From an uncultured Ruminococcus sp. (GTDB lineage: Bacteria; Bacillota; Clostridia; Oscillospirales; Ruminococcaceae): 64,000 bases of DNA. Shown here in pieces: positions 1-64,000 of the stretch. The notes under the pieces were generated by a model. It was not told the DNA's origin and ran no database searches. It saw nothing but the letters and a program-made list of their open reading frames with translations. Positions within the stretch are counted from its first letter, which is position 1, and each line of letters starts with the position of its first letter. The stretch covers positions 49,748 through 113,747 of the forward strand of contig CADALT010000003.1 in assembly GCA_902788785.1 (NCBI GenBank), given 5' to 3'. Made by a program: the position numbers and the translations under genes.

Positions 1-1314
1 GGCACGGTGGAAGCGGTAAAACCTACAGTAGGACAGCACGCAGTGTTCGCCGTCAAAGCCTATGGCTGTGTTGAATGTGGCTTGGAACTTCACTATGACC
101 ATCCAGATAAGCGGTACCATGGATATGACCGATAGGTTTGTAAGGGCGCTTTTCCAGTCGGGTATGGTCTTGACCACCAGCTCAAAACTTGGTATTATCC
201 TGCACAGCACCGAGTAGGCAACTCCGGGCAGCAGGCATATTATCAGGGGCATTGTTATGAAGCGCCACACATCTCTGATGCCTGTGCGCACATCATAGCC
301 CACCGTAGGCACGCCCGGCATAAGCAGCCTGACAGAAGTTTCTGCGGAGATGTTGGTGGTGATGGGTACAAGGGCTGAAAGTTCCAGCCTGCGCTTGCCG
401 TAGCCTGTACAGTGTACGGACACAGAGCATATGCCGAACAGCTTCATCAGCATGGACTGCTGATAGTCGATATAGTTTATCCTGTCACGCATGATGATGT
501 GGCGGCGCTTTGTGCCTTTGCCGCTGCTGATGAGCAGCATATCCTCACATCTTGTACAGGTGAAGTTCCAGTGGCGCATCAGGTTCGACAGGAAAGACAC
601 CAGCCAGCTGCCCATTACGACCAGCGCTGCGACTATCAGATATTTGGGTATGTGGATAGTGAGTTTTTCCAGCTCGCTGTTCACTCTTTCAAGGAACTGC
701 TCCTCTATCTCTCTGCCCACTATGCGGTAAGCCTGATATATGAAAGTCAGCGTCAGCAGCATACCCGAAAGGGTAGATGAGAACAGCAGCGAGAATATGA
801 TGAGGCTGCCTTTCTGGGAATTGAAGATATATTTCGGCTTGCTGCGGCATTTTTTTGTAGCAAGCTCGTAGATATAGAATGCCTGTTTCTGGCTGATATC
901 CAGCCGTATATCAGTGTTTTGTATACTCTTGGCATCTGTATCTATATATACTGTACAGGCTCGCATGAATCTGTAGATATATCCCTGGCACAGTGACATG
1001 GACGACATCTCGCTGAAATACACTCTGGTCTTTTCGATGCCGAAATAGCCTGTGTGGGAGATTATGCAGTCATCTTCTATCTCGAAATAGATGAACACCC
1101 ACCTTAATATGCCGTAGCCTATGACGAATGACAGGGTGAGTATATCTATCCAGTTGGCACGCAGCCAGCTCTCAAAATCGAACTTATTGGCTATGAGGTA
1201 TTTCGCCAGCGGGATAAGCAGCAGCCAGAGGTATTTTGCGATATACGTAAGTATCTTTATGGGGTGCTGGCGTTTTCTGAAAAAGCCGCGTATCCCTTTG
1301 TATTCGCCGCTCAT
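1..1314 (-). CDS. ydbT: YdbT-like bacterial PH-domain membrane protein (3' part outside window)
   Basis: An open frame of 438 codons begins with ATG at 1314 and runs off the left edge without a stop. The start overlaps the stop of the upstream gene by four bases (ATGA), so the pair is translationally coupled. The protein has hydrophobic segments near residues 20-45 and 60-75, then a bacterial PH (bPH2) domain around residues 85-140 containing ISHTGYFG and GYIYRFMRACTVYI. After more membrane segments, a second bPH2 domain at about 265-330 contains LLISSGKG and KLFGICSVSV. Repeated bPH2 modules between membrane helices, behind a small single-bPH2 gene, is the arrangement of Bacillus YdbS-YdbT. 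Family knowledge: those proteins sit in the membrane and have been linked to resistance to antimicrobial peptides. That role here is inference. Confidence 0.75.
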   Translation of the reverse strand, partial: MSGEYKGIRGFFRKRQHPIKILTYIAKYLWLLLIPLAKYLIANKFDFESWLRANWIDILTLSFVIGYGILRWVFIYFEIEDDCIISHTGYFGIEKTRVYFSEMSSMSLCQGYIYRFMRACTVYIDTDAKSIQNTDIRLDISQKQAFYIYELATKKCRSKPKYIFNSQKGSLIIFSLLFSSTLSGMLLTLTFIYQAYRIVGREIEEQFLERVNSELEKLTIHIPKYLIVAALVVMGSWLVSFLSNLMRHWNFTCTRCEDMLLISSGKGTKRRHIIMRDRINYIDYQQSMLMKLFGICSVSVHCTGYGKRRLELSALVPITTNISAETSVRLLMPGVPTVGYDVRTGIRDVWRFITMPLIICLLPGVAYSVLCRIIPSFELVVKTIPDWKSALTNLSVISMVPLIWMVIVKFQATFNTAIGFDGEHCVLSYCRFYRFHRA

Positions 1315-1784
1315 TGCTCACCTCTGCTTCTGATGGAATTATTTACCTGATCGGCGATCTCCTGCGCATCACGCTTTGAGAGGAAAGGCATCACGAGCCT
1401 TGAACCCAATGCATTCAGCACGATGAAATTCATACCTGTGAACCTGCCAAGCGGCAGGAATATGGCAGTTACGGATTTAACGGCTGAGGTCAGCATGAAC
1501 TGTTTTGAGGTCACTATCAGTCCGCTTTTGGCAGTTATCTCTTTGTTTGACACGGTGAAGCTCGCCTTATGGAAATAAAATGGCAGCACCAGCACCGCAA
1601 ACAGTGCAGCGATGACCCAAAGAGGCAACAGCACATAGTAGTCTGCAAAGCCGCTGTACCCCGGTACGAAACGCTCCACCAGATCAAGTATAAGGTTAAG
1701 TGCAAATCTTATAAGCAGCAGTATTGCAGCCAGCAGCGCATATATCAGTGCCAGCGGCCGCTTTGACAGCTTATATACTTTCAT
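1311..1784 (-). CDS. ydbS: YdbS-like bacterial PH-domain membrane protein
   Basis: A 157-residue protein with two hydrophobic segments (about 12-32 and 45-70) followed by one bPH2 domain (about 75-150; motifs ASFTVSNKEI, KSGLIVTSKQ, GRFTGMNFIVL). Length and architecture match Bacillus YdbS (about 160 residues). It is the first gene of a two-gene operon and its stop overlaps the ATG of the YdbT-like gene. The start at 1784 is preceded by GGAG and lies about 50 bases downstream of a good sigma-A promoter. Function is not known beyond the family link to envelope stress or peptide resistance. Confidence 0.75.
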   Translation of the reverse strand: MKVYKLSKRPLALIYALLAAILLLIRFALNLILDLVERFVPGYSGFADYYVLLPLWVIAALFAVLVLPFYFHKASFTVSNKEITAKSGLIVTSKQFMLTSAVKSVTAIFLPLGRFTGMNFIVLNALGSRLVMPFLSKRDAQEIADQVNNSIRSRGEQ

Positions 1785-1838
1785 ATTCGATATTCTCCAA
1801 AAAAATGTGATTTATTATAGAAATAATTGTACATAATA

Positions 1839-1867
1839 ATTATAACACACAATGCGATTTTTTACAA
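1839..1867 (-). promoter_or_regulatory. Sigma-A promoter of the ydbS-ydbT pair
   Basis: On the minus strand TTGTAA (1867-1862), a 17-bp spacer and TATAAT (1844-1839). It lies 55 bases upstream of the YdbS-like start. Confidence 0.7.
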
Positions 1868-1891
1868 GCCCTGCCAAGACTTTTTAACGTG

Positions 1892-1931
1892 AAAAAAAGC
1901 TCTTCCCGAGAAGATATTTGTCGGGAAGAGC
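1892..1931 (-). terminator. Rho-independent terminator after the cyclophilin lipoprotein gene
   Basis: A perfect 11-bp stem (1899-1909 with 1921-1931, GCTCTTCCCGA) is followed on the minus strand by seven T. It sits 26 bases after the cyclophilin gene stop. Confidence 0.9.
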
Positions 1932-1956
1932 ATATTTTTATCGTATAATATTATTA

Positions 1957-3246
1957 TCAGTAGTTCACGGTGAACTCAACTCTGTGATTGCCGTTTTCGT
2001 CGGGGTCGATCATTTCAGCCTTGACGATGGTTATTGGTGAACTGGGGACAGAGACCTCACCTGTCTGGCTGACACCTCTTGTAACGGAGGTAAAGCCGTC
2101 TACCACGTCCATACCCTCGGTCACTTTACCGAAAGCTGCATACTTGCCATCAAGGTTCTCGCAGGTATCGAAGCAGATGAAGAACTGGCTGGATGCGCTG
2201 TCGGGGTCTTCAGCCCTTGCCATGGATACTGTGCCCTTAACGTGCTTGAGGTCGTTATCCACACCGTTCTCGGTGAACTCGCCCTTGATGGTATCGGTCA
2301 TTTCCTCTGCGGAAGCAGGTGCGCCGCCCTGTGCCATGAAGCCGTCGATAACTCTGTGGAAGTTTGAGCCGTTATAGAAACCGTCGTTTACGAGTTTCTC
2401 GAAATTCTCGCAGGATATGGGGGCTTTTTCGGCATTAAGGGTGATGATGAACTTACCTTCCTTGAACTCATGCTCGGTGAAATCCATAGTGAACTTTGCT
2501 CTCTTATGACCGTCTGCATCGGGGTCGATCATTTCAGCCTTGGTGATGGTGATGGGCTGTATAGGCTCTGCCAGTTCATAGCTGGAATTGAGCTTTCTGT
2601 CAACGTTCAGGAAACGGTCTACAACCTCCATGCCCTGAGTTACCTGACCGAAAGCGGCATACTGACCGTCAAGGAAGCTTACTTCATCATAGCAGATGAA
2701 GAACTGGCTGGAAGCGCTGTCGTTATCCTGTGCCCTTGCCATAGAAACGATGCCCTTCATATGTTTGAGGTCGTTCTTCACGCCGTTGGCGGAGAACTCA
2801 CCCTTGATATTTGTGCCGGAGCCGCCCATGCCCGTGCCTTCGGGGTCGCCGCCCTGAGCCATGAAGTCATTAACGACTCTGTGGAAGGTGGTGCCGTCAT
2901 AGAAGCCTTCGCTGACAAGCTTTTCAAAATTCTCGCAGGTGATGGGAGCTTTATCCTCACGGAGGGTGATTATAAAGCTGTTCTCACCGATGTCCTCATC
3001 TGATGTGGGCAGCAGGTCTGCCACAAACTCGGTATTAGCGGCATTTTGAGAGCCGCTGTCATCCTGTGCGGAAGTTTCCTGCGTGCTTTCATCTGCGCTT
3101 GGTGCAGAAGTTTCAGCGCTGCTGTCGGTGGTTTTTGTGTGACTGTTTCCGCAGGAAGCGAGTGTGCCGCACATCATCAGCACAGCAGCCATTATACAGA
3201 CTGCGCTTTTCCTGACACGGTTATCGGTATTTTCGGATATTTTCAT
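1957..3246 (-). CDS. Tandem cyclophilin-type peptidyl-prolyl isomerase lipoprotein
   Basis: A 429-residue exported lipoprotein: the signal peptide ends in lipobox LASC (Cys at about residue 32), then a Ser/Thr/Glu-rich linker to about residue 70. Two cyclophilin domains follow (about 80-240 and 255-425). Each keeps FHRVV/FHRVI, MAQGG, SSQFFIC and the AAFGQV/AAFGKV block typical of catalytic cyclophilins, so both are probably active in cis-trans prolyl isomerisation of proteins outside the membrane. The domains are near copies, which suggests internal duplication; single-domain forms are the usual length in Firmicutes. The gene is monocistronic, with its own promoter and terminator. The start is preceded by GAAAGGACGG. 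Confidence 0.9.
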   Translation of the reverse strand: MKISENTDNRVRKSAVCIMAAVLMMCGTLASCGNSHTKTTDSSAETSAPSADESTQETSAQDDSGSQNAANTEFVADLLPTSDEDIGENSFIITLREDKAPITCENFEKLVSEGFYDGTTFHRVVNDFMAQGGDPEGTGMGGSGTNIKGEFSANGVKNDLKHMKGIVSMARAQDNDSASSQFFICYDEVSFLDGQYAAFGQVTQGMEVVDRFLNVDRKLNSSYELAEPIQPITITKAEMIDPDADGHKRAKFTMDFTEHEFKEGKFIITLNAEKAPISCENFEKLVNDGFYNGSNFHRVIDGFMAQGGAPASAEEMTDTIKGEFTENGVDNDLKHVKGTVSMARAEDPDSASSQFFICFDTCENLDGKYAAFGKVTEGMDVVDGFTSVTRGVSQTGEVSVPSSPITIVKAEMIDPDENGNHRVEFTVNY

Positions 3247-3283
3247 TTACTTTCCGTCCTTTCAATATTTATAAACAACCTTA

Positions 3284-3312
3284 ATTATAGCACCTATTCC
3301 CCAAAAAATCAA
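3284..3312 (-). promoter_or_regulatory. Sigma-A promoter of the cyclophilin lipoprotein gene
   Basis: Minus strand TTGATT (3312-3307), 17-bp spacer, TATAAT (3289-3284), 38 bases before the start codon. Confidence 0.75.
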
Positions 3313-3350
3313 GGCAGACAGCCACATTTCACCGAACTTTCACCCTAGCC

Positions 3351-3765
3351 CCCTAGCCCGGGTCGCCAACTCGTTACGTTGTTTTGTTTAAAAGAATAAA
3401 CAGGCGCTCGGTAGCGTTCAATAGTTGGTCAGCAAAGGTAGTTCACCCTAGCCCGGGACGCCGATTCGTTACGGCTGTTTGTTTAATAGAATAAACAGGC
3501 GCTCGGTATCTCAACATAGTTGGTCAGCAAAGGTAGTTCACCCTAGCCCGGGACGCCGATTCGTCACGGCTGTTTGTTTAATAGGAAAAACAGGCGCTCG
3601 GTATCTCAACATAGTTGGTCAGCAAAGGTAGTTCCCTAGCCCGGGACGCCGATTCGTCACGTAGTTTTGCTTAAAAGTAAAAACAGGCACGCGGTAGCGT
3701 TCAATAGTTGGTCGGCAAAGGTAGTTCACCCTAGCCCGGGACGCCGATTCGTTACGGCTGTTTGT
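3351..3765. repeat. Array of 95-bp direct repeats, about 4.4 copies
   Basis: Units at 3351-3445, 3446-3540, 3541-3633 (two bases shorter), 3634-3728, and a partial unit 3729-3765. Each unit opens with CCCTAGCCCGGG and closes with GGTAGTTCA or a close variant. Units 2 and 3 are nearly identical; 1 and 4 share variants with each other (for example GGTAGCGTTCAATAG). Within each unit a CTGTTT...AAACAG inverted repeat can form a hairpin. There is no coding frame across the array. It lies between the promoter of the cyclophilin gene and that of polA. The function is unknown. Confidence 0.9.
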
Positions 3766-3870
3766 CGTTACAGTTAGATGGAGCACGTTCAGGGATTTTG
3801 TTTCATCGCCGCCCGATTTAATAGTTTCATTCTCCTGATTTTGTGGAGAACGTATTTTTTGTGCCTTGAT

Positions 3871-3982
3871 GTGAGGGCTCTGCCCTCACGCTCCCGCAAG
3901 CCTTTCGGTGAACAATATCAAAATCAAAGATTTTGACATTTGCTTGAGCCAAAGCTTGCCTCGTCACCGCTTTTTGCTTTGG
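3871..3982. other. Hairpin-rich intergenic segment upstream of polA
   Basis: The rest of the 836-base gap (3247-4082) holds no gene. It contains three successive inverted repeats: GTGAGGG/CCCTCAC (3871-3889), TCAAAATC/GATTTTGA (3918-3936, 3-base loop) and CCAAAGC/GCTTTGG (3949-3982). None is followed by a clear T run. This could be a dispersed repeat or a structured transcript. I cannot decide from one copy. Confidence 0.4.
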
Positions 3983-4017
3983 TGCATGGTTTTGCGCTCG
4001 GAGCTTTCTTTTATTTC

Positions 4018-4046
4018 TTTACTTTTTGTCTGTTTTGTGGTATAAT
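4018..4046 (+). promoter_or_regulatory. polA promoter with extended -10
   Basis: TTTACT (4018-4023), 17-bp spacer, TGG-TATAAT (-10 at 4041-4046). The polA ribosome site GGGAGG lies at 4069-4074. Confidence 0.7.
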
Positions 4047-4082
4047 ATATCCGATAACTTTTCGCTAAAGGGAGGCAACCAA

Positions 4083-6647
4083 ATGAAACTGCTTTGTATC
4101 GACGGAAACAGTATCATGAACCGTGCATATTACGGTATAAAGGTGCTTACTAACTCAAAGGGCATAAGCACCAATGCCATCACGGGATTTATGAATATAT
4201 ATCTTAAAGAAATAGCCGAGGTAAAGCCTGATTGTGTGGCTGTGGCTTTTGACCTGAGGTCGCCTACGTTCAGGCATCTGGCAAATTCTGCCTATAAAGC
4301 AAACAGAAAGGGTATGCCCGATGACCTCGCACAGCAGATGCCGCTGATACGCAAGCTGCTCAAACTATTGGGTATAAAGACCGTGGAGTGTGAGGGTTTC
4401 GAGGCGGACGATATACTGGGTACTCTTTCGAGGGCGGCGGCTGACAGCGGCAACGAATGTTTCATACTCACAGGTGACCGTGACAGCTTTCAGCTTATAA
4501 ACGATAAGGTCACGGTAAGGCTGGCAGGCACTAAGGAGACAAAGATATATACTCCTCAGCGGATACGTGACGAGTACGGGGTCGAGCCTTTGCAGATGAT
4601 AGAGGTAAAGGCGCTGATGGGCGATACCTCGGACAATATCTCGGGCGTGCGTGGTATAGGTGAAAAGACTGCGCTCTCGCTGATACAGCAGACGGGCAGT
4701 GTTGACGGGCTTTATGACAGCATTGACGAACTGACTTTGACGAAATCGGTGCGCAGCAAGCTGGAATGCGGCAGGCAGGATGCGCTGGACAGCCGCTTTT
4801 TGGCGACGATACGCCTTGATGTGCCCATAGAGAAGTCCATGGAGGCTTACAAGCTGCAGCGTCCCGACAGCGAGGCGGCACGAGAGATGCTGACCGAGCT
4901 GGAGATGCTGAGGCTGATGGAAAGACTGGGGCTCAGCGATACCAAGATGGCGAATACAGATCAGGAGACCAAGGTGAAGCTGAAGGATCTGCCAAAGTAC
5001 GAACTCGATCTGACGCTGAACGATGAAGTTATATCGACAATGACCGAGGGGAAAAAGGCGGCTTTCATATTCGATGGGGCAAGCATACAGGTGTTCTTCG
5101 AGGAGAAGCTTTACAAGCTGGCACAGGGCGACTGGGATTTCGATGGTGTGGTACTGAGATTCTTCGAGAGCGGCTGTGAGAAGATCACTTTTGAGGGCAA
5201 GAGGGCGCACAAATTTGCCTTTGATAACGACACCCATCTGAACGGGCTGACTTTCTGCTGTGATCTGGCAGGATATCTGCTGAATTCTCAGGCAGGGGAG
5301 TACACGGTGGAGAATCTTTCGCTGACCTACAAAGTGATATACCGTGCGGACCTTGAAGAATATGCGGACGTGGCAACTCTGCCCGCACTGGCTGAAAATC
5401 TCAGGACACAGCTGGAAACGACGAATATGATGCACCTTTACAACGATATCGAGCTGCCGTTGTGCGAGGTGCTGGCTTCGATGGAACACTACGGCGTGCG
5501 TGCGGACACGGACGGTATACGTGAATTCGGCGAGGGGCTGAAAAAGGATATAGGCACCATCACGGCGAAGATATACGAGCTGGCAGGGGAAGAATTCAAC
5601 ATCGCTTCCACCAAACAGCTGGGCGAGGTGCTTTTTGAGAAACTGGGTCTGCCCGTCATCAAAAAGACAAAATCGGGCTATTCCACCAATGCGGAGGTAC
5701 TGGACGAGCTATCGGACAAGCACCCGATAGTGCCGCTGATACTGGATTACCGCACCCTTACCAAGCTCAATTCGACCTATGTGGACGGACTGCTGAAAGA
5801 GGTCGAGGCAGACGGCAGAGTGCGCAGTGTCTTCAAGCAGACGGAGACCAGAACAGGGCGCATATCGTCCACCGAGCCAAATATGCAGAATATCCCCGTG
5901 CGCAAGGAGATAGGCAGGAATATGCGAAAATTCTTCATTGCGGGCGAGGGCTATACTCTGCTGGATGCGGACTACAGCCAGATAGAGCTGCGTGTGCTGG
6001 CGGCAGTCTGCCACGATGAGAATATGCAGAAGACCTTTGCGGAGGGTACTGATATACACACCATGACGGCTTCGCAGGTATTCGGGGTGCCTGTCAGTGA
6101 GATGACACCCGAGCTCAGGAGTGCGGCAAAGGCTGTAAACTTCGGTATAATCTACGGCATAGGACCGTTCTCGCTCTCGAAGGATATAGGTGTTACCCAG
6201 AAAGAAGCAAAGCAGTATATACAGAACTATCTCGATAATTTCCCAAAGGTATCGCAGTTCATGGACAGCACGGTTGAGGACGGCGAGAAGAACGGCTATG
6301 TTACGACTATTTTCGGAAGACGCAGATATATCCCCGAGCTGAAGGCGGCAAACAAGATAACCAAGGCATTCGGCAAGCGTGCCGCAATGAATGCGCCTAT
6401 ACAGGGTGCGGCGGCAGACATAATCAAGATAGCTATGGTAAAGGTCTACAACAGGCTGAAAGCTGAAAAGCTCGATGCAAGGCTGATATTACAGGTACAC
6501 GACGAACTGATAATAGAAGTTTCGCAGGCTGACAAGGACAAGGCTGCGGCTGTACTAAAGGAAGAGATGGAAAATGCGGTGAAGCTTGATGTACCTATGG
6601 AGGTCTCTGTAGGGGAAGGGCAAAGCTGGTATATAGCAAAGGGTTAA
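4083..6647 (+). CDS. polA: DNA polymerase I
   Basis: An 854-residue polymerase for gap filling and Okazaki fragment processing. The ATG at 4083 is chosen because GGGAGGC lies just upstream and the product then starts MKLLCIDGNS, as in the family; an in-frame ATG at 4026 lies upstream of the -10 element. The 5' nuclease domain (1-300) has metal-binding motifs CIDGNS, FEADD (107-110), TGDRD (130-134) and GDTSDN (180-185). The polymerase domain has motif A DADYSQIELR (near 627), motif B KAVNFGIIYGIG (near 683) and motif C QVHDE (near 805). The middle 3'-5' exonuclease region (about 310-470) lacks the acidic DEDD residues, so proofreading is probably absent, as in Bacillus. The guanine-deaminase-like gene follows after 16 bases. 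Confidence 0.97.
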   Translation: MKLLCIDGNSIMNRAYYGIKVLTNSKGISTNAITGFMNIYLKEIAEVKPDCVAVAFDLRSPTFRHLANSAYKANRKGMPDDLAQQMPLIRKLLKLLGIKTVECEGFEADDILGTLSRAAADSGNECFILTGDRDSFQLINDKVTVRLAGTKETKIYTPQRIRDEYGVEPLQMIEVKALMGDTSDNISGVRGIGEKTALSLIQQTGSVDGLYDSIDELTLTKSVRSKLECGRQDALDSRFLATIRLDVPIEKSMEAYKLQRPDSEAAREMLTELEMLRLMERLGLSDTKMANTDQETKVKLKDLPKYELDLTLNDEVISTMTEGKKAAFIFDGASIQVFFEEKLYKLAQGDWDFDGVVLRFFESGCEKITFEGKRAHKFAFDNDTHLNGLTFCCDLAGYLLNSQAGEYTVENLSLTYKVIYRADLEEYADVATLPALAENLRTQLETTNMMHLYNDIELPLCEVLASMEHYGVRADTDGIREFGEGLKKDIGTITAKIYELAGEEFNIASTKQLGEVLFEKLGLPVIKKTKSGYSTNAEVLDELSDKHPIVPLILDYRTLTKLNSTYVDGLLKEVEADGRVRSVFKQTETRTGRISSTEPNMQNIPVRKEIGRNMRKFFIAGEGYTLLDADYSQIELRVLAAVCHDENMQKTFAEGTDIHTMTASQVFGVPVSEMTPELRSAAKAVNFGIIYGIGPFSLSKDIGVTQKEAKQYIQNYLDNFPKVSQFMDSTVEDGEKNGYVTTIFGRRRYIPELKAANKITKAFGKRAAMNAPIQGAAADIIKIAMVKVYNRLKAEKLDARLILQVHDELIIEVSQADKDKAAAVLKEEMENAVKLDVPMEVSVGEGQSWYIAKG

Positions 6648-6663
6648 GATATGGGGGTGAACC

Positions 6664-7107
6664 ATGGATAAGTATATGAAAATTGCGGTCGAGCAGGCAA
6701 GAGAGGGCATCAATTCAGGCCACGGAGGACCTTTTGGCTGCGTGATAGTCAAGGATGGCAAGGTCATAGGCAAGGGACACAATGAGGTCATCAGAATGAA
6801 TGACCCTACCTGTCACGGTGAGATGATGGCGATACGGGATGCCTGCAAAACTCTGGGGACGTTTGACCTTTCGGGCTGTGAATTATATACAACAGCAGAG
6901 CCTTGCCCAATGTGTCTGGGTGCGATATTGTGGGCGAATATCGAAAAGGTATACTATGGCTGCAATATATCGGATACAGATGCCATAGGTTTCAGAGATA
7001 AGATATTCTTTTCGGAGTCCCATAATATCTCACAGGAACTGGACAGGGAGGAATGTCTGGAAGTTTTCCGTGAATATCAGCAGATAGAGGATAAGAAGAG
7101 CTATTGA
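6664..7107 (+). CDS. Nucleoside/guanine deaminase-like zinc enzyme
   Basis: A 147-residue member of the cytidine deaminase fold. Zinc site: HGE (CHGEMMAI, near 56) and PCPMC (near 80-84). GGPFGCVIVKDG near the N-terminus and the NDPTCH run resemble Bacillus guanine deaminase GuaD, which hydrolyses guanine to xanthine and ammonia. The length also matches (about 156). The catalytic triplet is HGE rather than the usual HAE, a small change whose effect is unknown. A tRNA adenosine deaminase (TadA) is less likely because the GGPFG and C-terminal segments fit GuaD better. It is probably co-transcribed with polA, and is followed by a terminator. Confidence 0.75.
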   Translation: MDKYMKIAVEQAREGINSGHGGPFGCVIVKDGKVIGKGHNEVIRMNDPTCHGEMMAIRDACKTLGTFDLSGCELYTTAEPCPMCLGAILWANIEKVYYGCNISDTDAIGFRDKIFFSESHNISQELDREECLEVFREYQQIEDKKSY

Positions 7108-7123
7108 TAAGGCATACAGAAAA

Positions 7124-7155
7124 AGAGCTGTTGCGTGATGCAGCAGCTCTTTATT
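7124..7155. terminator. Bidirectional terminator between converging genes
   Basis: Stem 7124-7134 / 7140-7150 (AGAGCTGTTGC with GCAGCAGCTCT, one G-U pair) followed by TTATTTTA on the plus strand, with an A run on the other side. Confidence 0.85.
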
Positions 7156-8511
7156 TTATACTTCGATTTCGTTACTTACAGATACTTCTGAAGGTATCTC
7201 GTCTATGGGTGCGGACTCAGTTGGCTCGGTAAGCTCAGCTTTAAGGGCTCTTGCCGCTTTGCGTTCTTCTTCAAGCGACTCCATAAGCTTTTTCTCAGCC
7301 TTTTTCTCGAAAAGCATCTTGATGACCTTTTTATCCGCAGGTGAGGCTATCTCCTCACGCAGGGTATAGAAAACGAACGCTATGTTCACTATCTGTATCA
7401 AGGTCAGCCATCTCATATCCATTGAGTCGTGACCGTAGAGAAATCTCGAAAGGCACTGAACGGTGCAGTACTGCGAGGTCGCAATGAGCCATGCACGCTT
7501 TTTGTAGTAGAAAGCGAACAGCACGAACATTATCTCGGTGAGATACATATACCTTTCGTGCATATGAGGGAGCACAAAGGGGACGATGAACGAGGACATC
7601 ATTGCCATGCCTATGACCGTGCTTTTGGTTATGGTCAGCTTTTTGTCGGTGATATAGTAGTACATCATGATGATGACCACTGCACCTGCGAAGAATATGC
7701 CCGCAGAACCAAGCTCGGCATCCTCCATACCCTCCCATAGCGCCCAGATGTTTGACAAGGAGAGCGTAAGCTGGGGATACTGACCCGACTGGAAAAGGTA
7801 TACGGTCAGCAGTCTTTTGAAATCGCCGCCTGCGATGGTCGCAGGGATTATGGACATCACATATACCGCAGGTATCCACAGTAGCGTCCGCCAGCGTACC
7901 TTGCGCTTCATGATAAGTATGCCTATAAGCGGCAGCAGGAATATGGACTGGATCTTGAATGAGAATGATATGCCCAGCATTATCAGTGCCAGGCTGTCCC
8001 TGCCTTTAAGGAGATAGTACAGGCAGATCACTAAGAACGTGGTGTATATGACATCACACTGTGCCCAGGCAGATGAGTTTATCACCACCGACGGCAGGCA
8101 GAATGCCACGCCGAAGGCTATCTCGGGCAGGTGAGAATCGTGGGGTTCTTTGAGCTCGACTATCTTCATCACATAGAAGGACATGATAAAGTCAAACACT
8201 ATGGAGATAAGTTTCAGCCCCACATTTATATCAAGCTTGGTATAGGTGAGTGCCGCCATGAAGTAGTAGTACATCGGCGTATAATCGCCTATCTTATCAC
8301 CCGTTGCTCTGAAACCGCCGTGGTCTTTGATATAATTGTACCACGGTATCAGGAAGCTGTTCACATCTCCCGAGACCTTCGGGAAAAGTTTGTATCTCAA
8401 CAGCATACCGCAAAAGCATAGTGCCAGCAGGAACAGGACCCTCAGTATCGTATACTCATTTTTTTTGTAAAAAGCCGCTATCCTGCCTGAATAACTGTTT
8501 TTTTCAGACAT
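7156..8511 (-). CDS. GT-C fold membrane glycosyltransferase (Gpi18/mannosyltransferase-like)
   Basis: About 451 residues with roughly ten membrane helices and a charged cytoplasmic tail (about 390-451, rich in Lys/Glu/Ala). An acidic residue in the first extracellular loop (SGDVNSFLIPWYNYI, near 50) and motifs such as HMHERYMYL (near 315) are typical of GT-C polyprenyl-phosphate-sugar-dependent mannosyltransferase-like proteins. It probably transfers a sugar on the outer face of the membrane; donor and acceptor are unknown. I prefer the ATG at 8511: the in-frame ATG at 8529 overlaps the GGAGG that would serve as ribosome site. A TTGACA promoter lies directly upstream. No partner genes of a polysaccharide cluster adjoin it. 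Confidence 0.7.
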   Translation of the reverse strand: MSEKNSYSGRIAAFYKKNEYTILRVLFLLALCFCGMLLRYKLFPKVSGDVNSFLIPWYNYIKDHGGFRATGDKIGDYTPMYYYFMAALTYTKLDINVGLKLISIVFDFIMSFYVMKIVELKEPHDSHLPEIAFGVAFCLPSVVINSSAWAQCDVIYTTFLVICLYYLLKGRDSLALIMLGISFSFKIQSIFLLPLIGILIMKRKVRWRTLLWIPAVYVMSIIPATIAGGDFKRLLTVYLFQSGQYPQLTLSLSNIWALWEGMEDAELGSAGIFFAGAVVIIMMYYYITDKKLTITKSTVIGMAMMSSFIVPFVLPHMHERYMYLTEIMFVLFAFYYKKRAWLIATSQYCTVQCLSRFLYGHDSMDMRWLTLIQIVNIAFVFYTLREEIASPADKKVIKMLFEKKAEKKLMESLEEERKAARALKAELTEPTESAPIDEIPSEVSVSNEIEV

Positions 8512-8549
8512 TGTCTCGTTGACCTCCATATTTTACAATAACTCTTTTT

Positions 8550-8578
8550 ATTGTAACCCAAATATCGGCTTTTGTCAA
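8550..8578 (-). promoter_or_regulatory. Sigma-A promoter of the GT-C gene with an overlapping inverted repeat
   Basis: Minus strand TTGACA (8578-8573), 17-bp spacer, TACAAT (8555-8550). A 7-bp inverted repeat TTACAAT/ATTGTAA covers 8534-8557, overlapping the -10 and start site, and could be an operator. Confidence 0.75.
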
Positions 8579-8612
8579 GCTTTTGTGCCCTTTTTACTTT
8601 TGGGAAACTGTC

Positions 8613-8641
8613 TTTACTTTTGGCAAAATATGTGATATAAT
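8613..8641 (+). promoter_or_regulatory. Promoter of the diguanylate cyclase gene, extended -10
   Basis: TTTACT (8613-8618), 17-bp spacer, TGA-TATAAT (-10 at 8636-8641). It is divergent from the GT-C promoter. Confidence 0.7.
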
Positions 8642-8683
8642 GTATATAACAGATATATTGAGTCATAAATAGGGGGGATGCGG

Positions 8684-9829
8684 ATGAACCTGCAAGCAAT
8701 AATCGTAACGAATTCCATGGGTGTGCTGATACTGGCGGTGCTGATGATAAGCAGCAGCCTTGTGAGACAGCGCAGGCTTTTGAGCGACAGGGTGTTCACG
8801 GTAATGTGTATACTGACGGCACTTTCATGTGTGGCTGATACCATAGGGTTTCTCTGTAACGAGCAAACGGAAAAAGCTACCGTGGTGACAGCATTTATCA
8901 TGGATACATTCACCTATGTGACAAATATCGTTGTGTGCATATTGTGGTGCCTTTATGTTGACCTGAGACTTTATGCCAGCAACCGTCATGTGATATCGAC
9001 CTTGAAAAAGATATGCTTACCCGGGGCGATAGGGCTTGTGGGGCTGCTGATAAACCCCTTTACAGGCTTGGTATTCGTGATAGATTCAGAGGGAGTATAT
9101 CAGCGAAGCACAGCGGCGCCCTACTATTTCATGCTGACATACTTCTATCTTTTCGCAAGCGTATTCATACGCAGGTCGCACAAGAAGAAAATGGGCATGA
9201 CAAAATTCGTGCCTGTATGGATGTTTTTGATACCTATACTTATCTGTGCGGTGATACAGATGTTCGTGTACGGCATATCGCTGACCTGGTGTTCTGTGGC
9301 GATAGGACTGGTAAGTATGCATATGAGCCTGCAAAATGAGCTTATGTATCTTGATCCGCTGACAAGGCTTTACAACCGTAACTATCTCAACCACACCATA
9401 AACCAGTACCGCAACAGCAAGCTGAACATACTGGGCATTATGCTGGATATGGACGGTTTCAAGCAGATAAACGATACATATGGTCACAGCGAGGGCGATG
9501 AGGCGCTGGTGGAGATGTCAAGGCTGCTTGAACGGGCAGTACCCGGCAAAGCCATACCGATACGCTACGCAGGCGACGAGTTCATGATACTTATTCCCGG
9601 GGACAGCAGGAATGAGCTTGATGAGGTGGTCAATGCGGTAAGACGTGAGGAAAAGGAATTCAATGAGAGCGGCAAGAAGCCTTACAAGCTGTCATTTTCG
9701 CTGGGCACGAGCACCTTTGTGGGCGACTCGGACCCCGATGCATTCCTCAAAGAGATGGACAAGAATATGTATCTCGAAAAGAAGCAGAAGCATGGTGAGG
9801 TAAATATCGAACTGCGTGATATATATTAA
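8684..9829 (+). CDS. Membrane-bound GGDEF-domain diguanylate cyclase
   Basis: A 381-residue protein: six to seven membrane helices (about 5-215) and a C-terminal GGDEF domain (about 220-378) that would make cyclic di-GMP from two GTP. The domain starts DPLTRLYNRNYLN; the metal/substrate loop DMDGFKQINDTYGHSEGD is intact. The signature reads AGDEF (near 295) instead of GGDEF; the Asp-Glu pair is kept, so activity is likely, and no RxxD inhibitory site is seen. The ATG at 8684 is six bases after AGGGGGG; the ATG at 8678 touches that sequence and is a poor choice. The N-terminal sensor is not recognised. The stop codon lies in the tip of an inverted repeat. Confidence 0.85.
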   Translation: MNLQAIIVTNSMGVLILAVLMISSSLVRQRRLLSDRVFTVMCILTALSCVADTIGFLCNEQTEKATVVTAFIMDTFTYVTNIVVCILWCLYVDLRLYASNRHVISTLKKICLPGAIGLVGLLINPFTGLVFVIDSEGVYQRSTAAPYYFMLTYFYLFASVFIRRSHKKKMGMTKFVPVWMFLIPILICAVIQMFVYGISLTWCSVAIGLVSMHMSLQNELMYLDPLTRLYNRNYLNHTINQYRNSKLNILGIMLDMDGFKQINDTYGHSEGDEALVEMSRLLERAVPGKAIPIRYAGDEFMILIPGDSRNELDEVVNAVRREEKEFNESGKKPYKLSFSLGTSTFVGDSDPDAFLKEMDKNMYLEKKQKHGEVNIELRDIY

Positions 9830-9918
9830 ACGACATAAATTTCTGTACATTTCACACTCATCGAAACAAGTATCATAGTTCCGACAAGTGTGAAATGTAG
9901 AAATTTTAATGTCGTTTA
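9827..9918. repeat. 92-bp near-palindromic inverted repeat (MITE-like)
   Basis: Arms 9827-9858 and 9887-9918 (TAAACGACAT... / ...ATGTCGTTTA) pair almost completely over 32 bases with a 28-base loop. The first three bases are the TAA stop of the diguanylate cyclase gene. There is no T run typical of a terminator; a separate terminator follows at 9940. This may be a miniature inverted-repeat element or a long RNA hairpin. Confidence 0.8.
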
Positions 9919-9939
9919 CTATAAAATGAAACGTCATAA

Positions 9940-9970
9940 ACGGCCTGTGACATGAGCGCAGGTCGTTTTT
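9940..9970 (+). terminator. Terminator of the diguanylate cyclase transcript
   Basis: ACGGCCTG (9940-9947) pairs with CAGGTCGT (9959-9966), followed by TTTT. Confidence 0.7.
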
Positions 9971-9998
9971 GGTGATAGATGAAAGTGGGAGGCAAACT

Positions 9999-10418
9999 AT
10001 GGATAAGAATAAGATAGAGGCTTTTATCGGGCGGCAGAAGGTAGCTTTTATATGCTCTGTGGATGAAGAGGGATACCCGAATGTGAAAGCTATGCTGAAA
10101 CCGAGAAAGATGGAAGGCTTACAGCACTTTTATTTTTCGACGAACACTTCTTCCATGAGAGTAAAGCAATATCTGCAAAACCCGAATGCGTGCATATATT
10201 TTTATCATAAAGGCATTATCAGGTATGAGGGGGTTATGCTGAAAGGGAAGATGGAGGTTCTCACCGATCAAAAAACAAAGGATATGATCTGGCGCAGGGG
10301 TGACACGATGTTTTATAAGGGCGGAGTGACAGACCCCGATTACTGCGTTTTGAAATTCACGGCAGATAGCGGAAGATACTATTGCGATCTGAAAACAGAG
10401 AGCTTTACTATTAAGTGA
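9999..10418 (+). CDS. Pyridoxamine 5'-phosphate oxidase-like FMN-binding protein
   Basis: A 139-residue split-barrel protein of the PNPOx-like superfamily (general stress protein 26 type). Typical stretches are VAFICSVDEEGYPNVKAM near the N-terminus, FYFSTNTSS (near 45), and NPNACIYFY (near 63), the region that usually holds the flavin phosphate. Members bind FMN or F420 and are often redox or stress proteins; true PdxH is longer (over 200), so vitamin B6 synthesis is unlikely. The ATG at 9999 follows GGGAGG by six bases; an in-frame ATG at 9969 would start inside the terminator T run. The gene appears monocistronic. Confidence 0.75.
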   Translation: MDKNKIEAFIGRQKVAFICSVDEEGYPNVKAMLKPRKMEGLQHFYFSTNTSSMRVKQYLQNPNACIYFYHKGIIRYEGVMLKGKMEVLTDQKTKDMIWRRGDTMFYKGGVTDPDYCVLKFTADSGRYYCDLKTESFTIK

Positions 10419-10419
10419 A

Positions 10420-10428
10420 TGGTATAAT
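10420..10428 (+). promoter_or_regulatory. Extended -10 promoter element for the acylphosphatase gene
   Basis: TGGTATAAT at 10420-10428, 38 bases before the start. No good -35 at 17 bp, so it would depend on the extended -10. Confidence 0.45.
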
Positions 10429-10466
10429 ATCATCATATCGGGCATATTTTTTATGGAGAAACGGAC

Positions 10467-10736
10467 ATGAAAAGGATAAGGAAGCATTTTATTTTTTACG
10501 GCGAAGTTCAGGGCGTGGGCTTTCGTTTTACCGCATACCATGCGGCACAGCGCAGCGGTATCACGGGCTGGGTGAGAAATCTGTATGACGGTTCGGTGGA
10601 AGCTGAGGCTGAGGGTACAGAGGCAGACATCGACAGGATGATACAGGACATAAAAAGCGCAAGATTTATCTATATAGAGCGCATGGAAGTTACGGAGATA
10701 CCAACGGTGGGGGACTCATCTTTTCATATAAGATGA
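10467..10736 (+). CDS. acyP: Acylphosphatase
   Basis: An 89-residue small enzyme that hydrolyses carboxyl-phosphate bonds. The substrate loop GEVQGVGFR (11-19) carries the catalytic Arg, and GWVRNLYDGSVE (near 31-42) carries the catalytic Asn. Length and both motifs match the family exactly. The ribosome site GGAGAAACGG precedes the start. It stands alone between two unrelated transcription units. Confidence 0.93.
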   Translation: MKRIRKHFIFYGEVQGVGFRFTAYHAAQRSGITGWVRNLYDGSVEAEAEGTEADIDRMIQDIKSARFIYIERMEVTEIPTVGDSSFHIR

Positions 10737-10840
10737 TGGGGGACACTGTTTGTTTCTTACAAAATTCGGGCGGATTTCGGTATTGGAAATGTGCACAATG
10801 ATGAGTGCGGAAGTTTGTAAGATGTGATATCGGAAGTCTA

Positions 10841-10869
10841 TTGCTATCAGTTTAAAATTGTGATATAAT
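10841..10869 (+). promoter_or_regulatory. Promoter of the kinase-ykgJ-LRR operon
   Basis: TTGCTA (10841-10846), 17-bp spacer, TGA-TATAAT (-10 at 10864-10869). The region 10737-10840 shows no other feature. Confidence 0.65.
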
Positions 10870-10950
10870 ATTAGTGTAACAGATGAGATCAAAACGAAAT
10901 ATTACGGGGCAGGGGCTCCGTGAGAAATACATAAAAAGGCTGGTGATCGT

Positions 10951-11895
10951 ATGAAAAAGATCAACATCAATAAGCTCAACCGCAGGATAGCGGAGCAGGG
11001 CGTTTTCATTGAAGAGAGCAACGAGAAGTACGAGAAGAAGCTGCGCAGAGCCGCAGAGCGTATAGCAGATGAACATAAAGAAAAACCTATTATACTGCTT
11101 TCGGGACCATCGGGTTCGGGCAAGACAACATCTGCACTGAAGATAGATAATATGCTGGATAATATGGGCATACACACTCATACTATCTCGATGGACGACT
11201 ATTTTTTGCCGAAGGGATATTTTGAGCATATCGTAAATGAGGACGGCTCGCCCGATTACGAGTCGCCCATGAGGATAGATATAAACAAGCTCAACGAGCA
11301 TATGGAGAAGATCTCACGCTGTGAGGAGGTCATGATACCTAAGTTCAATTTTGCCGAGCAGTCATCTTCGGACGGCTTTTTGTTCAAGAGAGGCAAGGAC
11401 GACATCATCGTTTTTGAGGGTATCCATGCGCTCAATCCGCTGGTAACGGGGGGCGCAGGGGATTTCGCAAGATGTATGTATGTCAGCGTAAGAACGAGGA
11501 TAGAGCTTCAGGATGGCACACTTGTGCACCCTTCGATGATAAGGCTCATGCGCCGCCTGATAAGGGACGAAAGGTGCAGAGGACGTGGTCCTGCGGAGAC
11601 CTTTGATATGTTCAAGAATGTATCAAAAGGCGAGGAGCAGTATATACTGCCCTTTAAGTACCGTGCGGAGGAAGAGAAGGAATTCTCGCTGGATACCTAC
11701 ATAGCTTACGAGCCTGCGGCTTACAAGGGTCTGCTGCTGGACGAGATGCGTAAGCAGAGCACGAGCTATAAGGATTTTGATAAGTACGCAAGCATACTCT
11801 CGCTGCTGGAGGAGGTAGAGCCTCTGGATACGGAGCTTATCGGCAATGATTCGCTGGTAAGGGAATTTTTGGGCGGAAGTATATACACAGATTAA
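10951..11895 (+). CDS. Uridine kinase-like nucleoside kinase
   Basis: A 314-residue P-loop kinase of the phosphoribulokinase/uridine kinase family. Walker A GPSGSGKTT lies near 52-60, the DDYF substrate motif (SMDDYFLPKG) near 85, and FEGIHALNP near 155 matches the uridine-kinase Walker B region. It would phosphorylate uridine/cytidine or a related nucleoside. At 314 residues it is longer than classic Udk (about 210); a leader of about 45 charged residues and a C-terminal extension make up the difference, as in Clostridia relatives often called uridine kinase. It heads a three-gene unit, 15 bases before the YkgJ-like gene. The true substrate is uncertain. Confidence 0.75.
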   Translation: MKKININKLNRRIAEQGVFIEESNEKYEKKLRRAAERIADEHKEKPIILLSGPSGSGKTTSALKIDNMLDNMGIHTHTISMDDYFLPKGYFEHIVNEDGSPDYESPMRIDINKLNEHMEKISRCEEVMIPKFNFAEQSSSDGFLFKRGKDDIIVFEGIHALNPLVTGGAGDFARCMYVSVRTRIELQDGTLVHPSMIRLMRRLIRDERCRGRGPAETFDMFKNVSKGEEQYILPFKYRAEEEKEFSLDTYIAYEPAAYKGLLLDEMRKQSTSYKDFDKYASILSLLEEVEPLDTELIGNDSLVREFLGGSIYTD

Positions 11896-11910
11896 GGAGA
11901 GAAAGGCACT

Positions 11911-12396
11911 ATGCTGGGCAAGCTGCTTTCAAGGGAAGAATGTGCGAAATGCAGGCTGTGCTGCTGTTTTGACAGCTACGACCTGTGGGAGACACCCGTA
12001 ATAAACCGTGAGACACATGACAAGATACTGGGTGAGTTCAAGCCCGATCAGGAATTTCTGGAGCTTGAGGATCACTATCTTTTGAAAATGGAAAAAGAGC
12101 CTGACAGAGATCTGTATTACTGCTCGCTGCTCGACCATGAAAAAGGCTGTCTGATGGGGACGGAAAAGCCCTTTGATTGCAGGATATGGCCTTTCAGGGT
12201 AATGAAGCTTGACGGACGCAGGGTGATAGTGCTGTCAACGGTGTGCCCCGTAGTGCAGACAAGACCGCTTTGCGAGATACAGGCGCTGGCAAAGGAGCTT
12301 GCACCAGAGATCTTCGCATATGCGGACGAAAATCCCTTTGCAGTGAAAAAATATATGGAAGGCTACCCTATAATGGTGGTCGAGGAAGGCAGGTGA
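11911..12396 (+). CDS. YkgJ-family cysteine cluster protein
   Basis: A 161-residue protein with the CxxCxxCC-type cluster of the YkgJ family (ECAKCRLCCCFDSYD, residues 9-23) and later cysteines YYCSLL, GCLMG, FDCRIWPF and VCPVV. Together these likely bind zinc or an iron-sulfur centre. The precise function of the family is not settled. The start follows GGAGAGAAAGG. The next gene begins right after its stop. Confidence 0.8.
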   Translation: MLGKLLSREECAKCRLCCCFDSYDLWETPVINRETHDKILGEFKPDQEFLELEDHYLLKMEKEPDRDLYYCSLLDHEKGCLMGTEKPFDCRIWPFRVMKLDGRRVIVLSTVCPVVQTRPLCEIQALAKELAPEIFAYADENPFAVKKYMEGYPIMVVEEGR

Positions 12397-13425
12397 GTGC
12401 AGGTGGCTGAAATAGAAGTGGCGTGCCCTATGTGCGGCGACATAAACCCCGTGGACAGTGAATTGGATACAGCGGTATGCCGAAGCTGCGGTGCGGCATT
12501 CGCTGTGCCGAAAATGATGGACGAGCCGCCTGTATATGATGAAAGACCTGTGGTGGAATTCGATATACGCTCGGGGGTGCTGGAGGCTTACGGCGGCACG
12601 AGTCCCGTGGCGGTGGTGCCGCAGGGCGTGACAGCCATCGGCGGACAGGCTTTCAAGGGCTGTGAGGGTCTGCGCAAGGTCGTGCTGCCCGAAGGTGTCA
12701 CGGAGATACAGAGCTCGGGCGAGGGCAGATGGGGCGCATTTTTCGGCTGCCGCTCGCTGGAAACGGTGGAGCTGCCATCGACGCTTACGAGGATAGGCTC
12801 GAATGCGTTCAACAGCTGTGTGCAGCTGGCTAATATCGACCTGCCCGACAGTGTGACCATGATAGGTCCGGGGGCTTTCTGCGGCTGTACAGCGCTGGCT
12901 GCGGTGAAGCTTTCAAGGGGACTGCGTGAACTGGCAAACGATATTTTCCGCAGCTGCGCTTCGCTAACGGATATAAAACTGAACGGCAATATAAAGACCA
13001 TAGGCTCCTATGCTTTTGCGGACTGCTGTGAGCTAAGGGCGCTGACCATTCCGCCCGGGGTCAAGACCATAGGCAGCTTTGCATTTTCGGGCTGCACAGG
13101 GCTTACGGACATGGTACTGCCTGCGACGCTGGTATCCCTGGGGGCATCGGCTTTTTCGGAGTGCAGGAACCTGAGTGCGATAAACATTCCTGCGGCGGTG
13201 GAATTCGAGACAGACGGCTCGGGGGTGCGCACCTTTGCAGGGTGCAGCTCACTGAAAGATGTGAGCATAGGCAAGATCCCCGATAATTTTGCAGAGATAT
13301 TCGCTTCTACTCCGTGGCTGGAGATATATCTGCAAAAGCAGGGACGGTGCAGGCATTGCGGCGGAAATTTCAAGGGCGTGTTCAAAAAGGTCTGCGAGGT
13401 CTGCGGTCTGCCAAAGGATTATTAA
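12397..13425 (+). CDS. Cytoplasmic BspA-type leucine-rich-repeat protein with zinc ribbons
   Basis: A 342-residue protein with no signal peptide. A zinc ribbon at the N-terminus (CPMCGD...CRSCGA, residues 10-32) and another at the C-terminus (CRHCGG...CEVCG) flank about nine LRR_5 (Treponema/BspA-type) repeats between 60 and 310, with the pattern FxGCxxLxxIxLPxxxxxIG. Such repeats mediate protein contacts; BspA forms are usually surface proteins, so a cytoplasmic zinc-ribbon version is less usual. The start is GTG at 12397, immediately after the previous stop and behind GAGGAAGGCAGG. It closes the kinase operon. Confidence 0.8.
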   Translation: MQVAEIEVACPMCGDINPVDSELDTAVCRSCGAAFAVPKMMDEPPVYDERPVVEFDIRSGVLEAYGGTSPVAVVPQGVTAIGGQAFKGCEGLRKVVLPEGVTEIQSSGEGRWGAFFGCRSLETVELPSTLTRIGSNAFNSCVQLANIDLPDSVTMIGPGAFCGCTALAAVKLSRGLRELANDIFRSCASLTDIKLNGNIKTIGSYAFADCCELRALTIPPGVKTIGSFAFSGCTGLTDMVLPATLVSLGASAFSECRNLSAINIPAAVEFETDGSGVRTFAGCSSLKDVSIGKIPDNFAEIFASTPWLEIYLQKQGRCRHCGGNFKGVFKKVCEVCGLPKDY

Positions 13426-13437
13426 AATAATATGATC

Positions 13438-13467
13438 GGCTGCTGCATTTGTTCGGCAGCCTTTTTT
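13438..13467 (+). terminator. Terminator of the kinase-ykgJ-LRR operon
   Basis: GGCTGC (13438-13443) pairs with GCAGCC (13456-13461), followed by six T. Confidence 0.85.
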
Positions 13468-13472
13468 ATGCC

Positions 13473-13501
13473 TTGACGTTTTGAGGAAAATGTAGTATAA
13501 T
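13473..13501 (+). promoter_or_regulatory. Promoter of the gtrA-like gene
   Basis: TTGACG (13473-13478), 17-bp spacer, TATAAT (13496-13501). Confidence 0.85.
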
Positions 13502-13530
13502 AGTCCTGTTGACGAAAGGACGGAGAGTAA

Positions 13531-14019
13531 ATGGAGAATAACGAGAAAGATATTTTTGACAGGATAATGGGCTGGGGCTTTCTTAAAGTTTTTGAGCCTT
13601 TTTACAAGAAGAACAAGGAGGTACTGCTGTATCTGTTCTTCGGAGTGATGACCACTGTGGTCAGCTTCATCACAGCAGGCATCGTCAAGGCGGTCATGGA
13701 AAGACTGGGCGCAGGCAGCGGTGCGGTTGCGAATATAAGCTCGGTGATAAGCTGGATAGTTTCGGTCACTTTTGCTTATATCACAAACCGCATATGGGTG
13801 TTTGAGTCAAATGCGCAGGGCAAGGCGAACATTGCTAAGGAATGCGCATCGTTCTATGGCGGAAGAGTATTCACGCTTCTGGTGGAGATGCTTATCATGT
13901 TCGTGGGCTATTCAAAGCTGGGTTTCAATTTCTGGCTGACAAAGATAACGGCGAACGTTATCGTTATCGTACTCAACTACGTCATCAGCAAGCTGCTGGT
14001 GTTCCGCAAAAACAAATAA
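13531..14019 (+). CDS. GtrA-family membrane protein
   Basis: A 162-residue protein with four membrane helices between about 30 and 155; YLFFGVMTTVVSF and SVTFAYITNRIWVF are typical of GtrA (PF04138). Family members are thought to move or present lipid-linked sugars for cell-surface glycosylation. No glycosyltransferase partner is adjacent, although a GT-C gene lies 5 kb upstream. Own promoter and terminator. The start is preceded by AAGGACGGAGAG. Confidence 0.85.
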   Translation: MENNEKDIFDRIMGWGFLKVFEPFYKKNKEVLLYLFFGVMTTVVSFITAGIVKAVMERLGAGSGAVANISSVISWIVSVTFAYITNRIWVFESNAQGKANIAKECASFYGGRVFTLLVEMLIMFVGYSKLGFNFWLTKITANVIVIVLNYVISKLLVFRKNK

Positions 14020-14025
14020 AAAAAT

Positions 14026-14051
14026 AAACGCTGTCCCGATGGGCAGCGTTT
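14026..14051. terminator. Bidirectional terminator, gtrA-like / Nudix
   Basis: AAACGCTG (14026-14033) pairs with CAGCGTTT (14044-14051), T run on the plus side and A run on the minus side. Confidence 0.85.
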
Positions 14052-14073
14052 TTCTTGTGTTTGGGAGCTTTTA

Positions 14074-14478
14074 TCAGATAATGAATTTCTTTGCCTTGTT
14101 AACTATGCTCCTGTCGTTCTCGTAGGCGAGCACCTGTCCGCAGCGGTCTATCTCGACCCAGCGTATCTCGGCTATCTCGTCCTCCTGAGGTCTGTAGTCA
14201 GTATTTTTGGCTTTGCCGATAAAATAAACTACGATCTTCTGCGTGTCCTTTCTGGGAGAGTACGACACTATCTCCCTGAATGTGGTGTCAAGATTGACTT
14301 CGATACCTGTTTCTTCAAGTATCTCACGCTTTGCCGTTTCTTCCTCGGTCTCGTCACCCTCGACGTGACCTTTCGGGAAGGACCAATGACCGCTGTTGAT
14401 ATGCTTTATCAGCAATATTTCCGTGTTGCCGTGGTACTTTCTGTACACTATGGCACCGCAGGATTTTTCATGCAGCAT
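14074..14478 (-). CDS. Nudix hydrolase (Ap4A-hydrolase-like)
   Basis: A 134-residue enzyme with a complete Nudix box (GHVEGDETEEETAKREILEE..GI, about residues 37-59). The N-terminal MLHEKSCGAIVYR and GHWSFPKGHVE fit the bis(5'-nucleosyl)-tetraphosphatase branch, which cleaves Ap4A to ATP and AMP; a general NTP-cleaning role is the alternative. It has its own promoter (14515-14543), with AGAAAGGAT before the start, and faces the gtrA-like gene tail to tail. Confidence 0.85.
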   Translation of the reverse strand: MLHEKSCGAIVYRKYHGNTEILLIKHINSGHWSFPKGHVEGDETEEETAKREILEETGIEVNLDTTFREIVSYSPRKDTQKIVVYFIGKAKNTDYRPQEDEIAEIRWVEIDRCGQVLAYENDRSIVNKAKKFII

Positions 14479-14514
14479 TGTGAAAGCATCCTTTCTCTAA
14501 GATATATCATTACT

Positions 14515-14543
14515 ATTATATCACAGTTGCATGAATTTGTCCA
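14515..14543 (-). promoter_or_regulatory. Promoter of the Nudix gene, extended -10
   Basis: Minus strand TGGACA (14543-14538), 17-bp spacer, TGA-TATAAT (-10 at 14520-14515). Confidence 0.75.
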
Positions 14544-14566
14544 GTCTCAATTTGTACAAAATGACA

Positions 14567-15331
14567 TTATTCTATTGTCTGGCGATAACCCGAGGGTGTG
14601 CAGCCTGTCAGGCGCTTGAACACTCCCGTGAAATAGTCCACCGAGGAAAAGCCCAGCAGTTCGCTGATCTCGTTTATGCGGTAGCTGCCCGAGGAAAGCA
14701 GCTGTTTGGCGTATTCTATGCGGAAGCTGTTATAGAAGCTGTTGAAGGTCATGCCTGTTTCCTGCTTGAAAAGCTTGCCGAAATAGTCTTTGTTGAAGCT
14801 GAAATATTCCGCAGCGGAACAGGTAGTGGCGGTCTCGCCCTCGCAGCTGGCTATGAAGCTGCGAAGTTTGCCCATGAACTCGCTGTTTATGTTTTTGCCC
14901 TCCAGCAAGGCAAAGGCTTTTTCTCCTGCAAGGCGGTATTCCTCACTGGTGCCCTTGCAGATCATTCTATGGGCTTTCAGCAGTGCACGGCGCAGTCTTG
15001 AACGGGAGGGCGGTTCGACGATGACATCGCAGGCGCCCAAGCCGAAGTAGTGTCCTACGCTTTCGCCGTTTTTACGGGGGAGTATCACCAGTGTGGGGAT
15101 ACCAAGTTCCTTACAGCGGCAAAGGATAGTCTCTGCATCGGTCTCGGGAGGGCGGCTGACCAGCACGGCAAATTCGACTTCACCGCTGTCAAGCTTATTC
15201 AGAGCCTCCAAAGTATCGCAGGCGGCGGCTGTGACCTTATAGCCCATCTCGCCCCATAGGGACATTCTGCCGTAGCGGTTCAGTTTTTTAGGGTCACTGT
15301 CTGTTAGCAAAGTTCTGATCGGGGCGCTCAT
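14567..15331 (-). CDS. AraC-type regulator with a degenerate receiver domain
   Basis: A 254-residue protein: a receiver-like domain (about 5-115) and a C-terminal AraC HTH pair (about 150-252; INEISELLGFSSVDYFTGVFKRLTG, with the usual second-helix GF.S..YF pattern). The receiver lacks a phospho-accepting Asp where one is expected (FAVLVSRPPETDA), and the acidic pocket is reduced to TDSDP. Phosphorylation control is therefore doubtful; ligand binding or constitutive dimerisation are alternatives. No histidine kinase is next to it. It lies downstream of an epimerase operon but behind a terminator, so is probably expressed on its own. Target genes are unknown. Confidence 0.8.
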   Translation of the reverse strand: MSAPIRTLLTDSDPKKLNRYGRMSLWGEMGYKVTAAACDTLEALNKLDSGEVEFAVLVSRPPETDAETILCRCKELGIPTLVILPRKNGESVGHYFGLGACDVIVEPPSRSRLRRALLKAHRMICKGTSEEYRLAGEKAFALLEGKNINSEFMGKLRSFIASCEGETATTCSAAEYFSFNKDYFGKLFKQETGMTFNSFYNSFRIEYAKQLLSSGSYRINEISELLGFSSVDYFTGVFKRLTGCTPSGYRQTIE

Positions 15332-15361
15332 ACCCCATCACCTCCAAAAGATCAAATACGC

Positions 15362-15399
15362 AAAAAAAGACAAAGACGCCATAATAAAATTATAGCGTC
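15362..15399 (-). terminator. Terminator of the dusB-epimerase operon
   Basis: GACGCCATAAT (15375-15385) pairs with ATTATAGCGTC (15389-15399) over a 3-base loop, followed on the minus strand by TTTGTCTTTTTTT. Confidence 0.85.
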
Positions 15400-15520
15400 C
15401 TTGCCTTCGGTTATTTTATTAACATAATTATTTTACCATATCGGTGAGGCATTTGTCAACGTGAAATATAGAAAAAATTACGCCGTTAACAGCAGGCTGA
15501 TTTGGTGATTTTCCGTGATA

Positions 15521-16585
15521 TCACCTGTCCAGCTTCATGCTTTCGATGAGTCTGTCGAACATTTCGGCAAGACCTATCTCGGCTTTCCAGCCCAGTGCCT
15601 GCGCCTTATCGGTGGCGAGGTTCATCTTGACCTTGGGGTTATAGCCCAGCTTTGTAACGTCTTCTGCTATATCAAAAACCAGCTTTGTGCCGCTTTCGGG
15701 GTAGTTGTCGATAAGCATCTGCGCCATATCCCTGATGGAGATAAGGGTATCCTTATTGGCGATATTGTAAGCCTCGGCGGTCTTGCCTTTGAGCAGTACG
15801 GTGAGTATGCCTGTGACTGCATCGCTGATATAGCAGTAGTTGCGCTCGGTGCTGCCATCGGTCTTGAGGACTATGTCGGTACCCTCTATGATGGCACGGG
15901 CGAACTGTGCGAACACTCTGCCGTCATTATAGCCAACGCCTGCGCCCATACTCTGGCAAAGTCTTGCGACCTTTACGGGCACACCGTATTCGTGGGCGTA
16001 GGAGGTACACAAAGTCTCGACGATACGCTTGCCCTCGGAGTAGCTGCTGCGCACGCTCATGGGGTCGATGCTGCCGAAGGTCTTCTCGTCAACGGAGCTT
16101 ATGCCGAAATCCACCACACCGTAGACTTCAAGCGAGGACAGGTATACCATGCCCGATACCTTTTTGTCCTTAGCAAGTTCCAGCAGGTTCTTTGTGCCGT
16201 TTATGGCTGTGAAGATGGTTTCAACGGGATAGTCCACGAATGCCTTGGAGCTTGTTATGCTCGCACCGTGGATAATGTAGTCGATATCGCCCTCATAGGT
16301 GTAAGGGTCGGTAACGTCCTGCACCAGCAGTTCAAGAGCGTTCTTGTCTGCGTAGCTGAACAGCTTTTCTGCCTTATCCTTATTGCGCACAGCGGCAATG
16401 ACCTTCATGCCCAGGTCTTTCTCAGCATTTGCGTTGAGAAGTGTCATGACTATCTGTCCGCCTATGAGGCCTGTTGCGCCTGTTACAAGCACGGTCTTGC
16501 CCGAAAGCTTGTTCCAGTCTATAAGTGTTGATGCGGATGCTCTCTCAACATCCTCCTGCATTATCTTGTTATCCGATAGCTTCAT
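15521..16585 (-). CDS. NAD-dependent sugar-nucleotide epimerase/dehydratase
   Basis: A 354-residue extended short-chain dehydrogenase. Rossmann motif GATGLIGGQI near 36-45, IIHGAS near 109, catalytic Ser-Tyr-Lys in YLSSLEVYG and SSYSEGKR (near 185-192), and sugar-binding RNYCYISDAV (near 255). It resembles UDP-glucuronate decarboxylase and dTDP-glucose dehydratase relatives and would modify a nucleotide sugar for surface polysaccharide; the exact substrate cannot be read. A 35-residue N-terminal extension precedes the Rossmann fold. It starts 2 bases after dusB and ends with its own terminator. Confidence 0.8.
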   Translation of the reverse strand: MKLSDNKIMQEDVERASASTLIDWNKLSGKTVLVTGATGLIGGQIVMTLLNANAEKDLGMKVIAAVRNKDKAEKLFSYADKNALELLVQDVTDPYTYEGDIDYIIHGASITSSKAFVDYPVETIFTAINGTKNLLELAKDKKVSGMVYLSSLEVYGVVDFGISSVDEKTFGSIDPMSVRSSYSEGKRIVETLCTSYAHEYGVPVKVARLCQSMGAGVGYNDGRVFAQFARAIIEGTDIVLKTDGSTERNYCYISDAVTGILTVLLKGKTAEAYNIANKDTLISIRDMAQMLIDNYPESGTKLVFDIAEDVTKLGYNPKVKMNLATDKAQALGWKAEIGLAEMFDRLIESMKLDR

Positions 16586-16587
16586 TA

Positions 16588-17562
16588 TTATTCCTCCCTC
16601 GAGATCACTTTAGCTGCCAGTTCTTCTGCCTGTTCAAGGGTGCAGAGTTCTCCGCACTCAGCCCTGAGTTTAGCCGAATTCGGCAGACCTTTTACGTACC
16701 ATGCCACGTTTTTGCGGGCTTCCTTCATGCCCCTGACTTCGCCCTTATACCTGCACAGATACCTGCAATGGCGCAGCATTATATCCATGCGCTCTTTGAG
16801 GTCGGGTTCAGGGAGCTTTTCGCCTGTTTCAAGAAAATGTTTTATCTCACGGAACACCCAGGGCTTGCCGTAGCTGCCCCTTGCCAGCATGACCAGGTCG
16901 CAGCCTGTTTCATCGTACATCTGCTTGCAGCTTGCGCCGTCCCGTACATCTCCGTTTCCGAAAACGGGTATGCTGACTGCCTGCTTGACCTGTCTTATTA
17001 TATCACGGTCAGCCTCGCCTGAATAGAACTGCATACGGGTCCTGCCATGGACTGCCATGGCTGCAATGCCTGTCTGTTCCAGTATCTTAGCGAATTCCAC
17101 AGCGTTTTTGCTGGTATCGTCCCACCCTGCACGGAATTTCACCGTTACGGGGCAGCCTGCATTTTTGACGGTTTCACGGGCTATCCCGGCTGCACGCTCG
17201 GGGTCTTTCATCAGTGCCGAGCCTGAACCGTTGCCCACTATTTTCGGCACGGGGCAGCCCATGTTGATATCAATGATATCGGGCTTGAATTTTTGCAGCA
17301 GGTATGCGGCTTTGCCCATGAAATAGGGGTCTTCGCCGAAAAGCTGCAAAGCGTAGGGGCGTTCCTCAGCCTCTATCTCGCAGAGTACGGCGGTCTTTTT
17401 ATCGCCGTAGCACAGCCCTTTTGAGGATATCATCTCGCTTACCATATACGCCGCACCGAACTCCTTGCATAGAAGCCTGTAGGACTTATCCGCCACGGAT
17501 GCCATGGGCGCAAGTGCAGCTGTCCTCTCTATCTTCACTCCGCCGATATCTATGTTATCCAT
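16588..17562 (-). CDS. dusB: tRNA-dihydrouridine synthase B-type
   Basis: A 324-residue FMN enzyme that reduces uridines in tRNA. Motifs: APMASVADKSYR near 17, NMGCPVPKI near 97 with the catalytic Cys, VKFRAGWDD near 140, HGRTRMQ near 170, and FMN phosphate loop GNGDVRD near 197. Length and order match DusB. It is followed after 2 bases by the epimerase gene. The start at 17562 follows AGGAGTGGAAT, but a terminator hairpin lies directly in front of this site. Confidence 0.93.
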   Translation of the reverse strand: MDNIDIGGVKIERTAALAPMASVADKSYRLLCKEFGAAYMVSEMISSKGLCYGDKKTAVLCEIEAEERPYALQLFGEDPYFMGKAAYLLQKFKPDIIDINMGCPVPKIVGNGSGSALMKDPERAAGIARETVKNAGCPVTVKFRAGWDDTSKNAVEFAKILEQTGIAAMAVHGRTRMQFYSGEADRDIIRQVKQAVSIPVFGNGDVRDGASCKQMYDETGCDLVMLARGSYGKPWVFREIKHFLETGEKLPEPDLKERMDIMLRHCRYLCRYKGEVRGMKEARKNVAWYVKGLPNSAKLRAECGELCTLEQAEELAAKVISREE

Positions 17563-17573
17563 ATTCCACTCCT

Positions 17574-17600
17574 AAAAACGGAGACCATGCCATGGTCTCC
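17574..17600 (-). terminator. Terminator or leader attenuator directly upstream of dusB
   Basis: GGAGACC (17600-17594) and GGTCTCC (17586-17580) form a perfect stem followed on the minus strand by GTTTTTAGGAG; the AGGAG is the dusB ribosome site. It can end the upstream 90-residue-protein transcript or attenuate one that starts just before it. Confidence 0.8.
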
Positions 17601-17635
17601 GCCAGATATTATAGTAAGTTATAGTAAAGATAAGA

Positions 17636-17908
17636 TCAAGCCTTTACCTTCAGCCATGCGCAGGCTATATCCAGTGCCTCGTAAAGGCTGTCGGTGTCGG
17701 TCTGCTTATCTATGGTGGGCTTGCTTATGTCGGTGGACATTTTTCTTATCTTGACCTTGTCAGCGACCTCGATGCCGCCTACGGTCTTGGTGTGCTTTAT
17801 CTCCATCCATACTACAAAATCGTCATACATATTGCCGTAGTAAAGCTGGTTGCCCTTCCTTACCAAAGGAAGTCCCTTGTATGTGAAAAATGATTTCTTA
17901 TCGCTCAT
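17636..17908 (-). CDS. Small conserved protein of unknown function, Gld-like operon end
   Basis: A 90-residue soluble protein without signal or membrane segment. It is rich in Lys and Asp, with FTYKGLPLVRKGNQLYYGNM near the N-terminus and a C-terminal helix ending DIACAWLKVKA. I do not recognise a family. The start has a good site (GGCGGAGAG) 31 bases after the DUF4340 gene, so it is the last gene of the ABC operon. Confidence 0.75.
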   Translation of the reverse strand: MSDKKSFFTYKGLPLVRKGNQLYYGNMYDDFVVWMEIKHTKTVGGIEVADKVKIRKMSTDISKPTIDKQTDTDSLYEALDIACAWLKVKA

Positions 17909-17939
17909 GATCTCTCCGCCTTTCTTGTAGGTCTTGGGT

Positions 17940-19424
17940 TTAGTAATTTTCGTTGATCTTTCCGCCGTTTTTCAGGCTTTCAATATTTTCATCCAGAGTC
18001 TCTGTCCAGGTACTCGGTATCCTGAATGATGGCTTGCCGCCCAGCTTAACGATATAGCGCCTTGCACTATCCTTGTAAAGCTCGATAACATCGGTGCTGC
18101 CTTCATTATCGGTCTGGGTGATGATGTATTCGGGCTCGCCCGACGGTTCATCAAAGCAGATCTCGGTGGTGGGGCAGGTTATGATGTACTGGAAAAGCTT
18201 CTTGAATTCCTGCACATCAAGTTCCTTGCCGTCCTGTGTGACTTTTGTCAGCTCCGCAGGGGTCTCATCTGCGCTGCTGCCGTTTGAGGTGATCTCGTAA
18301 ACGGTCTTAGTACCATTCTTTTCCACAGACAGCTCTTTAAGATCGACCACGAAATTCGCAGTTATCAGATTTGAGAGCACATCTTCTACTTTGAATGTTA
18401 CCCAGGGCAGTGACTCGGTAGGTATCAGGTAGACTGCATCGCAGCCCTCTGCGCCCTTTAAAGTGCAGTAATAACCCAGCACCACGGGGGTATCCCCCTC
18501 GGGGATATCGGGGTCAAATGCCTGACTGCCCACGGTAAGAGTATAGTCGTAGCCCTCGCCCGAAAGCTCGACCACGCAGCGTGGTTCATCAAGACCGTAC
18601 TCCTTCAGGCTTTCCTCATCGGGGAAGGGGAGTATACAGTCAGATGCTTTGAGTCCCCACATACCGTGGGTAACATCGGTTGAACCTGTAACGTTAAGAT
18701 ATGCAAAAACGGGCTCGGTCATTACCTGTGCTGCAACGATGCCCTCGTTATTGCCGGGGTCATTCTCGAAAACAGCCTTATAATCCCAGTCGTTTCTGGT
18801 GATGACCTCTTTGCCGTATTCGGGCCAGGAGTTCTCATCGGGCTGGGGGATCAGGGTAAGGTCGGCGAATACTGTGGCAGGCTCCAGAAAATGTGTGAGC
18901 GTTGCCGTATTCATCATATACACAGCGTTGCTGCTGTCGGTCTTTACATAGGTCTTGTTCTCATCATAAGCCACATCGCCTATCTCGACCTTAGCGGAAG
19001 TGCCGTCGGTATAGCTTATCTCTATGGTGCCACGGGGGTTTGAAAGTCCGTATTTTTCAAGGTCTGAGGCGTTCTCTTCCACCATTTTTTCTGCGTCCAT
19101 GCAGCCGCAGCAGTCGATAGCGCCGTTTGTCAGGTAATCATCCTGTGAGATCTCGCCCAGTTCCTCCACACGGAAAAGCTCGTTTTTCTTTTTGAGAGTA
19201 TAGCTGCCGTTCTCGTTTGTGACCTTGACGGAGTCTATCTCATCAGCGTCTTTTTCGAGTATGAGCACGCTCTCATCAGCGACCAGGCTTTCCGCAGCAG
19301 GAATCTCCGACGATGTTTCGGCTGCGTTATTGTTATCATCCTTGGGGTTTAAAAACACAAGTGCACCTGCAAGACCTGCGGCTACTATACCGCAGGCAAT
19401 CGTCCCCTTGACTTTACCGTTCAT
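17940..19424 (-). CDS. DUF4340 membrane-anchored protein
   Basis: A 494-residue protein with one N-terminal membrane helix (about 5-25) and a long extracellular part. Repeated segments such as LEKYGLSNPRGTIEISYTDG and LKEYGLDEPRCVVELSG are hallmarks of DUF4340. It shares one base with the stop of the GldG-like gene upstream. DUF4340 genes regularly follow GldG-like genes, so it is probably an accessory subunit of this ABC system. Its biochemical role is unknown. Confidence 0.85.
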   Translation of the reverse strand: MNGKVKGTIACGIVAAGLAGALVFLNPKDDNNNAAETSSEIPAAESLVADESVLILEKDADEIDSVKVTNENGSYTLKKKNELFRVEELGEISQDDYLTNGAIDCCGCMDAEKMVEENASDLEKYGLSNPRGTIEISYTDGTSAKVEIGDVAYDENKTYVKTDSSNAVYMMNTATLTHFLEPATVFADLTLIPQPDENSWPEYGKEVITRNDWDYKAVFENDPGNNEGIVAAQVMTEPVFAYLNVTGSTDVTHGMWGLKASDCILPFPDEESLKEYGLDEPRCVVELSGEGYDYTLTVGSQAFDPDIPEGDTPVVLGYYCTLKGAEGCDAVYLIPTESLPWVTFKVEDVLSNLITANFVVDLKELSVEKNGTKTVYEITSNGSSADETPAELTKVTQDGKELDVQEFKKLFQYIITCPTTEICFDEPSGEPEYIITQTDNEGSTDVIELYKDSARRYIVKLGGKPSFRIPSTWTETLDENIESLKNGGKINENY

Positions 19425-21082
19425 TACTTATTCTTTCTCCTTAGCCATACTATGATACCCGCAGTGACTACTGCCATCGGTATTATCACGATGAATGTCC
19501 ACATAAGCACTGCTCTTTGCTTGGCATTTATATCGAAATGCTCGCTGCTGATGGTCTTGGGCTTGATGAACACGCCCTCGGATTTATGGGATACCTCGCC
19601 CAGCAGGCTGAAAACATACTCGCTGTTATTATACTGTTCAGCTGAAAGTATATTATTCTGGAGCATATATTCAGAGCCGAAGCAGATGATATTGCTTGTG
19701 AGCAGCGTGCTGCCGTCGTCTGAGAATTTGGATTTTGTACCCAGCGCCATGTAGCACTGTTTGCCCTTTGTAAGGGGAGTGCCCGGGACCATCTGATACT
19801 GCTCGTCATAGGTAAGCTCCGCAGTATATGCATTATCTGTGGACATTACGCACTTTTCGGTGAAGAGCATATTCTGCTCATCGAAAAGGGTATTGACGGG
19901 ACGTGAATAGATGGTATTTATCACGGGAGACTGTGTTATCATATTATCTCTGTGATTTTCGGAGACCTCTGCTGCGACTGTCAGGTAGGGCGAATTTATA
20001 TAGTTTTCGCCGTAGGTCTCGCAGACGACACCCTCGCCTATCTCAAGACCGTATTCTGCCAGAAATTCATCCAGCACGGGGGTCTTATCCTGGCTGTAGG
20101 AAGCCACATAGATAAGCTGTTTGCCCAGGTTTCCACCGTTTTGCATAAAGTCGCTGACCTTTGCAGCCTCCTCGGGGAGATAATCCACGGTAGGTGCGGC
20201 GATGACAGCCACATCAGTTTCCTTGGGGATTTCCTCCTTGGTGATATCTATGGTATTGACCTCATAGCCGTTAGCTGTCAGCAGTTTTTGGAAATACTCC
20301 AGCGGTGAGCCTTTTGTAACGGGGTCTGTGGCTTCGCTGCGTCCTGTAAGGAAGGTCACATAGACAGGGTCGGGGTCGGTAACGGTCATCAGTGCCGAGG
20401 TGAAAGCCTGTTCGGCGTTTGAGGACTCGACCTGACCGCTGTATGCCGAGAAGAAACGCATATCTCCGCCCATCTTCTCCTTAGCCATATCAACGGTGTA
20501 GCCTGCCTGCGAAAGCTGGTCGATGAATTCCTGTCCAAAGTTGACGATATCTACAACGCCCAGTCTTCTGGTGCGCTTGACTTCTTCACCGTCAACCTTG
20601 GCGGAAGTCTCGAACACGATATCGAAAGCACCTATCTCATCGCTGTAATTCTTTATTACATCGGGGTTTGAGTCGATGTCGATAAATCTGTAGTTTATCT
20701 TATGGTTGAGCTTGCAGTAGTTTTTGAGCAGTTCTGCCGCCTGCTTTGTGTAGGGCGAAAAGTTAGTGTATTCGTCCTCTTTTGCAAATACTGTCACCAG
20801 CACATCTGTATCCACGTTTTTGACGTAGTTTTCCGATTCATCGCTGACGGAGTATATCTTATCCTTTGTAAGGTCGATATTTATGGGATAGCGCTCGAAA
20901 AGGGTGGTGGCAACTATGTTCACCAGCACCAGAAGTGCCAGGAACACCAGCGTGAACACCGCAGCCTGTGTGCCGTGTTTAACTCTTTTGCCGGTACCTT
21001 TCGAGGGCTTGCTTTCTTTTTTGCTTTTCTTATCCTCTTTTAACGAGGAAAGATTCTCTTCGTTATTTTCCAAAGCAGACAC
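19424..21082 (-). CDS. GldG-like ABC transporter auxiliary membrane protein
   Basis: A 552-residue protein: a charged cytoplasmic N-terminus with a Lys/Ser-rich run (15-35), a membrane helix at about 38-62, a large extracellular domain (70-515) of the GldG/Muc-type uncharacterised ABC component, and a C-terminal helix ending RRKNK. Motifs include NIDLTKDKIYSVSDES, typical of the start of this domain. It follows the permease by 3 bases. In Bacteroidetes GldA-GldF-GldG support gliding; in Firmicutes the role is not known and motility should not be assumed. Confidence 0.85.
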   Translation of the reverse strand: MSALENNEENLSSLKEDKKSKKESKPSKGTGKRVKHGTQAAVFTLVFLALLVLVNIVATTLFERYPINIDLTKDKIYSVSDESENYVKNVDTDVLVTVFAKEDEYTNFSPYTKQAAELLKNYCKLNHKINYRFIDIDSNPDVIKNYSDEIGAFDIVFETSAKVDGEEVKRTRRLGVVDIVNFGQEFIDQLSQAGYTVDMAKEKMGGDMRFFSAYSGQVESSNAEQAFTSALMTVTDPDPVYVTFLTGRSEATDPVTKGSPLEYFQKLLTANGYEVNTIDITKEEIPKETDVAVIAAPTVDYLPEEAAKVSDFMQNGGNLGKQLIYVASYSQDKTPVLDEFLAEYGLEIGEGVVCETYGENYINSPYLTVAAEVSENHRDNMITQSPVINTIYSRPVNTLFDEQNMLFTEKCVMSTDNAYTAELTYDEQYQMVPGTPLTKGKQCYMALGTKSKFSDDGSTLLTSNIICFGSEYMLQNNILSAEQYNNSEYVFSLLGEVSHKSEGVFIKPKTISSEHFDINAKQRAVLMWTFIVIIPMAVVTAGIIVWLRRKNK

Positions 21083-21085
21083 CTC

Positions 21086-21823
21086 CTAGCTCCAGCGGCG
21101 CTTTTCAAGCACTCTAACTGTCAAAAACAGGAAGGCTGCTGCAGCGCTTATAAAGAAAACAACGTTGGAAAAATTGAATATGCCGAAAGTAAAATCATAA
21201 TATCTTTCGCTGAACGAAAGCTTGTTGAAGGCTGTTTTTATACCGCCTATTATATCGGTATACCACTTGCCCTCCTGTACCGCAGGTATCAGTCCGCCTA
21301 TGACAGACATGAAAGATGCGGCGATAAGGGCAATAAAACTCATGACCGCTGCCACCACCTGGTTTTCGGTGAGGGATGAGCAGAATATGCCCACTGCGAT
21401 GAATGCACCGCCTGCCAGCAGCAATGCCACGATGTTGCCCACGATAACATTCCAGTCAGGCTGACCGTATACCGATACGACCACCGCCATGACCAGTGTT
21501 ATGGAAACAGCAGCAGCGTATACCACAAAAGCCGCGAAGAACTTGCCCAGCACTATTCCGCCAAGGCTTACAGGTGCTGTAAGCAGGCACTGGTCTGTAC
21601 GGGTGCGCTTTTCTTCTGCGATGGTCCTCATGGTAAGTATAGGTATGAGGACTATCATAATAGTCAGCAGTGAATAGAACATCGAATCCAGCTTGGCGTA
21701 GCCGCCTGCCAGACTGTTTATCGAAAACATGATACCGCTGTATGCAAAGAAAGCGGTGATGAATATATAACCTATAGGTGAGGTAAAATAGCTCCTGACC
21801 TCACGTCTGAAAACAGCGCCCAT
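21086..21823 (-). CDS. GldF-like ABC transporter permease
   Basis: A 245-residue ABC-2 type permease with six membrane helices. The start FRREVRSYFTSPIGYIFITAF and the block LTMRTIAEEKRTRTDQCLLTAPVS are the signature of the GldF/NosY-like branch. It begins on the last base of the ATPase gene stop and is followed closely by the GldG-like gene. Confidence 0.9.
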   Translation of the reverse strand: MGAVFRREVRSYFTSPIGYIFITAFFAYSGIMFSINSLAGGYAKLDSMFYSLLTIMIVLIPILTMRTIAEEKRTRTDQCLLTAPVSLGGIVLGKFFAAFVVYAAAVSITLVMAVVVSVYGQPDWNVIVGNIVALLLAGGAFIAVGIFCSSLTENQVVAAVMSFIALIAASFMSVIGGLIPAVQEGKWYTDIIGGIKTAFNKLSFSERYYDFTFGIFNFSNVVFFISAAAAFLFLTVRVLEKRRWS

Positions 21824-22809
21824 CAGCCTATCGCCTCCTCATTTTCCTCTGCTGCGGCATCGGGTATGCTGCCGCCCATGGTAAGGCGCAGGAAGATGTC
21901 CTCAAGGTTCATCTCTGCGGACTTGAGTTCCAGCATCGTCCAGCCGTTCTTAGCTGTTTTTTCAAAGAGTTCATAGCGTATCTCGCAGCCTTCCTTGGCT
22001 TCGATCCTGATATCGAAGATGCCGTTTTTGTGTTCGGCATCGCAGAATGCTCTGTCAACTCCGTCTATACTTTTTACCATACGCATCACGTCGTCGTTCA
22101 TATCCTTGCCTGCATCTATGCGGCACAGGAACTTATTATCGCCCGTGAGTTTATGAGAAAGGTTCTCCTCGGTATCGTTTGCCACGACCTTGCCCTCATT
22201 GATGACGACTATCCTGTCGCAGACAGCCTGCACTTCTGAGAGTATATGTGAGGAAAGTATAACAGTATGGTTCTTTCCGAGCTTTTTTATAAGCGATCTT
22301 ATCTCGATTATCTGTTTAGGGTCAAGTCCAACGGTAGGTTCATCCAGTATCAGCACGCTGGGGTTGCCCACCAGTGCCTGTGCCAGCCCGACACGTTGTC
22401 TGTAGCCCTTTGAAAGGTTCTTGATAAGCCTGTTATAAACATGGTCTATCTTAACAAGGCTGCATATATCCTGCAAATGGGATATTTTAGGCAGCTTGCA
22501 TTTTTTCAGATCGTATATGAAATACAAATACTCCTTTACAGTCATATCGGTGTAAAGGGGCGGTATCTCGGGGAGATAGCCTATGCTGCGTTTTGCTTTT
22601 ATGGGGTCTTCGAGTATATCCACACCATCTATAAGTGCTTTGCCCGAGGTGCATGAGATATATCCCGTGAGGATGTTCATGGTAGTGGACTTGCCTGCGC
22701 CGTTAGGTCCCAGGAAGCCCAGCACTTCGCCGTCCTCCGCCTTGAAGGATATATTGTTCACGGCTTTTTTATCGCCGTAATGTTTTGATAAATCTATGAC
22801 TTCTATCAA
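21823..22809 (-). CDS. GldA-like ABC transporter ATPase (TTG start)
   Basis: A 328-residue ATPase. Walker A GPNGAGKST, signature LSKGYRQRVGLAQAL, Walker B LILDEPTVGLDP, H-loop SSHILSE. The C-terminal 90 residues form the accessory domain common to GldA/CcmA-type exporters. I place the start at TTG 22809 because GGGAGGAG lies six bases upstream and the product then begins MIEVIDLSKHYGDKKAV; an ATG at 22845 would add residues unlike the family. It leads the five-gene ABC operon. Confidence 0.9.
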   Translation of the reverse strand: MIEVIDLSKHYGDKKAVNNISFKAEDGEVLGFLGPNGAGKSTTMNILTGYISCTSGKALIDGVDILEDPIKAKRSIGYLPEIPPLYTDMTVKEYLYFIYDLKKCKLPKISHLQDICSLVKIDHVYNRLIKNLSKGYRQRVGLAQALVGNPSVLILDEPTVGLDPKQIIEIRSLIKKLGKNHTVILSSHILSEVQAVCDRIVVINEGKVVANDTEENLSHKLTGDNKFLCRIDAGKDMNDDVMRMVKSIDGVDRAFCDAEHKNGIFDIRIEAKEGCEIRYELFEKTAKNGWTMLELKSAEMNLEDIFLRLTMGGSIPDAAAEENEEAIG

Positions 22810-22846
22810 TACTTTCTCCTCCCAACGGAAATAAAAAATGCTCATA

Positions 22847-22865
22847 GTAACACAATATATGTTAC
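22847..22865. promoter_or_regulatory. 19-bp palindrome upstream of the GldA-like operon
   Basis: GTAACA-caatata-TGTTAC, perfect 6-bp arms, overlaps the likely promoter region (minus-strand TTACAC/TATTGT with 17-bp spacer). A candidate operator. No repressor gene is adjacent. Confidence 0.5.
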
Positions 22866-22913
22866 ATCACGAGTGTGTAATATCTGTGACAGCAGCATGA
22901 ACTGCAAATGGTA

Positions 22914-23744
22914 TCACATTGCCGGTGCTCTGTCCTCATAGCTTCCGCCAAGTTTTGCGTAGATGTTGCCTGCCTCAAATTCAGCAGGGTCGGCTTCTTC
23001 GCCAAGTATGGAACATACGTAATGAGACGGTGTTTCGGTATCTGTAGGACCATACAGTGTAAAGCAGTAGTTCTGAGGTTCGCCCGTGTAGGACTTGTAT
23101 GCCTCGGTAAATGCATCAAGCTTCGATTGCACCTCAGCAGTCTTGTTTATATCAGCGATATCGATAATGATCCTGAGAGTCATGGTCTTGCCCGAGGCGC
23201 AGGTCTTGAGGTCGCAGGCGGTGTATTTTTCGCCGCTTGAAGGATCGAGTATCTCTCCGAAAACGCTTGTGTCCTCCCAGAAAATACTCTCCAGTCTTGT
23301 GATGGCAAAGTCCAGGTCATAGCCATCGCCTGCGTAGTAGATATCACCGTTGTTTTCAACGGGTTTAAGGTCGGTGAACTGTGCTTTGATAAGCTCCATC
23401 AGTTCTTCTTCGAGCCTTTTATTCTCCTGGGTCATTACAAAGTTCATAACAGCCCAGTCGCACTCGCTCTTCAAAAAATCACTGTCGTAGGTCTCAAGAT
23501 AGGTCAGTTTAAGTTTATCTGAATGCTCTTCGCCGTCCTTATCTTTGTAGCTTACGTCCCAGCTTTTGGTTATGTAGCCGTTTTCATCGGTGTTCTCCTC
23601 GAGAGCGCCCACGGAATAGTTGCCATCGAAGGTATAATCCAGGTAGCTTTTGTAATCATCAGGGAGATCGGGTGAACTGCTCTTGCCGCAGGCAGCAAGC
23701 ATCATTGCCGCCATCACAGCGGCTGCTGCGAAATGTTTTTTCAT
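22914..23744 (-). CDS. Lipoprotein of unknown function
   Basis: A 276-residue protein with a lipoprotein signal ending MLAACGKSS (Cys near 19). The mature part is acidic, with DLPDDYKSYLDYTFDGNYSV at the start and several Asp/Tyr-rich strands. I recognise no domain. Its start overlaps the ribF stop by four bases (ATGA), so it is the last gene of the nusA-ribF operon. Its coupling to ribF need not mean a flavin role. Confidence 0.8.
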   Translation of the reverse strand: MKKHFAAAAVMAAMMLAACGKSSSPDLPDDYKSYLDYTFDGNYSVGALEENTDENGYITKSWDVSYKDKDGEEHSDKLKLTYLETYDSDFLKSECDWAVMNFVMTQENKRLEEELMELIKAQFTDLKPVENNGDIYYAGDGYDLDFAITRLESIFWEDTSVFGEILDPSSGEKYTACDLKTCASGKTMTLRIIIDIADINKTAEVQSKLDAFTEAYKSYTGEPQNYCFTLYGPTDTETPSHYVCSILGEEADPAEFEAGNIYAKLGGSYEDRAPAM

Positions 23745-24667
23745 TTGTCGTCAACTCCGTAGAATAGCCTAACTTTTTGTGTGTCCTTTGCGATCTGGGC
23801 TCGCAGTTCATCAAAGCTGTCAAAGCCCTTCTCGGGTCTTATGAATTTATCCAGTAGTATCTCGGCTTCCTTGCCGTAGAGGTCTCCGCTGAAATCCAGT
23901 ATATAGGTCTCGGCAAGCGGCGCATCATGGGCTTTGAGCGTAGGCTTTACACCCACATTCGTCACCCCGCAGCGTTCCTCGCCGTCTATCATCACTCTGG
24001 TGGCATATACTCCGAATTTCGGCAGTATCTGACCCGGGGGGATATGCTGGTTTATGGTGGGGAAGTTCCACGTTCTGCCCAGCTGCCTGCCATGTTCGAC
24101 TTTTAATCGCAGCCCGAATATGTACCCCAGCAGTTCGTTGGCTTTTTCGATCTCGCCGCTGCGGATATATTTTCTAATGATGGTCGAGCTTACTTCCTCG
24201 CCCTTGTATCTGAGTTTATCGCAGATATGTACATCTATGCCGTATATCCTGCCCAGCAGTTTAAGACTTTCGCAGTCTTCCGCAGCGCCTTTTCCGAAAC
24301 GGAAATCGCTGCCGCATACCACAGCCCTGCACCCCAGCATATCAGAAAGGATATCACGCACGAATTCTTCGCCGCTGAGATCTTTCAGCTCTTCAAAGGC
24401 AGGGGAGTACAGCAGATCGACACCGAGTGCGGCAAAATGTTTGCGCTTTTCGTCGTCTGTCAGTATCATCTCGACTCTGCCGTCATGACCCTTCGAGGTA
24501 ACGGTATCCGTCCTGAAAGTCCATACCGCAGAGTAAAGTCCCATATCCTGCGCAAGCTCTATGGCAGTATTTATAACCAGCCTGTGTCCTCTGTGGACTC
24601 CGTCAAAAAGTCCCAGTGCGCAGACTGTTCCTTTATCGGGCACAAAGCCCTTGCCTATCTCTTTCAA
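23741..24667 (-). CDS. ribF: Bifunctional riboflavin kinase / FAD synthetase
   Basis: A 308-residue enzyme making FMN and then FAD from riboflavin. The N-terminal adenylyltransferase domain has LGLFDGVHRGHR (nucleotide site, near 17-28), VVCGSDFRFGK (near 115) and SSTIIRKYIRSG (near 160). The C-terminal flavokinase domain has GRTWNFPTIN (near 200) and GVYATRV, then GVTNVGVKPT. Start is TTG at 24667 behind AAGGATGA. Order truB-ribF is the standard Firmicute arrangement. No FMN riboswitch precedes it. Confidence 0.95.
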   Translation of the reverse strand: MKEIGKGFVPDKGTVCALGLFDGVHRGHRLVINTAIELAQDMGLYSAVWTFRTDTVTSKGHDGRVEMILTDDEKRKHFAALGVDLLYSPAFEELKDLSGEEFVRDILSDMLGCRAVVCGSDFRFGKGAAEDCESLKLLGRIYGIDVHICDKLRYKGEEVSSTIIRKYIRSGEIEKANELLGYIFGLRLKVEHGRQLGRTWNFPTINQHIPPGQILPKFGVYATRVMIDGEERCGVTNVGVKPTLKAHDAPLAETYILDFSGDLYGKEAEILLDKFIRPEKGFDSFDELRAQIAKDTQKVRLFYGVDDK

Positions 24668-24691
24668 ATGAAGTCATCCTTAAATCTTTGC

Positions 24692-24721
24692 CGTTTATAA
24701 CACCGTAATACGGTATAAACG
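24692..24721. other. Strong hairpin between truB and ribF
   Basis: CGTTTATA (24692-24699) pairs with TATAAACG (24714-24721), and ACCGT/ACGGT extends the stem inside, with a two-base bulge. It lies 4 bases after the truB stop and has no T run. A processing or stabilising element, or a weak operator. Confidence 0.5.
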
Positions 24722-24725
24722 TTTG

Positions 24726-25625
24726 TCAGAAAAAGTTCTTGAAACAGCAGAATTCTTCGCCTTTGAAGTTACCGAGCCCCAGAAAGCCCGATACTCCGTA
24801 AACACGGTATATCCTGTCATCGGGCTGTCTGCTCACCTGATCGGAGCGCAGCCTTACGCCGTTTTTGTAGAGCTTTGTGCAGTGCTCGTCCAGTGTGACT
24901 TTCGGGTAGTCGGGGAAGCATCTGTCCAGCGGAGTGAGCACGCTGTCGAGCCCATCTTCAATGACTTTACTGCTTATCTCTTCTATCCTCATGCAGTCAT
25001 CTATAGTCAGACCGCCTGAATACACCCTCACCAATGAGGTCATCACACCGCCTGTGCCCAGCTGTTCGCCCATATCATGGATTATCGTGCGCACATAGGT
25101 GCCCTTGCTGCAAAGAATGGTCAGGTGACCCGAGCGTGCATTCTTGTCATAGTCGATAACATCTATCACATCCACATGGATAGGACGGGGCTGACGCTCC
25201 ACGGTCTTGCCCTCTCTTGCCAGTTCATACAGACGTTTGCCGTCTATCTTCACCGCAGAATACATGGGCGGTATCTGCATGGAGTCTCCGAGAAATCCGT
25301 TCACGCAAGCCCTGACCTCGTCATCGCTCACGTCATCTTCATTACGTGAAAGCTCGGTACCTGTTATATCCTGTGTATCTGTGGTTATGCCCAGCCTGAA
25401 ACCTGCGATATAGCCTTTTTGCTTATCGGGCAGTATGTCACAGGCTTTTGTGGCTTTGCCCACGAATACGGGCAGCACGCCCTCAGCCATAGGGTCAAGA
25501 GTACCCCCATGCCCTATCTTACGGGTATGCAGCACGCCCCTGAGTTTTGCCACCACATCGAATGATGTCCAGCCACGGGGCTTATATACGGCGACCACGC
25601 CGTTTATCTCATCGGTCACTTTCAT
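24726..25625 (-). CDS. truB: tRNA pseudouridine-55 synthase
   Basis: A 299-residue enzyme that makes pseudouridine 55 in the tRNA T-loop. Motifs: VYKPRGWTSFDVV near 14, catalytic HGGTLDPMAEGVLPV near 38-52 with the Asp, YIAGFRLG near 70, PPMYSAVKIDGKRLYELAR near 118. The C-terminal part (RLRSDQV near 257) is the PUA-like extension. It starts on the stop of nrnA (ATGA). Confidence 0.95.
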   Translation of the reverse strand: MKVTDEINGVVAVYKPRGWTSFDVVAKLRGVLHTRKIGHGGTLDPMAEGVLPVFVGKATKACDILPDKQKGYIAGFRLGITTDTQDITGTELSRNEDDVSDDEVRACVNGFLGDSMQIPPMYSAVKIDGKRLYELAREGKTVERQPRPIHVDVIDVIDYDKNARSGHLTILCSKGTYVRTIIHDMGEQLGTGGVMTSLVRVYSGGLTIDDCMRIEEISSKVIEDGLDSVLTPLDRCFPDYPKVTLDEHCTKLYKNGVRLRSDQVSRQPDDRIYRVYGVSGFLGLGNFKGEEFCCFKNFF

Positions 25626-26572
25626 GCATTTATTACCTGTTTTGCTCTTTCCAGCAGTTTTTCCTTGACTTCTTCAAGCGTACCCTTCAGCTCACAGCCT
25701 GCGGCTCTGATATGTCCGCCGCCGCCGAACACGCTGCAGAATGCCGAAGCATCTATCTCTTCGGTGGTCCTGACGGAGATCTTATACACTCCCTCATGGC
25801 GCTGTTTTACGGTAAGGCCCAGCATAACGCCCTCTGCTGACAGGGGGATGGAAGCCAGTCCGTCGAATTCAGCCTGATCTACGCCGCAGCTGTTCATAAG
25901 CTCGGTGGTTATGACGATCATGCAGCACCTGTCTTCAAGATAGTATTCCATTGCTGCGGTGACTATCTGCTCTATTTGCAGTCTGCCCTTGCTCTTCACA
26001 TCGAACATTCTGCGGTTCACGTTGGCATAGTCGATGTTGTAAGCCATGAGTTCAGCCGCTGCATTATGTGCATCGGGAGTGGTGTTCTCGTACTTGAAGC
26101 AGCCTGTATCCGTGGCTATGCCCGTATAAAGGCACTTTGCGATAATATCGCTTATGGGTCTGCCGGACAGCTTGAATATCTTGTAGAGTATCAGCGCAGC
26201 AGCCGAAGCATCGCCTTCCACATGGGAAAGCTTAGCATAGTTCTTGTTTGAAAAATGGTGATCTATGCACAGGTCTACCGCATTCGTCTCCTGATATTCA
26301 ACAAGATTTTTGCCCATGAGGGCGGGGTCTGCGATATCCACCGCTATGATATACTCGGGCTTGAAATCCTGCTCGGTATACTCTGCGTACATATAATCAT
26401 ACCTGTCGGGAAAACCGTCGGAATTGACCACGTTTGCCTGCTTGCCCATATCCCGAAGAAAATAGCACAGACCAAAGCCGCAGCCCAGTGTGTCACCATC
26501 GGGACTTTTATGAGTCAGTATCAGGAATTTATCATGTTGTTCAAATATATCCAAAATCTCTCTGTACTCCAT
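25622..26572 (-). CDS. nrnA: DHH/DHHA1 phosphoesterase, oligoribonuclease/pAp phosphatase
   Basis: A 316-residue enzyme. DHH domain: SPDGDTLGCGFGL (near 23-35), DIAD (near 80), and the family motif IDHHFSN (near 103). DHHA1 domain: GGGGHIRAAGCEL near the C-terminus. It would degrade nano-RNAs and pAp. Its place between rbfA and truB is conserved in Firmicutes. It starts 23 bases after rbfA and overlaps truB. Confidence 0.93.
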   Translation of the reverse strand: MEYREILDIFEQHDKFLILTHKSPDGDTLGCGFGLCYFLRDMGKQANVVNSDGFPDRYDYMYAEYTEQDFKPEYIIAVDIADPALMGKNLVEYQETNAVDLCIDHHFSNKNYAKLSHVEGDASAAALILYKIFKLSGRPISDIIAKCLYTGIATDTGCFKYENTTPDAHNAAAELMAYNIDYANVNRRMFDVKSKGRLQIEQIVTAAMEYYLEDRCCMIVITTELMNSCGVDQAEFDGLASIPLSAEGVMLGLTVKQRHEGVYKISVRTTEEIDASAFCSVFGGGGHIRAAGCELKGTLEEVKEKLLERAKQVINA

Positions 26573-26595
26573 GCTATTTCTTCCTTTCTGCTAGT

Positions 26596-26976
26596 TTATT
26601 CTTCATCCGTATCCGCAGGCGTATCTGCTGCAAGTTCACGGAGTTTTTTTGTGATAGCCGCTGAATGCTCGATGGAGTCATCAGCGATGAATTTGAGTTC
26701 GGGGCACTTTTTAAGACCCAGAACATTCGATATCTCACGCTTTAAGAAGCCTGTCGCAGACTCAAAGCCCTTGACCGCCTTCTTAGCCTCATCAAGACCC
26801 TTGAAGCTTGAGATATACACCTTACAGAAGGAACCGTCTCTCGCCACATCGCAGCGCACGACTGTCAGGAATTCACCGCCGTTTATGCGGGGATCTTTAA
26901 GATCCATCATTTTTCCCGATATTATCCTTCTTATATCCTCGGACATACGTCCTGCCTTATGTGAAGCCAAAGTCAT
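26596..26976 (-). CDS. rbfA: Ribosome-binding factor A
   Basis: A 126-residue KH-like protein that matures the 30S subunit. RMSEDIRRIISGKMMDLKDPRI near the start, a VRCDVARDGSFCKVYISSF strand and FLKREISNVLGLKKCPELKF are family hallmarks. The C-terminal tail is acidic. The start follows GGAAGGAGA by a short spacer. Confidence 0.95.
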   Translation of the reverse strand: MTLASHKAGRMSEDIRRIISGKMMDLKDPRINGGEFLTVVRCDVARDGSFCKVYISSFKGLDEAKKAVKGFESATGFLKREISNVLGLKKCPELKFIADDSIEHSAAITKKLRELAADTPADTDEE

Positions 26977-27026
26977 TCTCCTTCCAATGCTTGCCCTGTT
27001 GTCTTTTTAAGCCGCATACCAATACC

Positions 27027-27057
27027 TGCGCCTGCTCATGGGATCTATGCAGGCGCA
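27027..27057. other. Hairpin between infB and rbfA
   Basis: TGCGCCTGC (27027-27035) pairs perfectly with GCAGGCGCA (27049-27057). No T run, so probably a processing or mRNA stability element, not a terminator. Confidence 0.5.
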
Positions 27058-27097
27058 TATAGTCATAACAGATCCTTGTTACATAGTTCTTGTGTAA

Positions 27098-29650
27098 TTA
27101 GTCACGGTATTCTTCCATGATGTAGCCCTCGAAGATATCGCCTTCCTTGATGTCAGCGAACTTCTCGAGAGTGATACCGCACTCGTAGCCCTCGGAAACT
27201 TCCTTAGCATCGTCCTTGAATCTCTTCAGTGAGCTCATCTTATCATCAGCTACGATGATACCGTCACGAACGACTCTGATAAGGTCGTTTCTGCCGATCT
27301 TGCCGTCCAGTACATAGCAGCCTGCAACGGTGCCGACGGAGCTGATCTTATAGACCTGTCTTACCTCGACTCTTGCAGTCTCGACTTCTCTGAACTTAGG
27401 TGCGAGCATACCCTTCATAGCATCGGTGATCTCTTCGATAGCGTCGTAGATTATACGATACAGTCTGATCTCGACGCCGTCCTGCTCGGCATTAGCCTTA
27501 GCAACGGGATCGGGACGAACGTTAAAGCCGACGATAATGGCATTTGAAGCGTTAGCCAGCATAACGTCGCTCTCGTTTACCGCACCTACTGCGCCGTGGA
27601 TAACTCTTACTCTTACTTCCTCGTTGGAGATCTTCTCCAGCGACTGCTTAACAGCTTCAACGGAGCCCTGAACGTCTGCCTTTACGATGATAGGCAGTTC
27701 CTTCATCTCGCCCTCGGAGATCTGAGAGAACAGGTTATCCAGAGTTACCTTCTGATACTTTCTGAACTCGTCTTCCTTAGCCTCGTGCTTACGCTGCTCG
27801 ACCAGTTCTCTTGCCAGCTTCTCGTCCTCTACCGCATTGAAGGTCTCGCCTGCGGTAGGAACTTCGCCAAGACCTGTTATCTCAACAGGTGTGGAAGGAC
27901 CTGCCTCGGAGATGGGCTTGCCGTGGTAGTCTGTCATGGTTCTTACCCTACCTACGGAAGTACCTGCGATGATTACATCGCCCGAGTGGAGAGTACCGTT
28001 CTGTACCAGCAGTGTAGCCACAGGACCCTTGCCCTTATCGAGTCTTGCCTCGATAACTGCACCCTTAGCCAGTCTGTGAGGATTAGCCTTGAGCTCCTTG
28101 ACCTCAGCTACCAGCAGTACGTTCTCCAGCAGTTCGTCGATACCCATGCCTGTCTTAGCGGATACAGGCACTGCGATAACGTCGCCGCCCCATTCTTCTA
28201 CTACCAGTTCATGCTCGGTGAGCTGCTGCTTTACTCTGTCGGGGTCTGCGCCCTCTTTATCCATCTTATTGATGGCAACGATGACGGAAACACCTGCTGC
28301 CTTAGCGTGGTTGATGGACTCGATTGTCTGTGGCATGATACCGTCATCAGCCGCTACGACCAGTATAGCTATATCGGTTATATTGGCACCTCTTGCACGC
28401 ATGGAGGTGAAAGCCTCGTGACCGGGGGTATCCAGGAAAGTGATCTTCTGACCGTTGCGGGTGACCTGATAAGCACCGATATGCTGTGTGATACCGCCTG
28501 CTTCGCCCTCTGCAACGTTAGCGTTTCTGATCCTGTCGAGTATGGATGTCTTACCGTGATCGACGTGACCCATAACAACGACTACAGGGCAGCGATCCTC
28601 CAGGCTTGCGGGATCGTCAGCTTCGTCTTCGATAAGTCTTTCCTCGATGGTTATGTGTACTTCCTTCTCAACCTTTGCGCCCAGTTCTTCTGCGACCAGT
28701 GATGCGGTATCGAAGTCAACTACCTCATTTATTGATGCGAACACGCCCAGACCCATCAGCTTTTTGATGACCTCTGTAGCTGTTACTTTAAGTCTGCTTG
28801 CCAGCTCCGATACGACGATCTCATCGGGGATCATTACCTTGAGCTGCTGCTTTCTTGCCTTTTCAAGAGCCAGCCTGTTGAGCTTATCCTGCTCGGTCTC
28901 CTTCTTGTGGGAGTGCTGCTGCTTCTTGTACTGCTGGGATTTCTGGGTGATCTTCTGCTTTTTGCGGAAGTTATCGTTCTTATTGCCCTGCTTGCTGGTA
29001 GCCATATTGTCATACTTCTCGTTGTACTTATCCAGTTCGATATAGCTGCCGCGGGTATCGACAGTTCTTCTTGAACCTGTCAGCTCGCCCGAATTTTCGG
29101 AGATAGTATAGCCCTTATCGTCGTTGGAGAAGGAGCTGCCGCCGCCCAGCTGTGTCTTGACACCGTGCTCCTGCTTCTTGGCTTCCTTCTTTTCCTTCTT
29201 CTTATCGGGACGCTTTTCAGCCTTTTTCTCCTCGGGCTTCTTCTCGGTAGCCTTTACCTCGGCAGGCTTTTCTTCGGGCTTATTTACCTCAGCCTTCTTT
29301 TCCTCCGCCTTGGGAGCTTCCTTAACGGGCTCTTCCGCCTTGGGCTGCTTTTTCTCGGGAGCCTTAGCAGGCTCAGCCTTCTTGGCAGGCTTCTTCTCTT
29401 CGGTCTTCTTTTCCTCAGCAGGCTTTACATTGTTTGCAAAGTATGCATCGAAGCTTTCCACCTGATTGTTCTGGGTATAGTACTCCATAACATAGCTTAT
29501 CTCCTCGGGTTCGAGGGAAGCCTGTGTCTTTCTGGTATTTCCGTCCAGCTTAGCCAGACATTCTATAATATCGTTATTGTTAACATCCAGGCTCTTTGCC
29601 AGGTCTGTCACTTTGATCTTGGACTTGCTTGTTTTCGTACTCATAGGCAA
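27098..29650 (-). CDS. infB: Translation initiation factor IF-2
   Basis: An 850-residue GTPase that brings fMet-tRNA to the 30S subunit. IF2_N modules at about 10-60 and 270-320, joined by a long Lys/Glu/Pro/Ala-rich linker (70-170) and a basic stretch. The G domain has GHVDHGKTS (near 362), DTPGHEAFT (near 408), NKMD (near 462) and SAK (near 498), followed by domains II-IV. Start is ambiguous: TTG at 29650 is six bases after AGGAGG, while ATG at 29644 is twelve bases away. The next gene, rbfA, follows after 121 bases containing a hairpin. Confidence 0.97.
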
Positions 29651-29711
29651 TTAGATCCTCCTTCTGTTTACGATAGCCTCATTTTTTCCTTACATATATA
29701 TTGATGTTTTA

Positions 29712-30050
29712 TCAGAAAAACTCATCCATATCGGTTTGTATCTGTGTGAGTCCCTTGGCGCAGGACTTTGCAAAGCCGCTGTCATTCACCGAGATGATGC
29801 CTGTGCGCTTGCCGATGCCATCGGATATCTCGTCCATGGTCATATCCAGCGCAAACAGCTTGACGCTGTAGCGTGCGCAGGTGAACCTGACCTCTTTCAG
29901 GGATTTTTCCGAAAGGTCCGATGCCACGAAAACGCCCTTGGAATTTCCCACGGCGCAGGCATCCTTCATCATATCCATACCCATGGAAAGTCTGCCTGCC
30001 TTCCTGCACATGGACAACAGTCCGAGCTTGTTGTTACTGCTCATTTGCAT
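29712..30050 (-). CDS. ylxQ: YlxQ-like L7Ae-family RNA-binding protein
   Basis: A 112-residue protein of the L7Ae/L30e/Gadd45 fold: NKLGLLSMCRKAGRLSMGMD at the start, then GVFVASDLSEKSLKEV. Such proteins bind kink-turn RNA; YlxQ itself is of uncertain role. It overlaps the ylxR gene by 17 bases; a start six bases further on (30044) is equally possible. Place between nusA/ylxR and infB is standard. Confidence 0.9.
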   Translation of the reverse strand: MQMSSNNKLGLLSMCRKAGRLSMGMDMMKDACAVGNSKGVFVASDLSEKSLKEVRFTCARYSVKLFALDMTMDEISDGIGKRTGIISVNDSGFAKSCAKGLTQIQTDMDEFF

Positions 30051-30312
30051 TCAGCTCCTTTTCCATAGCGTCATAGATCTCATCATCTATCCTGCAGGCA
30101 AAGCTTTTTTCAAGACGTTTTGCTTTGCGTGCTTTTCTGAGACATTCGGCATCTGCACATATATATGCACCTCTGCCTGCCTTTTTGCCTGTAAGATCAA
30201 GGCTTATCTCGCCCTCCTTGGTCTTTACCACCCTGACAAGCTCTTTTTTCGGCTTCATTTCAGAGCAGCCCAGGCACATCCTCATAGGTATCTTTTTTGT
30301 TTTCATAGGCAT
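30034..30312 (-). CDS. ylxR: YlxR/RnpM-family RNA-binding protein
   Basis: About 92 residues. MRMCLGCSEMKPKKELVRVV, LDLTGKKAGRGAYIC and the final basic helix are the DUF448 signature. The Bacillus homologue modulates RNase P. I place the start at ATG 30312, one base after the nusA stop; a further in-frame ATG is at 30306. Confidence 0.9.
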   Translation of the reverse strand: MPMKTKKIPMRMCLGCSEMKPKKELVRVVKTKEGEISLDLTGKKAGRGAYICADAECLRKARKAKRLEKSFACRIDDEIYDAMEKELNANEQ

Positions 30313-30313
30313 A

Positions 30314-31447
30314 TTATTCTGCCGTATCTTCGGCAGCTTCCTCATCCTTGCTCTCGGGAGCGTTCTCGGGGATGATATCTATCTTATAGCCTGTCAGACC
30401 TGCTGCAAGCTTAGCGTTCTGACCCTTATTGCCGATAGCCAGGGAGAACTGATTGTTCGGAACGATGACTCTGCACTTCTTGATGACACGCTCGAACTCT
30501 TTTTCCTCACCCTTATGTTCTATCCTTACCTCGGGCTCGAGGAGCTCTACTTTGATGACCTCGGCAGGTGCAAGCGCCTTTGCGATGAACTCAGCCTCAT
30601 CCTCTACCCAGTTGATAACGTCGATCTTTTCGCCCTTGAGCTCCTGAACGACTGCGGATATTCTTGACTTCTTGGGGCCTATGCAGGCGCCCACTGCGTC
30701 AACGTTCTTATCCTTTGACCATACGGCGATCTTGCTTCTTACGCCTTCTGTTCTGGATATAGCCTTGATCTCAACAGTACCGTCTGCGATCTCGGGAACT
30801 TCCAGTTCGAACAGTCTCTTTACCAGATCCTTATGTGTTCTGGAGAGCTTGACTACAGGCTGTCTCTTTTCGGTGCCGCCAAGGCTCACGATATAGACCT
30901 TGATCTTATCGCCCTCTTTGAGTACCTCACCGGGGATCTGTTCGCTGCGGTAGAAATAATGCTCGTTCTTATCGATGGTGATGACTGCATTGCCTGTTGC
31001 AGGCTCTACCTTCTGTACTGTAGCGGTAACGATCTCGTGTTCCTTATCCTTATACTGCTCGATGAGCTTATTGCGCTCGAAATCCTTGATATCGTGCTTT
31101 ATGGACTGCTTTGCATTCTGTGCAGCCACTCTGCCTATCTTAGCGGGATTAACAGGTATCTCTACCCAGTCGCCGACCTTTATGTCGGGGTCATAGGTCT
31201 GTGCCTCACCGATGTATATCTCATTCTCGGGGTCATCAACGAACATTACCTTCATGACCTCTTTGAGTATGCACATTTCCAGCTTGCCGCTGGCAGGGTC
31301 GATATCGACTCTGATATGTTCGCTCTCGGGGTATTCCTTCTTTATAGCCTTGATTATGCCTTCCTTTATCTTTTCGATAAGAAGATCCTTGTCGATCTCA
31401 TTTTCGCTGGCAAGGTCAGCCAGTGCATTAAAAAACTGCTCATTCAT
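30314..31447 (-). CDS. nusA: Transcription termination/antitermination factor NusA
   Basis: A 377-residue RNA polymerase-binding factor. N-terminal domain (1-125, starting MNEQFFNALADLA), S1 domain (130-200, with VTATVQKVE), KH1 (215-280, EGVRSKIAV and GACIGPKKSRI) and KH2 (295-350, FSLAIGNKGQNAKLA), then an acidic tail of about 25 residues. The ATG at 31447 gives the family-like start; an in-frame ATG at 31459 touches the GGAAGG site. There are no E. coli-type C-terminal acidic repeats, as expected for Firmicutes. Confidence 0.96.
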   Translation of the reverse strand: MNEQFFNALADLASENEIDKDLLIEKIKEGIIKAIKKEYPESEHIRVDIDPASGKLEMCILKEVMKVMFVDDPENEIYIGEAQTYDPDIKVGDWVEIPVNPAKIGRVAAQNAKQSIKHDIKDFERNKLIEQYKDKEHEIVTATVQKVEPATGNAVITIDKNEHYFYRSEQIPGEVLKEGDKIKVYIVSLGGTEKRQPVVKLSRTHKDLVKRLFELEVPEIADGTVEIKAISRTEGVRSKIAVWSKDKNVDAVGACIGPKKSRISAVVQELKGEKIDVINWVEDEAEFIAKALAPAEVIKVELLEPEVRIEHKGEEKEFERVIKKCRVIVPNNQFSLAIGNKGQNAKLAAGLTGYKIDIIPENAPESKDEEAAEDTAE

Positions 31448-31495
31448 TTTTTTGACCATTCCTTCCTCATATACCGAATATTGTGTTTACTTTCA

Positions 31496-32050
31496 TTATT
31501 GATCGAATTTAGCGCCTGCCAGTTCTTCCTCCAGGTCGCCGTCATCGTAGAGCTTGACGAAAGCGCAGTCGTTCAGCTTGAACTGCACGTTCTCCACGCC
31601 GTCGCCGTTTTCATCAAGGGTCTGACAAGCGATGAGCTTTTCTTCCTCGTCGTAGCCCACCAGTCCCACGATGAACTCACGCTCACCGTTCTCGTCGGGT
31701 CTTATGAGCCTTACTCTCACCACATCTCCTATGCAGACCTCGAAGTGTATGGGCTTGCGCAGTTCTCTGCCCAGCCCGGGACTACCGCATTCAAAGACAT
31801 AGCTCTGTGAGATGGGGTCAGCCTCATCCAAAATCTTGTTAAAGGGTCTTGTGAAGTTTTCGCAGTCCTCCATGGTAACGCCGCCGTCCTTATCTATCAG
31901 GACTTTCAGATACCATGTAGCGCCCTCTTTCTCGAACCTTACGTCCCACAGGAACAACCCCAGTTCATCTGCCAGAGGCTGTGCCAGCTCAGTGACGATA
32001 TCCACTGTGCTCTTTTTGGAGCGGTCGCTGCCGCCCTTGCCTTTACTCAT
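31496..32050 (-). CDS. rimP: Ribosome maturation factor RimP
   Basis: A 184-residue 30S maturation factor. LWDVRFEKEGATWYLKVLIDKDGGVTMEDCENFTRPFNKILDE and the following FECGSPGLGRELR are the RimP motifs. A short basic N-terminus (GKGGSDRSKK) and an acidic C-terminal extension flank the two domains. It opens the nusA operon and follows AAGGAGGACAGCGC. Confidence 0.93.
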   Translation of the reverse strand: MSKGKGGSDRSKKSTVDIVTELAQPLADELGLFLWDVRFEKEGATWYLKVLIDKDGGVTMEDCENFTRPFNKILDEADPISQSYVFECGSPGLGRELRKPIHFEVCIGDVVRVRLIRPDENGEREFIVGLVGYDEEEKLIACQTLDENGDGVENVQFKLNDCAFVKLYDDGDLEEELAGAKFDQ

Positions 32051-32094
32051 GCGCTGTCCTCCTTCGCATCATAGTCAACATCGTGTGTTGTCTA

Positions 32095-32133
32095 TACAAA
32101 CACAAAAGACCGGAAGTTTAAGTTCCAGTCTTT
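32095..32133 (-). terminator. Terminator-like hairpin in the rimP-nusA leader
   Basis: AAAGACTGGAA (32133-32123) pairs with TTCCGGTCTTT (32115-32105), followed on the minus strand by TTTTGTGTTTG. It lies downstream of the operon promoter and 45 bases before rimP, so may be an attenuator. Confidence 0.75.
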
Positions 32134-32152
32134 CGTCAAGCCTATTGTCAAT

Positions 32153-32181
32153 ATTATACCACAAGCTGCGGCATTTTGCAA
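32153..32181 (-). promoter_or_regulatory. Promoter of the rimP-nusA-infB operon
   Basis: Minus strand TTGCAA (32181-32176), 17-bp spacer, TGG-TATAAT (-10 at 32158-32153). Confidence 0.75.
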
Positions 32182-32244
32182 GGGCTGACGAGGATTTTTA
32201 AGCTGAAATCAGAAATATTCATTGTATATTTTGTAAATGTTTTA

Positions 32245-32637
32245 TTAACTACTGGTTTCATCCTTATCATTGCCTTGTTCTGCCGATCTCGGCTCGAACC
32301 GCCGCTTGCGTCTGCCTTCCACATAATCCAAGGGCACAGTGAACATAATGCCCGTGTTGGCATGGGAAAGGTCACCGACTGTATTATACACCACTCGTCT
32401 GGCGATATCCAGCTGGTCATCGTCTATAACGGAGATTATGGTCTTGTTATCGTCCTCATCGCCGCTGAACATACCACGGATGGACGAACTGATGAAGCTT
32501 GAATTCATTTTGGACAAAGTCATAGCCATACCTGCGCTGGGGAGTATGGTAGCGCCGCCTATGCCTGCTGCCGACATACCCTCTAACAGGTACTCCAGAG
32601 CCTCTGTTTTATTCAGGATAATAACCAGAAGTTTCAT
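32245..32637 (-). CDS. PII-like signalling protein
   Basis: A 130-residue protein with the ferredoxin-like start MKLLVIILNKTEALEYLLEGMSAAGI and a later TVPLDYVEG strand, as in small PII-like proteins. The classical T-loop and nucleotide motifs of GlnB are not clear, so nitrogen sensing should not be assumed; ligand unknown. The C-terminal 20 residues are charged and probably disordered. It starts 32 bases after the LCP-like gene and shares its operon. Confidence 0.65.
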   Translation of the reverse strand: MKLLVIILNKTEALEYLLEGMSAAGIGGATILPSAGMAMTLSKMNSSFISSSIRGMFSGDEDDNKTIISVIDDDQLDIARRVVYNTVGDLSHANTGIMFTVPLDYVEGRRKRRFEPRSAEQGNDKDETSS

Positions 32638-32669
32638 CAGTCATCACTTTCCTTAGATATCTCGATAGG

Positions 32670-33806
32670 TCATTCTGCTGCTGTTTCTGCGGGTGCTTCC
32701 TCCGGGGGAGCTGTTTGCGCTTGTGTTTGCGCCTGAGTCTCAGCCTGAGTTTCCTGCGGTGCAGGCTCGGTCTGTGCCTCGGTATCGGCAGGTTCTGCCG
32801 CAGCTTCCGTTGGTTCTGCCGCAGGCTGACCGTTCTCATCTGTCTGTACAGCTGCACTGTCCTCGGCGGCTATAGCTTCACCGCCGCCTATCTCGGGAGC
32901 GGTTTCGGCAGCTCTTTCCTTCAGCGCAAGAACGAAGTCGGGACTGATGGAGAATGTCTCGTCGTTCTGGCTCCATGTGCCCTCGGGCACCATCTTGGTA
33001 GCAGGAGTCAGTCCGCTTGAAAGCATTTCCTTCAGGTAGGACTTTTGCAGTTTATAGTCATCTTCATTGAAGTCTGTATCGCTGTTCGTCGTGATTATGC
33101 TGTAGAGATTGTCTATATTGTCCTGAGTTATATAAGCCTGCTGGAACATACTGTTTATCAGTGTTTCCACTGCAAGTCCCAAAAACTCGGTATTTCCTTG
33201 TCTGCCGTTTGAGAATACCAGCTGCTGGGTCAGCTGCAGTACCTGTCTGCCGCCCAGTGTGACCAGTGTGCCCTTGGCGATGGAGATGTCGTTCTCGTCA
33301 TTGTCATGGGAGAGCTTATAAAGCTCTTCGGGTGCTTTATATGTGATACCGCCGTAGATATCGAAAAGTCTCTCGAAGGAATCGTTGCTGAGGCTGGCGT
33401 AATTATCCACCGTAAGACCCAGCGTATCCTCCACTGCGGTCTTTACGCCTGCCATGCCGCCCTGATCGTACAGGTCACGGAAGGTGGTATTGTTCTTGGG
33501 GTCGATGGTCTGTGGAGACATTGGCACTACAAGTATGCTCTGACCCGCAGGATCCATCCTTACCAGTGTTACATCAGCAAGCACGCCGTTGGTGTTTACC
33601 CTGGCAAACATATCATTGAAGGACTGCACCGTTACCACGGGCTCTTCTTCCTTCTGCACGCCTATTATCTTGAAATTCTTCAAAAGGTACACCGAAAGCA
33701 TCGACAGCAGCGCCATTGAGATCAGTGCGGTCGCCACATATACCAGCGCTACGGGCGCTTGTGAACGTTTTTTCTTTTTTCTTCTTTTCTTTACAGCAGA
33801 TGACAT
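32670..33806 (-). CDS. LytR-CpsA-Psr (LCP)-like membrane protein, catalytic arginine motif lost
   Basis: A 378-residue protein: very basic cytoplasmic start (KKRRKKKKR), one membrane helix (about 20-42), an extracellular LCP-type domain (65-280; GGMAGVKTAVEDTLGL, NDSFERLFDIYGGITY) and a C-terminal low-complexity Glu/Ala/Thr/Gln tail (300-378). LCP enzymes attach polymers to peptidoglycan through an SxPRD-type motif. Here the same place reads VPMSPQTID, without the Arg-Asp, so transferase activity is doubtful. ATG 33806 is chosen because TAAGGAG lies ten bases before it. The middle gene of a SLOG-LCP-PII operon. Confidence 0.7.
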   Translation of the reverse strand: MSSAVKKRRKKKKRSQAPVALVYVATALISMALLSMLSVYLLKNFKIIGVQKEEEPVVTVQSFNDMFARVNTNGVLADVTLVRMDPAGQSILVVPMSPQTIDPKNNTTFRDLYDQGGMAGVKTAVEDTLGLTVDNYASLSNDSFERLFDIYGGITYKAPEELYKLSHDNDENDISIAKGTLVTLGGRQVLQLTQQLVFSNGRQGNTEFLGLAVETLINSMFQQAYITQDNIDNLYSIITTNSDTDFNEDDYKLQKSYLKEMLSSGLTPATKMVPEGTWSQNDETFSISPDFVLALKERAAETAPEIGGGEAIAAEDSAAVQTDENGQPAAEPTEAAAEPADTEAQTEPAPQETQAETQAQTQAQTAPPEEAPAETAAE

Positions 33807-33849
33807 AGATTTTTTTCTCCTTACTGATTCCATAAAATTCTGTATAGGT

Positions 33850-34419
33850 TCAATCGCAGTAGAACTGCGGATTATTATCAAGGTCTATCATATGCAGATC
33901 GAGCCCCTGGCGTTTTGCCATATTTATGGTCTGCAAAGTGCCCGAGCCGCCTTGCTTGGCTTTGTATACGGCTATGAGTGCCGATGAATGATCCACCATG
34001 AAAGCGTTGCGCTTTTTGTAGCGGTCACGCTCATCAGCTCTGCCCGTGACGATGACAGCATCGGCATTTTCCAGCAGTATGCCGTGGTAGTATCTGTCCA
34101 TCATATCATGGAGCTCACGGCGCTGTTCTTTGTAGGGCAGCACGCATACCAGTTTGATATCGGGGTATCTGCTGTCGTTTTTGATATCCAGCAGCACCGA
34201 GCCGCAGAAGATATCCGTGCCCTCAGCCATACCCGTCAGGAAAGTCCTGTAGCCTGCCTCATAAGCCTGTATGCAGCAAAGCTGTATACTGCTCATCAGG
34301 TTTTTCATGCCCTGCTTTTTAACATTTCCGAAGAATGGCAGGTCTTTCCTGCGATGTCCTGTGAAGCAGCAGGTCGTGCTTCTGTCGGTAATAAAATTTT
34401 CAGCAGACACTGTTACCAT
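33850..34419 (-). CDS. SLOG-family (DUF1273, YpsA-like) protein
   Basis: A 189-residue Rossmann-like protein: CCFTGHRRKDLPF near 16, TFLTGMAEGTDIFCG near 57, and AVIVTGRADERDRYKKRN near 120. These fit the SLOG superfamily, thought to sense nucleotide ligands. YpsA influences cell division and stress in Bacillus; the role here is unknown. Start at 34419 is chosen because a consensus promoter at 34453-34481 lies inside any longer frame. Confidence 0.8.
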   Translation of the reverse strand: MVTVSAENFITDRSTTCCFTGHRRKDLPFFGNVKKQGMKNLMSSIQLCCIQAYEAGYRTFLTGMAEGTDIFCGSVLLDIKNDSRYPDIKLVCVLPYKEQRRELHDMMDRYYHGILLENADAVIVTGRADERDRYKKRNAFMVDHSSALIAVYKAKQGGSGTLQTINMAKRQGLDLHMIDLDNNPQFYCD

Positions 34420-34452
34420 ACACTTCACCGCCTCACGATAACACTTAAAATC

Positions 34453-34481
34453 ATTATAACACACCTTTCCTGATTTTTCAA
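34453..34481 (-). promoter_or_regulatory. Promoter of the SLOG-LCP-PII operon
   Basis: Minus strand TTGAAA (34481-34476), 17-bp spacer, TATAAT (34458-34453). Confidence 0.85.
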
Positions 34482-34611
34482 TACCTAAAAACCAATATTT
34501 TAACATGGTGCGGTCTTCGGCAGCATTCATGACCCGTCTGATATAGTTTTAAACTATATCTCGCTATATTCTTTTGATATATTTTGCGGTGAGCAAACGA
34601 TTTGGGCGGAC

Positions 34612-34640
34612 TTGAAAAAATCATACCGATATGATATAAT
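34612..34640 (+). promoter_or_regulatory. Promoter of the dockerin beta-propeller gene
   Basis: TTGAAA (34612-34617), 17-bp spacer, TGA-TATAAT (-10 at 34635-34640). Divergent from the SLOG operon promoter. Confidence 0.85.
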
Positions 34641-34711
34641 TATAAATGTTTATAAGGTATCATATCGCAAGTGATGCCGAAAAAATCAAATCAGAACGGA
34701 GAGATGTAAAA

Positions 34712-36652
34712 ATGAGAAGAAGACCTGCAAAGTTTTTGAGTGCCTGCTGTGCGGCAACGCTGGCAGTCAGCTCCCTTTCGATGGGGGCATCGGCAGAGAG
34801 AGCCGGATTTAATAAGCCCGAAGACGGCGTGATTTACTGGGCAAACAAGTTCGGCGGAGATAAGCTGGATGATTGGGGATTCCCATCGAACTACCCCGGC
34901 AATATCGGGATTGACGGGGAGAACAACGTTTATTTCTATGTTGAGAATGTTCTTTACAAGCTGGACGGCTATACCGGCAAGACTCTTGCACAGGGCAAGA
35001 TGGCAGGAACAGTCAGCTATTCCACAAAGGGCCCCGTTATCGCTGACGGCAAAGTTTTCGTAGCACTGGACGGCGGCAAGATACAGGCATTCGATGCTGA
35101 GACTCTGGAGTCTCTCTGGATATACACAAACAAGAACGGCGGCGGTGCGAACTGCGATATAATCTATAACGACGGCGCAGTATACACTGGCTTCTGGAAC
35201 GGTGATGAGGCTGATGCGGATTACGTTTGCGTTGATGTGACCACCGATGACGAAACAGCTACCGATGAGGAACACGCTGCAAGGTGGACCTACACCAATA
35301 AGGGCGGTTTCTATTGGACTGCACCTGCATTTGAGGACGGCATTGCTGTTTTCGGCACAGAGGACGGTGCAAAGCTTGGCGAAAAGGGCAGTGCGGCACT
35401 GGTAGCTGTCGATGAAAAGACAGGCGAGGTCAAGGACACCACTGCTATGGCTGATGATGACGGCGATATACGCAGCAAGATAGTATATGATAACGGCAGA
35501 TTTTTCTATACCTCATCGAACGGTGTTGTGGCTATTTCCGAGAAAGAAGATGGCAGCATCATAAAGCGTGGTTCATATCTGGATCTCAGCGAGATACTGG
35601 CTAAAAAGGGCTATGAGGGTCTTAACTGCACATCGACACCCATCGTTTGCGGCAATAGAGTTTATGTGGCAATGAAGGGCGTAGGCTTCAACGGCTTCGG
35701 CGGCGCAGGCATAGCTGTGCTCGATCTTTCGGTAACAGAGCCTGCTGACAATATCCCTGCGCACGGTCATCTTGAGCTGGCATATTATGTCGAAACTACA
35801 GGCAATTGCCAGGCTGACGGTATCTTCATGGGTGTTGATGATGAAGGATACAACGTTATATATTACGTTGAGAACAATGCTGAAGGCAGCATACGTGTAC
35901 TGAGAGACAAGGCAGGCATGACAGGACCTCTCAAGACTGTTGATGAGGTAGAGACTGTTTATGATGCAAACTATAAGCCTGTAAGTACGAAAAAACATCA
36001 GTGCCTGCCTGCTGTATTTAAGTTTGGCGACACCTACAAGCAGTACTGTGCAACTTCTCCTCAGTATGACAAGGAGTCGGGCATCATATACCTGAGAAAT
36101 GACTCCTGCCATATCATGGCTATCGGCGCTAAGCCCAATGTAGACTTCTACAGTGACAGCCTGATACATCAGGGCAAGAACAAGACACTGGTCGTAAAGA
36201 ACGGTCAGAAGATTGGCGAGATCAACTATGAGGTGGCAGTTGATGGCGGCATCACAGGTGTTACCGATGGAGAAGACCTGGTATTCAGCATTGACGAGTT
36301 CACAACAGCTGATGAGATGCTGACAGTTTCTCATAAGTTCTTCCCCGTGGCTGACGGCACAGGCAGTGATGTGACAAGCGCACTGGCATCAGAAGATATA
36401 GCTCTGCTGGTGACAGAGACCGATGACCAGTACAAGAGAGCCCTTGCAGACAGGGGCGACGTTGACGGCAGCGGCGTGGTAGATGTTTCGGATATCGCTA
36501 AGGTGGCTGCACATATCAAGGGCGTGAAAGCTATCGACAAGTACAGCCTGAATGCGGCAGATGTCAACAACGACGGCGATGTTAATGTTACGGATATCGC
36601 TTTGCAGGCAGCACATATCAAGGGCATCAAGGCTATTGATACACCTAAGTAA
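34712..36652 (+). CDS. Secreted PQQ-like beta-propeller protein with C-terminal dockerin
   Basis: A 646-residue exported protein. Signal peptide 1-28 (cut after ASA). A beta-propeller (about 35-500) has repeated blades such as NIGIDGENNVYFYVENVLYKLD and GPVIADGKVFVALDGGKIQAFDAETL, of the PQQ/pyrrolo-quinoline type but without enzyme signature. A C-terminal dockerin (about 582-645) has two calcium loops, DVDGSGVVDVSD and DVNNDGDVNVTD, each followed by a helix with AAHIKGVKAID or AAHIKGIKAID. Dockerins bind cohesins, so the protein probably assembles on a cellulosome-like surface scaffold; no cohesin gene lies in the window. ATG 34712 follows GGAGAG and starts the signal peptide. A hairpin separates it from the DUF4430/ECF cluster. 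Confidence 0.85.
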   Translation: MRRRPAKFLSACCAATLAVSSLSMGASAERAGFNKPEDGVIYWANKFGGDKLDDWGFPSNYPGNIGIDGENNVYFYVENVLYKLDGYTGKTLAQGKMAGTVSYSTKGPVIADGKVFVALDGGKIQAFDAETLESLWIYTNKNGGGANCDIIYNDGAVYTGFWNGDEADADYVCVDVTTDDETATDEEHAARWTYTNKGGFYWTAPAFEDGIAVFGTEDGAKLGEKGSAALVAVDEKTGEVKDTTAMADDDGDIRSKIVYDNGRFFYTSSNGVVAISEKEDGSIIKRGSYLDLSEILAKKGYEGLNCTSTPIVCGNRVYVAMKGVGFNGFGGAGIAVLDLSVTEPADNIPAHGHLELAYYVETTGNCQADGIFMGVDDEGYNVIYYVENNAEGSIRVLRDKAGMTGPLKTVDEVETVYDANYKPVSTKKHQCLPAVFKFGDTYKQYCATSPQYDKESGIIYLRNDSCHIMAIGAKPNVDFYSDSLIHQGKNKTLVVKNGQKIGEINYEVAVDGGITGVTDGEDLVFSIDEFTTADEMLTVSHKFFPVADGTGSDVTSALASEDIALLVTETDDQYKRALADRGDVDGSGVVDVSDIAKVAAHIKGVKAIDKYSLNAADVNNDGDVNVTDIALQAAHIKGIKAIDTPK

Positions 36653-36682
36653 GCAAAGGTACATTTTAATATGATAACTAAG

Positions 36683-36713
36683 GGCAGAGTGGCCGTTGAG
36701 CCATTCTGCCTTT
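36683..36713 (+). terminator. Hairpin after the dockerin gene (weak terminator or attenuator)
   Basis: GGCAGAGTGGC (36683-36693) pairs with GCCATTCTGCC (36700-36710, one G-U) and is followed by only three T. Read-through into the next gene is plausible. Confidence 0.6.
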
Positions 36714-36749
36714 AGGTGTAGTATAGGCACATCTTCGGAGGGTTGGATC

Positions 36750-38666
36750 ATGGCGGACAAGGGCAGGCTACAGACCGTTCTGGCGGCTGCGGCTGCCGCA
36801 GTTATATGCGGCGGTGCGGCTTTGTTCGGCGTGGGCTTTTATCGTCATGCCCCGAGGGAGATACCATCTGCCGAGATAGTTCACAGGCAGGCGCAGCTGC
36901 CGGAAGTTACGATGCAGGGCGGAAAAGCGGAGGATAAAAAGGAAGAATACAGCAGCTCTTCCGACAGCAGTCGTGAGGACAGCAGACCCGATGATAGCGT
37001 GCAGGCTGATGTGCAGACCGTGAGCGAGACAAGCTCATCTTATGCCGAAAAGCCCGACAGGGAAGTGCGCACCGTCACATGGGAATATGAGGATGAGCAA
37101 ACGCCTTCGCCCGAGATAGTTACTGCCCCTGCCGATGCGGATACGCCCGTAAAGACCGTGGAGGACGGCACTAAGGCGGACAGAGAGTATTTCACGACCT
37201 CCATAAGGGACGGCGAAAAGGTGGAGGACAGCACCTATTTCTTCACGGTGACACATCTTGTGCCCGAATTGGAAGTCGTGCGGTGCGATGTGGAACTTGA
37301 CGGCGCTGTGCTTACGGGCGATGCAGGCAGGCTCGAACTTAAAGAGGGCGAGAACATGGTGCGTGTCAGCTGTACCTATAAGGACAGCAAGGGCAGGGTG
37401 TACAGGGCTTTCCGTGATTATACCCTGATACTGGAAAGTCCGCAGGCAGCCATATTTACAGACCTTACGGACTGCACGGTGTATTCCGATGCTTTCACAT
37501 TCTATGCCGAATGTGATGAGGGGCTGGAAGTAAGGCTGAACGGTGTGGTCGTTGAGGGCGGCAGGGATTACAAAGTCACCCTTGGCGAGGGCGAGAATAT
37601 GATAAGGCTCAGTTCGGGAAAGAACGAGCTGAATTTCTCCGTGACCTATATACCTATTAAAGCGTTGGATATAGTCACTGACCTGACGGACTGTGCGGTA
37701 TACGGCGAAACTCTGGGATTTGGCGCACAGGCAGTGGGCGGAAAAGCGCCTAAGCTGATGGTGCAGGTCAACGGTGTTGCGGTAAAGGGCAGCGGCGGAG
37801 CATATACTGCGGTGCTGAATGAGGGCGAAAACTTGATAAGGCTGCTGGCAAAGGACGGCACGGACAGCATCGAGCGCAGTTTCAGGGTGACAAGGCTGCC
37901 CGAATATGATGAAGCTTTGCAGCCGTATATCGAAAGCATCAGTCTTACAGATAATATGACCGTAAAGGGCAGCACTTATACCCTGACCCTGACAGCTGCC
38001 GACCATAACGGTGAGCGTATATACTCGGGCGGCATCGAACTAAGCTGCGGCGGCGAGATATTCAGCCGAAGCTGGGAAGATGTGATGTGTACGGGCTACC
38101 TGCTGCATCTGCATCAGGGCGAGAACAGCATATGCATCAAGCTGACCGACCACGAGGGCAGGCAGAGCGAGTTCTGGTATACGCTGTTCAGCGAGGGCGC
38201 ACAGCAAGGCGAAGAAACAGGCAGGATAGCCATAAGCTGTCGGGCTGATGTGGTGGGGCTGGGCTTGCTGTGTGAGGACGCAGATTACCCCGTGCTTGAG
38301 GGCGAGAGCGGCTTTGATACGGTGGAGAGATTTTTGAATGAGCACGGCTATGAGGTGCAGTACAAGGGCGGCGGAAGCAGCAGATATCTGTGCAGGATAT
38401 CTGCGCAGGGCGGCTTTGCGTCGGCATACCTTACCGACGAAGCGAGTGCATATCTTGAAAATTCGGGCATAGCTGTGCGCAATGACGGCGACCCCGATTC
38501 GCTGGGAGAATTCGATTACACCTCGGGCTCGGGGTGGATATATTCACGAAACGGCAAGAAGCCCTCATATGCCATGTCTTCGGCGGTGTTCGATGACGGC
38601 GATATTGTGGAGCTCATGTTCTCGCTGGATCTTGGAAATGATATAAGGGGAGGAGCAGATGAATAG
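36750..38666 (+). CDS. Membrane-anchored protein with Ig-like repeats and a DUF4430 (transcobalamin-like) domain
   Basis: A 638-residue protein with an N-terminal membrane helix (about 8-30), an acidic Ser-rich linker (60-130), and four beta-sandwich repeats marked by EGENMVRV, EGENMIRL, EGENLIRL and QGENSICI. Two of these repeats open with TDLTDCTVY or TDLTDCAVY. The last 120 residues form a DUF4430 domain: ESGFDTVERFLNEHGYEV and SGWIYSRNGKKPSYA. DUF4430 is the beta-domain of intrinsic factor/transcobalamin. The ATG at 36750 follows GGAGGG. It overlaps the next gene by 8 bases and begins the nine-gene cluster. It may display a ligand-binding domain away from the membrane. Confidence 0.8.
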   Translation: MADKGRLQTVLAAAAAAVICGGAALFGVGFYRHAPREIPSAEIVHRQAQLPEVTMQGGKAEDKKEEYSSSSDSSREDSRPDDSVQADVQTVSETSSSYAEKPDREVRTVTWEYEDEQTPSPEIVTAPADADTPVKTVEDGTKADREYFTTSIRDGEKVEDSTYFFTVTHLVPELEVVRCDVELDGAVLTGDAGRLELKEGENMVRVSCTYKDSKGRVYRAFRDYTLILESPQAAIFTDLTDCTVYSDAFTFYAECDEGLEVRLNGVVVEGGRDYKVTLGEGENMIRLSSGKNELNFSVTYIPIKALDIVTDLTDCAVYGETLGFGAQAVGGKAPKLMVQVNGVAVKGSGGAYTAVLNEGENLIRLLAKDGTDSIERSFRVTRLPEYDEALQPYIESISLTDNMTVKGSTYTLTLTAADHNGERIYSGGIELSCGGEIFSRSWEDVMCTGYLLHLHQGENSICIKLTDHEGRQSEFWYTLFSEGAQQGEETGRIAISCRADVVGLGLLCEDADYPVLEGESGFDTVERFLNEHGYEVQYKGGGSSRYLCRISAQGGFASAYLTDEASAYLENSGIAVRNDGDPDSLGEFDYTSGSGWIYSRNGKKPSYAMSSAVFDDGDIVELMFSLDLGNDIRGGADE

Positions 38667-39840
38667 GTGTACAGCGTTGTTCTGTGCGGTGGTTATGGCG
38701 GTATCGCCCATAGGTGTACGTGCCGAAAAGCAGGACAAGAACACGGGATATGCCCGTGGTATCGTGGCATTCGAGAAAAAGCACAACGGCATTAAGGACA
38801 GCAGCAGTCTGCTCTCGGGAGATATAGCCAAAGATGCAGGTACGGACAGTTCGGACTGGCTGGCGATAGCTGCGCTGCGCTACGGGCTGGAGGACAGCAC
38901 GGGCGAATACTTTAAAGCGTGGGAGACCTACATCGTCAATTCATATGCGGAAAATGACGGGCTCGATGAGGTAAAAGCTACAGAATGGCACAGGGCGGTG
39001 CTGACTTCTCTTGCACTGGGCTTTGACCCGACAGATATACAGGGCATCGACCTGCTGGCGGACGGAACTTATGAACGTGATGAGAAGCATCCGCTGGACG
39101 AACAGGGGCTCAACGGCGAGATCTGGGCTTTGATAGCGCTGGACAGCTGCGACTGGAAGATACCCGGTGATGCAAAACTCAGCCGTGCAGAGCTTGTGAA
39201 TGACATTATCTCGGCACAGCACGAGGACGGCGGATTTTCGCTGGACGGTACAGTGCAGGAGAGCGACCCCGATATTACGGCGATGGCGGTGCAGGCGCTG
39301 GCACCGTACCGTGGCTGCAGGGAAGTTTCGGAGGCTGCGGAGAAGGCGCTTGATGAACTGGCGGCACAGCGTGGCAGCTTATCTTCCTGCGAGTCAGTGG
39401 CACAGTGTGTGTGCGCTTTGTGCTGTATGGGTATCGACCCCGAGAAAGATGAACGCTTTGCGGGCATCACTGAGGAGCTTTATTCTTATGCCTGCGATGA
39501 CGGTGGATTTGCCCATGAAAAGGGCGGCGCAAGCAGTGAGGTGGCTTCGGCACAGACTTTGATAGCTTTGTGCAGCCTTGACAGGCTTGAAAAAGGCGAA
39601 CGCCCTATTTATGATTTTATCCCCGAAAGACCTGCACCCTTGCAGGAGGGCACTCTGGCAGAGGTGACAGCAGCGAAGGACCTGAACACCGAATGCCCTA
39701 TAAAAGATGCAGACCCCATGACCCTCGAAAAAGGCATGAGCCCCGTGAAGATGATGGTCACAGGTATAACTGTGGCTGTGGTCGCAGCGGCATTCGTGGC
39801 AGGGGGAATGTTCCGCAAAAGAAAGGAAATTAAGAAATGA
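38659..39840 (+). CDS. Membrane-anchored alpha/alpha-barrel (prenyltransferase-repeat) protein
   Basis: A 393-residue protein: signal peptide 1-22, an all-helical domain (about 30-315) with terpene-cyclase/prenyltransferase-type repeats (SSDWLAIAALRYGL, HEDGGFSL, DPDITAMAVQALAPYR, DDGGFAHE, SEVASAQTLIAL), and a C-terminal membrane helix (about 362-384) with a KKR/K-rich end. The repeats resemble the alpha-barrel of intrinsic factor/transcobalamin as much as true cyclases, and the aspartate-rich cyclase motif is absent, so I favour ligand binding over catalysis. It is flanked by two DUF4430 genes and its stop overlaps the MoxR start (ATGA). Confidence 0.8.
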   Translation: MNRCTALFCAVVMAVSPIGVRAEKQDKNTGYARGIVAFEKKHNGIKDSSSLLSGDIAKDAGTDSSDWLAIAALRYGLEDSTGEYFKAWETYIVNSYAENDGLDEVKATEWHRAVLTSLALGFDPTDIQGIDLLADGTYERDEKHPLDEQGLNGEIWALIALDSCDWKIPGDAKLSRAELVNDIISAQHEDGGFSLDGTVQESDPDITAMAVQALAPYRGCREVSEAAEKALDELAAQRGSLSSCESVAQCVCALCCMGIDPEKDERFAGITEELYSYACDDGGFAHEKGGASSEVASAQTLIALCSLDRLEKGERPIYDFIPERPAPLQEGTLAEVTAAKDLNTECPIKDADPMTLEKGMSPVKMMVTGITVAVVAAAFVAGGMFRKRKEIKK

Positions 39841-40778
39841 ATGCTATCCCGTCAAAGATAAAAGAACAGCTGACTAAGGTCATAATAGGCAAGGACGAGC
39901 TCATCGGCATGACTCTTGCCGCCATATTTGCAGGCGGCCATGTGCTGCTGGAGGATGTACCCGGTACGGGCAAGACTACGCTGGCGCTTGGCATATCAAG
40001 GTCGCTGGGGCTGGATTTCAGGAGGATACAGCTCACTCCCGATACGGTGGCATCGGATATAACAGGGTATTCCGCCTTTGATTCGGGCAAGCAGGAGTTT
40101 ATCTATCACCCCGGAGCTGCCATGACAAATCTGCTGCTGGCAGATGAACTTAACCGTACCTCGGGCAAGACTCAGGCGGCGCTGCTTGAAGCTATGGAGG
40201 AGGGCAGGATGACAGTTGACGGCATCACCTACGACCTGCCGAGACCTTTCAATGTGATAGCTACGCAGAACCCATCGGGCACCGCAGGAACTTCTGCCAT
40301 ACCTTTGTCACAGCTGGACAGGTTCATGGTAAGACTGCGTGCGGGAAGTCCCGACAGGGCGGCGCTCAAACGCATACTTTCGGACAGGAGCACAGGCGAC
40401 CCTCTTGACAGCGTGGAATGTGTATGTACCGCTGAACAGCTGAGTGAGATAGTCAAGGAGTGCAGTCTTGTAAAAGTCAGCGGAGAGATATATGATTATG
40501 TGTGCGACCTGGTTCAGGCGGCGCAGGACGATGAGCGAATAGACGGCGGCATCTCCCCGAGAGGTGCGCTGGCGCTATGCAGGCTGGCGAAGGCTGTGGC
40601 TTATCTTGCGGACAGGGATTACGTAGTGCCAATGGATATAAGGAGCTGCTTTGAACCTGTGTGCGCTCACAGGATAGTCCTGACCCGTGAAACGAGAGCA
40701 TCGGGAAAAAGTGCGGAGGATATACTTCACGAGATCGTGGAAAAAGTGCCGTGCCCCGAGAATGGAGGTAAAAAATGA
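39837..40778 (+). CDS. MoxR-family AAA+ ATPase
   Basis: A 313-residue chaperone-like ATPase. Walker A EDVPGTGKTT (near 38-47), Walker B LLLADELNRT (near 99), sensor 1 ATQNPSGTAGTSAIPLSQLDRF (near 141-162), and the C-terminal lid with ISPRGALAL. MoxR proteins act with a DUF58/VWA partner to mature protein complexes; that partner follows with a 4-base overlap. No VWA gene is present. Confidence 0.93.
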   Translation: MNAIPSKIKEQLTKVIIGKDELIGMTLAAIFAGGHVLLEDVPGTGKTTLALGISRSLGLDFRRIQLTPDTVASDITGYSAFDSGKQEFIYHPGAAMTNLLLADELNRTSGKTQAALLEAMEEGRMTVDGITYDLPRPFNVIATQNPSGTAGTSAIPLSQLDRFMVRLRAGSPDRAALKRILSDRSTGDPLDSVECVCTAEQLSEIVKECSLVKVSGEIYDYVCDLVQAAQDDERIDGGISPRGALALCRLAKAVAYLADRDYVVPMDIRSCFEPVCAHRIVLTRETRASGKSAEDILHEIVEKVPCPENGGKK

Positions 40779-41698
40779 GAAGAGCAGTTTTTGCTGTACT
40801 CCTGGCGGCAGCGGCGGTGCTGTGGATATTTTCGCCTGTGGGAGGGTATGTGTTCTGTGCACTGCTTGGTGCAGCGATAATTTCGGCGGCAGAGAATTTC
40901 ATTGTCAGCTACAGATGCCTTGTTAGTATCGAGAAGACCATATTACATAAAGGCGAAGCGCCCGTGCTTGTATTTTCGGGGAATAAGCGCCTGCGTGGTG
41001 AGGTCTGCGTGGAGAACCGGGTGACAGGAGATATACAGCGTATCAATGCGGATATCCTCAAAAACAGGGAGCTTGTACTGCCCGAGCAGGAACACTGCGG
41101 CACACTGCTCATAAGATTTTTTACTTTCAGGAGATACGATCTGCTGGGGCTGACATCAAGGACGGTGGTGTGCTATGCCGAGGGTGAGCCTGTTACCGTT
41201 ATGCCCGATACCGAGAGCAGTGCGCTTTCGGAATTATTGGAAGACTCTTTCGGTGAACAGGAGCCTGACGGTGCGGCGGAATATCGCCCGGGAGATCAGC
41301 TGCGCCACGTGAATTTCAAGCTGACACACCGTTTCGGGAAAATATACATCACAAGATATGTGCCCGAAAAGGGCGGCGAGCTGTGGCTTTATGTAGAATA
41401 CGGTCATGGAGAGAATGCCGAAAAAGCGGCAGAGGATATGTGCGCTCTGATGACGGCGCTTTCCGCAAAGGGCATAAGTTTCGGGGCGGCATTCATGATG
41501 GACGAGATAAAGCTTTATCCGAATGCGGATTGTGATGAGATGATAATGGAGCTGATGAGGTATCCGCTGTATCACGAACAGGATAACAGCAGGCTTGCGG
41601 AGTTCCTCGGTAAGATAGCCGAAGATTCGCAGGTCATAGCGTTCACACCCGAGAAAACAGCGCAGGATGACAGGGTAACTATAATAACGTGTAATTAA
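40775..41698 (+). CDS. DUF58 domain protein
   Basis: A 307-residue protein with two N-terminal membrane helices (about 3-45) and a C-terminal DUF58 domain whose signature YRPGDQLRHVNFKLTHRFGKIY lies near 170. It is the usual partner of MoxR and precedes a TgpA-like gene, the standard MoxR-DUF58-transglutaminase trio. The trio is inserted between the alpha-barrel and the second DUF4430 gene. Confidence 0.88.
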   Translation: MRRAVFAVLLAAAAVLWIFSPVGGYVFCALLGAAIISAAENFIVSYRCLVSIEKTILHKGEAPVLVFSGNKRLRGEVCVENRVTGDIQRINADILKNRELVLPEQEHCGTLLIRFFTFRRYDLLGLTSRTVVCYAEGEPVTVMPDTESSALSELLEDSFGEQEPDGAAEYRPGDQLRHVNFKLTHRFGKIYITRYVPEKGGELWLYVEYGHGENAEKAAEDMCALMTALSAKGISFGAAFMMDEIKLYPNADCDEMIMELMRYPLYHEQDNSRLAEFLGKIAEDSQVIAFTPEKTAQDDRVTIITCN

Positions 41699-41707
41699 GG
41701 AGAAACT

Positions 41708-43555
41708 ATGGAAAAGGGTCATAAGGACGGCTTTGGCGCACTGGCTTTCGGGCTTGCGGCAGGGCTGCTCATATTCATGATTTGGGGAGAGCTGTCGGCT
41801 GTACCGATGGCTTTTGCTTTGTGTACCCTGACAGCCTTTATCTGCGGACGTTTTGGCAGATGGTGGGGTTTCGTGCCTGCGGCTGTGGGCGCAGCGGCAG
41901 CTTTGCTAATGCAAGAAGAATTCATCGCAGAATGTTCTTTTGCCGCCGATGAGACAGCCTATCTGCTGGCATACAGGACGAAGGAGCTTTACCGCCCTTT
42001 TGAGGGTGCGGCAGATTCGTCACCGCTCATCATGCTGATAGCCGTGGGGATCTTTTGCGTAGTGTATTCGGCTGTGGGCATCAGAGGTTTTGCGGTGTTT
42101 GCGGCATTGCTCTCGGCGGCATGGGGAGCGCTCACGGGCGGCAGCAGTACGGCGGTGTGCCTTGCTGTGGGGCTGAGCGTGGGTATTCTCTGCTTTGGTG
42201 TACGGGACAAAAGATCGGCGGTGCTGGTGCTGTGTACGGCTGTAATGGCGCTGCCTGCGGCTTTTATCAGGCTGCCCGAGATACACCTTGACGGTGAGGT
42301 AACAGCATCGGGCGGTCTGCCGCTGTATCTGGCACAGGAAACACAGCAGCCTTATATTTCAAAGGAGACATACGCACGATGCTCGGCTATATATGAGGCG
42401 TTGTATGAACATGGCTTTTATCCTCAGCAGCAGACCGCATATCTTCTTGAAGCCGCAGGAGAAACATTTGATGCGGACAAGGTCACGGTCAGCGGAGGTC
42501 TTGTGCCGCAGGGAGTATGTGGGGGCGAGCCTGATGAAATAAGCCTTGGCGGATTTAGGTCGGGAAATTTCACCGTGTACCGACAGCTGCCCGAAAATGT
42601 ATTCACTCTTCTGCCTGAACTTCAAGACGGTGATTACATCGACTGTGAGGGTCTGTACAGAGAGTGCGTGTACGCTTGTTACGGCAGTCTTACCGCTGAT
42701 GAAGCGCAGGAGATGGAACAGCGTTTCTCCATTGACGGCAGTCTGCCGCTTGATAAAAAGCTTGAAGCTGTAAAAGCGGCAGTGTCTTCCGAATACGGCA
42801 AGGGCAGTACAGATGAAGATGAGCTGACCGAGCTTACAGTCCGTGCAGCGAAAAGCTGCGGTATAGCTGCACGACAGGTCAGGGGAGTGTACTTTCCCGT
42901 TTTCCCCGAAAGCGGCAGAGCGAAGCTTTCCGACGGGATATACCGCAGCTGGGCGGAGGTATATATCGACGGCGCAGGCTGGGTAACGCTGGAAACTTCT
43001 CCCGAATACGAGGGCTATTCGCCCTTGCTGCCCGAAAGTGCCGAAAACGGCGATGAAACAAGCATCACAGAGCGTGAAGAAAAACTGATATATAAGGTAT
43101 CGCCCCCGAGGACGGCGGCGGAGATAATCCCCGAAAACGAGGAAAAAAAGCCCGACGGACATTTGCTTGCCTGCACCCTTGCGACAGCTGCGGCGGCTTT
43201 GGCGGCATTGGTCACAGCAGGCAGGATAAGGGCAGGCATAAGGCGGCATAAGCGGAGTTTATCCGTGGGTGCGGCGCATTTTCAGGGCAGAGAGCTGATG
43301 GCAAAAGCCGTGGGCGCAGGTGAGGTATCGCCCGAGAGATTTTACGAGCTTGTATCGGAGAAAATGGGAAGTGCGGCTGCGGAAAGCTTTGCGGCATCGG
43401 AGAAGATATATGAACGCATAAGGTTCTCGTCAAATGCAGATGAAAGTGCCGAAGATAGGGCTGCGGCACAGCATTTCTACGAAACGGCAAAGGGCTGTAT
43501 GAAGTCGCTGTCCGTGGGCGAGCGTCTGGCTATGTGGCTAAAAGGAAAATACTGA
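41708..43555 (+). CDS. TgpA-like membrane protein with an inactive transglutaminase domain
   Basis: A 615-residue protein: five to six membrane helices in the first 200 residues, an extracellular part (200-470) containing a transglutaminase-like core (about 345-440), a helix near 485-505 and a cytoplasmic tail with a DUF4129-like end. The core reads KSCGIAARQVRGVYF (near 381), YRSWAEVYIDGAGWVTLETSPEY (near 412). The usual HxW(A/v)Ev His is Arg, the final Asp is Glu, and no Cys stands about 15 residues before GIAAR. All three catalytic residues seem lost, so it probably works as a structural protein. ATG follows AAGGAGAAACT. Confidence 0.85.
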   Translation: MEKGHKDGFGALAFGLAAGLLIFMIWGELSAVPMAFALCTLTAFICGRFGRWWGFVPAAVGAAAALLMQEEFIAECSFAADETAYLLAYRTKELYRPFEGAADSSPLIMLIAVGIFCVVYSAVGIRGFAVFAALLSAAWGALTGGSSTAVCLAVGLSVGILCFGVRDKRSAVLVLCTAVMALPAAFIRLPEIHLDGEVTASGGLPLYLAQETQQPYISKETYARCSAIYEALYEHGFYPQQQTAYLLEAAGETFDADKVTVSGGLVPQGVCGGEPDEISLGGFRSGNFTVYRQLPENVFTLLPELQDGDYIDCEGLYRECVYACYGSLTADEAQEMEQRFSIDGSLPLDKKLEAVKAAVSSEYGKGSTDEDELTELTVRAAKSCGIAARQVRGVYFPVFPESGRAKLSDGIYRSWAEVYIDGAGWVTLETSPEYEGYSPLLPESAENGDETSITEREEKLIYKVSPPRTAAEIIPENEEKKPDGHLLACTLATAAAALAALVTAGRIRAGIRRHKRSLSVGAAHFQGRELMAKAVGAGEVSPERFYELVSEKMGSAAAESFAASEKIYERIRFSSNADESAEDRAAAQHFYETAKGCMKSLSVGERLAMWLKGKY

Positions 43556-43574
43556 TGAAGAGGAGAGTGGTAGT

Positions 43575-44036
43575 ATGAAGTTGAAAGACACAGCGCTGAT
43601 AGCGTGTGCGGCAGCTGTGCTTGGGATAACAGCGCTGAATGTGGATATAAAGACACCTGCGCAATACTACGCTCTCCACCCAACAGAAGTCACCGAGGAC
43701 GGCGCATTCATCACACTGAAGGTTGAAAATTCAGCCGAAGATGATGTGATACTTGAAGGCAGATATGCCCTGGCATCGGGCGAAAGCGTATTCGATGTGG
43801 CGAACCGTGTGCTGAACTATGAGGGCGTGCCCTTTGAATACAAGGGCGGAAGGAATGTTTATGTGCAAAGCATCGACGGCATTGATGAATTTGAATACGG
43901 GGCGCAGTCGGGGTGGCTGTATACCGTAAACGGCGAAATGCCCGAGGTCAGCTGTGCGCAGTATGAGCCTGTATCGGGGGACGAGATAGTTTTTCTTTAT
44001 GTGGACGAATTTTACAGCAAGGGGGTACAAGGATGA
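43575..44036 (+). CDS. Small membrane-anchored DUF4430 protein
   Basis: A 153-residue protein: N-terminal helix (5-25) and a DUF4430 domain (about 60-150). ESVFDVANRVLNYEGVPFEY and QSGWLYTVNGEMPEVSC are the family motifs; the SGWLYTVNG turn is strictly typical. It starts 19 bases after the TgpA-like gene with AAGAGGAGAG, and its stop overlaps the ecfT start (ATGA). Direct coupling to the transporter suggests it hands substrate to it. Confidence 0.85.
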   Translation: MKLKDTALIACAAAVLGITALNVDIKTPAQYYALHPTEVTEDGAFITLKVENSAEDDVILEGRYALASGESVFDVANRVLNYEGVPFEYKGGRNVYVQSIDGIDEFEYGAQSGWLYTVNGEMPEVSCAQYEPVSGDEIVFLYVDEFYSKGVQG

Positions 44037-44887
44037 GAACACTGCACCCCTTTTCAAGACTTGCATCGGTGGTCGGCGTGTTGATGGTGCTGATGTTCTG
44101 CCGTTCGCTTGCTGCGGCAGGTGTGGGCATGGTCTGCGGACTGGCGTGTATAGCCATGCAAAACGGCATGAGGTCTTGCTTGAAAGCGCTGGGTCTGACT
44201 TTGCCGCTCTGTGTGCTTTCAGCACTGGTCAATCCGCTGGTATCTCACCGTGGCATGACGGTCCTGCTGTTTGTGAACGACCGTGCATATACCCTTGAAG
44301 CTTTGCTTTTCGGGCTGGAACTCGGGCTGTCCCTGAGCGGTGCGGCACTGTGGTTCATGGTAATGAGGGCGGTGCTTGATGAGCGTGAGATGCTCTATCT
44401 TTTCGGACGGCTGTCACCGAAACTCGCTTTGACGGTCAGCATGACACTTGGGTTTATCCCGAGACTGCTGGCAAAGCACCGCCGTATCCTGTCGGCACAG
44501 CACGGGTCGGGGCTGATGAGGGATAACAGCATCAGCGGCAGAATGGAGAGCGCATCGGCGGTGTATCTTGCCTGCACCTCATGGGCGGCGGAAAATGCGG
44601 CAGCGGCGGCACAGTCAATGAACGCACGCTGTTACGGCATGGAGCGCCTGACTTATTCTGACAGGCGAAAGCTCAGAAAAGGCGATGTGGTATTTTTGTG
44701 CCTGTATTTTATCTTGGTGACAGCGATAGTATATTTCGCTTTAACGGGCGGCACGGACGGCTATTACCCCGTATATGAAATGAGCGGTACGGGGCTGACT
44801 GTATCGTGTACGGCGTGCTGTCTTATGCCTGTAATTTTCATCGGAAAGGAGAGAGCCGCATGGCTGTACTGCACTGCGAAGGGCTGA
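44033..44887 (+). CDS. ecfT: ECF transporter transmembrane subunit EcfT
   Basis: A 284-residue protein with five to six helices. Near residues 160-205 the two coupling helices show AQHGSG and, later, MNARCYGMERL, the latter matching the second Ala-Arg-Gly motif of EcfT (here ARCYG). It connects EcfS with the ATPases. Start overlaps the small DUF4430 gene and its end overlaps ecfA by 28 bases. Confidence 0.85.
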   Translation: MRTLHPFSRLASVVGVLMVLMFCRSLAAAGVGMVCGLACIAMQNGMRSCLKALGLTLPLCVLSALVNPLVSHRGMTVLLFVNDRAYTLEALLFGLELGLSLSGAALWFMVMRAVLDEREMLYLFGRLSPKLALTVSMTLGFIPRLLAKHRRILSAQHGSGLMRDNSISGRMESASAVYLACTSWAAENAAAAAQSMNARCYGMERLTYSDRRKLRKGDVVFLCLYFILVTAIVYFALTGGTDGYYPVYEMSGTGLTVSCTACCLMPVIFIGKERAAWLYCTAKG

Positions 44888-46443
44888 ATTTTTACTATAA
44901 TAAAGCTGATGAGCCTACCCTCAACGACGTTTCCTTTTCGGTGGACGAGGGCGAATTTGTTATGCTCATGGGAGCTTCGGGCTGTGGAAAAACTACGCTT
45001 CTTCGGCTGTTAAAGCCCGAGATAGCGCCGCTTGGCAAGCTTAGGGGCAAGATCGCTGTTTTTGGAAGATCACAGCAAAAGCATGAGCCGACCATCGGCT
45101 ATGTGCCGCAGGACCCCGAGAGCGGATCTGTCAGTGATACTGTACGGGGCGAGGTGTGCTTCGGGGCGGAAAACCTGGGGCTTTCGCCCGAACAGGTCAG
45201 CCGCAGAGTCGCTGAGACTGTCAGTTTTTTCGGCATCGGCAGACTCATGATGCGCAAGCTCAGTGAACTGTCGGGCGGCGAGAAACAGTTGGTCAGCCTG
45301 TGCTCGGTGATGGCGATGCGCCCCGAGATACTGCTGTTGGACGAACCGCTGAGCCGACTTGACCCATTGGCGGCGGCGAATTTTTCGGAGCTTCTGCGCC
45401 GTGTGAACCGAGAACTGGGCACGACGGTCATAATTGCCGAGCATTGCGCCGAACAGCTTTTTGCGGACTGCGATGGTATCATCTTCATGGAGAAGGGCAG
45501 GATAACAGAGAAGATGTCTCCCCGTGAAGCAGCAAAACAGCGCAGTTTTGCAAGCTTTATGCCTGCGGCGGCACAGGTGTTCACGCAGGACGAGTCTGTT
45601 CCTCTGACCGTCAGAGAGGGCAGAGCGGCACTTTTGGCGGCACCGCATCATGACCTTGAACGCAATGCATCTGCAACTTTAGGTGATGAGGTGCTTTGCT
45701 GCTCCGGGCTGAGATTTGCTTACGACCGCAGCGGTGCAGAGCAGGTCAGTGATGCGGATATTTCTCTGCACAGGGGCGAACTGCTGGCGCTCGCAGGTGC
45801 TAACGGCAGTGGCAAGACCACTCTGCTGCGCTGTTTATCGGGTGAACTGCGCCCCTTTGGCGGCAGTATAAAGCTTATGGGCAAATCATTGAAAAAGCGT
45901 GCGGCAGTGCTTGCGGTCCTGCCGCAGGATGCGCAGGATGTGTTCTTGCAGCCGACGGTGGGTGAGGATTACCGCTATGCACTAAAAGCCATGGGACGCT
46001 CCCCCGATGAGGCTGAAAAGATGCTGGAAAAGCTGGGTATAGCCCACCTTGAAAATATGCACCCCTATGACCTTAGCGGCGGTGAACTACAGCGCTGTGC
46101 TCTGGGACGGGTGCTGCTGTGCGAGCCTCGGGTGCTGCTGCTTGATGAACCCACAAAGGGTCTTGACCCCGAAAGCGAGGCTGAAATTGGCAGACTTCTG
46201 CGGCAGCTTTGTGCCGAGGGCGTGGCTTGTCTTGCCGTGACGCACAGCCTGAATTTCGCAGCGAATTATGCCGATACCTGCGGTATATTCTGCGGCGGAA
46301 GAGCGCAGAGCGTATCACCTGCGGCAGAATTTTTCGCCGATGCAGGCTTCTACACCACGGAATCGGGCAGGATAGCACGGGGTATCTCGAAAAACGTATA
46401 TACCGTGGAACAGCTGCGCCTGGCGGCAGGGAGGACGATATGA
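44860..46443 (+). CDS. ecfA: Fused EcfA1-EcfA2 ATPase of an ECF transporter
   Basis: A 527-residue protein with two complete ABC domains. First (1-235): Walker A GASGCGKTT (near 38), signature LSGGEKQ (near 137), Walker B LLLDEPLSRLDP. Second (285-520): Walker A GANGSGKTT (near 314), signature LSGGELQ (near 405), Walker B LLLDEPTKGLDP. In many Firmicutes EcfA1 and EcfA2 are separate; here they are one chain. The ATG at 44860 follows GAAAGGAGAGAG. It would supply energy for the neighbouring EcfT/EcfS. Confidence 0.93.
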   Translation: MAVLHCEGLNFYYNKADEPTLNDVSFSVDEGEFVMLMGASGCGKTTLLRLLKPEIAPLGKLRGKIAVFGRSQQKHEPTIGYVPQDPESGSVSDTVRGEVCFGAENLGLSPEQVSRRVAETVSFFGIGRLMMRKLSELSGGEKQLVSLCSVMAMRPEILLLDEPLSRLDPLAAANFSELLRRVNRELGTTVIIAEHCAEQLFADCDGIIFMEKGRITEKMSPREAAKQRSFASFMPAAAQVFTQDESVPLTVREGRAALLAAPHHDLERNASATLGDEVLCCSGLRFAYDRSGAEQVSDADISLHRGELLALAGANGSGKTTLLRCLSGELRPFGGSIKLMGKSLKKRAAVLAVLPQDAQDVFLQPTVGEDYRYALKAMGRSPDEAEKMLEKLGIAHLENMHPYDLSGGELQRCALGRVLLCEPRVLLLDEPTKGLDPESEAEIGRLLRQLCAEGVACLAVTHSLNFAANYADTCGIFCGGRAQSVSPAAEFFADAGFYTTESGRIARGISKNVYTVEQLRLAAGRTI

Positions 46444-47132
46444 AAAAGTATGTACTTTGGGCGATATTCCTGCTCGGACTTGGGCTTACGGCGGCGGTCG
46501 GAGTATTGTTTTCCGACAGGGGGCTGAGCTGGGCGGCGACCTCTGCGGCGGTGATGGTGTGCGGAGGTTTTTTTGCACACTTCGAGCGCCGTGATGTGCC
46601 CTCGGGTGAGATAGCGCTTGCGGCGGTGATGACGGCGCTGGCGGTCACCGGCAGGGTGGTATTTGCAGCCTTGCCTGCATTTAAGCCCTGCGCTGCGGTC
46701 ATAATACTTGCAGGGATATACTTGGGCTCGGGGCAGGGCTTTATGATAGGTGCACTGACGGCGCTGGTCTCGAACTTTTTCTTTTCCCAGGGGATATGGA
46801 CACCTTTCCAGATGATAGTCTGGGGGCTTACGGGGCTGATCTCGGGGCTTTTGGGGAAGTATCTGAAAAAGAAAAAGCTGCTTTTGTGCCTGTACGGAAT
46901 GCTGGCAGGGCTGTGCTATTCGCTGTCCATGGATATGTGCAGTATGTTCTGGATGGACGGCAGCTTTGAGCCCGAACGTTTCATTGGGCTAACACTTACT
47001 TCAGCTTGGTTCACGGTTGGTTATATTTTTTCTAACTGCGTTTTCCTTCTCATTTTTGTACAACCTGCTGAAAGGATATTTTCGAGACTGCACGACAAAT
47101 ACGGCATTGGAAGCATATCTTCTGATGCATAA
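46440..47132 (+). CDS. ECF transporter substrate-binding subunit (EcfS)
   Basis: A 230-residue protein with six or more helices. The first 70 residues hold two extra helices, then the S-component core with TGRVVFAALPAFKP, GIYLGSGQGFMIGALTALVSNFFFSQGIWTPFQM and a WGLTGLISGLLG helix. This belongs to the group of S components found next to DUF4430 genes; its substrate is not fixed by sequence, and corrinoid is my leading guess. It starts on the ecfA stop (ATGA) and ends the cluster. A short hairpin CCATGT/ACATGG (47134-47153) follows. Confidence 0.85.
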   Translation: MKKYVLWAIFLLGLGLTAAVGVLFSDRGLSWAATSAAVMVCGGFFAHFERRDVPSGEIALAAVMTALAVTGRVVFAALPAFKPCAAVIILAGIYLGSGQGFMIGALTALVSNFFFSQGIWTPFQMIVWGLTGLISGLLGKYLKKKKLLLCLYGMLAGLCYSLSMDMCSMFWMDGSFEPERFIGLTLTSAWFTVGYIFSNCVFLLIFVQPAERIFSRLHDKYGIGSISSDA

Positions 47133-47279
47133 ACCATGTAAACGATAACATGGCGAAAAATCTTGATGTTGAAATTTTATCCTTTTTTATTGCAAATCGG
47201 GTGTTGCTATTTTAACCTGATTTTTAGCTTGAATTTAAGCGCTTAACGGTTAACGAAGATTAACTTTATGAACAAATAA

Positions 47280-47393
47280 AGACAGGGCAGGGGAGCCTTG
47301 GGTCAGGCTTGCAGCGAGACCCTTTCCGAAACGCTGCAAGCCCGTAACGAGTGCGTTTTCGGTAAGCTCCTCTGCCCTGTCTTCATGACAGGG
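47280..47393 (-). other. Large structured inverted repeat with competing hairpins
   Basis: Outer arms 47280-47299 and 47364-47382 (AGACAGGGCAG...CTGCCCTGTCT) enclose an 11-bp perfect stem GGCTTGCAGCG (47306-47316) / CGCTGCAAGCC (47332-47342). The right outer arm can instead pair with GACAGGG (47387-47393) around a 5-base loop. On the minus strand the structure ends in TTTATTT and could terminate the DUF378 transcript. The rest of the 269-base gap holds only AT-rich sequence and a TTAAGCGCTTAA palindrome (47235-47246). Confidence 0.75.
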
Positions 47394-47401
47394 CGGTGTG
47401 A

Positions 47402-47611
47402 CTAAGCTGCGTCGGCAAGCAGTTCTCTGTCCTTGAAGAACAGAGAGATGCACCATACCGCAGAGATAGCCACCAGTGTGTAGACTATCCTCGACAGGAA
47501 AGCGCCCTGTCCGCCGAAAATGAAAGCTACCAAGTCAAATTCAAATATACCCAGCAGACCCCAGTTCAAGCCGCCGATTATCAGAAGCGCCAGTGCTATC
47601 CTATCCAGCAT
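47402..47611 (-). CDS. DUF378 small membrane protein
   Basis: A 69-residue protein with two membrane helices. DRIALALLIIGGLNWGLLGIF and the second helix RIVYTLVAISAVW are typical of DUF378 (YuzA-like). Function unknown. ATG 47611 follows AAAGGA by about ten bases; a TTG three bases upstream is possible. Confidence 0.85.
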   Translation of the reverse strand: MLDRIALALLIIGGLNWGLLGIFEFDLVAFIFGGQGAFLSRIVYTLVAISAVWCISLFFKDRELLADAA

Positions 47612-47918
47612 CAATGATCATTCCTTTCTTTCGGCGTATTTACGCCGTTGCTGATTATAGTATGGTCGGCAGTCAAAGGTTTATTCATAAATTGCACAGC
47701 AATTTTTGGTAAGTTGATATTACTAAAACCTCATGTACCTGCAAAATATATAAAAATATGAAACTAAATTCGATGCCCTCATTTGTTAAGAAATATAAAG
47801 AAATAAATCATATTATATGGATAAATTCGGAAGGGTATGTGATGTGCATACGCAAAAAAATGAAATTTGTGCATATTGCCGAATTTTGCGAATCCCGAGA
47901 TTTTTTTCGCAAGAACTA

Positions 47919-47947
47919 TTGACTTTTAGAGCAAAATAGTTTATACT
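47919..47947 (+). promoter_or_regulatory. Strong sigma-A promoter with no gene behind it
   Basis: TTGACT (47919-47924), 17-bp spacer, TATACT (47942-47947), preceded by AT-rich sequence. The only thing before the terminator at 48050 is noncoding DNA. The rest of the gap 47615-47918 shows AT-rich DNA and short inverted repeats (for example AAATTCGG 47823-47830 with CCGAATTT 47879-47886). Confidence 0.75.
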
Positions 47948-47953
47948 ATAGAT

Positions 47954-48079
47954 GGTGTTAAGGACATCAGATAATATTTGATCGATTTAACATCCGTTTT
48001 GTTGTCTCCTTTCTTTTGTTCTACACATAGTTTTTTTGTTTTATTTTCCGCAGGTCACCGTTGACCTGCTTATTTTTTT
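47954..48079 (+). ncRNA. Candidate small RNA with anti-Shine-Dalgarno tract
   Basis: About 126 bases between the promoter above and a canonical terminator (GCAGGTC 48050-48056, GACCTGC 48063-48069, then TTATTTTTTT). The 5' part folds GATG..GTTAA..ATCA with TTGAT..TTTAAC..ATC (47951-47993). It is followed by an unpaired pyrimidine run including CTCCTTTC (48006-48013), the complement of the ribosome site GAAAGGAG. There is no convincing open frame. A trans-acting repressor of translation is a reasonable guess; no known family name is claimed. Confidence 0.6.
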
Positions 48080-48118
48080 GTCTGAAAAAATTATATGCAT
48101 TTATCTATAGTATATACG

Positions 48119-48160
48119 AACGTCCCCGAACTGCCGCACAGCAGTCCGAGGACGTTTTTT
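48119..48160 (+). terminator. Second terminator-type hairpin between sRNA and feoA
   Basis: AACGTCC (48119-48125) pairs with GGACGTT (48150-48156), extended by AACTGC/GCAGTC inside, followed by TTTTTT. Could back up the sRNA terminator. Confidence 0.7.
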
Positions 48161-48369
48161 CAAATGATTATTCTTTGTGCCATACCGTGGCTGATGGCGA
48201 CACGTTCGTTTTTGACGGTCACTATTAGGTTGCCGTCTATGGTGTTTATCACCTGCACCGAGCTGCCCGGTTCAAACCCCAGCAGTTCAAGATGCTTTTT
48301 CATCTCGGGCGCACCGCCCAGTTTCTTTACCGTGTAGGTCTTGCCTGTATCTGCCAATGAAAGCGGCAT
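48160..48369 (-). CDS. feoA: FeoA-domain protein
   Basis: A 69-residue SH3-like protein: MPLSLADTGKTYTVKKLGG, LLGFEPGSSVQVI and NLIVTVKNERVAISHGMAQRI are FeoA landmarks. FeoA helps the ferrous iron channel FeoB; no feoB is adjacent, so it may act on a distant FeoB or be an orphan. ATG 48369 is preceded by GGAGGG at eight bases. It has a consensus promoter and an operator-like palindrome. Confidence 0.9.
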   Translation of the reverse strand: MPLSLADTGKTYTVKKLGGAPEMKKHLELLGFEPGSSVQVINTIDGNLIVTVKNERVAISHGMAQRIII

Positions 48370-48419
48370 TGATGTATCCCTCCGTTTACTGTAAGTATCC
48401 AAACCTATTTTCATTATAG

Positions 48420-48437
48420 TTAGTTTTAACAAACTAA
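48420..48437. promoter_or_regulatory. Candidate DtxR-family operator upstream of feoA
   Basis: Perfect palindrome TTAGTTT-TAAC-AAACTAA just downstream of the -10, where a bound repressor would block start of transcription. It resembles DtxR/IdeR-type sites in its TTAG...CTAA ends. Confidence 0.6.
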
Positions 48438-48441
48438 TCGT

Positions 48442-48470
48442 ATTATACTACTTTTTTGAAATAAAGTCAA
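48442..48470 (-). promoter_or_regulatory. feoA promoter
   Basis: Minus strand TTGACT (48470-48465), 17-bp spacer, TATAAT (48447-48442). Confidence 0.85.
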
Positions 48471-48491
48471 GAGACTTATGCTGCATTTTGG

Positions 48492-48526
48492 AAAAAACGG
48501 ATACTGTCAGCTGAAAAACAGTATCC
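48492..48526 (-). terminator. Terminator of the histidine kinase gene
   Basis: GGATACTGT (48499-48507) pairs with ACAGTATCC (48518-48526), followed on the minus strand by GTTTTTT. Confidence 0.85.
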
Positions 48527-48527
48527 G

Positions 48528-49601
48528 CTAGTCGGCATTATTCTTTTTGGGTATGGTCATAAATATGCGGAAACCCTCGGGGGAGGGAGTGAAATTTATC
48601 ACGCCGCCTGCGCTGCGAGCCCTTTCCTGCATATTTTCAAGCCCGATGCCCGTCTGCGATATTTTGGTACAGCTGCCGTTATCCTGTATCAGCAGCCGAT
48701 AGAAAGCAGGGTGCTCCTGTACGGAGATAAGTATTTTGTCGCCGTTAGAATGCTTTACCGCATTGGAAAGACTCTCTTTGATAACCCCCAGTATGCACAG
48801 CTTTATCCTGCCGGGCATATCGCTGTCTGTATCCATATCCAGCTTTACCTCAAAACGTTCGTCAACGGTGCGTATGCTGTCCTTGATGCTTTTTTCGAGG
48901 TCGATGGAGTCGTCGTACAGGTCGTGTACACTGCTGCGGATACTGGTCATGGCGGTATCCAGGGTATTTTTCAGGCTTTCGAGGGGTTCTTTCATATCCT
49001 CATCTTTGTTTATTACTATCAGCGCACCTGCCTGCAAAAGCGAACGTGTCAGCATATGCCCCACGTTGTCGTGTATCTCACGGGCGATGCGGTTGCGCTC
49101 TTTTAGGGTAGCTATGTGTATCTCGCTGTCCTGTGCCAGAGTGATGGCTTCGTTGCGGTCACGCAGGGCGAGGTTGTTCTCGGCGGCATCGTCCCTCATC
49201 TGCTGCAGGGTATCGACTTTTTTCTCCAGTTTTGAAACTCGGCTGAACATTATAATAGCCACCGCAAAGCCCACCACAGCAAAGCATATCCTGCTGACAT
49301 TCAGCGGATGTATCATGAAGGCTGCCGCAGGAAGCAGGAGTATTGGCTTTTTCTCCCACAGGGCATCATACATCAAAAGGGGCATCATATTCAGCATCTC
49401 GGGCATGATGCCGCATAGTGCGGCGCAGCAGGCGATGAGTACCCATGCGGCTTTTCTGCCTGCCCAGACCTGTGCCAATGATGACACGGTCACTGCAATG
49501 AGTGCGGCGATGATGAGCGTTATATTCTGTGCCGAATAAATCAGCCCCATCAGGCAGACCAGCAATATCCCTATTTTTTCAAAAAGTCTGTTAATATGCA
49601 C
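48528..49601 (-). CDS. Sensor histidine kinase, NarL/DesK type
   Basis: A 357-residue kinase. Four to five N-terminal helices (about 8-130), a coiled linker (KLEKKVDTLQQMRDDAAENN), a HisKA_3 dimerisation domain with phospho-His in REIHDNVGHMLT (near 197), and an HATPase domain with KESLSNAVKHS (near 275), DNGSC and GIGLENMQERA. The start is GTG at 49601 behind AAAGGGG. No response regulator is adjacent; the only NarL-type regulator in the window is at 62158-62784. Input signal unknown. Confidence 0.9.
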   Translation of the reverse strand: MHINRLFEKIGILLVCLMGLIYSAQNITLIIAALIAVTVSSLAQVWAGRKAAWVLIACCAALCGIMPEMLNMMPLLMYDALWEKKPILLLPAAAFMIHPLNVSRICFAVVGFAVAIIMFSRVSKLEKKVDTLQQMRDDAAENNLALRDRNEAITLAQDSEIHIATLKERNRIAREIHDNVGHMLTRSLLQAGALIVINKDEDMKEPLESLKNTLDTAMTSIRSSVHDLYDDSIDLEKSIKDSIRTVDERFEVKLDMDTDSDMPGRIKLCILGVIKESLSNAVKHSNGDKILISVQEHPAFYRLLIQDNGSCTKISQTGIGLENMQERARSAGGVINFTPSPEGFRIFMTIPKKNNAD

Positions 49602-49620
49602 TCACCCCTTTCCATAGGAT

Positions 49621-49649
49621 ATTATACTATATTTTAATGCAAAAGTAAA
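49621..49649 (-). promoter_or_regulatory. Promoter of the histidine kinase gene
   Basis: Minus strand TTTACT (49649-49644), 17-bp spacer, TATAAT (49626-49621). Confidence 0.75.
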
Positions 49650-49662
49650 GCTGTGCCTTGGC

Positions 49663-49691
49663 AAAAAAAGTCTCCCCGTGCAGGGAGACTT
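49663..49691 (-). terminator. Terminator of the LRR-dockerin gene
   Basis: AAGTCTCCC (49668-49676) pairs with GGGAGACTT (49683-49691), followed on the minus strand by a run of T. Confidence 0.85.
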
Positions 49692-49698
49692 CTTCTTG

Positions 49699-51474
49699 TC
49701 AGACTATTGCTTTTATGCCCTTTATGTGGGACGCTACCAGTGCTATATCCGTAACATTTATATAGCCGTCGCCGTTGACATCTCCCTTGTTGAAGCTTTC
49801 GTCCTCGCCGGATGTGGTATCCTGATCTGTGGTCTGGGTATCGTCGGGCTTTGATGTATCATCGGGCTTGCCGTCGCTCTTAGAGCTGCTGTTATCAGCC
49901 TTGGAACTGTCGTCCTTCTTGCTGTCGTTATTTGAGCTGCTGTTGTCAGCCTTGGAGCTGTCGTCCTTCTTGCCGTCGTTCTTTGACTCGGTACTGTCGG
50001 TCTTCGATGTAGTGCTGTCATCATTCTTATCTTCGTCAAGAGGAATGAATTCCAGCTCATTGTCCTTGGCGTACTTTTCGGCTGCGGTGTTCTTGTAGCC
50101 CTTTATGGCTGTTTTGACTTTATCTTCCTGACCGAACAGGCTGTAATATCCGATAGATCTCTCGCCTATATCCGTAACGCTCTTGGGGAGAGTTATCTCG
50201 GTGAGATTTGCGCAGTTGATGAATGCGTTTGCACCGATCTTTGTAACGCCGTCGGGCACGGTAATGGTCTTTGTGCCTGCCACGCCCATAAATGCACCAT
50301 CTCCGATGGCGGTAACAGCATTATCCTCCAGCTTATCGGGGATCATCACATCGCTGCCGTAGCCTGTAAACTTGACTATCTCTGCGCCGTCTTCGGTAAG
50401 CTTGTACTGATAATCACCTGCGATATAGACGAAGGTAAAGCCGTTATCCTTGGCGTAGGTCTCGGCAGCGCTGTCCTTATGACCGTAGATGGTGAAATTT
50501 TTGATCTTGACAGCGCCCATCTTCAGGGGTATCACGCTTGTTATGCCTTGCCTGTAGCCTAAGGCTTTATCGCCTATTTCCGTTACGCTCTGCGGTATGG
50601 TTATGTTCTGCATATTCGGGCAGGCATAAAAGCTTCTTTCGCCTATTTTTGTAAGAGTTTCGGGCAGTTTCACACTGCTGAGTTTTATATCTGTGTTTGC
50701 AGACTTTGTGCCGTCGAAAGCATTGTCAGCTATCTCTTTGACCTCGTCGCTGCTGAAATCATTGGCTATATTTAAGCTTTCGGCATTGCCGTTATATTTC
50801 ATTATGACCACGGATTTATCGGGGTTTGAACGGTACTCGTAGTCGCCGTGGACGTAGTTTAGGTATTCGTAATCAAATTCGTTGTCTTTTGCATAAGTCT
50901 CGCCTGGTGAATTCGGATAGCAGAATATCTTGAAATCGCTGACCTTAGGGTAAGTGACGGTTATGCCATGACCGCTTTTCTTCGGAGTAAGCTTTATTGT
51001 ATAACCGAAAGCCCTTGTGCCTATCTCTGTGCACTGGTCGGGTATCTTCACGGATTTAAGGCTGGGGCAGCTTAAAAAGGCTGAGTCACCTACCGATGAA
51101 AGAAATGTTGGCAAGGTCACGTTCTCCAGTGCGGAACAGCCGTTGAAAGCGTTCTCCATGATGTATCGTACACTTTCGGGTACGGTCACGCTTTTGATGT
51201 CGGTATTCGATTTGAAAGCCTCAACACCGATGATGGTGACCTTCTTGCCGTCTATGGTGTCGGGTATCGATACATCGGTATCTGTGCCCTTGTAGCCTCT
51301 GATGGTGATGCTGCCCGTTTCCTCAACAGTGTATTCAAATCCGCCGTATTCCTCCAACGGCGCAGCGCTTGCAGTTACCACGAACGGTGCGGCATCTATA
51401 CTGCCGATAACGCTGCCTGCTCCGAATACCATCATAAGAGCCATTACACTTGCCACAATCTTTTTGCTTCTCAT
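49699..51474 (-). CDS. Secreted BspA-type leucine-rich-repeat protein with half dockerin
   Basis: A 591-residue exported protein: signal peptide (about 1-38, ending TASA), LRR_5 repeats in three blocks (75-170, 240-310, 380-450), each closed by a tag like HGITV..YAKDNEF, then a low-complexity linker (480-560) built of Ser/Asp/Lys repeats (KADNSSS, KKDDSS), and a C-terminal segment with one calcium loop DVNGDGYINVTD and helix VASHIKGIKAIV. A complete dockerin has two such loops; this one has only the last, so cohesin binding is uncertain. Monocistronic, with consensus promoter and terminator. Confidence 0.85.
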   Translation of the reverse strand: MRSKKIVASVMALMMVFGAGSVIGSIDAAPFVVTASAAPLEEYGGFEYTVEETGSITIRGYKGTDTDVSIPDTIDGKKVTIIGVEAFKSNTDIKSVTVPESVRYIMENAFNGCSALENVTLPTFLSSVGDSAFLSCPSLKSVKIPDQCTEIGTRAFGYTIKLTPKKSGHGITVTYPKVSDFKIFCYPNSPGETYAKDNEFDYEYLNYVHGDYEYRSNPDKSVVIMKYNGNAESLNIANDFSSDEVKEIADNAFDGTKSANTDIKLSSVKLPETLTKIGERSFYACPNMQNITIPQSVTEIGDKALGYRQGITSVIPLKMGAVKIKNFTIYGHKDSAAETYAKDNGFTFVYIAGDYQYKLTEDGAEIVKFTGYGSDVMIPDKLEDNAVTAIGDGAFMGVAGTKTITVPDGVTKIGANAFINCANLTEITLPKSVTDIGERSIGYYSLFGQEDKVKTAIKGYKNTAAEKYAKDNELEFIPLDEDKNDDSTTSKTDSTESKNDGKKDDSSKADNSSSNNDSKKDDSSKADNSSSKSDGKPDDTSKPDDTQTTDQDTTSGEDESFNKGDVNGDGYINVTDIALVASHIKGIKAIV

Positions 51475-51520
51475 AATAATTTACCTCCGATCTGAATTTA
51501 TAATAAATTGTGTCCAGTTT

Positions 51521-51549
51521 ATTATAACATATATCACAAATTATGTCAA
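51521..51549 (-). promoter_or_regulatory. Promoter of the LRR-dockerin gene
   Basis: Perfect consensus on the minus strand: TTGACA (51549-51544), 17-bp spacer, TATAAT (51526-51521). Confidence 0.9.
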
Positions 51550-51624
51550 TGGTGAATAAATTGTTACGGGGATATTCCGTATCGGGCGGCATGGATATAG
51601 AAATTTTAATATGCAAATACATAT

Positions 51625-51657
51625 AAAAAGACTCCTGCGGTTCATCCGCAGAAGTCT
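51625..51657 (-). terminator. Terminator of the pseudouridine synthase gene
   Basis: AGACT-CCTGCGG pairs with CCGCAGA-AGTCT (51629-51657), followed on the minus strand by TTTTTATAT. Confidence 0.85.
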
Positions 51658-51664
51658 GATGACA

Positions 51665-52624
51665 TTATTTAAAAAGCTTATCCCTGAACCACACGTTTTT
51701 GACCTCAAAACTTCTTCCGTCCAGATAGGCAAGTATGCCTGCATCGGTGGTGAAGCGGAATTTCAGCTTGTATGCGCACAGCGCCTGAGTTTTTACGCTG
51801 AAACTGCGGTTGACACGGTTTATGCCGTATTTTCCGTCGCCCAGCAGGGGATAGCCCTCGTGCGCCAGGTGCGCCCTTATCTGATGGGTGCGTCCTGTGA
51901 CCAGATCGACTTCCACCAGCGCCAGACCATTCTGCTTGTCCTCAGAAAGCACCTTGTAGCGTGTTATCATGGTCTTGCTGCCGGGGAAAGGCTTGTCCTC
52001 GACCATGACCACCTTTGTCTTCTCATTGCGCTGATGGTAGGCTTTCAGCTCGGCGGACTTCTGCTTCGGTATACCCACAGTCACGCAGAGATAGGTCTTC
52101 TCCAGTTCTCTGTCTTTGACTTTCTGATTGAGTATGCGCAGGCTCTCGGCGTTCTTTGCGCAGATAACGATACCCGAGGTATTGCGGTCTATGCGGTTGC
52201 ACAGGGACGGTGTGAAGCTCAGCTCGCTGTCTGGGTCGTATTCGCCCTTGTCGTATAAGTAGTGCAGTATGCGGTCGATAAGCGTGTCCGCCGAACCGCT
52301 TTCGTCCTCGTGTACGACCAGTCCGCAGGGCTTATTGAGCAGCATTATGTTCTCATCTTCAAAGACTATATCCAGCTTTGCAGGTGCATTGCAGAACTTC
52401 GGCTTGCCCGTATTTTCAGGAAAAAACTCGTCATTGATGTACAGCTGTACCTTGTCGCCCTCACTGAGGCGTGAGCTTATCTCACAGCGTTTGCCGTTGA
52501 GTTTTATGCGCTTTAGCCTTATGTACTTGTAAAGCAGGTTCTTTGGGAGCGCAGGCACAGCCTTCGTCAGGAATTTGTCCATGCGCTGGTCTGCATCGTT
52601 CTTATTTATGGTAAATTCTTTCAT
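51665..52624 (-). CDS. rluD: RluD-type large-subunit rRNA pseudouridine synthase
   Basis: A 319-residue enzyme. S4 RNA-binding domain at 1-75 (RMDKFL, YKYIRLKRIKLNG), then the RluA-type catalytic domain with CNRIDRNTSGIVICAKN (catalytic Asp near 140), and GRTHQIRAHLAHEGYPLLGDGKYG near 245. Which site of 23S rRNA it modifies (RluC/RluD) cannot be told. Single gene with promoter and terminator. Start after GAGAGGAACACT. Confidence 0.9.
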   Translation of the reverse strand: MKEFTINKNDADQRMDKFLTKAVPALPKNLLYKYIRLKRIKLNGKRCEISSRLSEGDKVQLYINDEFFPENTGKPKFCNAPAKLDIVFEDENIMLLNKPCGLVVHEDESGSADTLIDRILHYLYDKGEYDPDSELSFTPSLCNRIDRNTSGIVICAKNAESLRILNQKVKDRELEKTYLCVTVGIPKQKSAELKAYHQRNEKTKVVMVEDKPFPGSKTMITRYKVLSEDKQNGLALVEVDLVTGRTHQIRAHLAHEGYPLLGDGKYGINRVNRSFSVKTQALCAYKLKFRFTTDAGILAYLDGRSFEVKNVWFRDKLFK

Positions 52625-52667
52625 AGTGTTCCTCTCTGTGGTGTAACTATCATGATGCTTGAAATAT

Positions 52668-52696
52668 ATTATACCATTATCTTGTCAACATTGCAA
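52668..52696 (-). promoter_or_regulatory. Promoter of the pseudouridine synthase gene
   Basis: Minus strand TTGCAA (52696-52691), 17-bp spacer, TGG-TATAAT (-10 at 52673-52668). Confidence 0.75.
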
Positions 52697-52822
52697 GGGG
52701 GATAAAATGCCGGTGGTCGGCTCTTGATATTTTTGTAAAAATATGCGGCGCTCCACTGTTCATAATATGAGATAAGGAAACATTTGCTATCCTCTGAAAG
52801 CCCTTAATTTACGAAAATTCTC

Positions 52823-52851
52823 TTGACATTATATAAATATTGTAGTATAAT
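52823..52851 (+). promoter_or_regulatory. uvrB promoter
   Basis: Perfect consensus TTGACA (52823-52828), 17-bp spacer, TATAAT (52846-52851). The 138-base leader that follows has a hairpin GGGCAA/TTGCCC (52872-52904) and another GCAGG/CCTGC (52969-52983) touching the ribosome site. The stretch 52697-52822 shows no feature. Confidence 0.92.
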
Positions 52852-52855
52852 ATTA

Positions 52856-52867
52856 GAACAATTGTTT
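52856..52867. promoter_or_regulatory. Candidate LexA (SOS) box
   Basis: GAAC-AATT-GTTT, one base off the Firmicute LexA core GAAC-N4-GTTC, at the transcription start of uvrB, a standard SOS gene. Confidence 0.7.
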
Positions 52868-52996
52868 GAATGGGCAATGCTGTACTTAGTGTGCGGTGTT
52901 GCCCTAAAGTTAATGACATTGTTTTTTTGCTCATGGTGTGAGTGAGGGATATAATGTTTATTATAGATGCAGGTCATGCCTGCGGAAGGAGATATG

Positions 52997-54966
<1,970 letters not shown>

Positions 54967-54967
<1 letters not shown>

Positions 54968-56820
54968 TGAGCGAAAAAAAGAAAAGTTTTTCTGCCGCCT
55001 ATATGATTCTGGCAGGTATTATATTGGTACAGCTGCTGTATTCGACTTTTATGTTCGTTTACAAAAAGAATGGAACTCATTCTGATGAGATCTGGAGCTA
55101 CGGCTTGGCTAACAGCTATTACAAACCTTTCGTGTACCTGCCCGATGGGATCTATCAGGACGAATACAGAGGCGGCTATGAGGGTTCGGATATTACGGGC
55201 AAGTGGATAGACGGCAAGGTCATGAACGACTATGTCACTGTTCAGAAGGGCGAACGCTTTACCTATGATTCGGTATATCATAATCAGGTGCTGGATCACC
55301 ATCCTCCGCTTTATTATTCCATATTGCACACTATCTGCTCGTTTTTCCCTGACAGATTTTCACTATGGTATGCTTATGCGATAAATATCGTCAGCATGGT
55401 ATTCATACAGATATTCTTATTCAAGATCATGAAAATGCTAAGCGGCAGTGATAAGACTGCGTTTATATGCTGTCTTCTCTACGGCGGAGGTGTGGGAGCG
55501 CTTTCCACCATGATGTTTTTGAGACAGTACGGCTTTATGACCATGCTTATAACCATGATATGGTATTGGAATTTAAAGATGTACCGCAGCTATGATAAGG
55601 AAAAAGGCTTCGATCTTAGGCATAACGTGCCATATATATCGGTGCTGTCATTCCTGCTTTTCTTTACAAATTATACGACCTGTATGGTGGTCGGGATATT
55701 TACGGCTTGTATGTGCTTGTATATGCTTATCCGCAAGAGGATAAAGCAGATTTTCATCTACGGCATTTCAATGGTGGCTGCCCTTGGTGCGTTCATTGCG
55801 GCTTATCCGTATGCGTTCATGCACGTCGGACTTTACAGCGATGCAAATAATAACACGTCTTATAAATGGGGATATATCCAAAGACTTAAATATTTACTTG
55901 ATCTCCTGCTGGGAGATTCCATAGGCATACACTTTTCTATTTTCAATATGGGCAACAGTATATATGTATTCACGGCGCTGGTATTCATTATAGCATTGGC
56001 TGTACCGCTGTGTTTTCTGTTCCGCAAAGAGAAGTGGTTCATAAGCTTTAAGGATAAGGTCATAACTAGGATAAAGGGTATTCCCGAGTGGATAAAGAGC
56101 TTCGATATCTTTTTGCTGATATTGTTGATACCCAATGCCGTATACGTCTTTGCTCTGCCCGAGATGAGTGATATAATCGTGATGGGTCCGGCTGTGGCAA
56201 GATATATATTTATAGTTTATCCTTTCATATGTCTGATAGCTGTGTATATCGTTCATAAGCTTGTGGGAGCATTCACTCAGAAATATATGACGCAGGTTAT
56301 GGCAGTGATGGCTGCTGCACTTCTTGTATATGTGAATATGAGTTCGACTTGCCCTTTTATCAATACGCAGATGAAAGGTTACAGAGATCCTTCAACAGCA
56401 GCAACAGGGAAAAATGTGCTGTTGTTTGCCAGCGAATCAAATCATATGGTATGGCTTACACAGTGCTTTCCTGCATATCTTCGCAATGCAGAGAGTGTAT
56501 TTATTACGTATACAAGAGCCGATCTGAGCTCTATGAGCAGTCTTGGCGAAAAAGATCCTGATCTTATTATAGTTCCTTTGAATGCATTCGAGCCTGAAGG
56601 CACATGGTATAACAGGGTAAGGGATCTGGATGCCGAGTATTTTGATGAGCTGAAAAAAAGAAGAGGAAACACTGTCAGTGAGATCGTTGGCGACATTGGC
56701 AGAGAGAATAAAACTGCTTATATTGACAGCTTTGTTGACAGCCTGAATGAGAATGCTGAGGTGTCATTCAGTGCGATAATACAGGGTGATTGTTATGTAT
56801 TTATTCAGTTGAATAGCTAA
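54967..56820 (+). CDS. Multi-spanning GT-C-like membrane protein between uvrB and uvrA
   Basis: A 617-residue protein with about eleven helices. The first loop carries acidic [16 protein letters not shown] (near 35) and [14 protein letters not shown] (near 102), as in GT39/PMT-like GT-C glycosyltransferases that use lipid-linked sugars. The C-terminal 130 residues are extracellular. Donor and acceptor are unknown. It starts inside the uvrB stop (TAATG), so is translated from the repair operon, and uvrA follows 18 bases after it. Its sequence is AT-richer than uvrB and uvrA, suggesting later insertion. Confidence 0.7.
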
Positions 56821-56838
56821 ACTTTTGGAGATGAAAAT

Positions 56839-59661
56839 ATGCCTATCAATGAAATAGTGATAAAAGGTGCGAAGGAGCACAATCTTAAAAATATAGATAT
56901 AACCATCCCCAGGGACAAGCTGGTGGTCATGACGGGACTTTCGGGTTCGGGCAAGAGTTCGCTGGCTTTTGATACTATCTATGCGGACGGTCAGCGCAGG
57001 TATGTGGAGTCGCTGTCGTCCTATGCGAGAATGTTCCTGGGTCAGATGGATAAGCCTGATGTGGAAAGCATAGACGGGCTTAGTCCTGCCATATCTATCG
57101 ACCAGAAGACCACCTCAAAGAATCCACGTTCGACGGTGGGTACAGTCACTGAGGTCTACGACTATCTGCGACTTTTGTATGCACGCATCGGCATACCTCA
57201 CTGCCCTGTTTGCGGCAGGGAGATAAGGCAGCAGACCGTTGATCAGATAGTTGACCAGCTCATGGCGCTGGGCGAGGGTACAAGATTGCAGCTGTTAGCG
57301 CCTGTGGTGCGTGGCCGCAAGGGTACTCACGTTAAAGAGCTTGAACAGGCTAAGCGTTCGGGCTATGTGCGTGTGCGTGTAGACGGCATAGTATACGATC
57401 TTTCCGAGGAGATAAACCTTGAGAAAAACAAAAAACATTCCATCGAGATAGTGGTGGACAGGATAGTTATAAAGGATAGCATGAAGTCAAGGCTGACCGA
57501 CAGTATCGAGACTGTATCATCGCTTACGGGCGGACTGGTGATAGCCGATGTTATCGACGGTGAGGAGCTGACTTTCTCACAGAGCTATGCCTGCCCCGAG
57601 CATGGTGTGTCCATAGGCGAGCTTGCTCCAAGGATGTTCTCGTTCAATAATCCATTCGGTGCTTGCGAGAAGTGTACGGGTCTGGGCGTTTTCCGGAAGA
57701 TCGACCCCGACCTTATAGTGCCTAATAAGGAGCTTTCCATCGAGCAGGGCGCAATAAAGGCAAGCGGTTGGAACTCGCTGGATGAAAGCTCGGTGGCTAT
57801 GATGTATTTCAAAGCCATTTCCGAACAGTACGATGTTCCGCTGGATAAGCCTGTAAAGGATATCCCGAAGGATAAGCTTGACCTGTTTCTTTACGGTACG
57901 AATAATGAAAAGCTTCACCTGAGCCGTGGAAGCAAGTTCTATAAAGCTGAGTACGATGCGGCTTTCGAGGGTATAATACCTAATCTTGAAAGGCGCTACA
58001 AGGAGTCCAACAGCGACTGGTCAAAGGCTGATATCGAGGCGAGTATGTCGGAGGAAGCCTGCCCTGCCTGCAAAGGCAAAAGGCTTAAAGCCGAGAGCCT
58101 GAGCGTTACCGTGGGCGGCAAGAATATTGCAGAGCTTTGTGATATGTCTGTGTCTGCGGCGCTGGAATTTTTGAAAAAGCTGGAACTCACCGAGCGTGAG
58201 AAGATCATAGGCGAAAGGATAATCAAGGAGATCAAGGACAGGCTGGGCTTTCTAAAAAGTGTGGGACTTGAATACCTGACGCTGTCTCGTTCAGCAGGTA
58301 CGCTTTCGGGCGGTGAGAGCCAGAGGATAAGGCTTGCTACACAGATAGGCTCTTCACTGGTGGGCGTGCTTTATATACTGGATGAGCCGTCCATCGGACT
58401 GCATCAGCGTGATAACGAAAAGCTTATAGCTACCCTCAAAAGACTGCGTGACCTGGGCAATACCCTTATCGTGGTAGAGCATGATGAGGATACCATGTAC
58501 GCAGCGGACTATATCGTGGATATAGGTCCGGGAGCAGGCATACACGGCGGCGAAGTCGTTGCTGCGGGAACTGTGGACGATATCAAGGCTGAGCCTAAGT
58601 CAATAACGGGTCAGTACCTCAGCGGTGCACGCAAGATACCCGTGCCCACCGAAAGGCGCAAGGGCAGCGGCAAATTCCTGACTGTCAAGGGCGCAGACCA
58701 GAACAACCTGAAAAATATCGATGTTAAGATACCGCTGGGCACATTCACCTGTGTTACGGGCGTATCGGGCAGCGGAAAGTCATCGCTGGTCAACGAGATA
58801 ATCTATAAGCATCTGGCAGGCAAACTCAACCGTGCAAAGATCAGGGCAGGCTCTTTCAAGGAGATGAAAGGCATATCTGCGCTGGATAAGGTCATAAACA
58901 TCGACCAGTCGCCCATAGGCAGGACCCCACGTTCAAACCCTGCGACCTATACAGGCGTGTTCACCGATATACGTGAGCTTTTTGCCCAGACGCAGGATGC
59001 TAAGATGAAGGGCTACAACTCGGGAAGATTTTCCTTCAATGTAAAGGGCGGACGCTGTGAAGCCTGTGAGGGCGACGGCATATTGAAGATAGAGATGCAC
59101 TTTTTGCCCGATGTGTATGTACCCTGCGAAGTATGCGGCGGTATGAGGTATAACCGTGAAACGCTGGAGGTCAGGTACAAGGGCAAGAATATCTATGATG
59201 TGCTGGAGATGACCGTTGAGGAGGGCGTTGAGTTCTTTGCGAATATGCCTAAGATACAGCGCAAGCTCCAGACCCTTTACGAGGTAGGTCTTGGCTATGT
59301 GAAGATAGGTCAGCCTGCCACGACTCTGTCGGGCGGTGAAGCGCAGCGTGTCAAGCTGGCGACCGAGCTTTCAAAGCGTGCTACGGGCAAGACCATATAT
59401 ATCCTTGATGAGCCCACCACAGGTCTGCATACGGCAGATGTCCACAAGCTCATAGAAGTATTGCAGAGGCTGGCTGACGGCGGCAATACTGTGCTTGTCA
59501 TCGAACACAATCTCGATGTTATAAAGACCGCTGACCACATCATTGACCTGGGACCCGAGGGCGGTGACAAGGGTGGCACCATCGTCGTTACAGGCACTCC
59601 AGAGGAAGTCGCAGCCTGCAAGGAAAGCTACACGGGTCAGTATTTGAAGAAACTGTTGTAA
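56839..59661 (+). CDS. uvrA: Excinuclease ABC subunit A
   Basis: A 940-residue ATPase that recognises DNA damage. First Walker [10 protein letters not shown] (near 32), zinc module CPVCGREI (near 118), and CEKCTGLG with CPACKGK (near 400). First signature [11 protein letters not shown] (near 490), second Walker [10 protein letters not shown] (near 640), zinc finger CEACEGDG...CEVCGG (near 740), second signature [11 protein letters not shown] (near 832), Walker [12 protein letters not shown]. Full length. Ribosome site TTTTGGAGATG. Likely LexA-controlled with uvrB. Confidence 0.97.
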
Positions 59662-59683
59662 GATGCCATTAAGGGGCAATAAC

Positions 59684-60526
59684 ATGACAAGAGAAGAATT
59701 TATAGAAAAAGCAAAACAGAAATACGAAGTCAAGATATATGAGAGCGATGAGAGCGACCGTGAAAGGTTCGTAAAATATGTTGAAAAAGACTCTGTGATA
59801 ACCGATGTGGAAAAGTTTGAAAGTGTGATGCGATTTCTTGATGAGTTTTCAAATATCCGTCTTGTCAAGATCGACGGGTCGGAACGGGAAAACAGAGGTA
59901 TAGGTCTGAGCGTCTGGGAGAGAGCTTACTGGCAGAACAGCTGGGAGGACAAAGAAAAAGCAGTCATCAAGGTGGCAAATATGTGGAACGCCTCTTGTGA
60001 CAAGATAAACTTCTTTATGTCGGGCGAAGGATGCTTTTATGACAGAGGCCGTAATTTCATAACGGACAATGTCGATGAGTTTCTTGAGTTTTTCCTCAAT
60101 GTCCCCTGCAGAGATCACGAGCAGCCATCCGGATATACTTATCAGCTTTTGCACGATGCAGGCTGGTACGAGGGCAGGGAAGAAGATATGACCGAGTTGA
60201 TCGACAAATGCAAAGAAGAGGGCTATGCGCTGACCGATATACAAAAGTCCATAATATCCGAGTTTAGCGGACTGGTTATTGAAAATCCAAGAATAAAACA
60301 GACTTACCATAACCGTGTGCGTTTGAGGTCAGCCGATGACAGACTGAGACATCATGTATTTAATAATGACAGATTTATACCTGATGGTGTTGATGTCATC
60401 GAGATCGGACATTATCAAGATAACGTGGAGCTGTATCTTTCCAAAGATGGCAGAATATTCAACCATATGGGTTTCCCCGTCGGAATTGACTTCATGGAGG
60501 GGCTGCATATACTTCTTAATAAATAA
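59684..60526 (+). CDS. SUKH-3 domain immunity-type protein
   Basis: A 280-residue soluble protein. The C-terminal half (about 135-275) shows the SUKH-3 motif: HDAGWYEGREEDMTELIDKCKEEGY, then IISEFSGL and the DGVDVIEIGHYQDNVELYLSKDGRIF stretch. The N-terminal 130 residues are not recognised. SUKH proteins usually neutralise polymorphic nuclease or deaminase toxins. No toxin gene is adjacent, so it may be an orphan antidote. It starts 22 bases after uvrA behind AAGGGG. AT-richer than its upstream neighbour. Confidence 0.75.
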   Translation: MTREEFIEKAKQKYEVKIYESDESDRERFVKYVEKDSVITDVEKFESVMRFLDEFSNIRLVKIDGSERENRGIGLSVWERAYWQNSWEDKEKAVIKVANMWNASCDKINFFMSGEGCFYDRGRNFITDNVDEFLEFFLNVPCRDHEQPSGYTYQLLHDAGWYEGREEDMTELIDKCKEEGYALTDIQKSIISEFSGLVIENPRIKQTYHNRVRLRSADDRLRHHVFNNDRFIPDGVDVIEIGHYQDNVELYLSKDGRIFNHMGFPVGIDFMEGLHILLNK

Positions 60527-60540
60527 CTATATTTAACGAC

Positions 60541-60580
60541 AAAAAAGGTGTCCCTGCTGTAAGCGTAAGGACACCTTTTT
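60541..60580. terminator. Bidirectional terminator, SUKH-3 / DUF1349
   Basis: AAAAAAGGTGTCC (60541-60553) pairs with GGACACCTTTTT (60569-60580). Confidence 0.9.
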
Positions 60581-60592
60581 GTATTTGCTGTA

Positions 60593-61192
60593 TCAATCGG
60601 GCTGCTGACCGTCGTGGGCTTTCCAGACACATTCTGTCAGCGCCATATGGGTGAATACCGCCGTGAAGCTTGACTCCTCGGGGCTGCACGCATAAATGCC
60701 GAAACGTATCTTGCCTGCGCCCTCGTGCATATGGCAGATGCGCATCTGCGAGAACTCTTTGCCGTCTGCCGAGCATTCGATGCAGTAATCGTCCTCACGT
60801 CTGCTGAACCTGTACCACATGGTCTTTACGTCCGCAGGTATGGCTGTAGTCGCCCAGTCGGAGTAGCCGTGGTTCGTCACCACCGAACCCAGATGCCCGA
60901 ATTTCTCGTTCTCGTATTCCACCGAGGCTTTAAGCCAGTTCTCGCTGTCCAGATACATCACTATACCGCATTGGTCGAAACGATGAGCGCTATTTGAAAA
61001 ATCCGTCTTCACGACAAAGGAGAAATACTTTTTCTCAGTCTCGGCTTGCAGCACAGGTGCATTGTCGTTGCGGAAATGGTAGTAAGTTCTCTGCCAGAGG
61101 TCGGTGTGCGGCAGGGTAGTTATCTCCACCCTGTCGGGCTCTATGCGGAAGTTTTCGGGCTGTCTTGTCCAGCTGAGTGTTTCTGTGAACAT
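60593..61192 (-). CDS. DUF1349 concanavalin A-like protein
   Basis: A 199-residue beta-sandwich protein: DLWQRTYYHFRNDNAPVL near 31, DQCGIVMYLDSENWLKASVEYEN near 74, and YRFSRREDDYCIECSADGKEF near 125. DUF1349 resembles the C-terminal module of GH43 xylosidases and may bind carbohydrate, but it lacks a catalytic domain and a signal peptide. Start after GGAGGAAAAGCC. Confidence 0.85.
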   Translation of the reverse strand: MFTETLSWTRQPENFRIEPDRVEITTLPHTDLWQRTYYHFRNDNAPVLQAETEKKYFSFVVKTDFSNSAHRFDQCGIVMYLDSENWLKASVEYENEKFGHLGSVVTNHGYSDWATTAIPADVKTMWYRFSRREDDYCIECSADGKEFSQMRICHMHEGAGKIRFGIYACSPEESSFTAVFTHMALTECVWKAHDGQQPD

Positions 61193-61248
61193 GGCTTTTC
61201 CTCCTTTGATGTATTGATTGTCGGCTGCGAATGTGTTGTTGAGAAAGA

Positions 61249-61740
61249 TCAGAATAAATTAGCTGTATCTAATACCCATGGAAAATGATGGATCAATATC
61301 TCCATCTGAACAACAGGCTCGGGAAAATCTTTAGCCTTTAAGCCGATAGTATTTGTAAATCCCACGGAAAAGTTATCTGTTAACGAAAAGAATTTCTCCT
61401 CATCCAAGGATTGTGAAGTGCTGCCCTTGCTGTCGGTCTTAAGCGTCCAACAGTCCGTATCGGAAATAAGCTGACCGCATATATGATACCATCCGCCGTA
61501 ATGTACCGCTTTTCCGTTATCTTCGGAACACCAAGCTATGATCTCGGCAGGCTTTAAAACATCGATCCCAAGTTTCTGAAAGAACTCCATGATCTCACGG
61601 TCTAATTTTTTTGCACCTGCTACGAAATTTTGGCAGCCTTCACACGAACAATCATCGGTAATGATCCTTGATGATCTATAGAAAGTCCTTGTTTTTTCAA
61701 TATCTGCATCAATGACAGTATTTCCAAATCTAAAAATCAT
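61249..61740 (-). CDS. Unknown 163-residue protein with a Cys cluster
   Basis: I do not recognise a family. Visible are a DDCSCEGCQNFVAGAKKLD cluster near residues 29-47 that may bind metal, HYGGWYHICG near 80 and an all-soluble composition. The gene is AT-rich, with no clear Shine-Dalgarno or promoter, next to SUKH-3 and TPR genes, so an immunity role is possible but unsupported. It ends 56 bases before the DUF1349 start codon region. Confidence 0.6.
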   Translation of the reverse strand: MIFRFGNTVIDADIEKTRTFYRSSRIITDDCSCEGCQNFVAGAKKLDREIMEFFQKLGIDVLKPAEIIAWCSEDNGKAVHYGGWYHICGQLISDTDCWTLKTDSKGSTSQSLDEEKFFSLTDNFSVGFTNTIGLKAKDFPEPVVQMEILIHHFPWVLDTANLF

Positions 61741-61819
61741 AATATCACCGTAATATCCGAATTATTTCAGCCGGCACTGAATGTAGAGACCCCGGTATCG
61801 TTTACTGCGAGAAGGGGTA

Positions 61820-62161
61820 CTATTCCCACTTGCTCCAAATCTCGGGGCAGTAGCCCACGGTAGCCTGTCTGCCGTTGCGGACGATGGGTGCAGCCAGCAG
61901 GGAAGGCTCCTCCAGCAGCTTTTCCTTTTTCTCCTCATCGCTGCCGAGATACTTTATAAGGTCGGCTGTGCTGCCATTTGCCTTGGGGTCGATGAGCTTT
62001 TCGAGGCTGCCCACAGCTCTCAGCACCGAGTCCAGCTCGCCCTTGCTCAGTCCCTTTGTGTTCAGATCGACCGATTGGAACTTGATACCCCTCTCCTTGA
62101 ACCAGCGCTCCGCCTTTTTTGTATCGAATGATTTGCTCTTTCCAAATATCTGTATGTTCAT
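61820..62161 (-). CDS. ArsC/Spx-like thioredoxin-fold protein without active-site cysteine
   Basis: A 113-residue protein of the ArsC family: FDTKKAERWFKERGIKFQSVDL, then VLRAVGSLEKLIDP and EPSLLAAPIVRNGRQATVGY, the usual conserved end. The place of the catalytic Cys reads FGKSKSFDTKK, without Cys, so arsenate reduction is unlikely. It may act as an adaptor like Spx. Its start overlaps the response regulator stop by four bases. Confidence 0.8.
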   Translation of the reverse strand: MNIQIFGKSKSFDTKKAERWFKERGIKFQSVDLNTKGLSKGELDSVLRAVGSLEKLIDPKANGSTADLIKYLGSDEEKKEKLLEEPSLLAAPIVRNGRQATVGYCPEIWSKWE

Positions 62162-62784
62162 TTTTTCACCTCAGTATAATAGTAGACCGCCAGCTGGGTT
62201 CTGTCACGCAGACCGAGCTTGTCGAGCAGGGTGCTGATGTAGTTTCGTACTGTGCCCTCGCCCAAAAACAGTTCGGCGGCTATCTCTTTGTTGCTCATGC
62301 CCGAAGCCACAGCCTCCATGATATCACGTTCCTTTTCGCTGATTCCGTGGGCTTCGTAATCAAATTCGCTGCTCTTTTTCATAAGCTCGGGCAGACGGCT
62401 CACTATCTTGTCCCCGAAAACGCTCTGACCGCCTGCGACAGCTTCCAGCGCAGGGGCGATGCCCTCGAAATCCTGTTTGAGCATATAGCCCTTAGCGCCC
62501 ATTTTCAGAGCTTTGACTATGTACTCGTCATCATTGAAGGTCGTAAGATACAATAGCTTTGCATCACTGAATTCCGAGAGTATCTTCTCGCCTGCTTCAA
62601 GTCCCGTCATGCCCTCCATGCGTATATCCATCAGCATTACATCGGGGCGCAGACTGCTGTATAGCGCTATAGCCTCCTCGCCGCTTGAAGCCATAGCTTC
62701 GACGGTTATCCTGCCCGTATTTTCAAGAATTGTCTTCAGCGACAGCGCCACCAGCTTGTCGTCATCAGTCACGATTATCCTCAT
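62158..62784 (-). CDS. LuxR/NarL-type response regulator
   Basis: A 208-residue regulator: receiver (1-120) with acidic pair DDD at 8-10, phospho-Asp in LMDIRMEGM (near 53), and a LuxR HTH (145-205; SEKERDIMEAVASGMSNKEIAAELFLGEGTVRNYISTLLDKL). ATG 62784 follows AAGGAG by six bases. It resembles DesR-like partners of HisKA_3 kinases; the lone kinase at 48528-49601 is a candidate. It is in an operon with GNAT upstream and the ArsC-like gene downstream. Confidence 0.88.
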   Translation of the reverse strand: MRIIVTDDDKLVALSLKTILENTGRITVEAMASSGEEAIALYSSLRPDVMLMDIRMEGMTGLEAGEKILSEFSDAKLLYLTTFNDDEYIVKALKMGAKGYMLKQDFEGIAPALEAVAGGQSVFGDKIVSRLPELMKKSSEFDYEAHGISEKERDIMEAVASGMSNKEIAAELFLGEGTVRNYISTLLDKLGLRDRTQLAVYYYTEVKK

Positions 62785-62794
62785 ATAGTGCTCC

Positions 62795-63274
62795 TTATGT
62801 CGAAAATATATACCCGAACATTTCGTTGTCCTGTGCTGTCTCGAGATCACCGTTCGTGTATTCTGTTATGACTCTGCGCCAGAAAGCAGCGGCGGGTTCA
62901 TTATTGTGCATATGGCAGACTTCCCATTTGCCTTTGTGCCTTGTGAAAAGCTCCTTCGCAACATATTCGCCCACGCCGTTTCTACGGTACTTAATCATCA
63001 CAAAAAACTCACCGATGCTGTGTGTGACCTCGTTTTCTATGAAGCGGCAGTGCGGGCATATCAGTGCAAACCCTGCGATCTTTCCATCGACCCTTATCAG
63101 GTACGGATACCGCCCGTCTTCATTCCAGTAATCGTCGATGTGTGCATAGCCGTAATATCCGTATTCGCTTATGTCCGCATCATCATACTGCGTGAATTCG
63201 TAGTTGTAAAGCTCCATTAGTCGCACGAGCAGGGGCTTATCCACTTCTTTTAAAAGTTCAAGTTTTATATCCAT
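62795..63274 (-). CDS. GNAT-family N-acetyltransferase
   Basis: A 159-residue acetyltransferase: strand and loop DGKIAGFALICPH near 62, HSIGEFFVMIKYRRNGVGEYVAKELF near 85 with the acetyl-CoA loop RRNGVG, and NNEPAAAFWRRVI near 125. Substrate unknown. ATG 63274 follows AGGAG by seven bases; a longer frame would cross the promoter. It is first in the GNAT-regulator-ArsC-like operon. Confidence 0.85.
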   Translation of the reverse strand: MDIKLELLKEVDKPLLVRLMELYNYEFTQYDDADISEYGYYGYAHIDDYWNEDGRYPYLIRVDGKIAGFALICPHCRFIENEVTHSIGEFFVMIKYRRNGVGEYVAKELFTRHKGKWEVCHMHNNEPAAAFWRRVITEYTNGDLETAQDNEMFGYIFST

Positions 63275-63304
63275 AGTGTTTCTCCTGAATTTATTACTGA
63301 TACT

Positions 63305-63333
63305 ATTATACCATATCGCAGTATAAATGTAAA
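63305..63333 (-). promoter_or_regulatory. Promoter of the GNAT-regulator-ArsC-like operon
   Basis: Minus strand TTTACA (63333-63328), 17-bp spacer, TGG-TATAAT (-10 at 63310-63305). Confidence 0.8.
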
Positions 63334-63346
63334 CCGCTGTGCAAAC

Positions 63347-63375
63347 AAAAACGGGAGATGTTTTGTCATCTCCCG
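63347..63375 (-). terminator. Terminator upstream of the GNAT promoter
   Basis: CGGGAGATG (63352-63360) pairs with CATCTCCCG (63367-63375), followed on the minus strand by TTTTTG. It ends the TPR-gene transcript. Confidence 0.8.
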
Positions 63376-63408
63376 AATGCTTTAAAAATATACCCATATA
63401 GAAGTTTG

Positions 63409-63438
63409 GCCCCTTAGTGTTTCATAACACTAAGGGGC
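63409..63438. repeat. Perfect 13-bp hairpin after the TPR gene
   Basis: GCCCCTTAGTGTT (63409-63421) and AACACTAAGGGGC (63426-63438) around TCAT. There is no T run on either strand, so it is not a standard terminator. Confidence 0.75.
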
Positions 63439-63474
63439 ATTGTGCTTTTGGCTGCTAAGCTAGATCAGGATTTA

Positions 63475-63891
63475 TCATATGAGGTGCTTGATCAAATTAA
63501 AATACTTCTCATCATCACTTTCAAAAATATCTTCTCCTGCAAGCATATAAGCACGCATAAGATATTCCACCGCATCATCTTTTCCTAATTCATGTGAACA
63601 CTGTCCCAAGCGGAGCATTACAAAAGGATTCGTATAACCTTCACCCGAAATATTTGATTTTGCTTCCCACAAATACGAATATGCTTTATCATACGCTCCC
63701 AACATGAACCAAGCATCTGCAATAGATGATTGAAACCACACTGCTTCACTTTGAGCATTGAGCGGTTTATTCAGAGACTCCAATCCTTCCAGCCATTTGT
63801 GTATAGCTTGAGAATATTCTCCTTCATCAAACAACTTGTTTCCTTCTTCGGCATAATCATCACTGCTTTTCTTTTTGGTAAACAGTCCCAT
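63475..63891 (-). CDS. Small TPR-type protein
   Basis: A 138-residue helical protein with TPR-like repeats: AEEGNKLFDEGEYSQAIHKWLEGL (near 14-37), SSIADAWFMLGAYDKAYSYLWEA (near 55-77) and FVMLRLGQCSHELGKDDAVEYLMRAYML (near 89-116). Such small TPR proteins are common near toxin-immunity loci; no function is assigned. The gene is clearly AT-richer than most of the window. ATG follows AGAAGGTTGT. Confidence 0.75.
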   Translation of the reverse strand: MGLFTKKKSSDDYAEEGNKLFDEGEYSQAIHKWLEGLESLNKPLNAQSEAVWFQSSIADAWFMLGAYDKAYSYLWEAKSNISGEGYTNPFVMLRLGQCSHELGKDDAVEYLMRAYMLAGEDIFESDDEKYFNLIKHLI

Positions 63892-63917
63892 AATACAACC
63901 TTCTTTGGTACAATATT

Positions 63918-63960
63918 AGCATAGTCCTAACTGCTGACTACAGTGGTGACAGGCTATGCT
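63918..63960. repeat. Inverted repeat in the TPR gene leader
   Basis: AGCATAGTCCT (63918-63928) pairs with AGGCTATGCT (63951-63960) with one bulge. It may be a leader hairpin or operator. The remaining bases to 64000 show nothing further. Confidence 0.45.
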
Positions 63961-64000
63961 TATTTTTGTATAATAAGAAGGTAATGGACTGACGATCACC

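Follow-up and report, generated by a model that had tools for sequence, protein, structure and literature searches.

Gene organization of the locus

The window analysed here is a 64,000-nucleotide stretch of an uncultured Ruminococcus sp. (contig CADALT010000003.1, positions 49,748 to 113,747). Positions 36750-47132 on its plus strand hold nine tightly coupled genes, every one of which is present (Table 1). An earlier sequence-only reading described nine consecutive plus-strand genes that are close together or overlapping, and this is confirmed by the junction coordinates and the Pfam domains. The genes for the stalked DUF4430 protein and the barrel overlap by 8 bp, and ATGA overlaps are found at four junctions, barrel/MoxR, MoxR/DUF58, DUF4430/EcfT and EcfA/EcfS. 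The gap from the DUF58 gene to the transglutaminase-like gene is 9 bp and that from the latter to the DUF4430 gene is 19 bp. The ATGA coupling that had been claimed for EcfT, the fused EcfA and EcfS is seen at the DUF4430/EcfT and EcfA/EcfS junctions, and EcfT and EcfA overlap by 28 bp with the EcfA start placed at 44860.

Table 1. Features of the locus, with positions in the window
Feature	Position	Strand	Evidence
Promoter-like site, TTGAAA-17-TATAAT	34612-34640	+	Consensus scan 11/12, TG before second hexamer; consensus match only
Secreted PQQ-type beta-propeller, C-terminal type I dockerin	34712-36652	+	PQQ_2 E 3.2e-9; Dockerin_1 E 1e-8
Membrane helix, Ig/cadherin-like stalk, C-terminal DUF4430-type (beta-grasp) domain	36750-38666	+	Helix residues 10-28
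Alpha/alpha-barrel (toroid), signal peptide-like start, C-terminal membrane helix ending RKRKEIKK	38659-39840	+	Helices residues 4-22, 363-381
MoxR-family AAA ATPase	39837-40778	+	AAA_3 E 6.5e-48 (above cut-off); AAA_lid_2 E 4e-22
DUF58 protein, two N-terminal membrane helices	40775-41698	+	PF01882 E 4.7e-6 (above cut-off)
Membrane transglutaminase-like protein without catalytic Cys-His-Asp set	41708-43555	+	Transglut_core E 8.7e-8 (above cut-off)
DUF4430 protein (beta-grasp, transcobalamin C-domain type), N-terminal membrane helix	43575-44036	+	PF14478 E 1.3e-17 (above cut-off); helix residues 7-25
EcfT, transmembrane coupling component	44033-44887	+	CbiQ E 0.002, 18.3 vs cut-off 25 bits
Fused EcfA-EcfA' ATPase	44860-46443	+	Two ABC_tran stretches above cut-off, E 2.4e-56
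EcfS, CbrT type (corrinoid S component)	46440-47132	+	6fnp_A (CbrT) match

The beta-propeller gene was absent from the nine-gene reading. It is preceded by the promoter-like site, and its start codon follows a purine-rich ribosome-binding stretch. It is separated from the stalk gene by 97 bp, in which no terminator-like site is listed, and it is most likely the leading, tenth member of the operon. A genome of the same genus, G158 (locus L035), retains all ten genes in the same order, and because of this the Pfam domain calls that lie below cut-off are backed by homologues. The propeller protein carries a type I dockerin (Dockerin_1 score 35.7 against a cut-off of 22.9 bits), and in its own genome there are 63 matches to dockerin and a single borderline one to cohesin. 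Counterparts of the propeller were found in G158, in the genomes G222 and G154 (alignment A6) and in Vescimonas fastidiosa (E 5e-73).

The ECF transporter and its probable corrinoid context

The transporter consists of an EcfT and two ATPase domains, as in a CbrT-type ECF system. The EcfT match is weak in Pfam and its position is conserved, with homologues adjoining EcfA and EcfS in related loci. EcfA matches ECF_ATPase_1 across two stretches (E 9.2e-81, under the equivalog cut-off). EcfS matches the Pfam families ECF-ribofla_trS and ECF_trnsprt, both above cut-off, and it matches the CbrT chain 6fnp_A with an E of 1.5e-7 as a single sequence and 4.8e-20 with profile A4. Among solved chains the next match of this profile is 4hzu_S (E 1.8e-5), with none else at E<=1, so that the S component is nearer to CbrT than to other solved S components; the window EcfS is the one protein of its own genome that the profile matches. 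The 6FNP structure is that of ECF-CbrT of Lactobacillus delbrueckii, a B12 transporter (PMC5997447). Work on ECF-CbrT made use of an E. coli laboratory strain without btuF, btuC and metE. A grouping of EcfS with a family of known non-corrinoid substrate, which the sequence-only reading had named as evidence against itself, was not found, CbrT being the closest solved relative.

The sequence-only reading found no cobalamin riboswitch in the window, and this absence is borne out with all Rfam families and extends to the whole genome, in which no RF00174 was found with all 73 candidates scored and no RF01689 (AdoCbl-II) was found among the 86 of 267 candidates scored. Five weak Rfam matches before the operon were rejected, all being far under gathering. 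Many related loci have riboswitches of the cobalamin class; in the same-genus genomes G158 and G065 none of this class was found among the candidates scored. In a count of 51 barrels and 51 riboswitches over 41 barrel genomes, 18 genomes have an RF00174 riboswitch no more than 10 kb upstream on the barrel's strand (0.17 pairs expected), and all placements within 10 kb of a barrel are of this kind. RF01689, searched in 40 of the 41 genomes with distances worked out by hand, adds G192 and G113, which brings the genomes with an upstream riboswitch to 20 of 41; in the other 21 the 10 kb before the barrel showed none. A sequence profile gave a riboswitch-like upstream match on the same strand in 58 of 80 named loci, and 9 of the 17 of these given to Rfam passed gathering (4/6 and 5/11). 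Riboswitch control, not found for the window copy, is thus frequent in relatives and not obligatory.

The corrinoid reading is well supported because EcfS has no close solved relative other than CbrT and because of the riboswitch linkage in relatives. The alternative that the machinery was re-targeted in this genus after riboswitch loss, to another tetrapyrrole or vitamin for example, is unlikely. It would fit the lack of a detected riboswitch in the own genome, G158 and G065, the NCBIfam result for EcfS, which is a sub-threshold match to the FolT family alone (23 vs 60 bits), and the DUF4430 protein of the window, which keeps 19 of the 33 positions that 75% or more of 131 DUF4430 rows conserve and departs at the other 14. 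The closeness of EcfS to CbrT argues against it, as does the barrel: 80% or more of 123 barrel rows conserve 22 polar positions, of which the window keeps 16 and differs at 6. The genome has a MetH-type protein (cobalamin-dependent methionine synthase) and no CbiC was found in it, which favours a corrinoid; MetE was also found and a search for a PduO-type adenosyltransferase found none, which favours another ligand. Because MetE was found alongside MetH, B12 may not be essential here.

The barrel, the DUF4430 domains and the surface set

The membrane-anchored alpha/alpha-barrel of the sequence-only reading is upheld by a Prenyltrans match just under cut-off (26.3 vs 26.5 bits, E 6e-6) and by the C-terminal membrane helix. 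Both DUF4430 assignments also stand. The domain at the C-terminal end of the stalk protein is below cut-off and backed by homologues (20.0 vs 23.8 bits, E 9.5e-4), and that of the smaller protein is above cut-off. The stalk protein also matches Glucodextran_B (E 6.9e-9) and, below cut-off, Cadherin-like (E 9e-5), and it has a counterpart in Vescimonas (E 3e-23). The smaller DUF4430 protein is exported by hydropathy and, with a toroid partner in an operon with CbiO/CbiQ-like genes, probably belongs to the transcobalamin-like SLBB (DUF4430) clade.

The toroid fold serves many uses. Searched by sequence, the barrel leads to squalene cyclases, and its profiles match squalene-hopene cyclases best; among the 25 of 105 matched families listed, squalene cyclase and prenyltransferase are the toroid families that most members hit. 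Barrel and fusion profiles retrieved no intrinsic factor or transcobalamin chain from the PDB sequences. The DUF4430 profile retrieved none either, and its five PDB matches (best E 0.49) were taken as chance. These profile matches, together with the NCBI annotation of the Vescimonas copy as a terpene cyclase/mutase family protein (NZ_AP023417.1), would suit a terpene-cyclase-like enzyme in place of a binder. Such a role is highly improbable for a barrel that is exported and membrane-anchored by hydropathy and that in relatives is fused to DUF4430, adjoins a CbrT-type transporter and follows cobalamin riboswitches in the 18 genomes counted above.

Among 40 barrel-driven loci, EcfT and EcfA are near the barrel in 27, EcfS in 26 and DUF4430 in 32; in the 13 loci where EcfT and EcfA are not nearby, some contigs are short. 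In 11 of the 40, among them a same-genus locus (G065), the barrel and DUF4430 domain form a single chain in that order. In alignments with the fused protein L073, the window barrel covers residues 22-398 (E 5e-22) and the smaller DUF4430 protein residues 397-546 (E 1e-17). The two window proteins match the two halves of the same-genus single chain, and the break falls between two membrane helices; such a hairpin between the domains is present in 87 of 95 fused proteins by hydropathy. Because of this match, the two proteins probably make up an intrinsic-factor-like clamp, split in two, next to the transporter. The clamp may hold a ligand pocket, and its barrel may be kin to the animal one. Derivation of the split from the fused clade was dropped, as the window and L035 group with unfused rows. 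Their group in the barrel tree (64 rows, every fourth of the named loci, bootstrap not settled) has loose support (85/89) and holds 14 rows, of which 13 are unfused; next to it stands a clade made up of 30 fused rows.

The transglutaminase-like protein is apparently non-catalytic as judged from alignments A5 and A9, in which sites were assigned to Cys, His and Asp, which we take to be the catalytic set. In the window and L035 the Cys site is absent, Arg replaces His and Glu replaces Asp. L039 and L159 have Ser in place of Cys, retain His and have Glu in place of Asp, and L071 retains all three.

The propeller, stalk, barrel and MoxR-DUF58-transglutaminase set occurs without ECF genes in G222 and G154 (L039, L040), in stretches that stop at the contig end, and in Vescimonas fastidiosa it sits inside a dockerin/cohesin gene cluster in which no Rfam riboswitch was found. 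Both occurrences are compatible with two machines on one transcript, in which the ECF genes and DUF4430 import a corrinoid and this set, with the dockerin-bearing propeller, builds a surface complex of its own, perhaps a device for cohesin/dockerin adhesion or for polysaccharide. We regard this as rather doubtful, since in G222 and G154, which belong to another genus, the propeller gene at the head of the set is preceded by a cobalamin riboswitch at a distance of 106-108 bp, and since the same barrel domain is elsewhere fused to DUF4430 before EcfT. Because the set is riboswitch-led in these two genomes, the propeller and the MoxR-DUF58-degenerate-transglutaminase genes would belong to the capture module, a membership that looks new relative to the literature searched.

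Proposed mechanism and comparison with known systems

The locus is probably a corrinoid capture and import operon in which a surface clamp feeds a CbrT-type EcfS. With it, a gut-type bacterium would most likely catch vitamin B12-like molecules on the cell surface and take them up. The sequence-only proposal that surface proteins capture a corrinoid or similar ligand gains support from the CbrT kinship, the natural fusions and the riboswitches in related loci. The barrel and DUF4430 proteins, with one membrane helix each, would together make an extracellular clamp of two domains, like that of intrinsic factor/transcobalamin, with a cobamide or cobamide precursor bound between the domains. The clamp would hand its cargo to EcfS, and the EcfT/EcfA module would turn EcfS over with ATP, as established for ECF-CbrT of Lactobacillus. 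Further out, the dockerin propeller and the second DUF4430 protein, the one with the stalk, may be first-contact binders or tethers. MoxR, DUF58 and the transglutaminase-like protein might assist assembly or presentation of the surface proteins, which is the weakest step, and the imported cargo would feed cobalamin-dependent methionine synthase. A tentative extension is vitamin capture scaffolded by cohesin and dockerin, in which propeller and stalk catch corrinoids remotely and pass them through the split clamp to CbrT, with the MoxR-DUF58-degenerate-transglutaminase set as an assembly factor. If this were true, cellulosome docking parts would serve vitamin capture, and the propeller would be BtuG-like in role and unrelated in sequence as far as tested.

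The core idea of the operon is not new. In the available text of Burroughs et al. 2007 (PMC1796856), B12 scavenging by a toroid, a beta-grasp protein and CbiO/CbiQ is predicted for low-GC Gram-positives. The window resembles the transcobalamin-like SLBB systems of that text in its secreted beta-grasp protein with a toroid, its second SLBB paralogue and its CbiO/CbiQ genes in the operon, and a Clostridium beta-propeller fusion is also mentioned there. Beyond that portion of the account are the S component assignment, the riboswitch linkage in relatives, the membrane-hairpin topology of fused relatives, the MoxR-DUF58-transglutaminase set and the dockerin. In the literature searched, a scope that left aside preprints and most subscription papers, we found no bacterial toroid-DUF4430 protein that had been tested experimentally. 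If the reading is right, the locus is a small system open to experiment, its proteins are present-day kin of those that may have given animals their intrinsic factor, and the beta-propeller, the dockerin and the MoxR-DUF58-pseudotransglutaminase set join the parts list of corrinoid uptake.

As far as the available texts go, ECF-CbrT (6FNP; PMC5997447) and the predicted CbrUVT (PMC6593275) share with the window EcfT, EcfA, EcfA' and a homologous S component. Unlike ECF-CbrT, the window has a dedicated operon, in which EcfA and EcfA' are fused and proteins for surface capture are encoded; for L. delbrueckii CbrT, those texts predict a single ECF module used in common with other S components. The combination of an alpha/alpha barrel with a DUF4430 beta-domain is common to the window and to animal intrinsic factor, transcobalamin and haptocorrin, and the portion of PMC4350170 available places DUF4430 at the C-terminal end of TCN proteins. 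Unlike the animal proteins, the window pair consists of two membrane-anchored chains, and by sequence its barrel shows no recognisable special closeness to the animal one. In the sources as available, extracellular B12 capture by Gram-positive gut bacteria appears little tested, whereas the Bacteroides side (BtuG, BtuH) is worked out. A PDB sequence search with 34646-36652 at E<=0.1 gave 8 sequences, all in the dockerin stretch, and found neither kinship with BtuG nor a match to a solved propeller. According to the available text on Bacteroides BtuG (PMC6143338), the two systems are alike in encoding a surface beta-propeller with a B12 uptake system; BtuG is a lipoprotein that partners BtuB in a Gram-negative, whereas the window propeller bears a dockerin.

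Composition of the operon

The sequence-only reading described nine consecutive and tightly coupled plus-strand genes, and both points are borne out. The run encodes a stalked DUF4430 protein, an alpha/alpha-barrel (the barrel), MoxR, DUF58, a transglutaminase-like protein (TGase), a second DUF4430 protein, EcfT, a fused EcfA, and EcfS. Five of its eight junctions overlap by 4-8 bp, and the remaining three are one 28-bp overlap and gaps of 9 and 19 bp. A tenth gene, encoding a propeller protein, lies 97 bp upstream; a strong promoter-like site precedes it and no terminator-like site is listed in the 97-bp gap on its 3' side. All ten genes, including the dockerin, are found in identical order in G158 (locus L035), a genome of the same genus, which indicates that the arrangement is not due to chance. 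The raised G+C content of the operon could reflect transfer or codon bias.

Features of the window and of two related loci
Feature	Sequence	Coordinates	Observation
Propeller	window	34712-36652	secreted PQQ-type beta-propeller with type I dockerin
Nine-gene run	window	36750-47132	plus strand
Barrel	window	38659-39840	
TGase	window	41708-43555	
DUF4430 protein	window	43575-44036	
Operon G+C	window	36001-46000	0.53-0.56 vs 0.45-0.52 in the rest of the window
BspA-type leucine-rich repeat protein	window	12397-13425	
BspA-type leucine-rich repeat protein	window	49699-51474	
Small secreted-looking protein	L077	8106-9038	separates riboswitch from fused barrel gene; sortase-like tail; no Pfam family above cut-off
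Small secreted-looking protein	L080	8031-8993	separates riboswitch from fused barrel gene; no Pfam family above cut-off

Evidence for a corrinoid ligand

The earlier proposal that EcfS receives a corrinoid or similar ligand is supported by its kinship. The sole close relative among solved structures is 6FNP chain A, CbrT of the B12 transporter ECF-CbrT (available text of PMC5997447), with an E-value of 1.5e-7 for the single sequence and 4.8e-20 for a profile of 17 relatives (next chain, 1.8e-5). Plasmids of L. plantarum MF1298 and Latilactobacillus curvatus also carry ECF sets whose S component is CbrT-like, accompanied by a DUF4430 gene; one adds a gene with the annotation fucose-binding lectin II, and the other features an LPXTG protein weakly matching the barrel.

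The host genome encodes one PF02310 B12-binding protein, of the MetH type. CbiC and a PduO-type adenosyltransferase, the only ring-synthesis family and the only adenosyltransferase type searched for, were not found in the assembly, which is about 91% complete. The MetH-type protein without CbiC indicates that the host can use corrinoids and probably cannot make them. MetE is also encoded, so B12 is taken as helpful and may not be essential.

Of 247 genomes in the host's family, 72 have the barrel, counting the host, and 41 of the 72 were searched for riboswitches, with part of the candidates scored in most genomes, so that misses are possible. The cobalamin riboswitch RF00174 was detected in 33 of the 41, with 1-2 copies per genome in 29 of those. 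As in the sequence-only reading, no cobalamin riboswitch was found in the window, nor in its whole genome, where all 73 RF00174 candidates and 86 of 267 RF01689 candidates were scored. Comparison with relatives divides: none was found in the same-genus G158 and G065, but RF00174 lies on the same strand no more than 10 kb upstream of the barrel in 18 of the 41 genomes, and in no genome did a copy that close to the barrel have another position or orientation. Even scatter predicts 0.17 such pairs, with genome sizes rounded and contig ends ignored. The AdoCbl-II riboswitch RF01689, searched in 40 of the 41, adds two genomes (G192 and G113; 1164 and 1289 bp upstream of the barrel). No riboswitch was seen adjoining the barrel in the other 21 among the candidates scored, which counts against the corrinoid reading. 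A separate search steered to fused proteins yielded 567 loci; in 58 of the best 80, a riboswitch-like match precedes the barrel on the same strand (nhmmer, E ≤ 0.01; profile built from 16 barrel-linked riboswitches). Nine of 17 such matches tested reached Rfam gathering and eight fell short.

Barrel and DUF4430 protein as a candidate split clamp

Barrel neighbourhoods were compared in stretches taken from 40 genomes, out of the 71 besides the host that have the barrel. Barrel and DUF4430 form a single chain in intrinsic factor order in 11 of 40 loci and in reverse order in five. A hydropathy scan predicted two membrane helices between the domains in 87 of 95 fused proteins, the majority from the search steered to fused proteins, and the inter-helix loop is short and basic in those examined individually. 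With this topology both domains should face outside. Aligned with the fused protein L073 of G065, the window barrel covers residues 22-398 (E 5e-22) and the window DUF4430 protein residues 397-546 (E 1e-17), so the window pair equates to L073 cut in the basic loop. Fused and split forms thus coexist in one genus. Near relatives L044 (G117) and L050 (G193) differ likewise, one having separate genes and the other a fused gene, which points to a recent fusion or fission. In the barrel tree, softly supported groupings place the window and G158 among mostly unfused barrels and apart from the fused clade, and the split is not taken as derived.

Across 123 barrel rows, 22 polar positions reach at least 80% conservation; the window barrel keeps 16 of them, including D203, D205, T207, Q249, H286, and Q299, and departs at six, e.g. 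Q to R at 238. Across 131 DUF4430 rows, 33 positions reach at least 75% conservation, and the window DUF4430 protein keeps 19. Sequence searches gave no support for kinship of the barrel with the animal barrel in particular. The pair would bind a corrinoid as a clamp and then pass it to EcfS.

Accessory proteins and relation to known systems

The propeller, stalked DUF4430 protein, barrel, and MoxR-DUF58-TGase recur jointly in G222 (L039) and G154 (L040; DUF58 match below its cut-off), with a cobalamin riboswitch 106-108 bp before the propeller gene. These riboswitch-led sets are the strongest evidence tying the propeller and MoxR set to corrinoid biology; ECF genes were not found in either stretch, both bounded by contig ends. 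The extended set also lies in a cluster of dockerin and cohesin genes on plasmid pMM35_02 of Vescimonas fastidiosa, a species of the human gut. Neither ECF genes nor an Rfam riboswitch were found there in 42 kb, which for this copy counts against the corrinoid reading. The Vescimonas propeller protein has a C-terminal dockerin and matches the window propeller (E 5e-73). The plasmid run (L159/L162) reads dockerin protein, cohesin protein, a protein matching cohesin below threshold, dockerin protein, hypothetical, DUF4430, barrel, MoxR, DUF58, TGase, propeller-dockerin. The host genome has 63 dockerin matches against one borderline cohesin.

In G188 (L071), MoxR, DUF58 (below cut-off), and TGase follow a fused barrel-DUF4430 protein by ~460 bp. 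Only 4 of 40 loci were seen to have MoxR close to the barrel, so the MoxR-DUF58-TGase set is accessory and not core. At the positions that we take to form the TGase catalytic set, alignment shows the residues lost in the window and G158, Ser replacing Cys in G222 and Vescimonas, and retention in G188. Roles for all accessory proteins of the operon are putative.

The window propeller has no sequence match to any solved propeller, so its likeness to BtuG of Bacteroides, a surface beta-propeller capable of B12 binding (available text of PMC6143338), would be one of role only. The available text of Burroughs et al. 2007 (PMC1796856) does not assign the S component to CbrT, give riboswitch statistics, describe the hairpin topology or its split, or mention a propeller led by a riboswitch, a link to dockerins, or a degenerate transglutaminase. 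The same text named the beta-grasp domain and its bacterial toroid fusions, described a second paralogous surface protein and CbiO/CbiQ genes within the operon, and proposed a B12 scavenging role and transfer to animals; the core of the operon finding was thus already predicted there.
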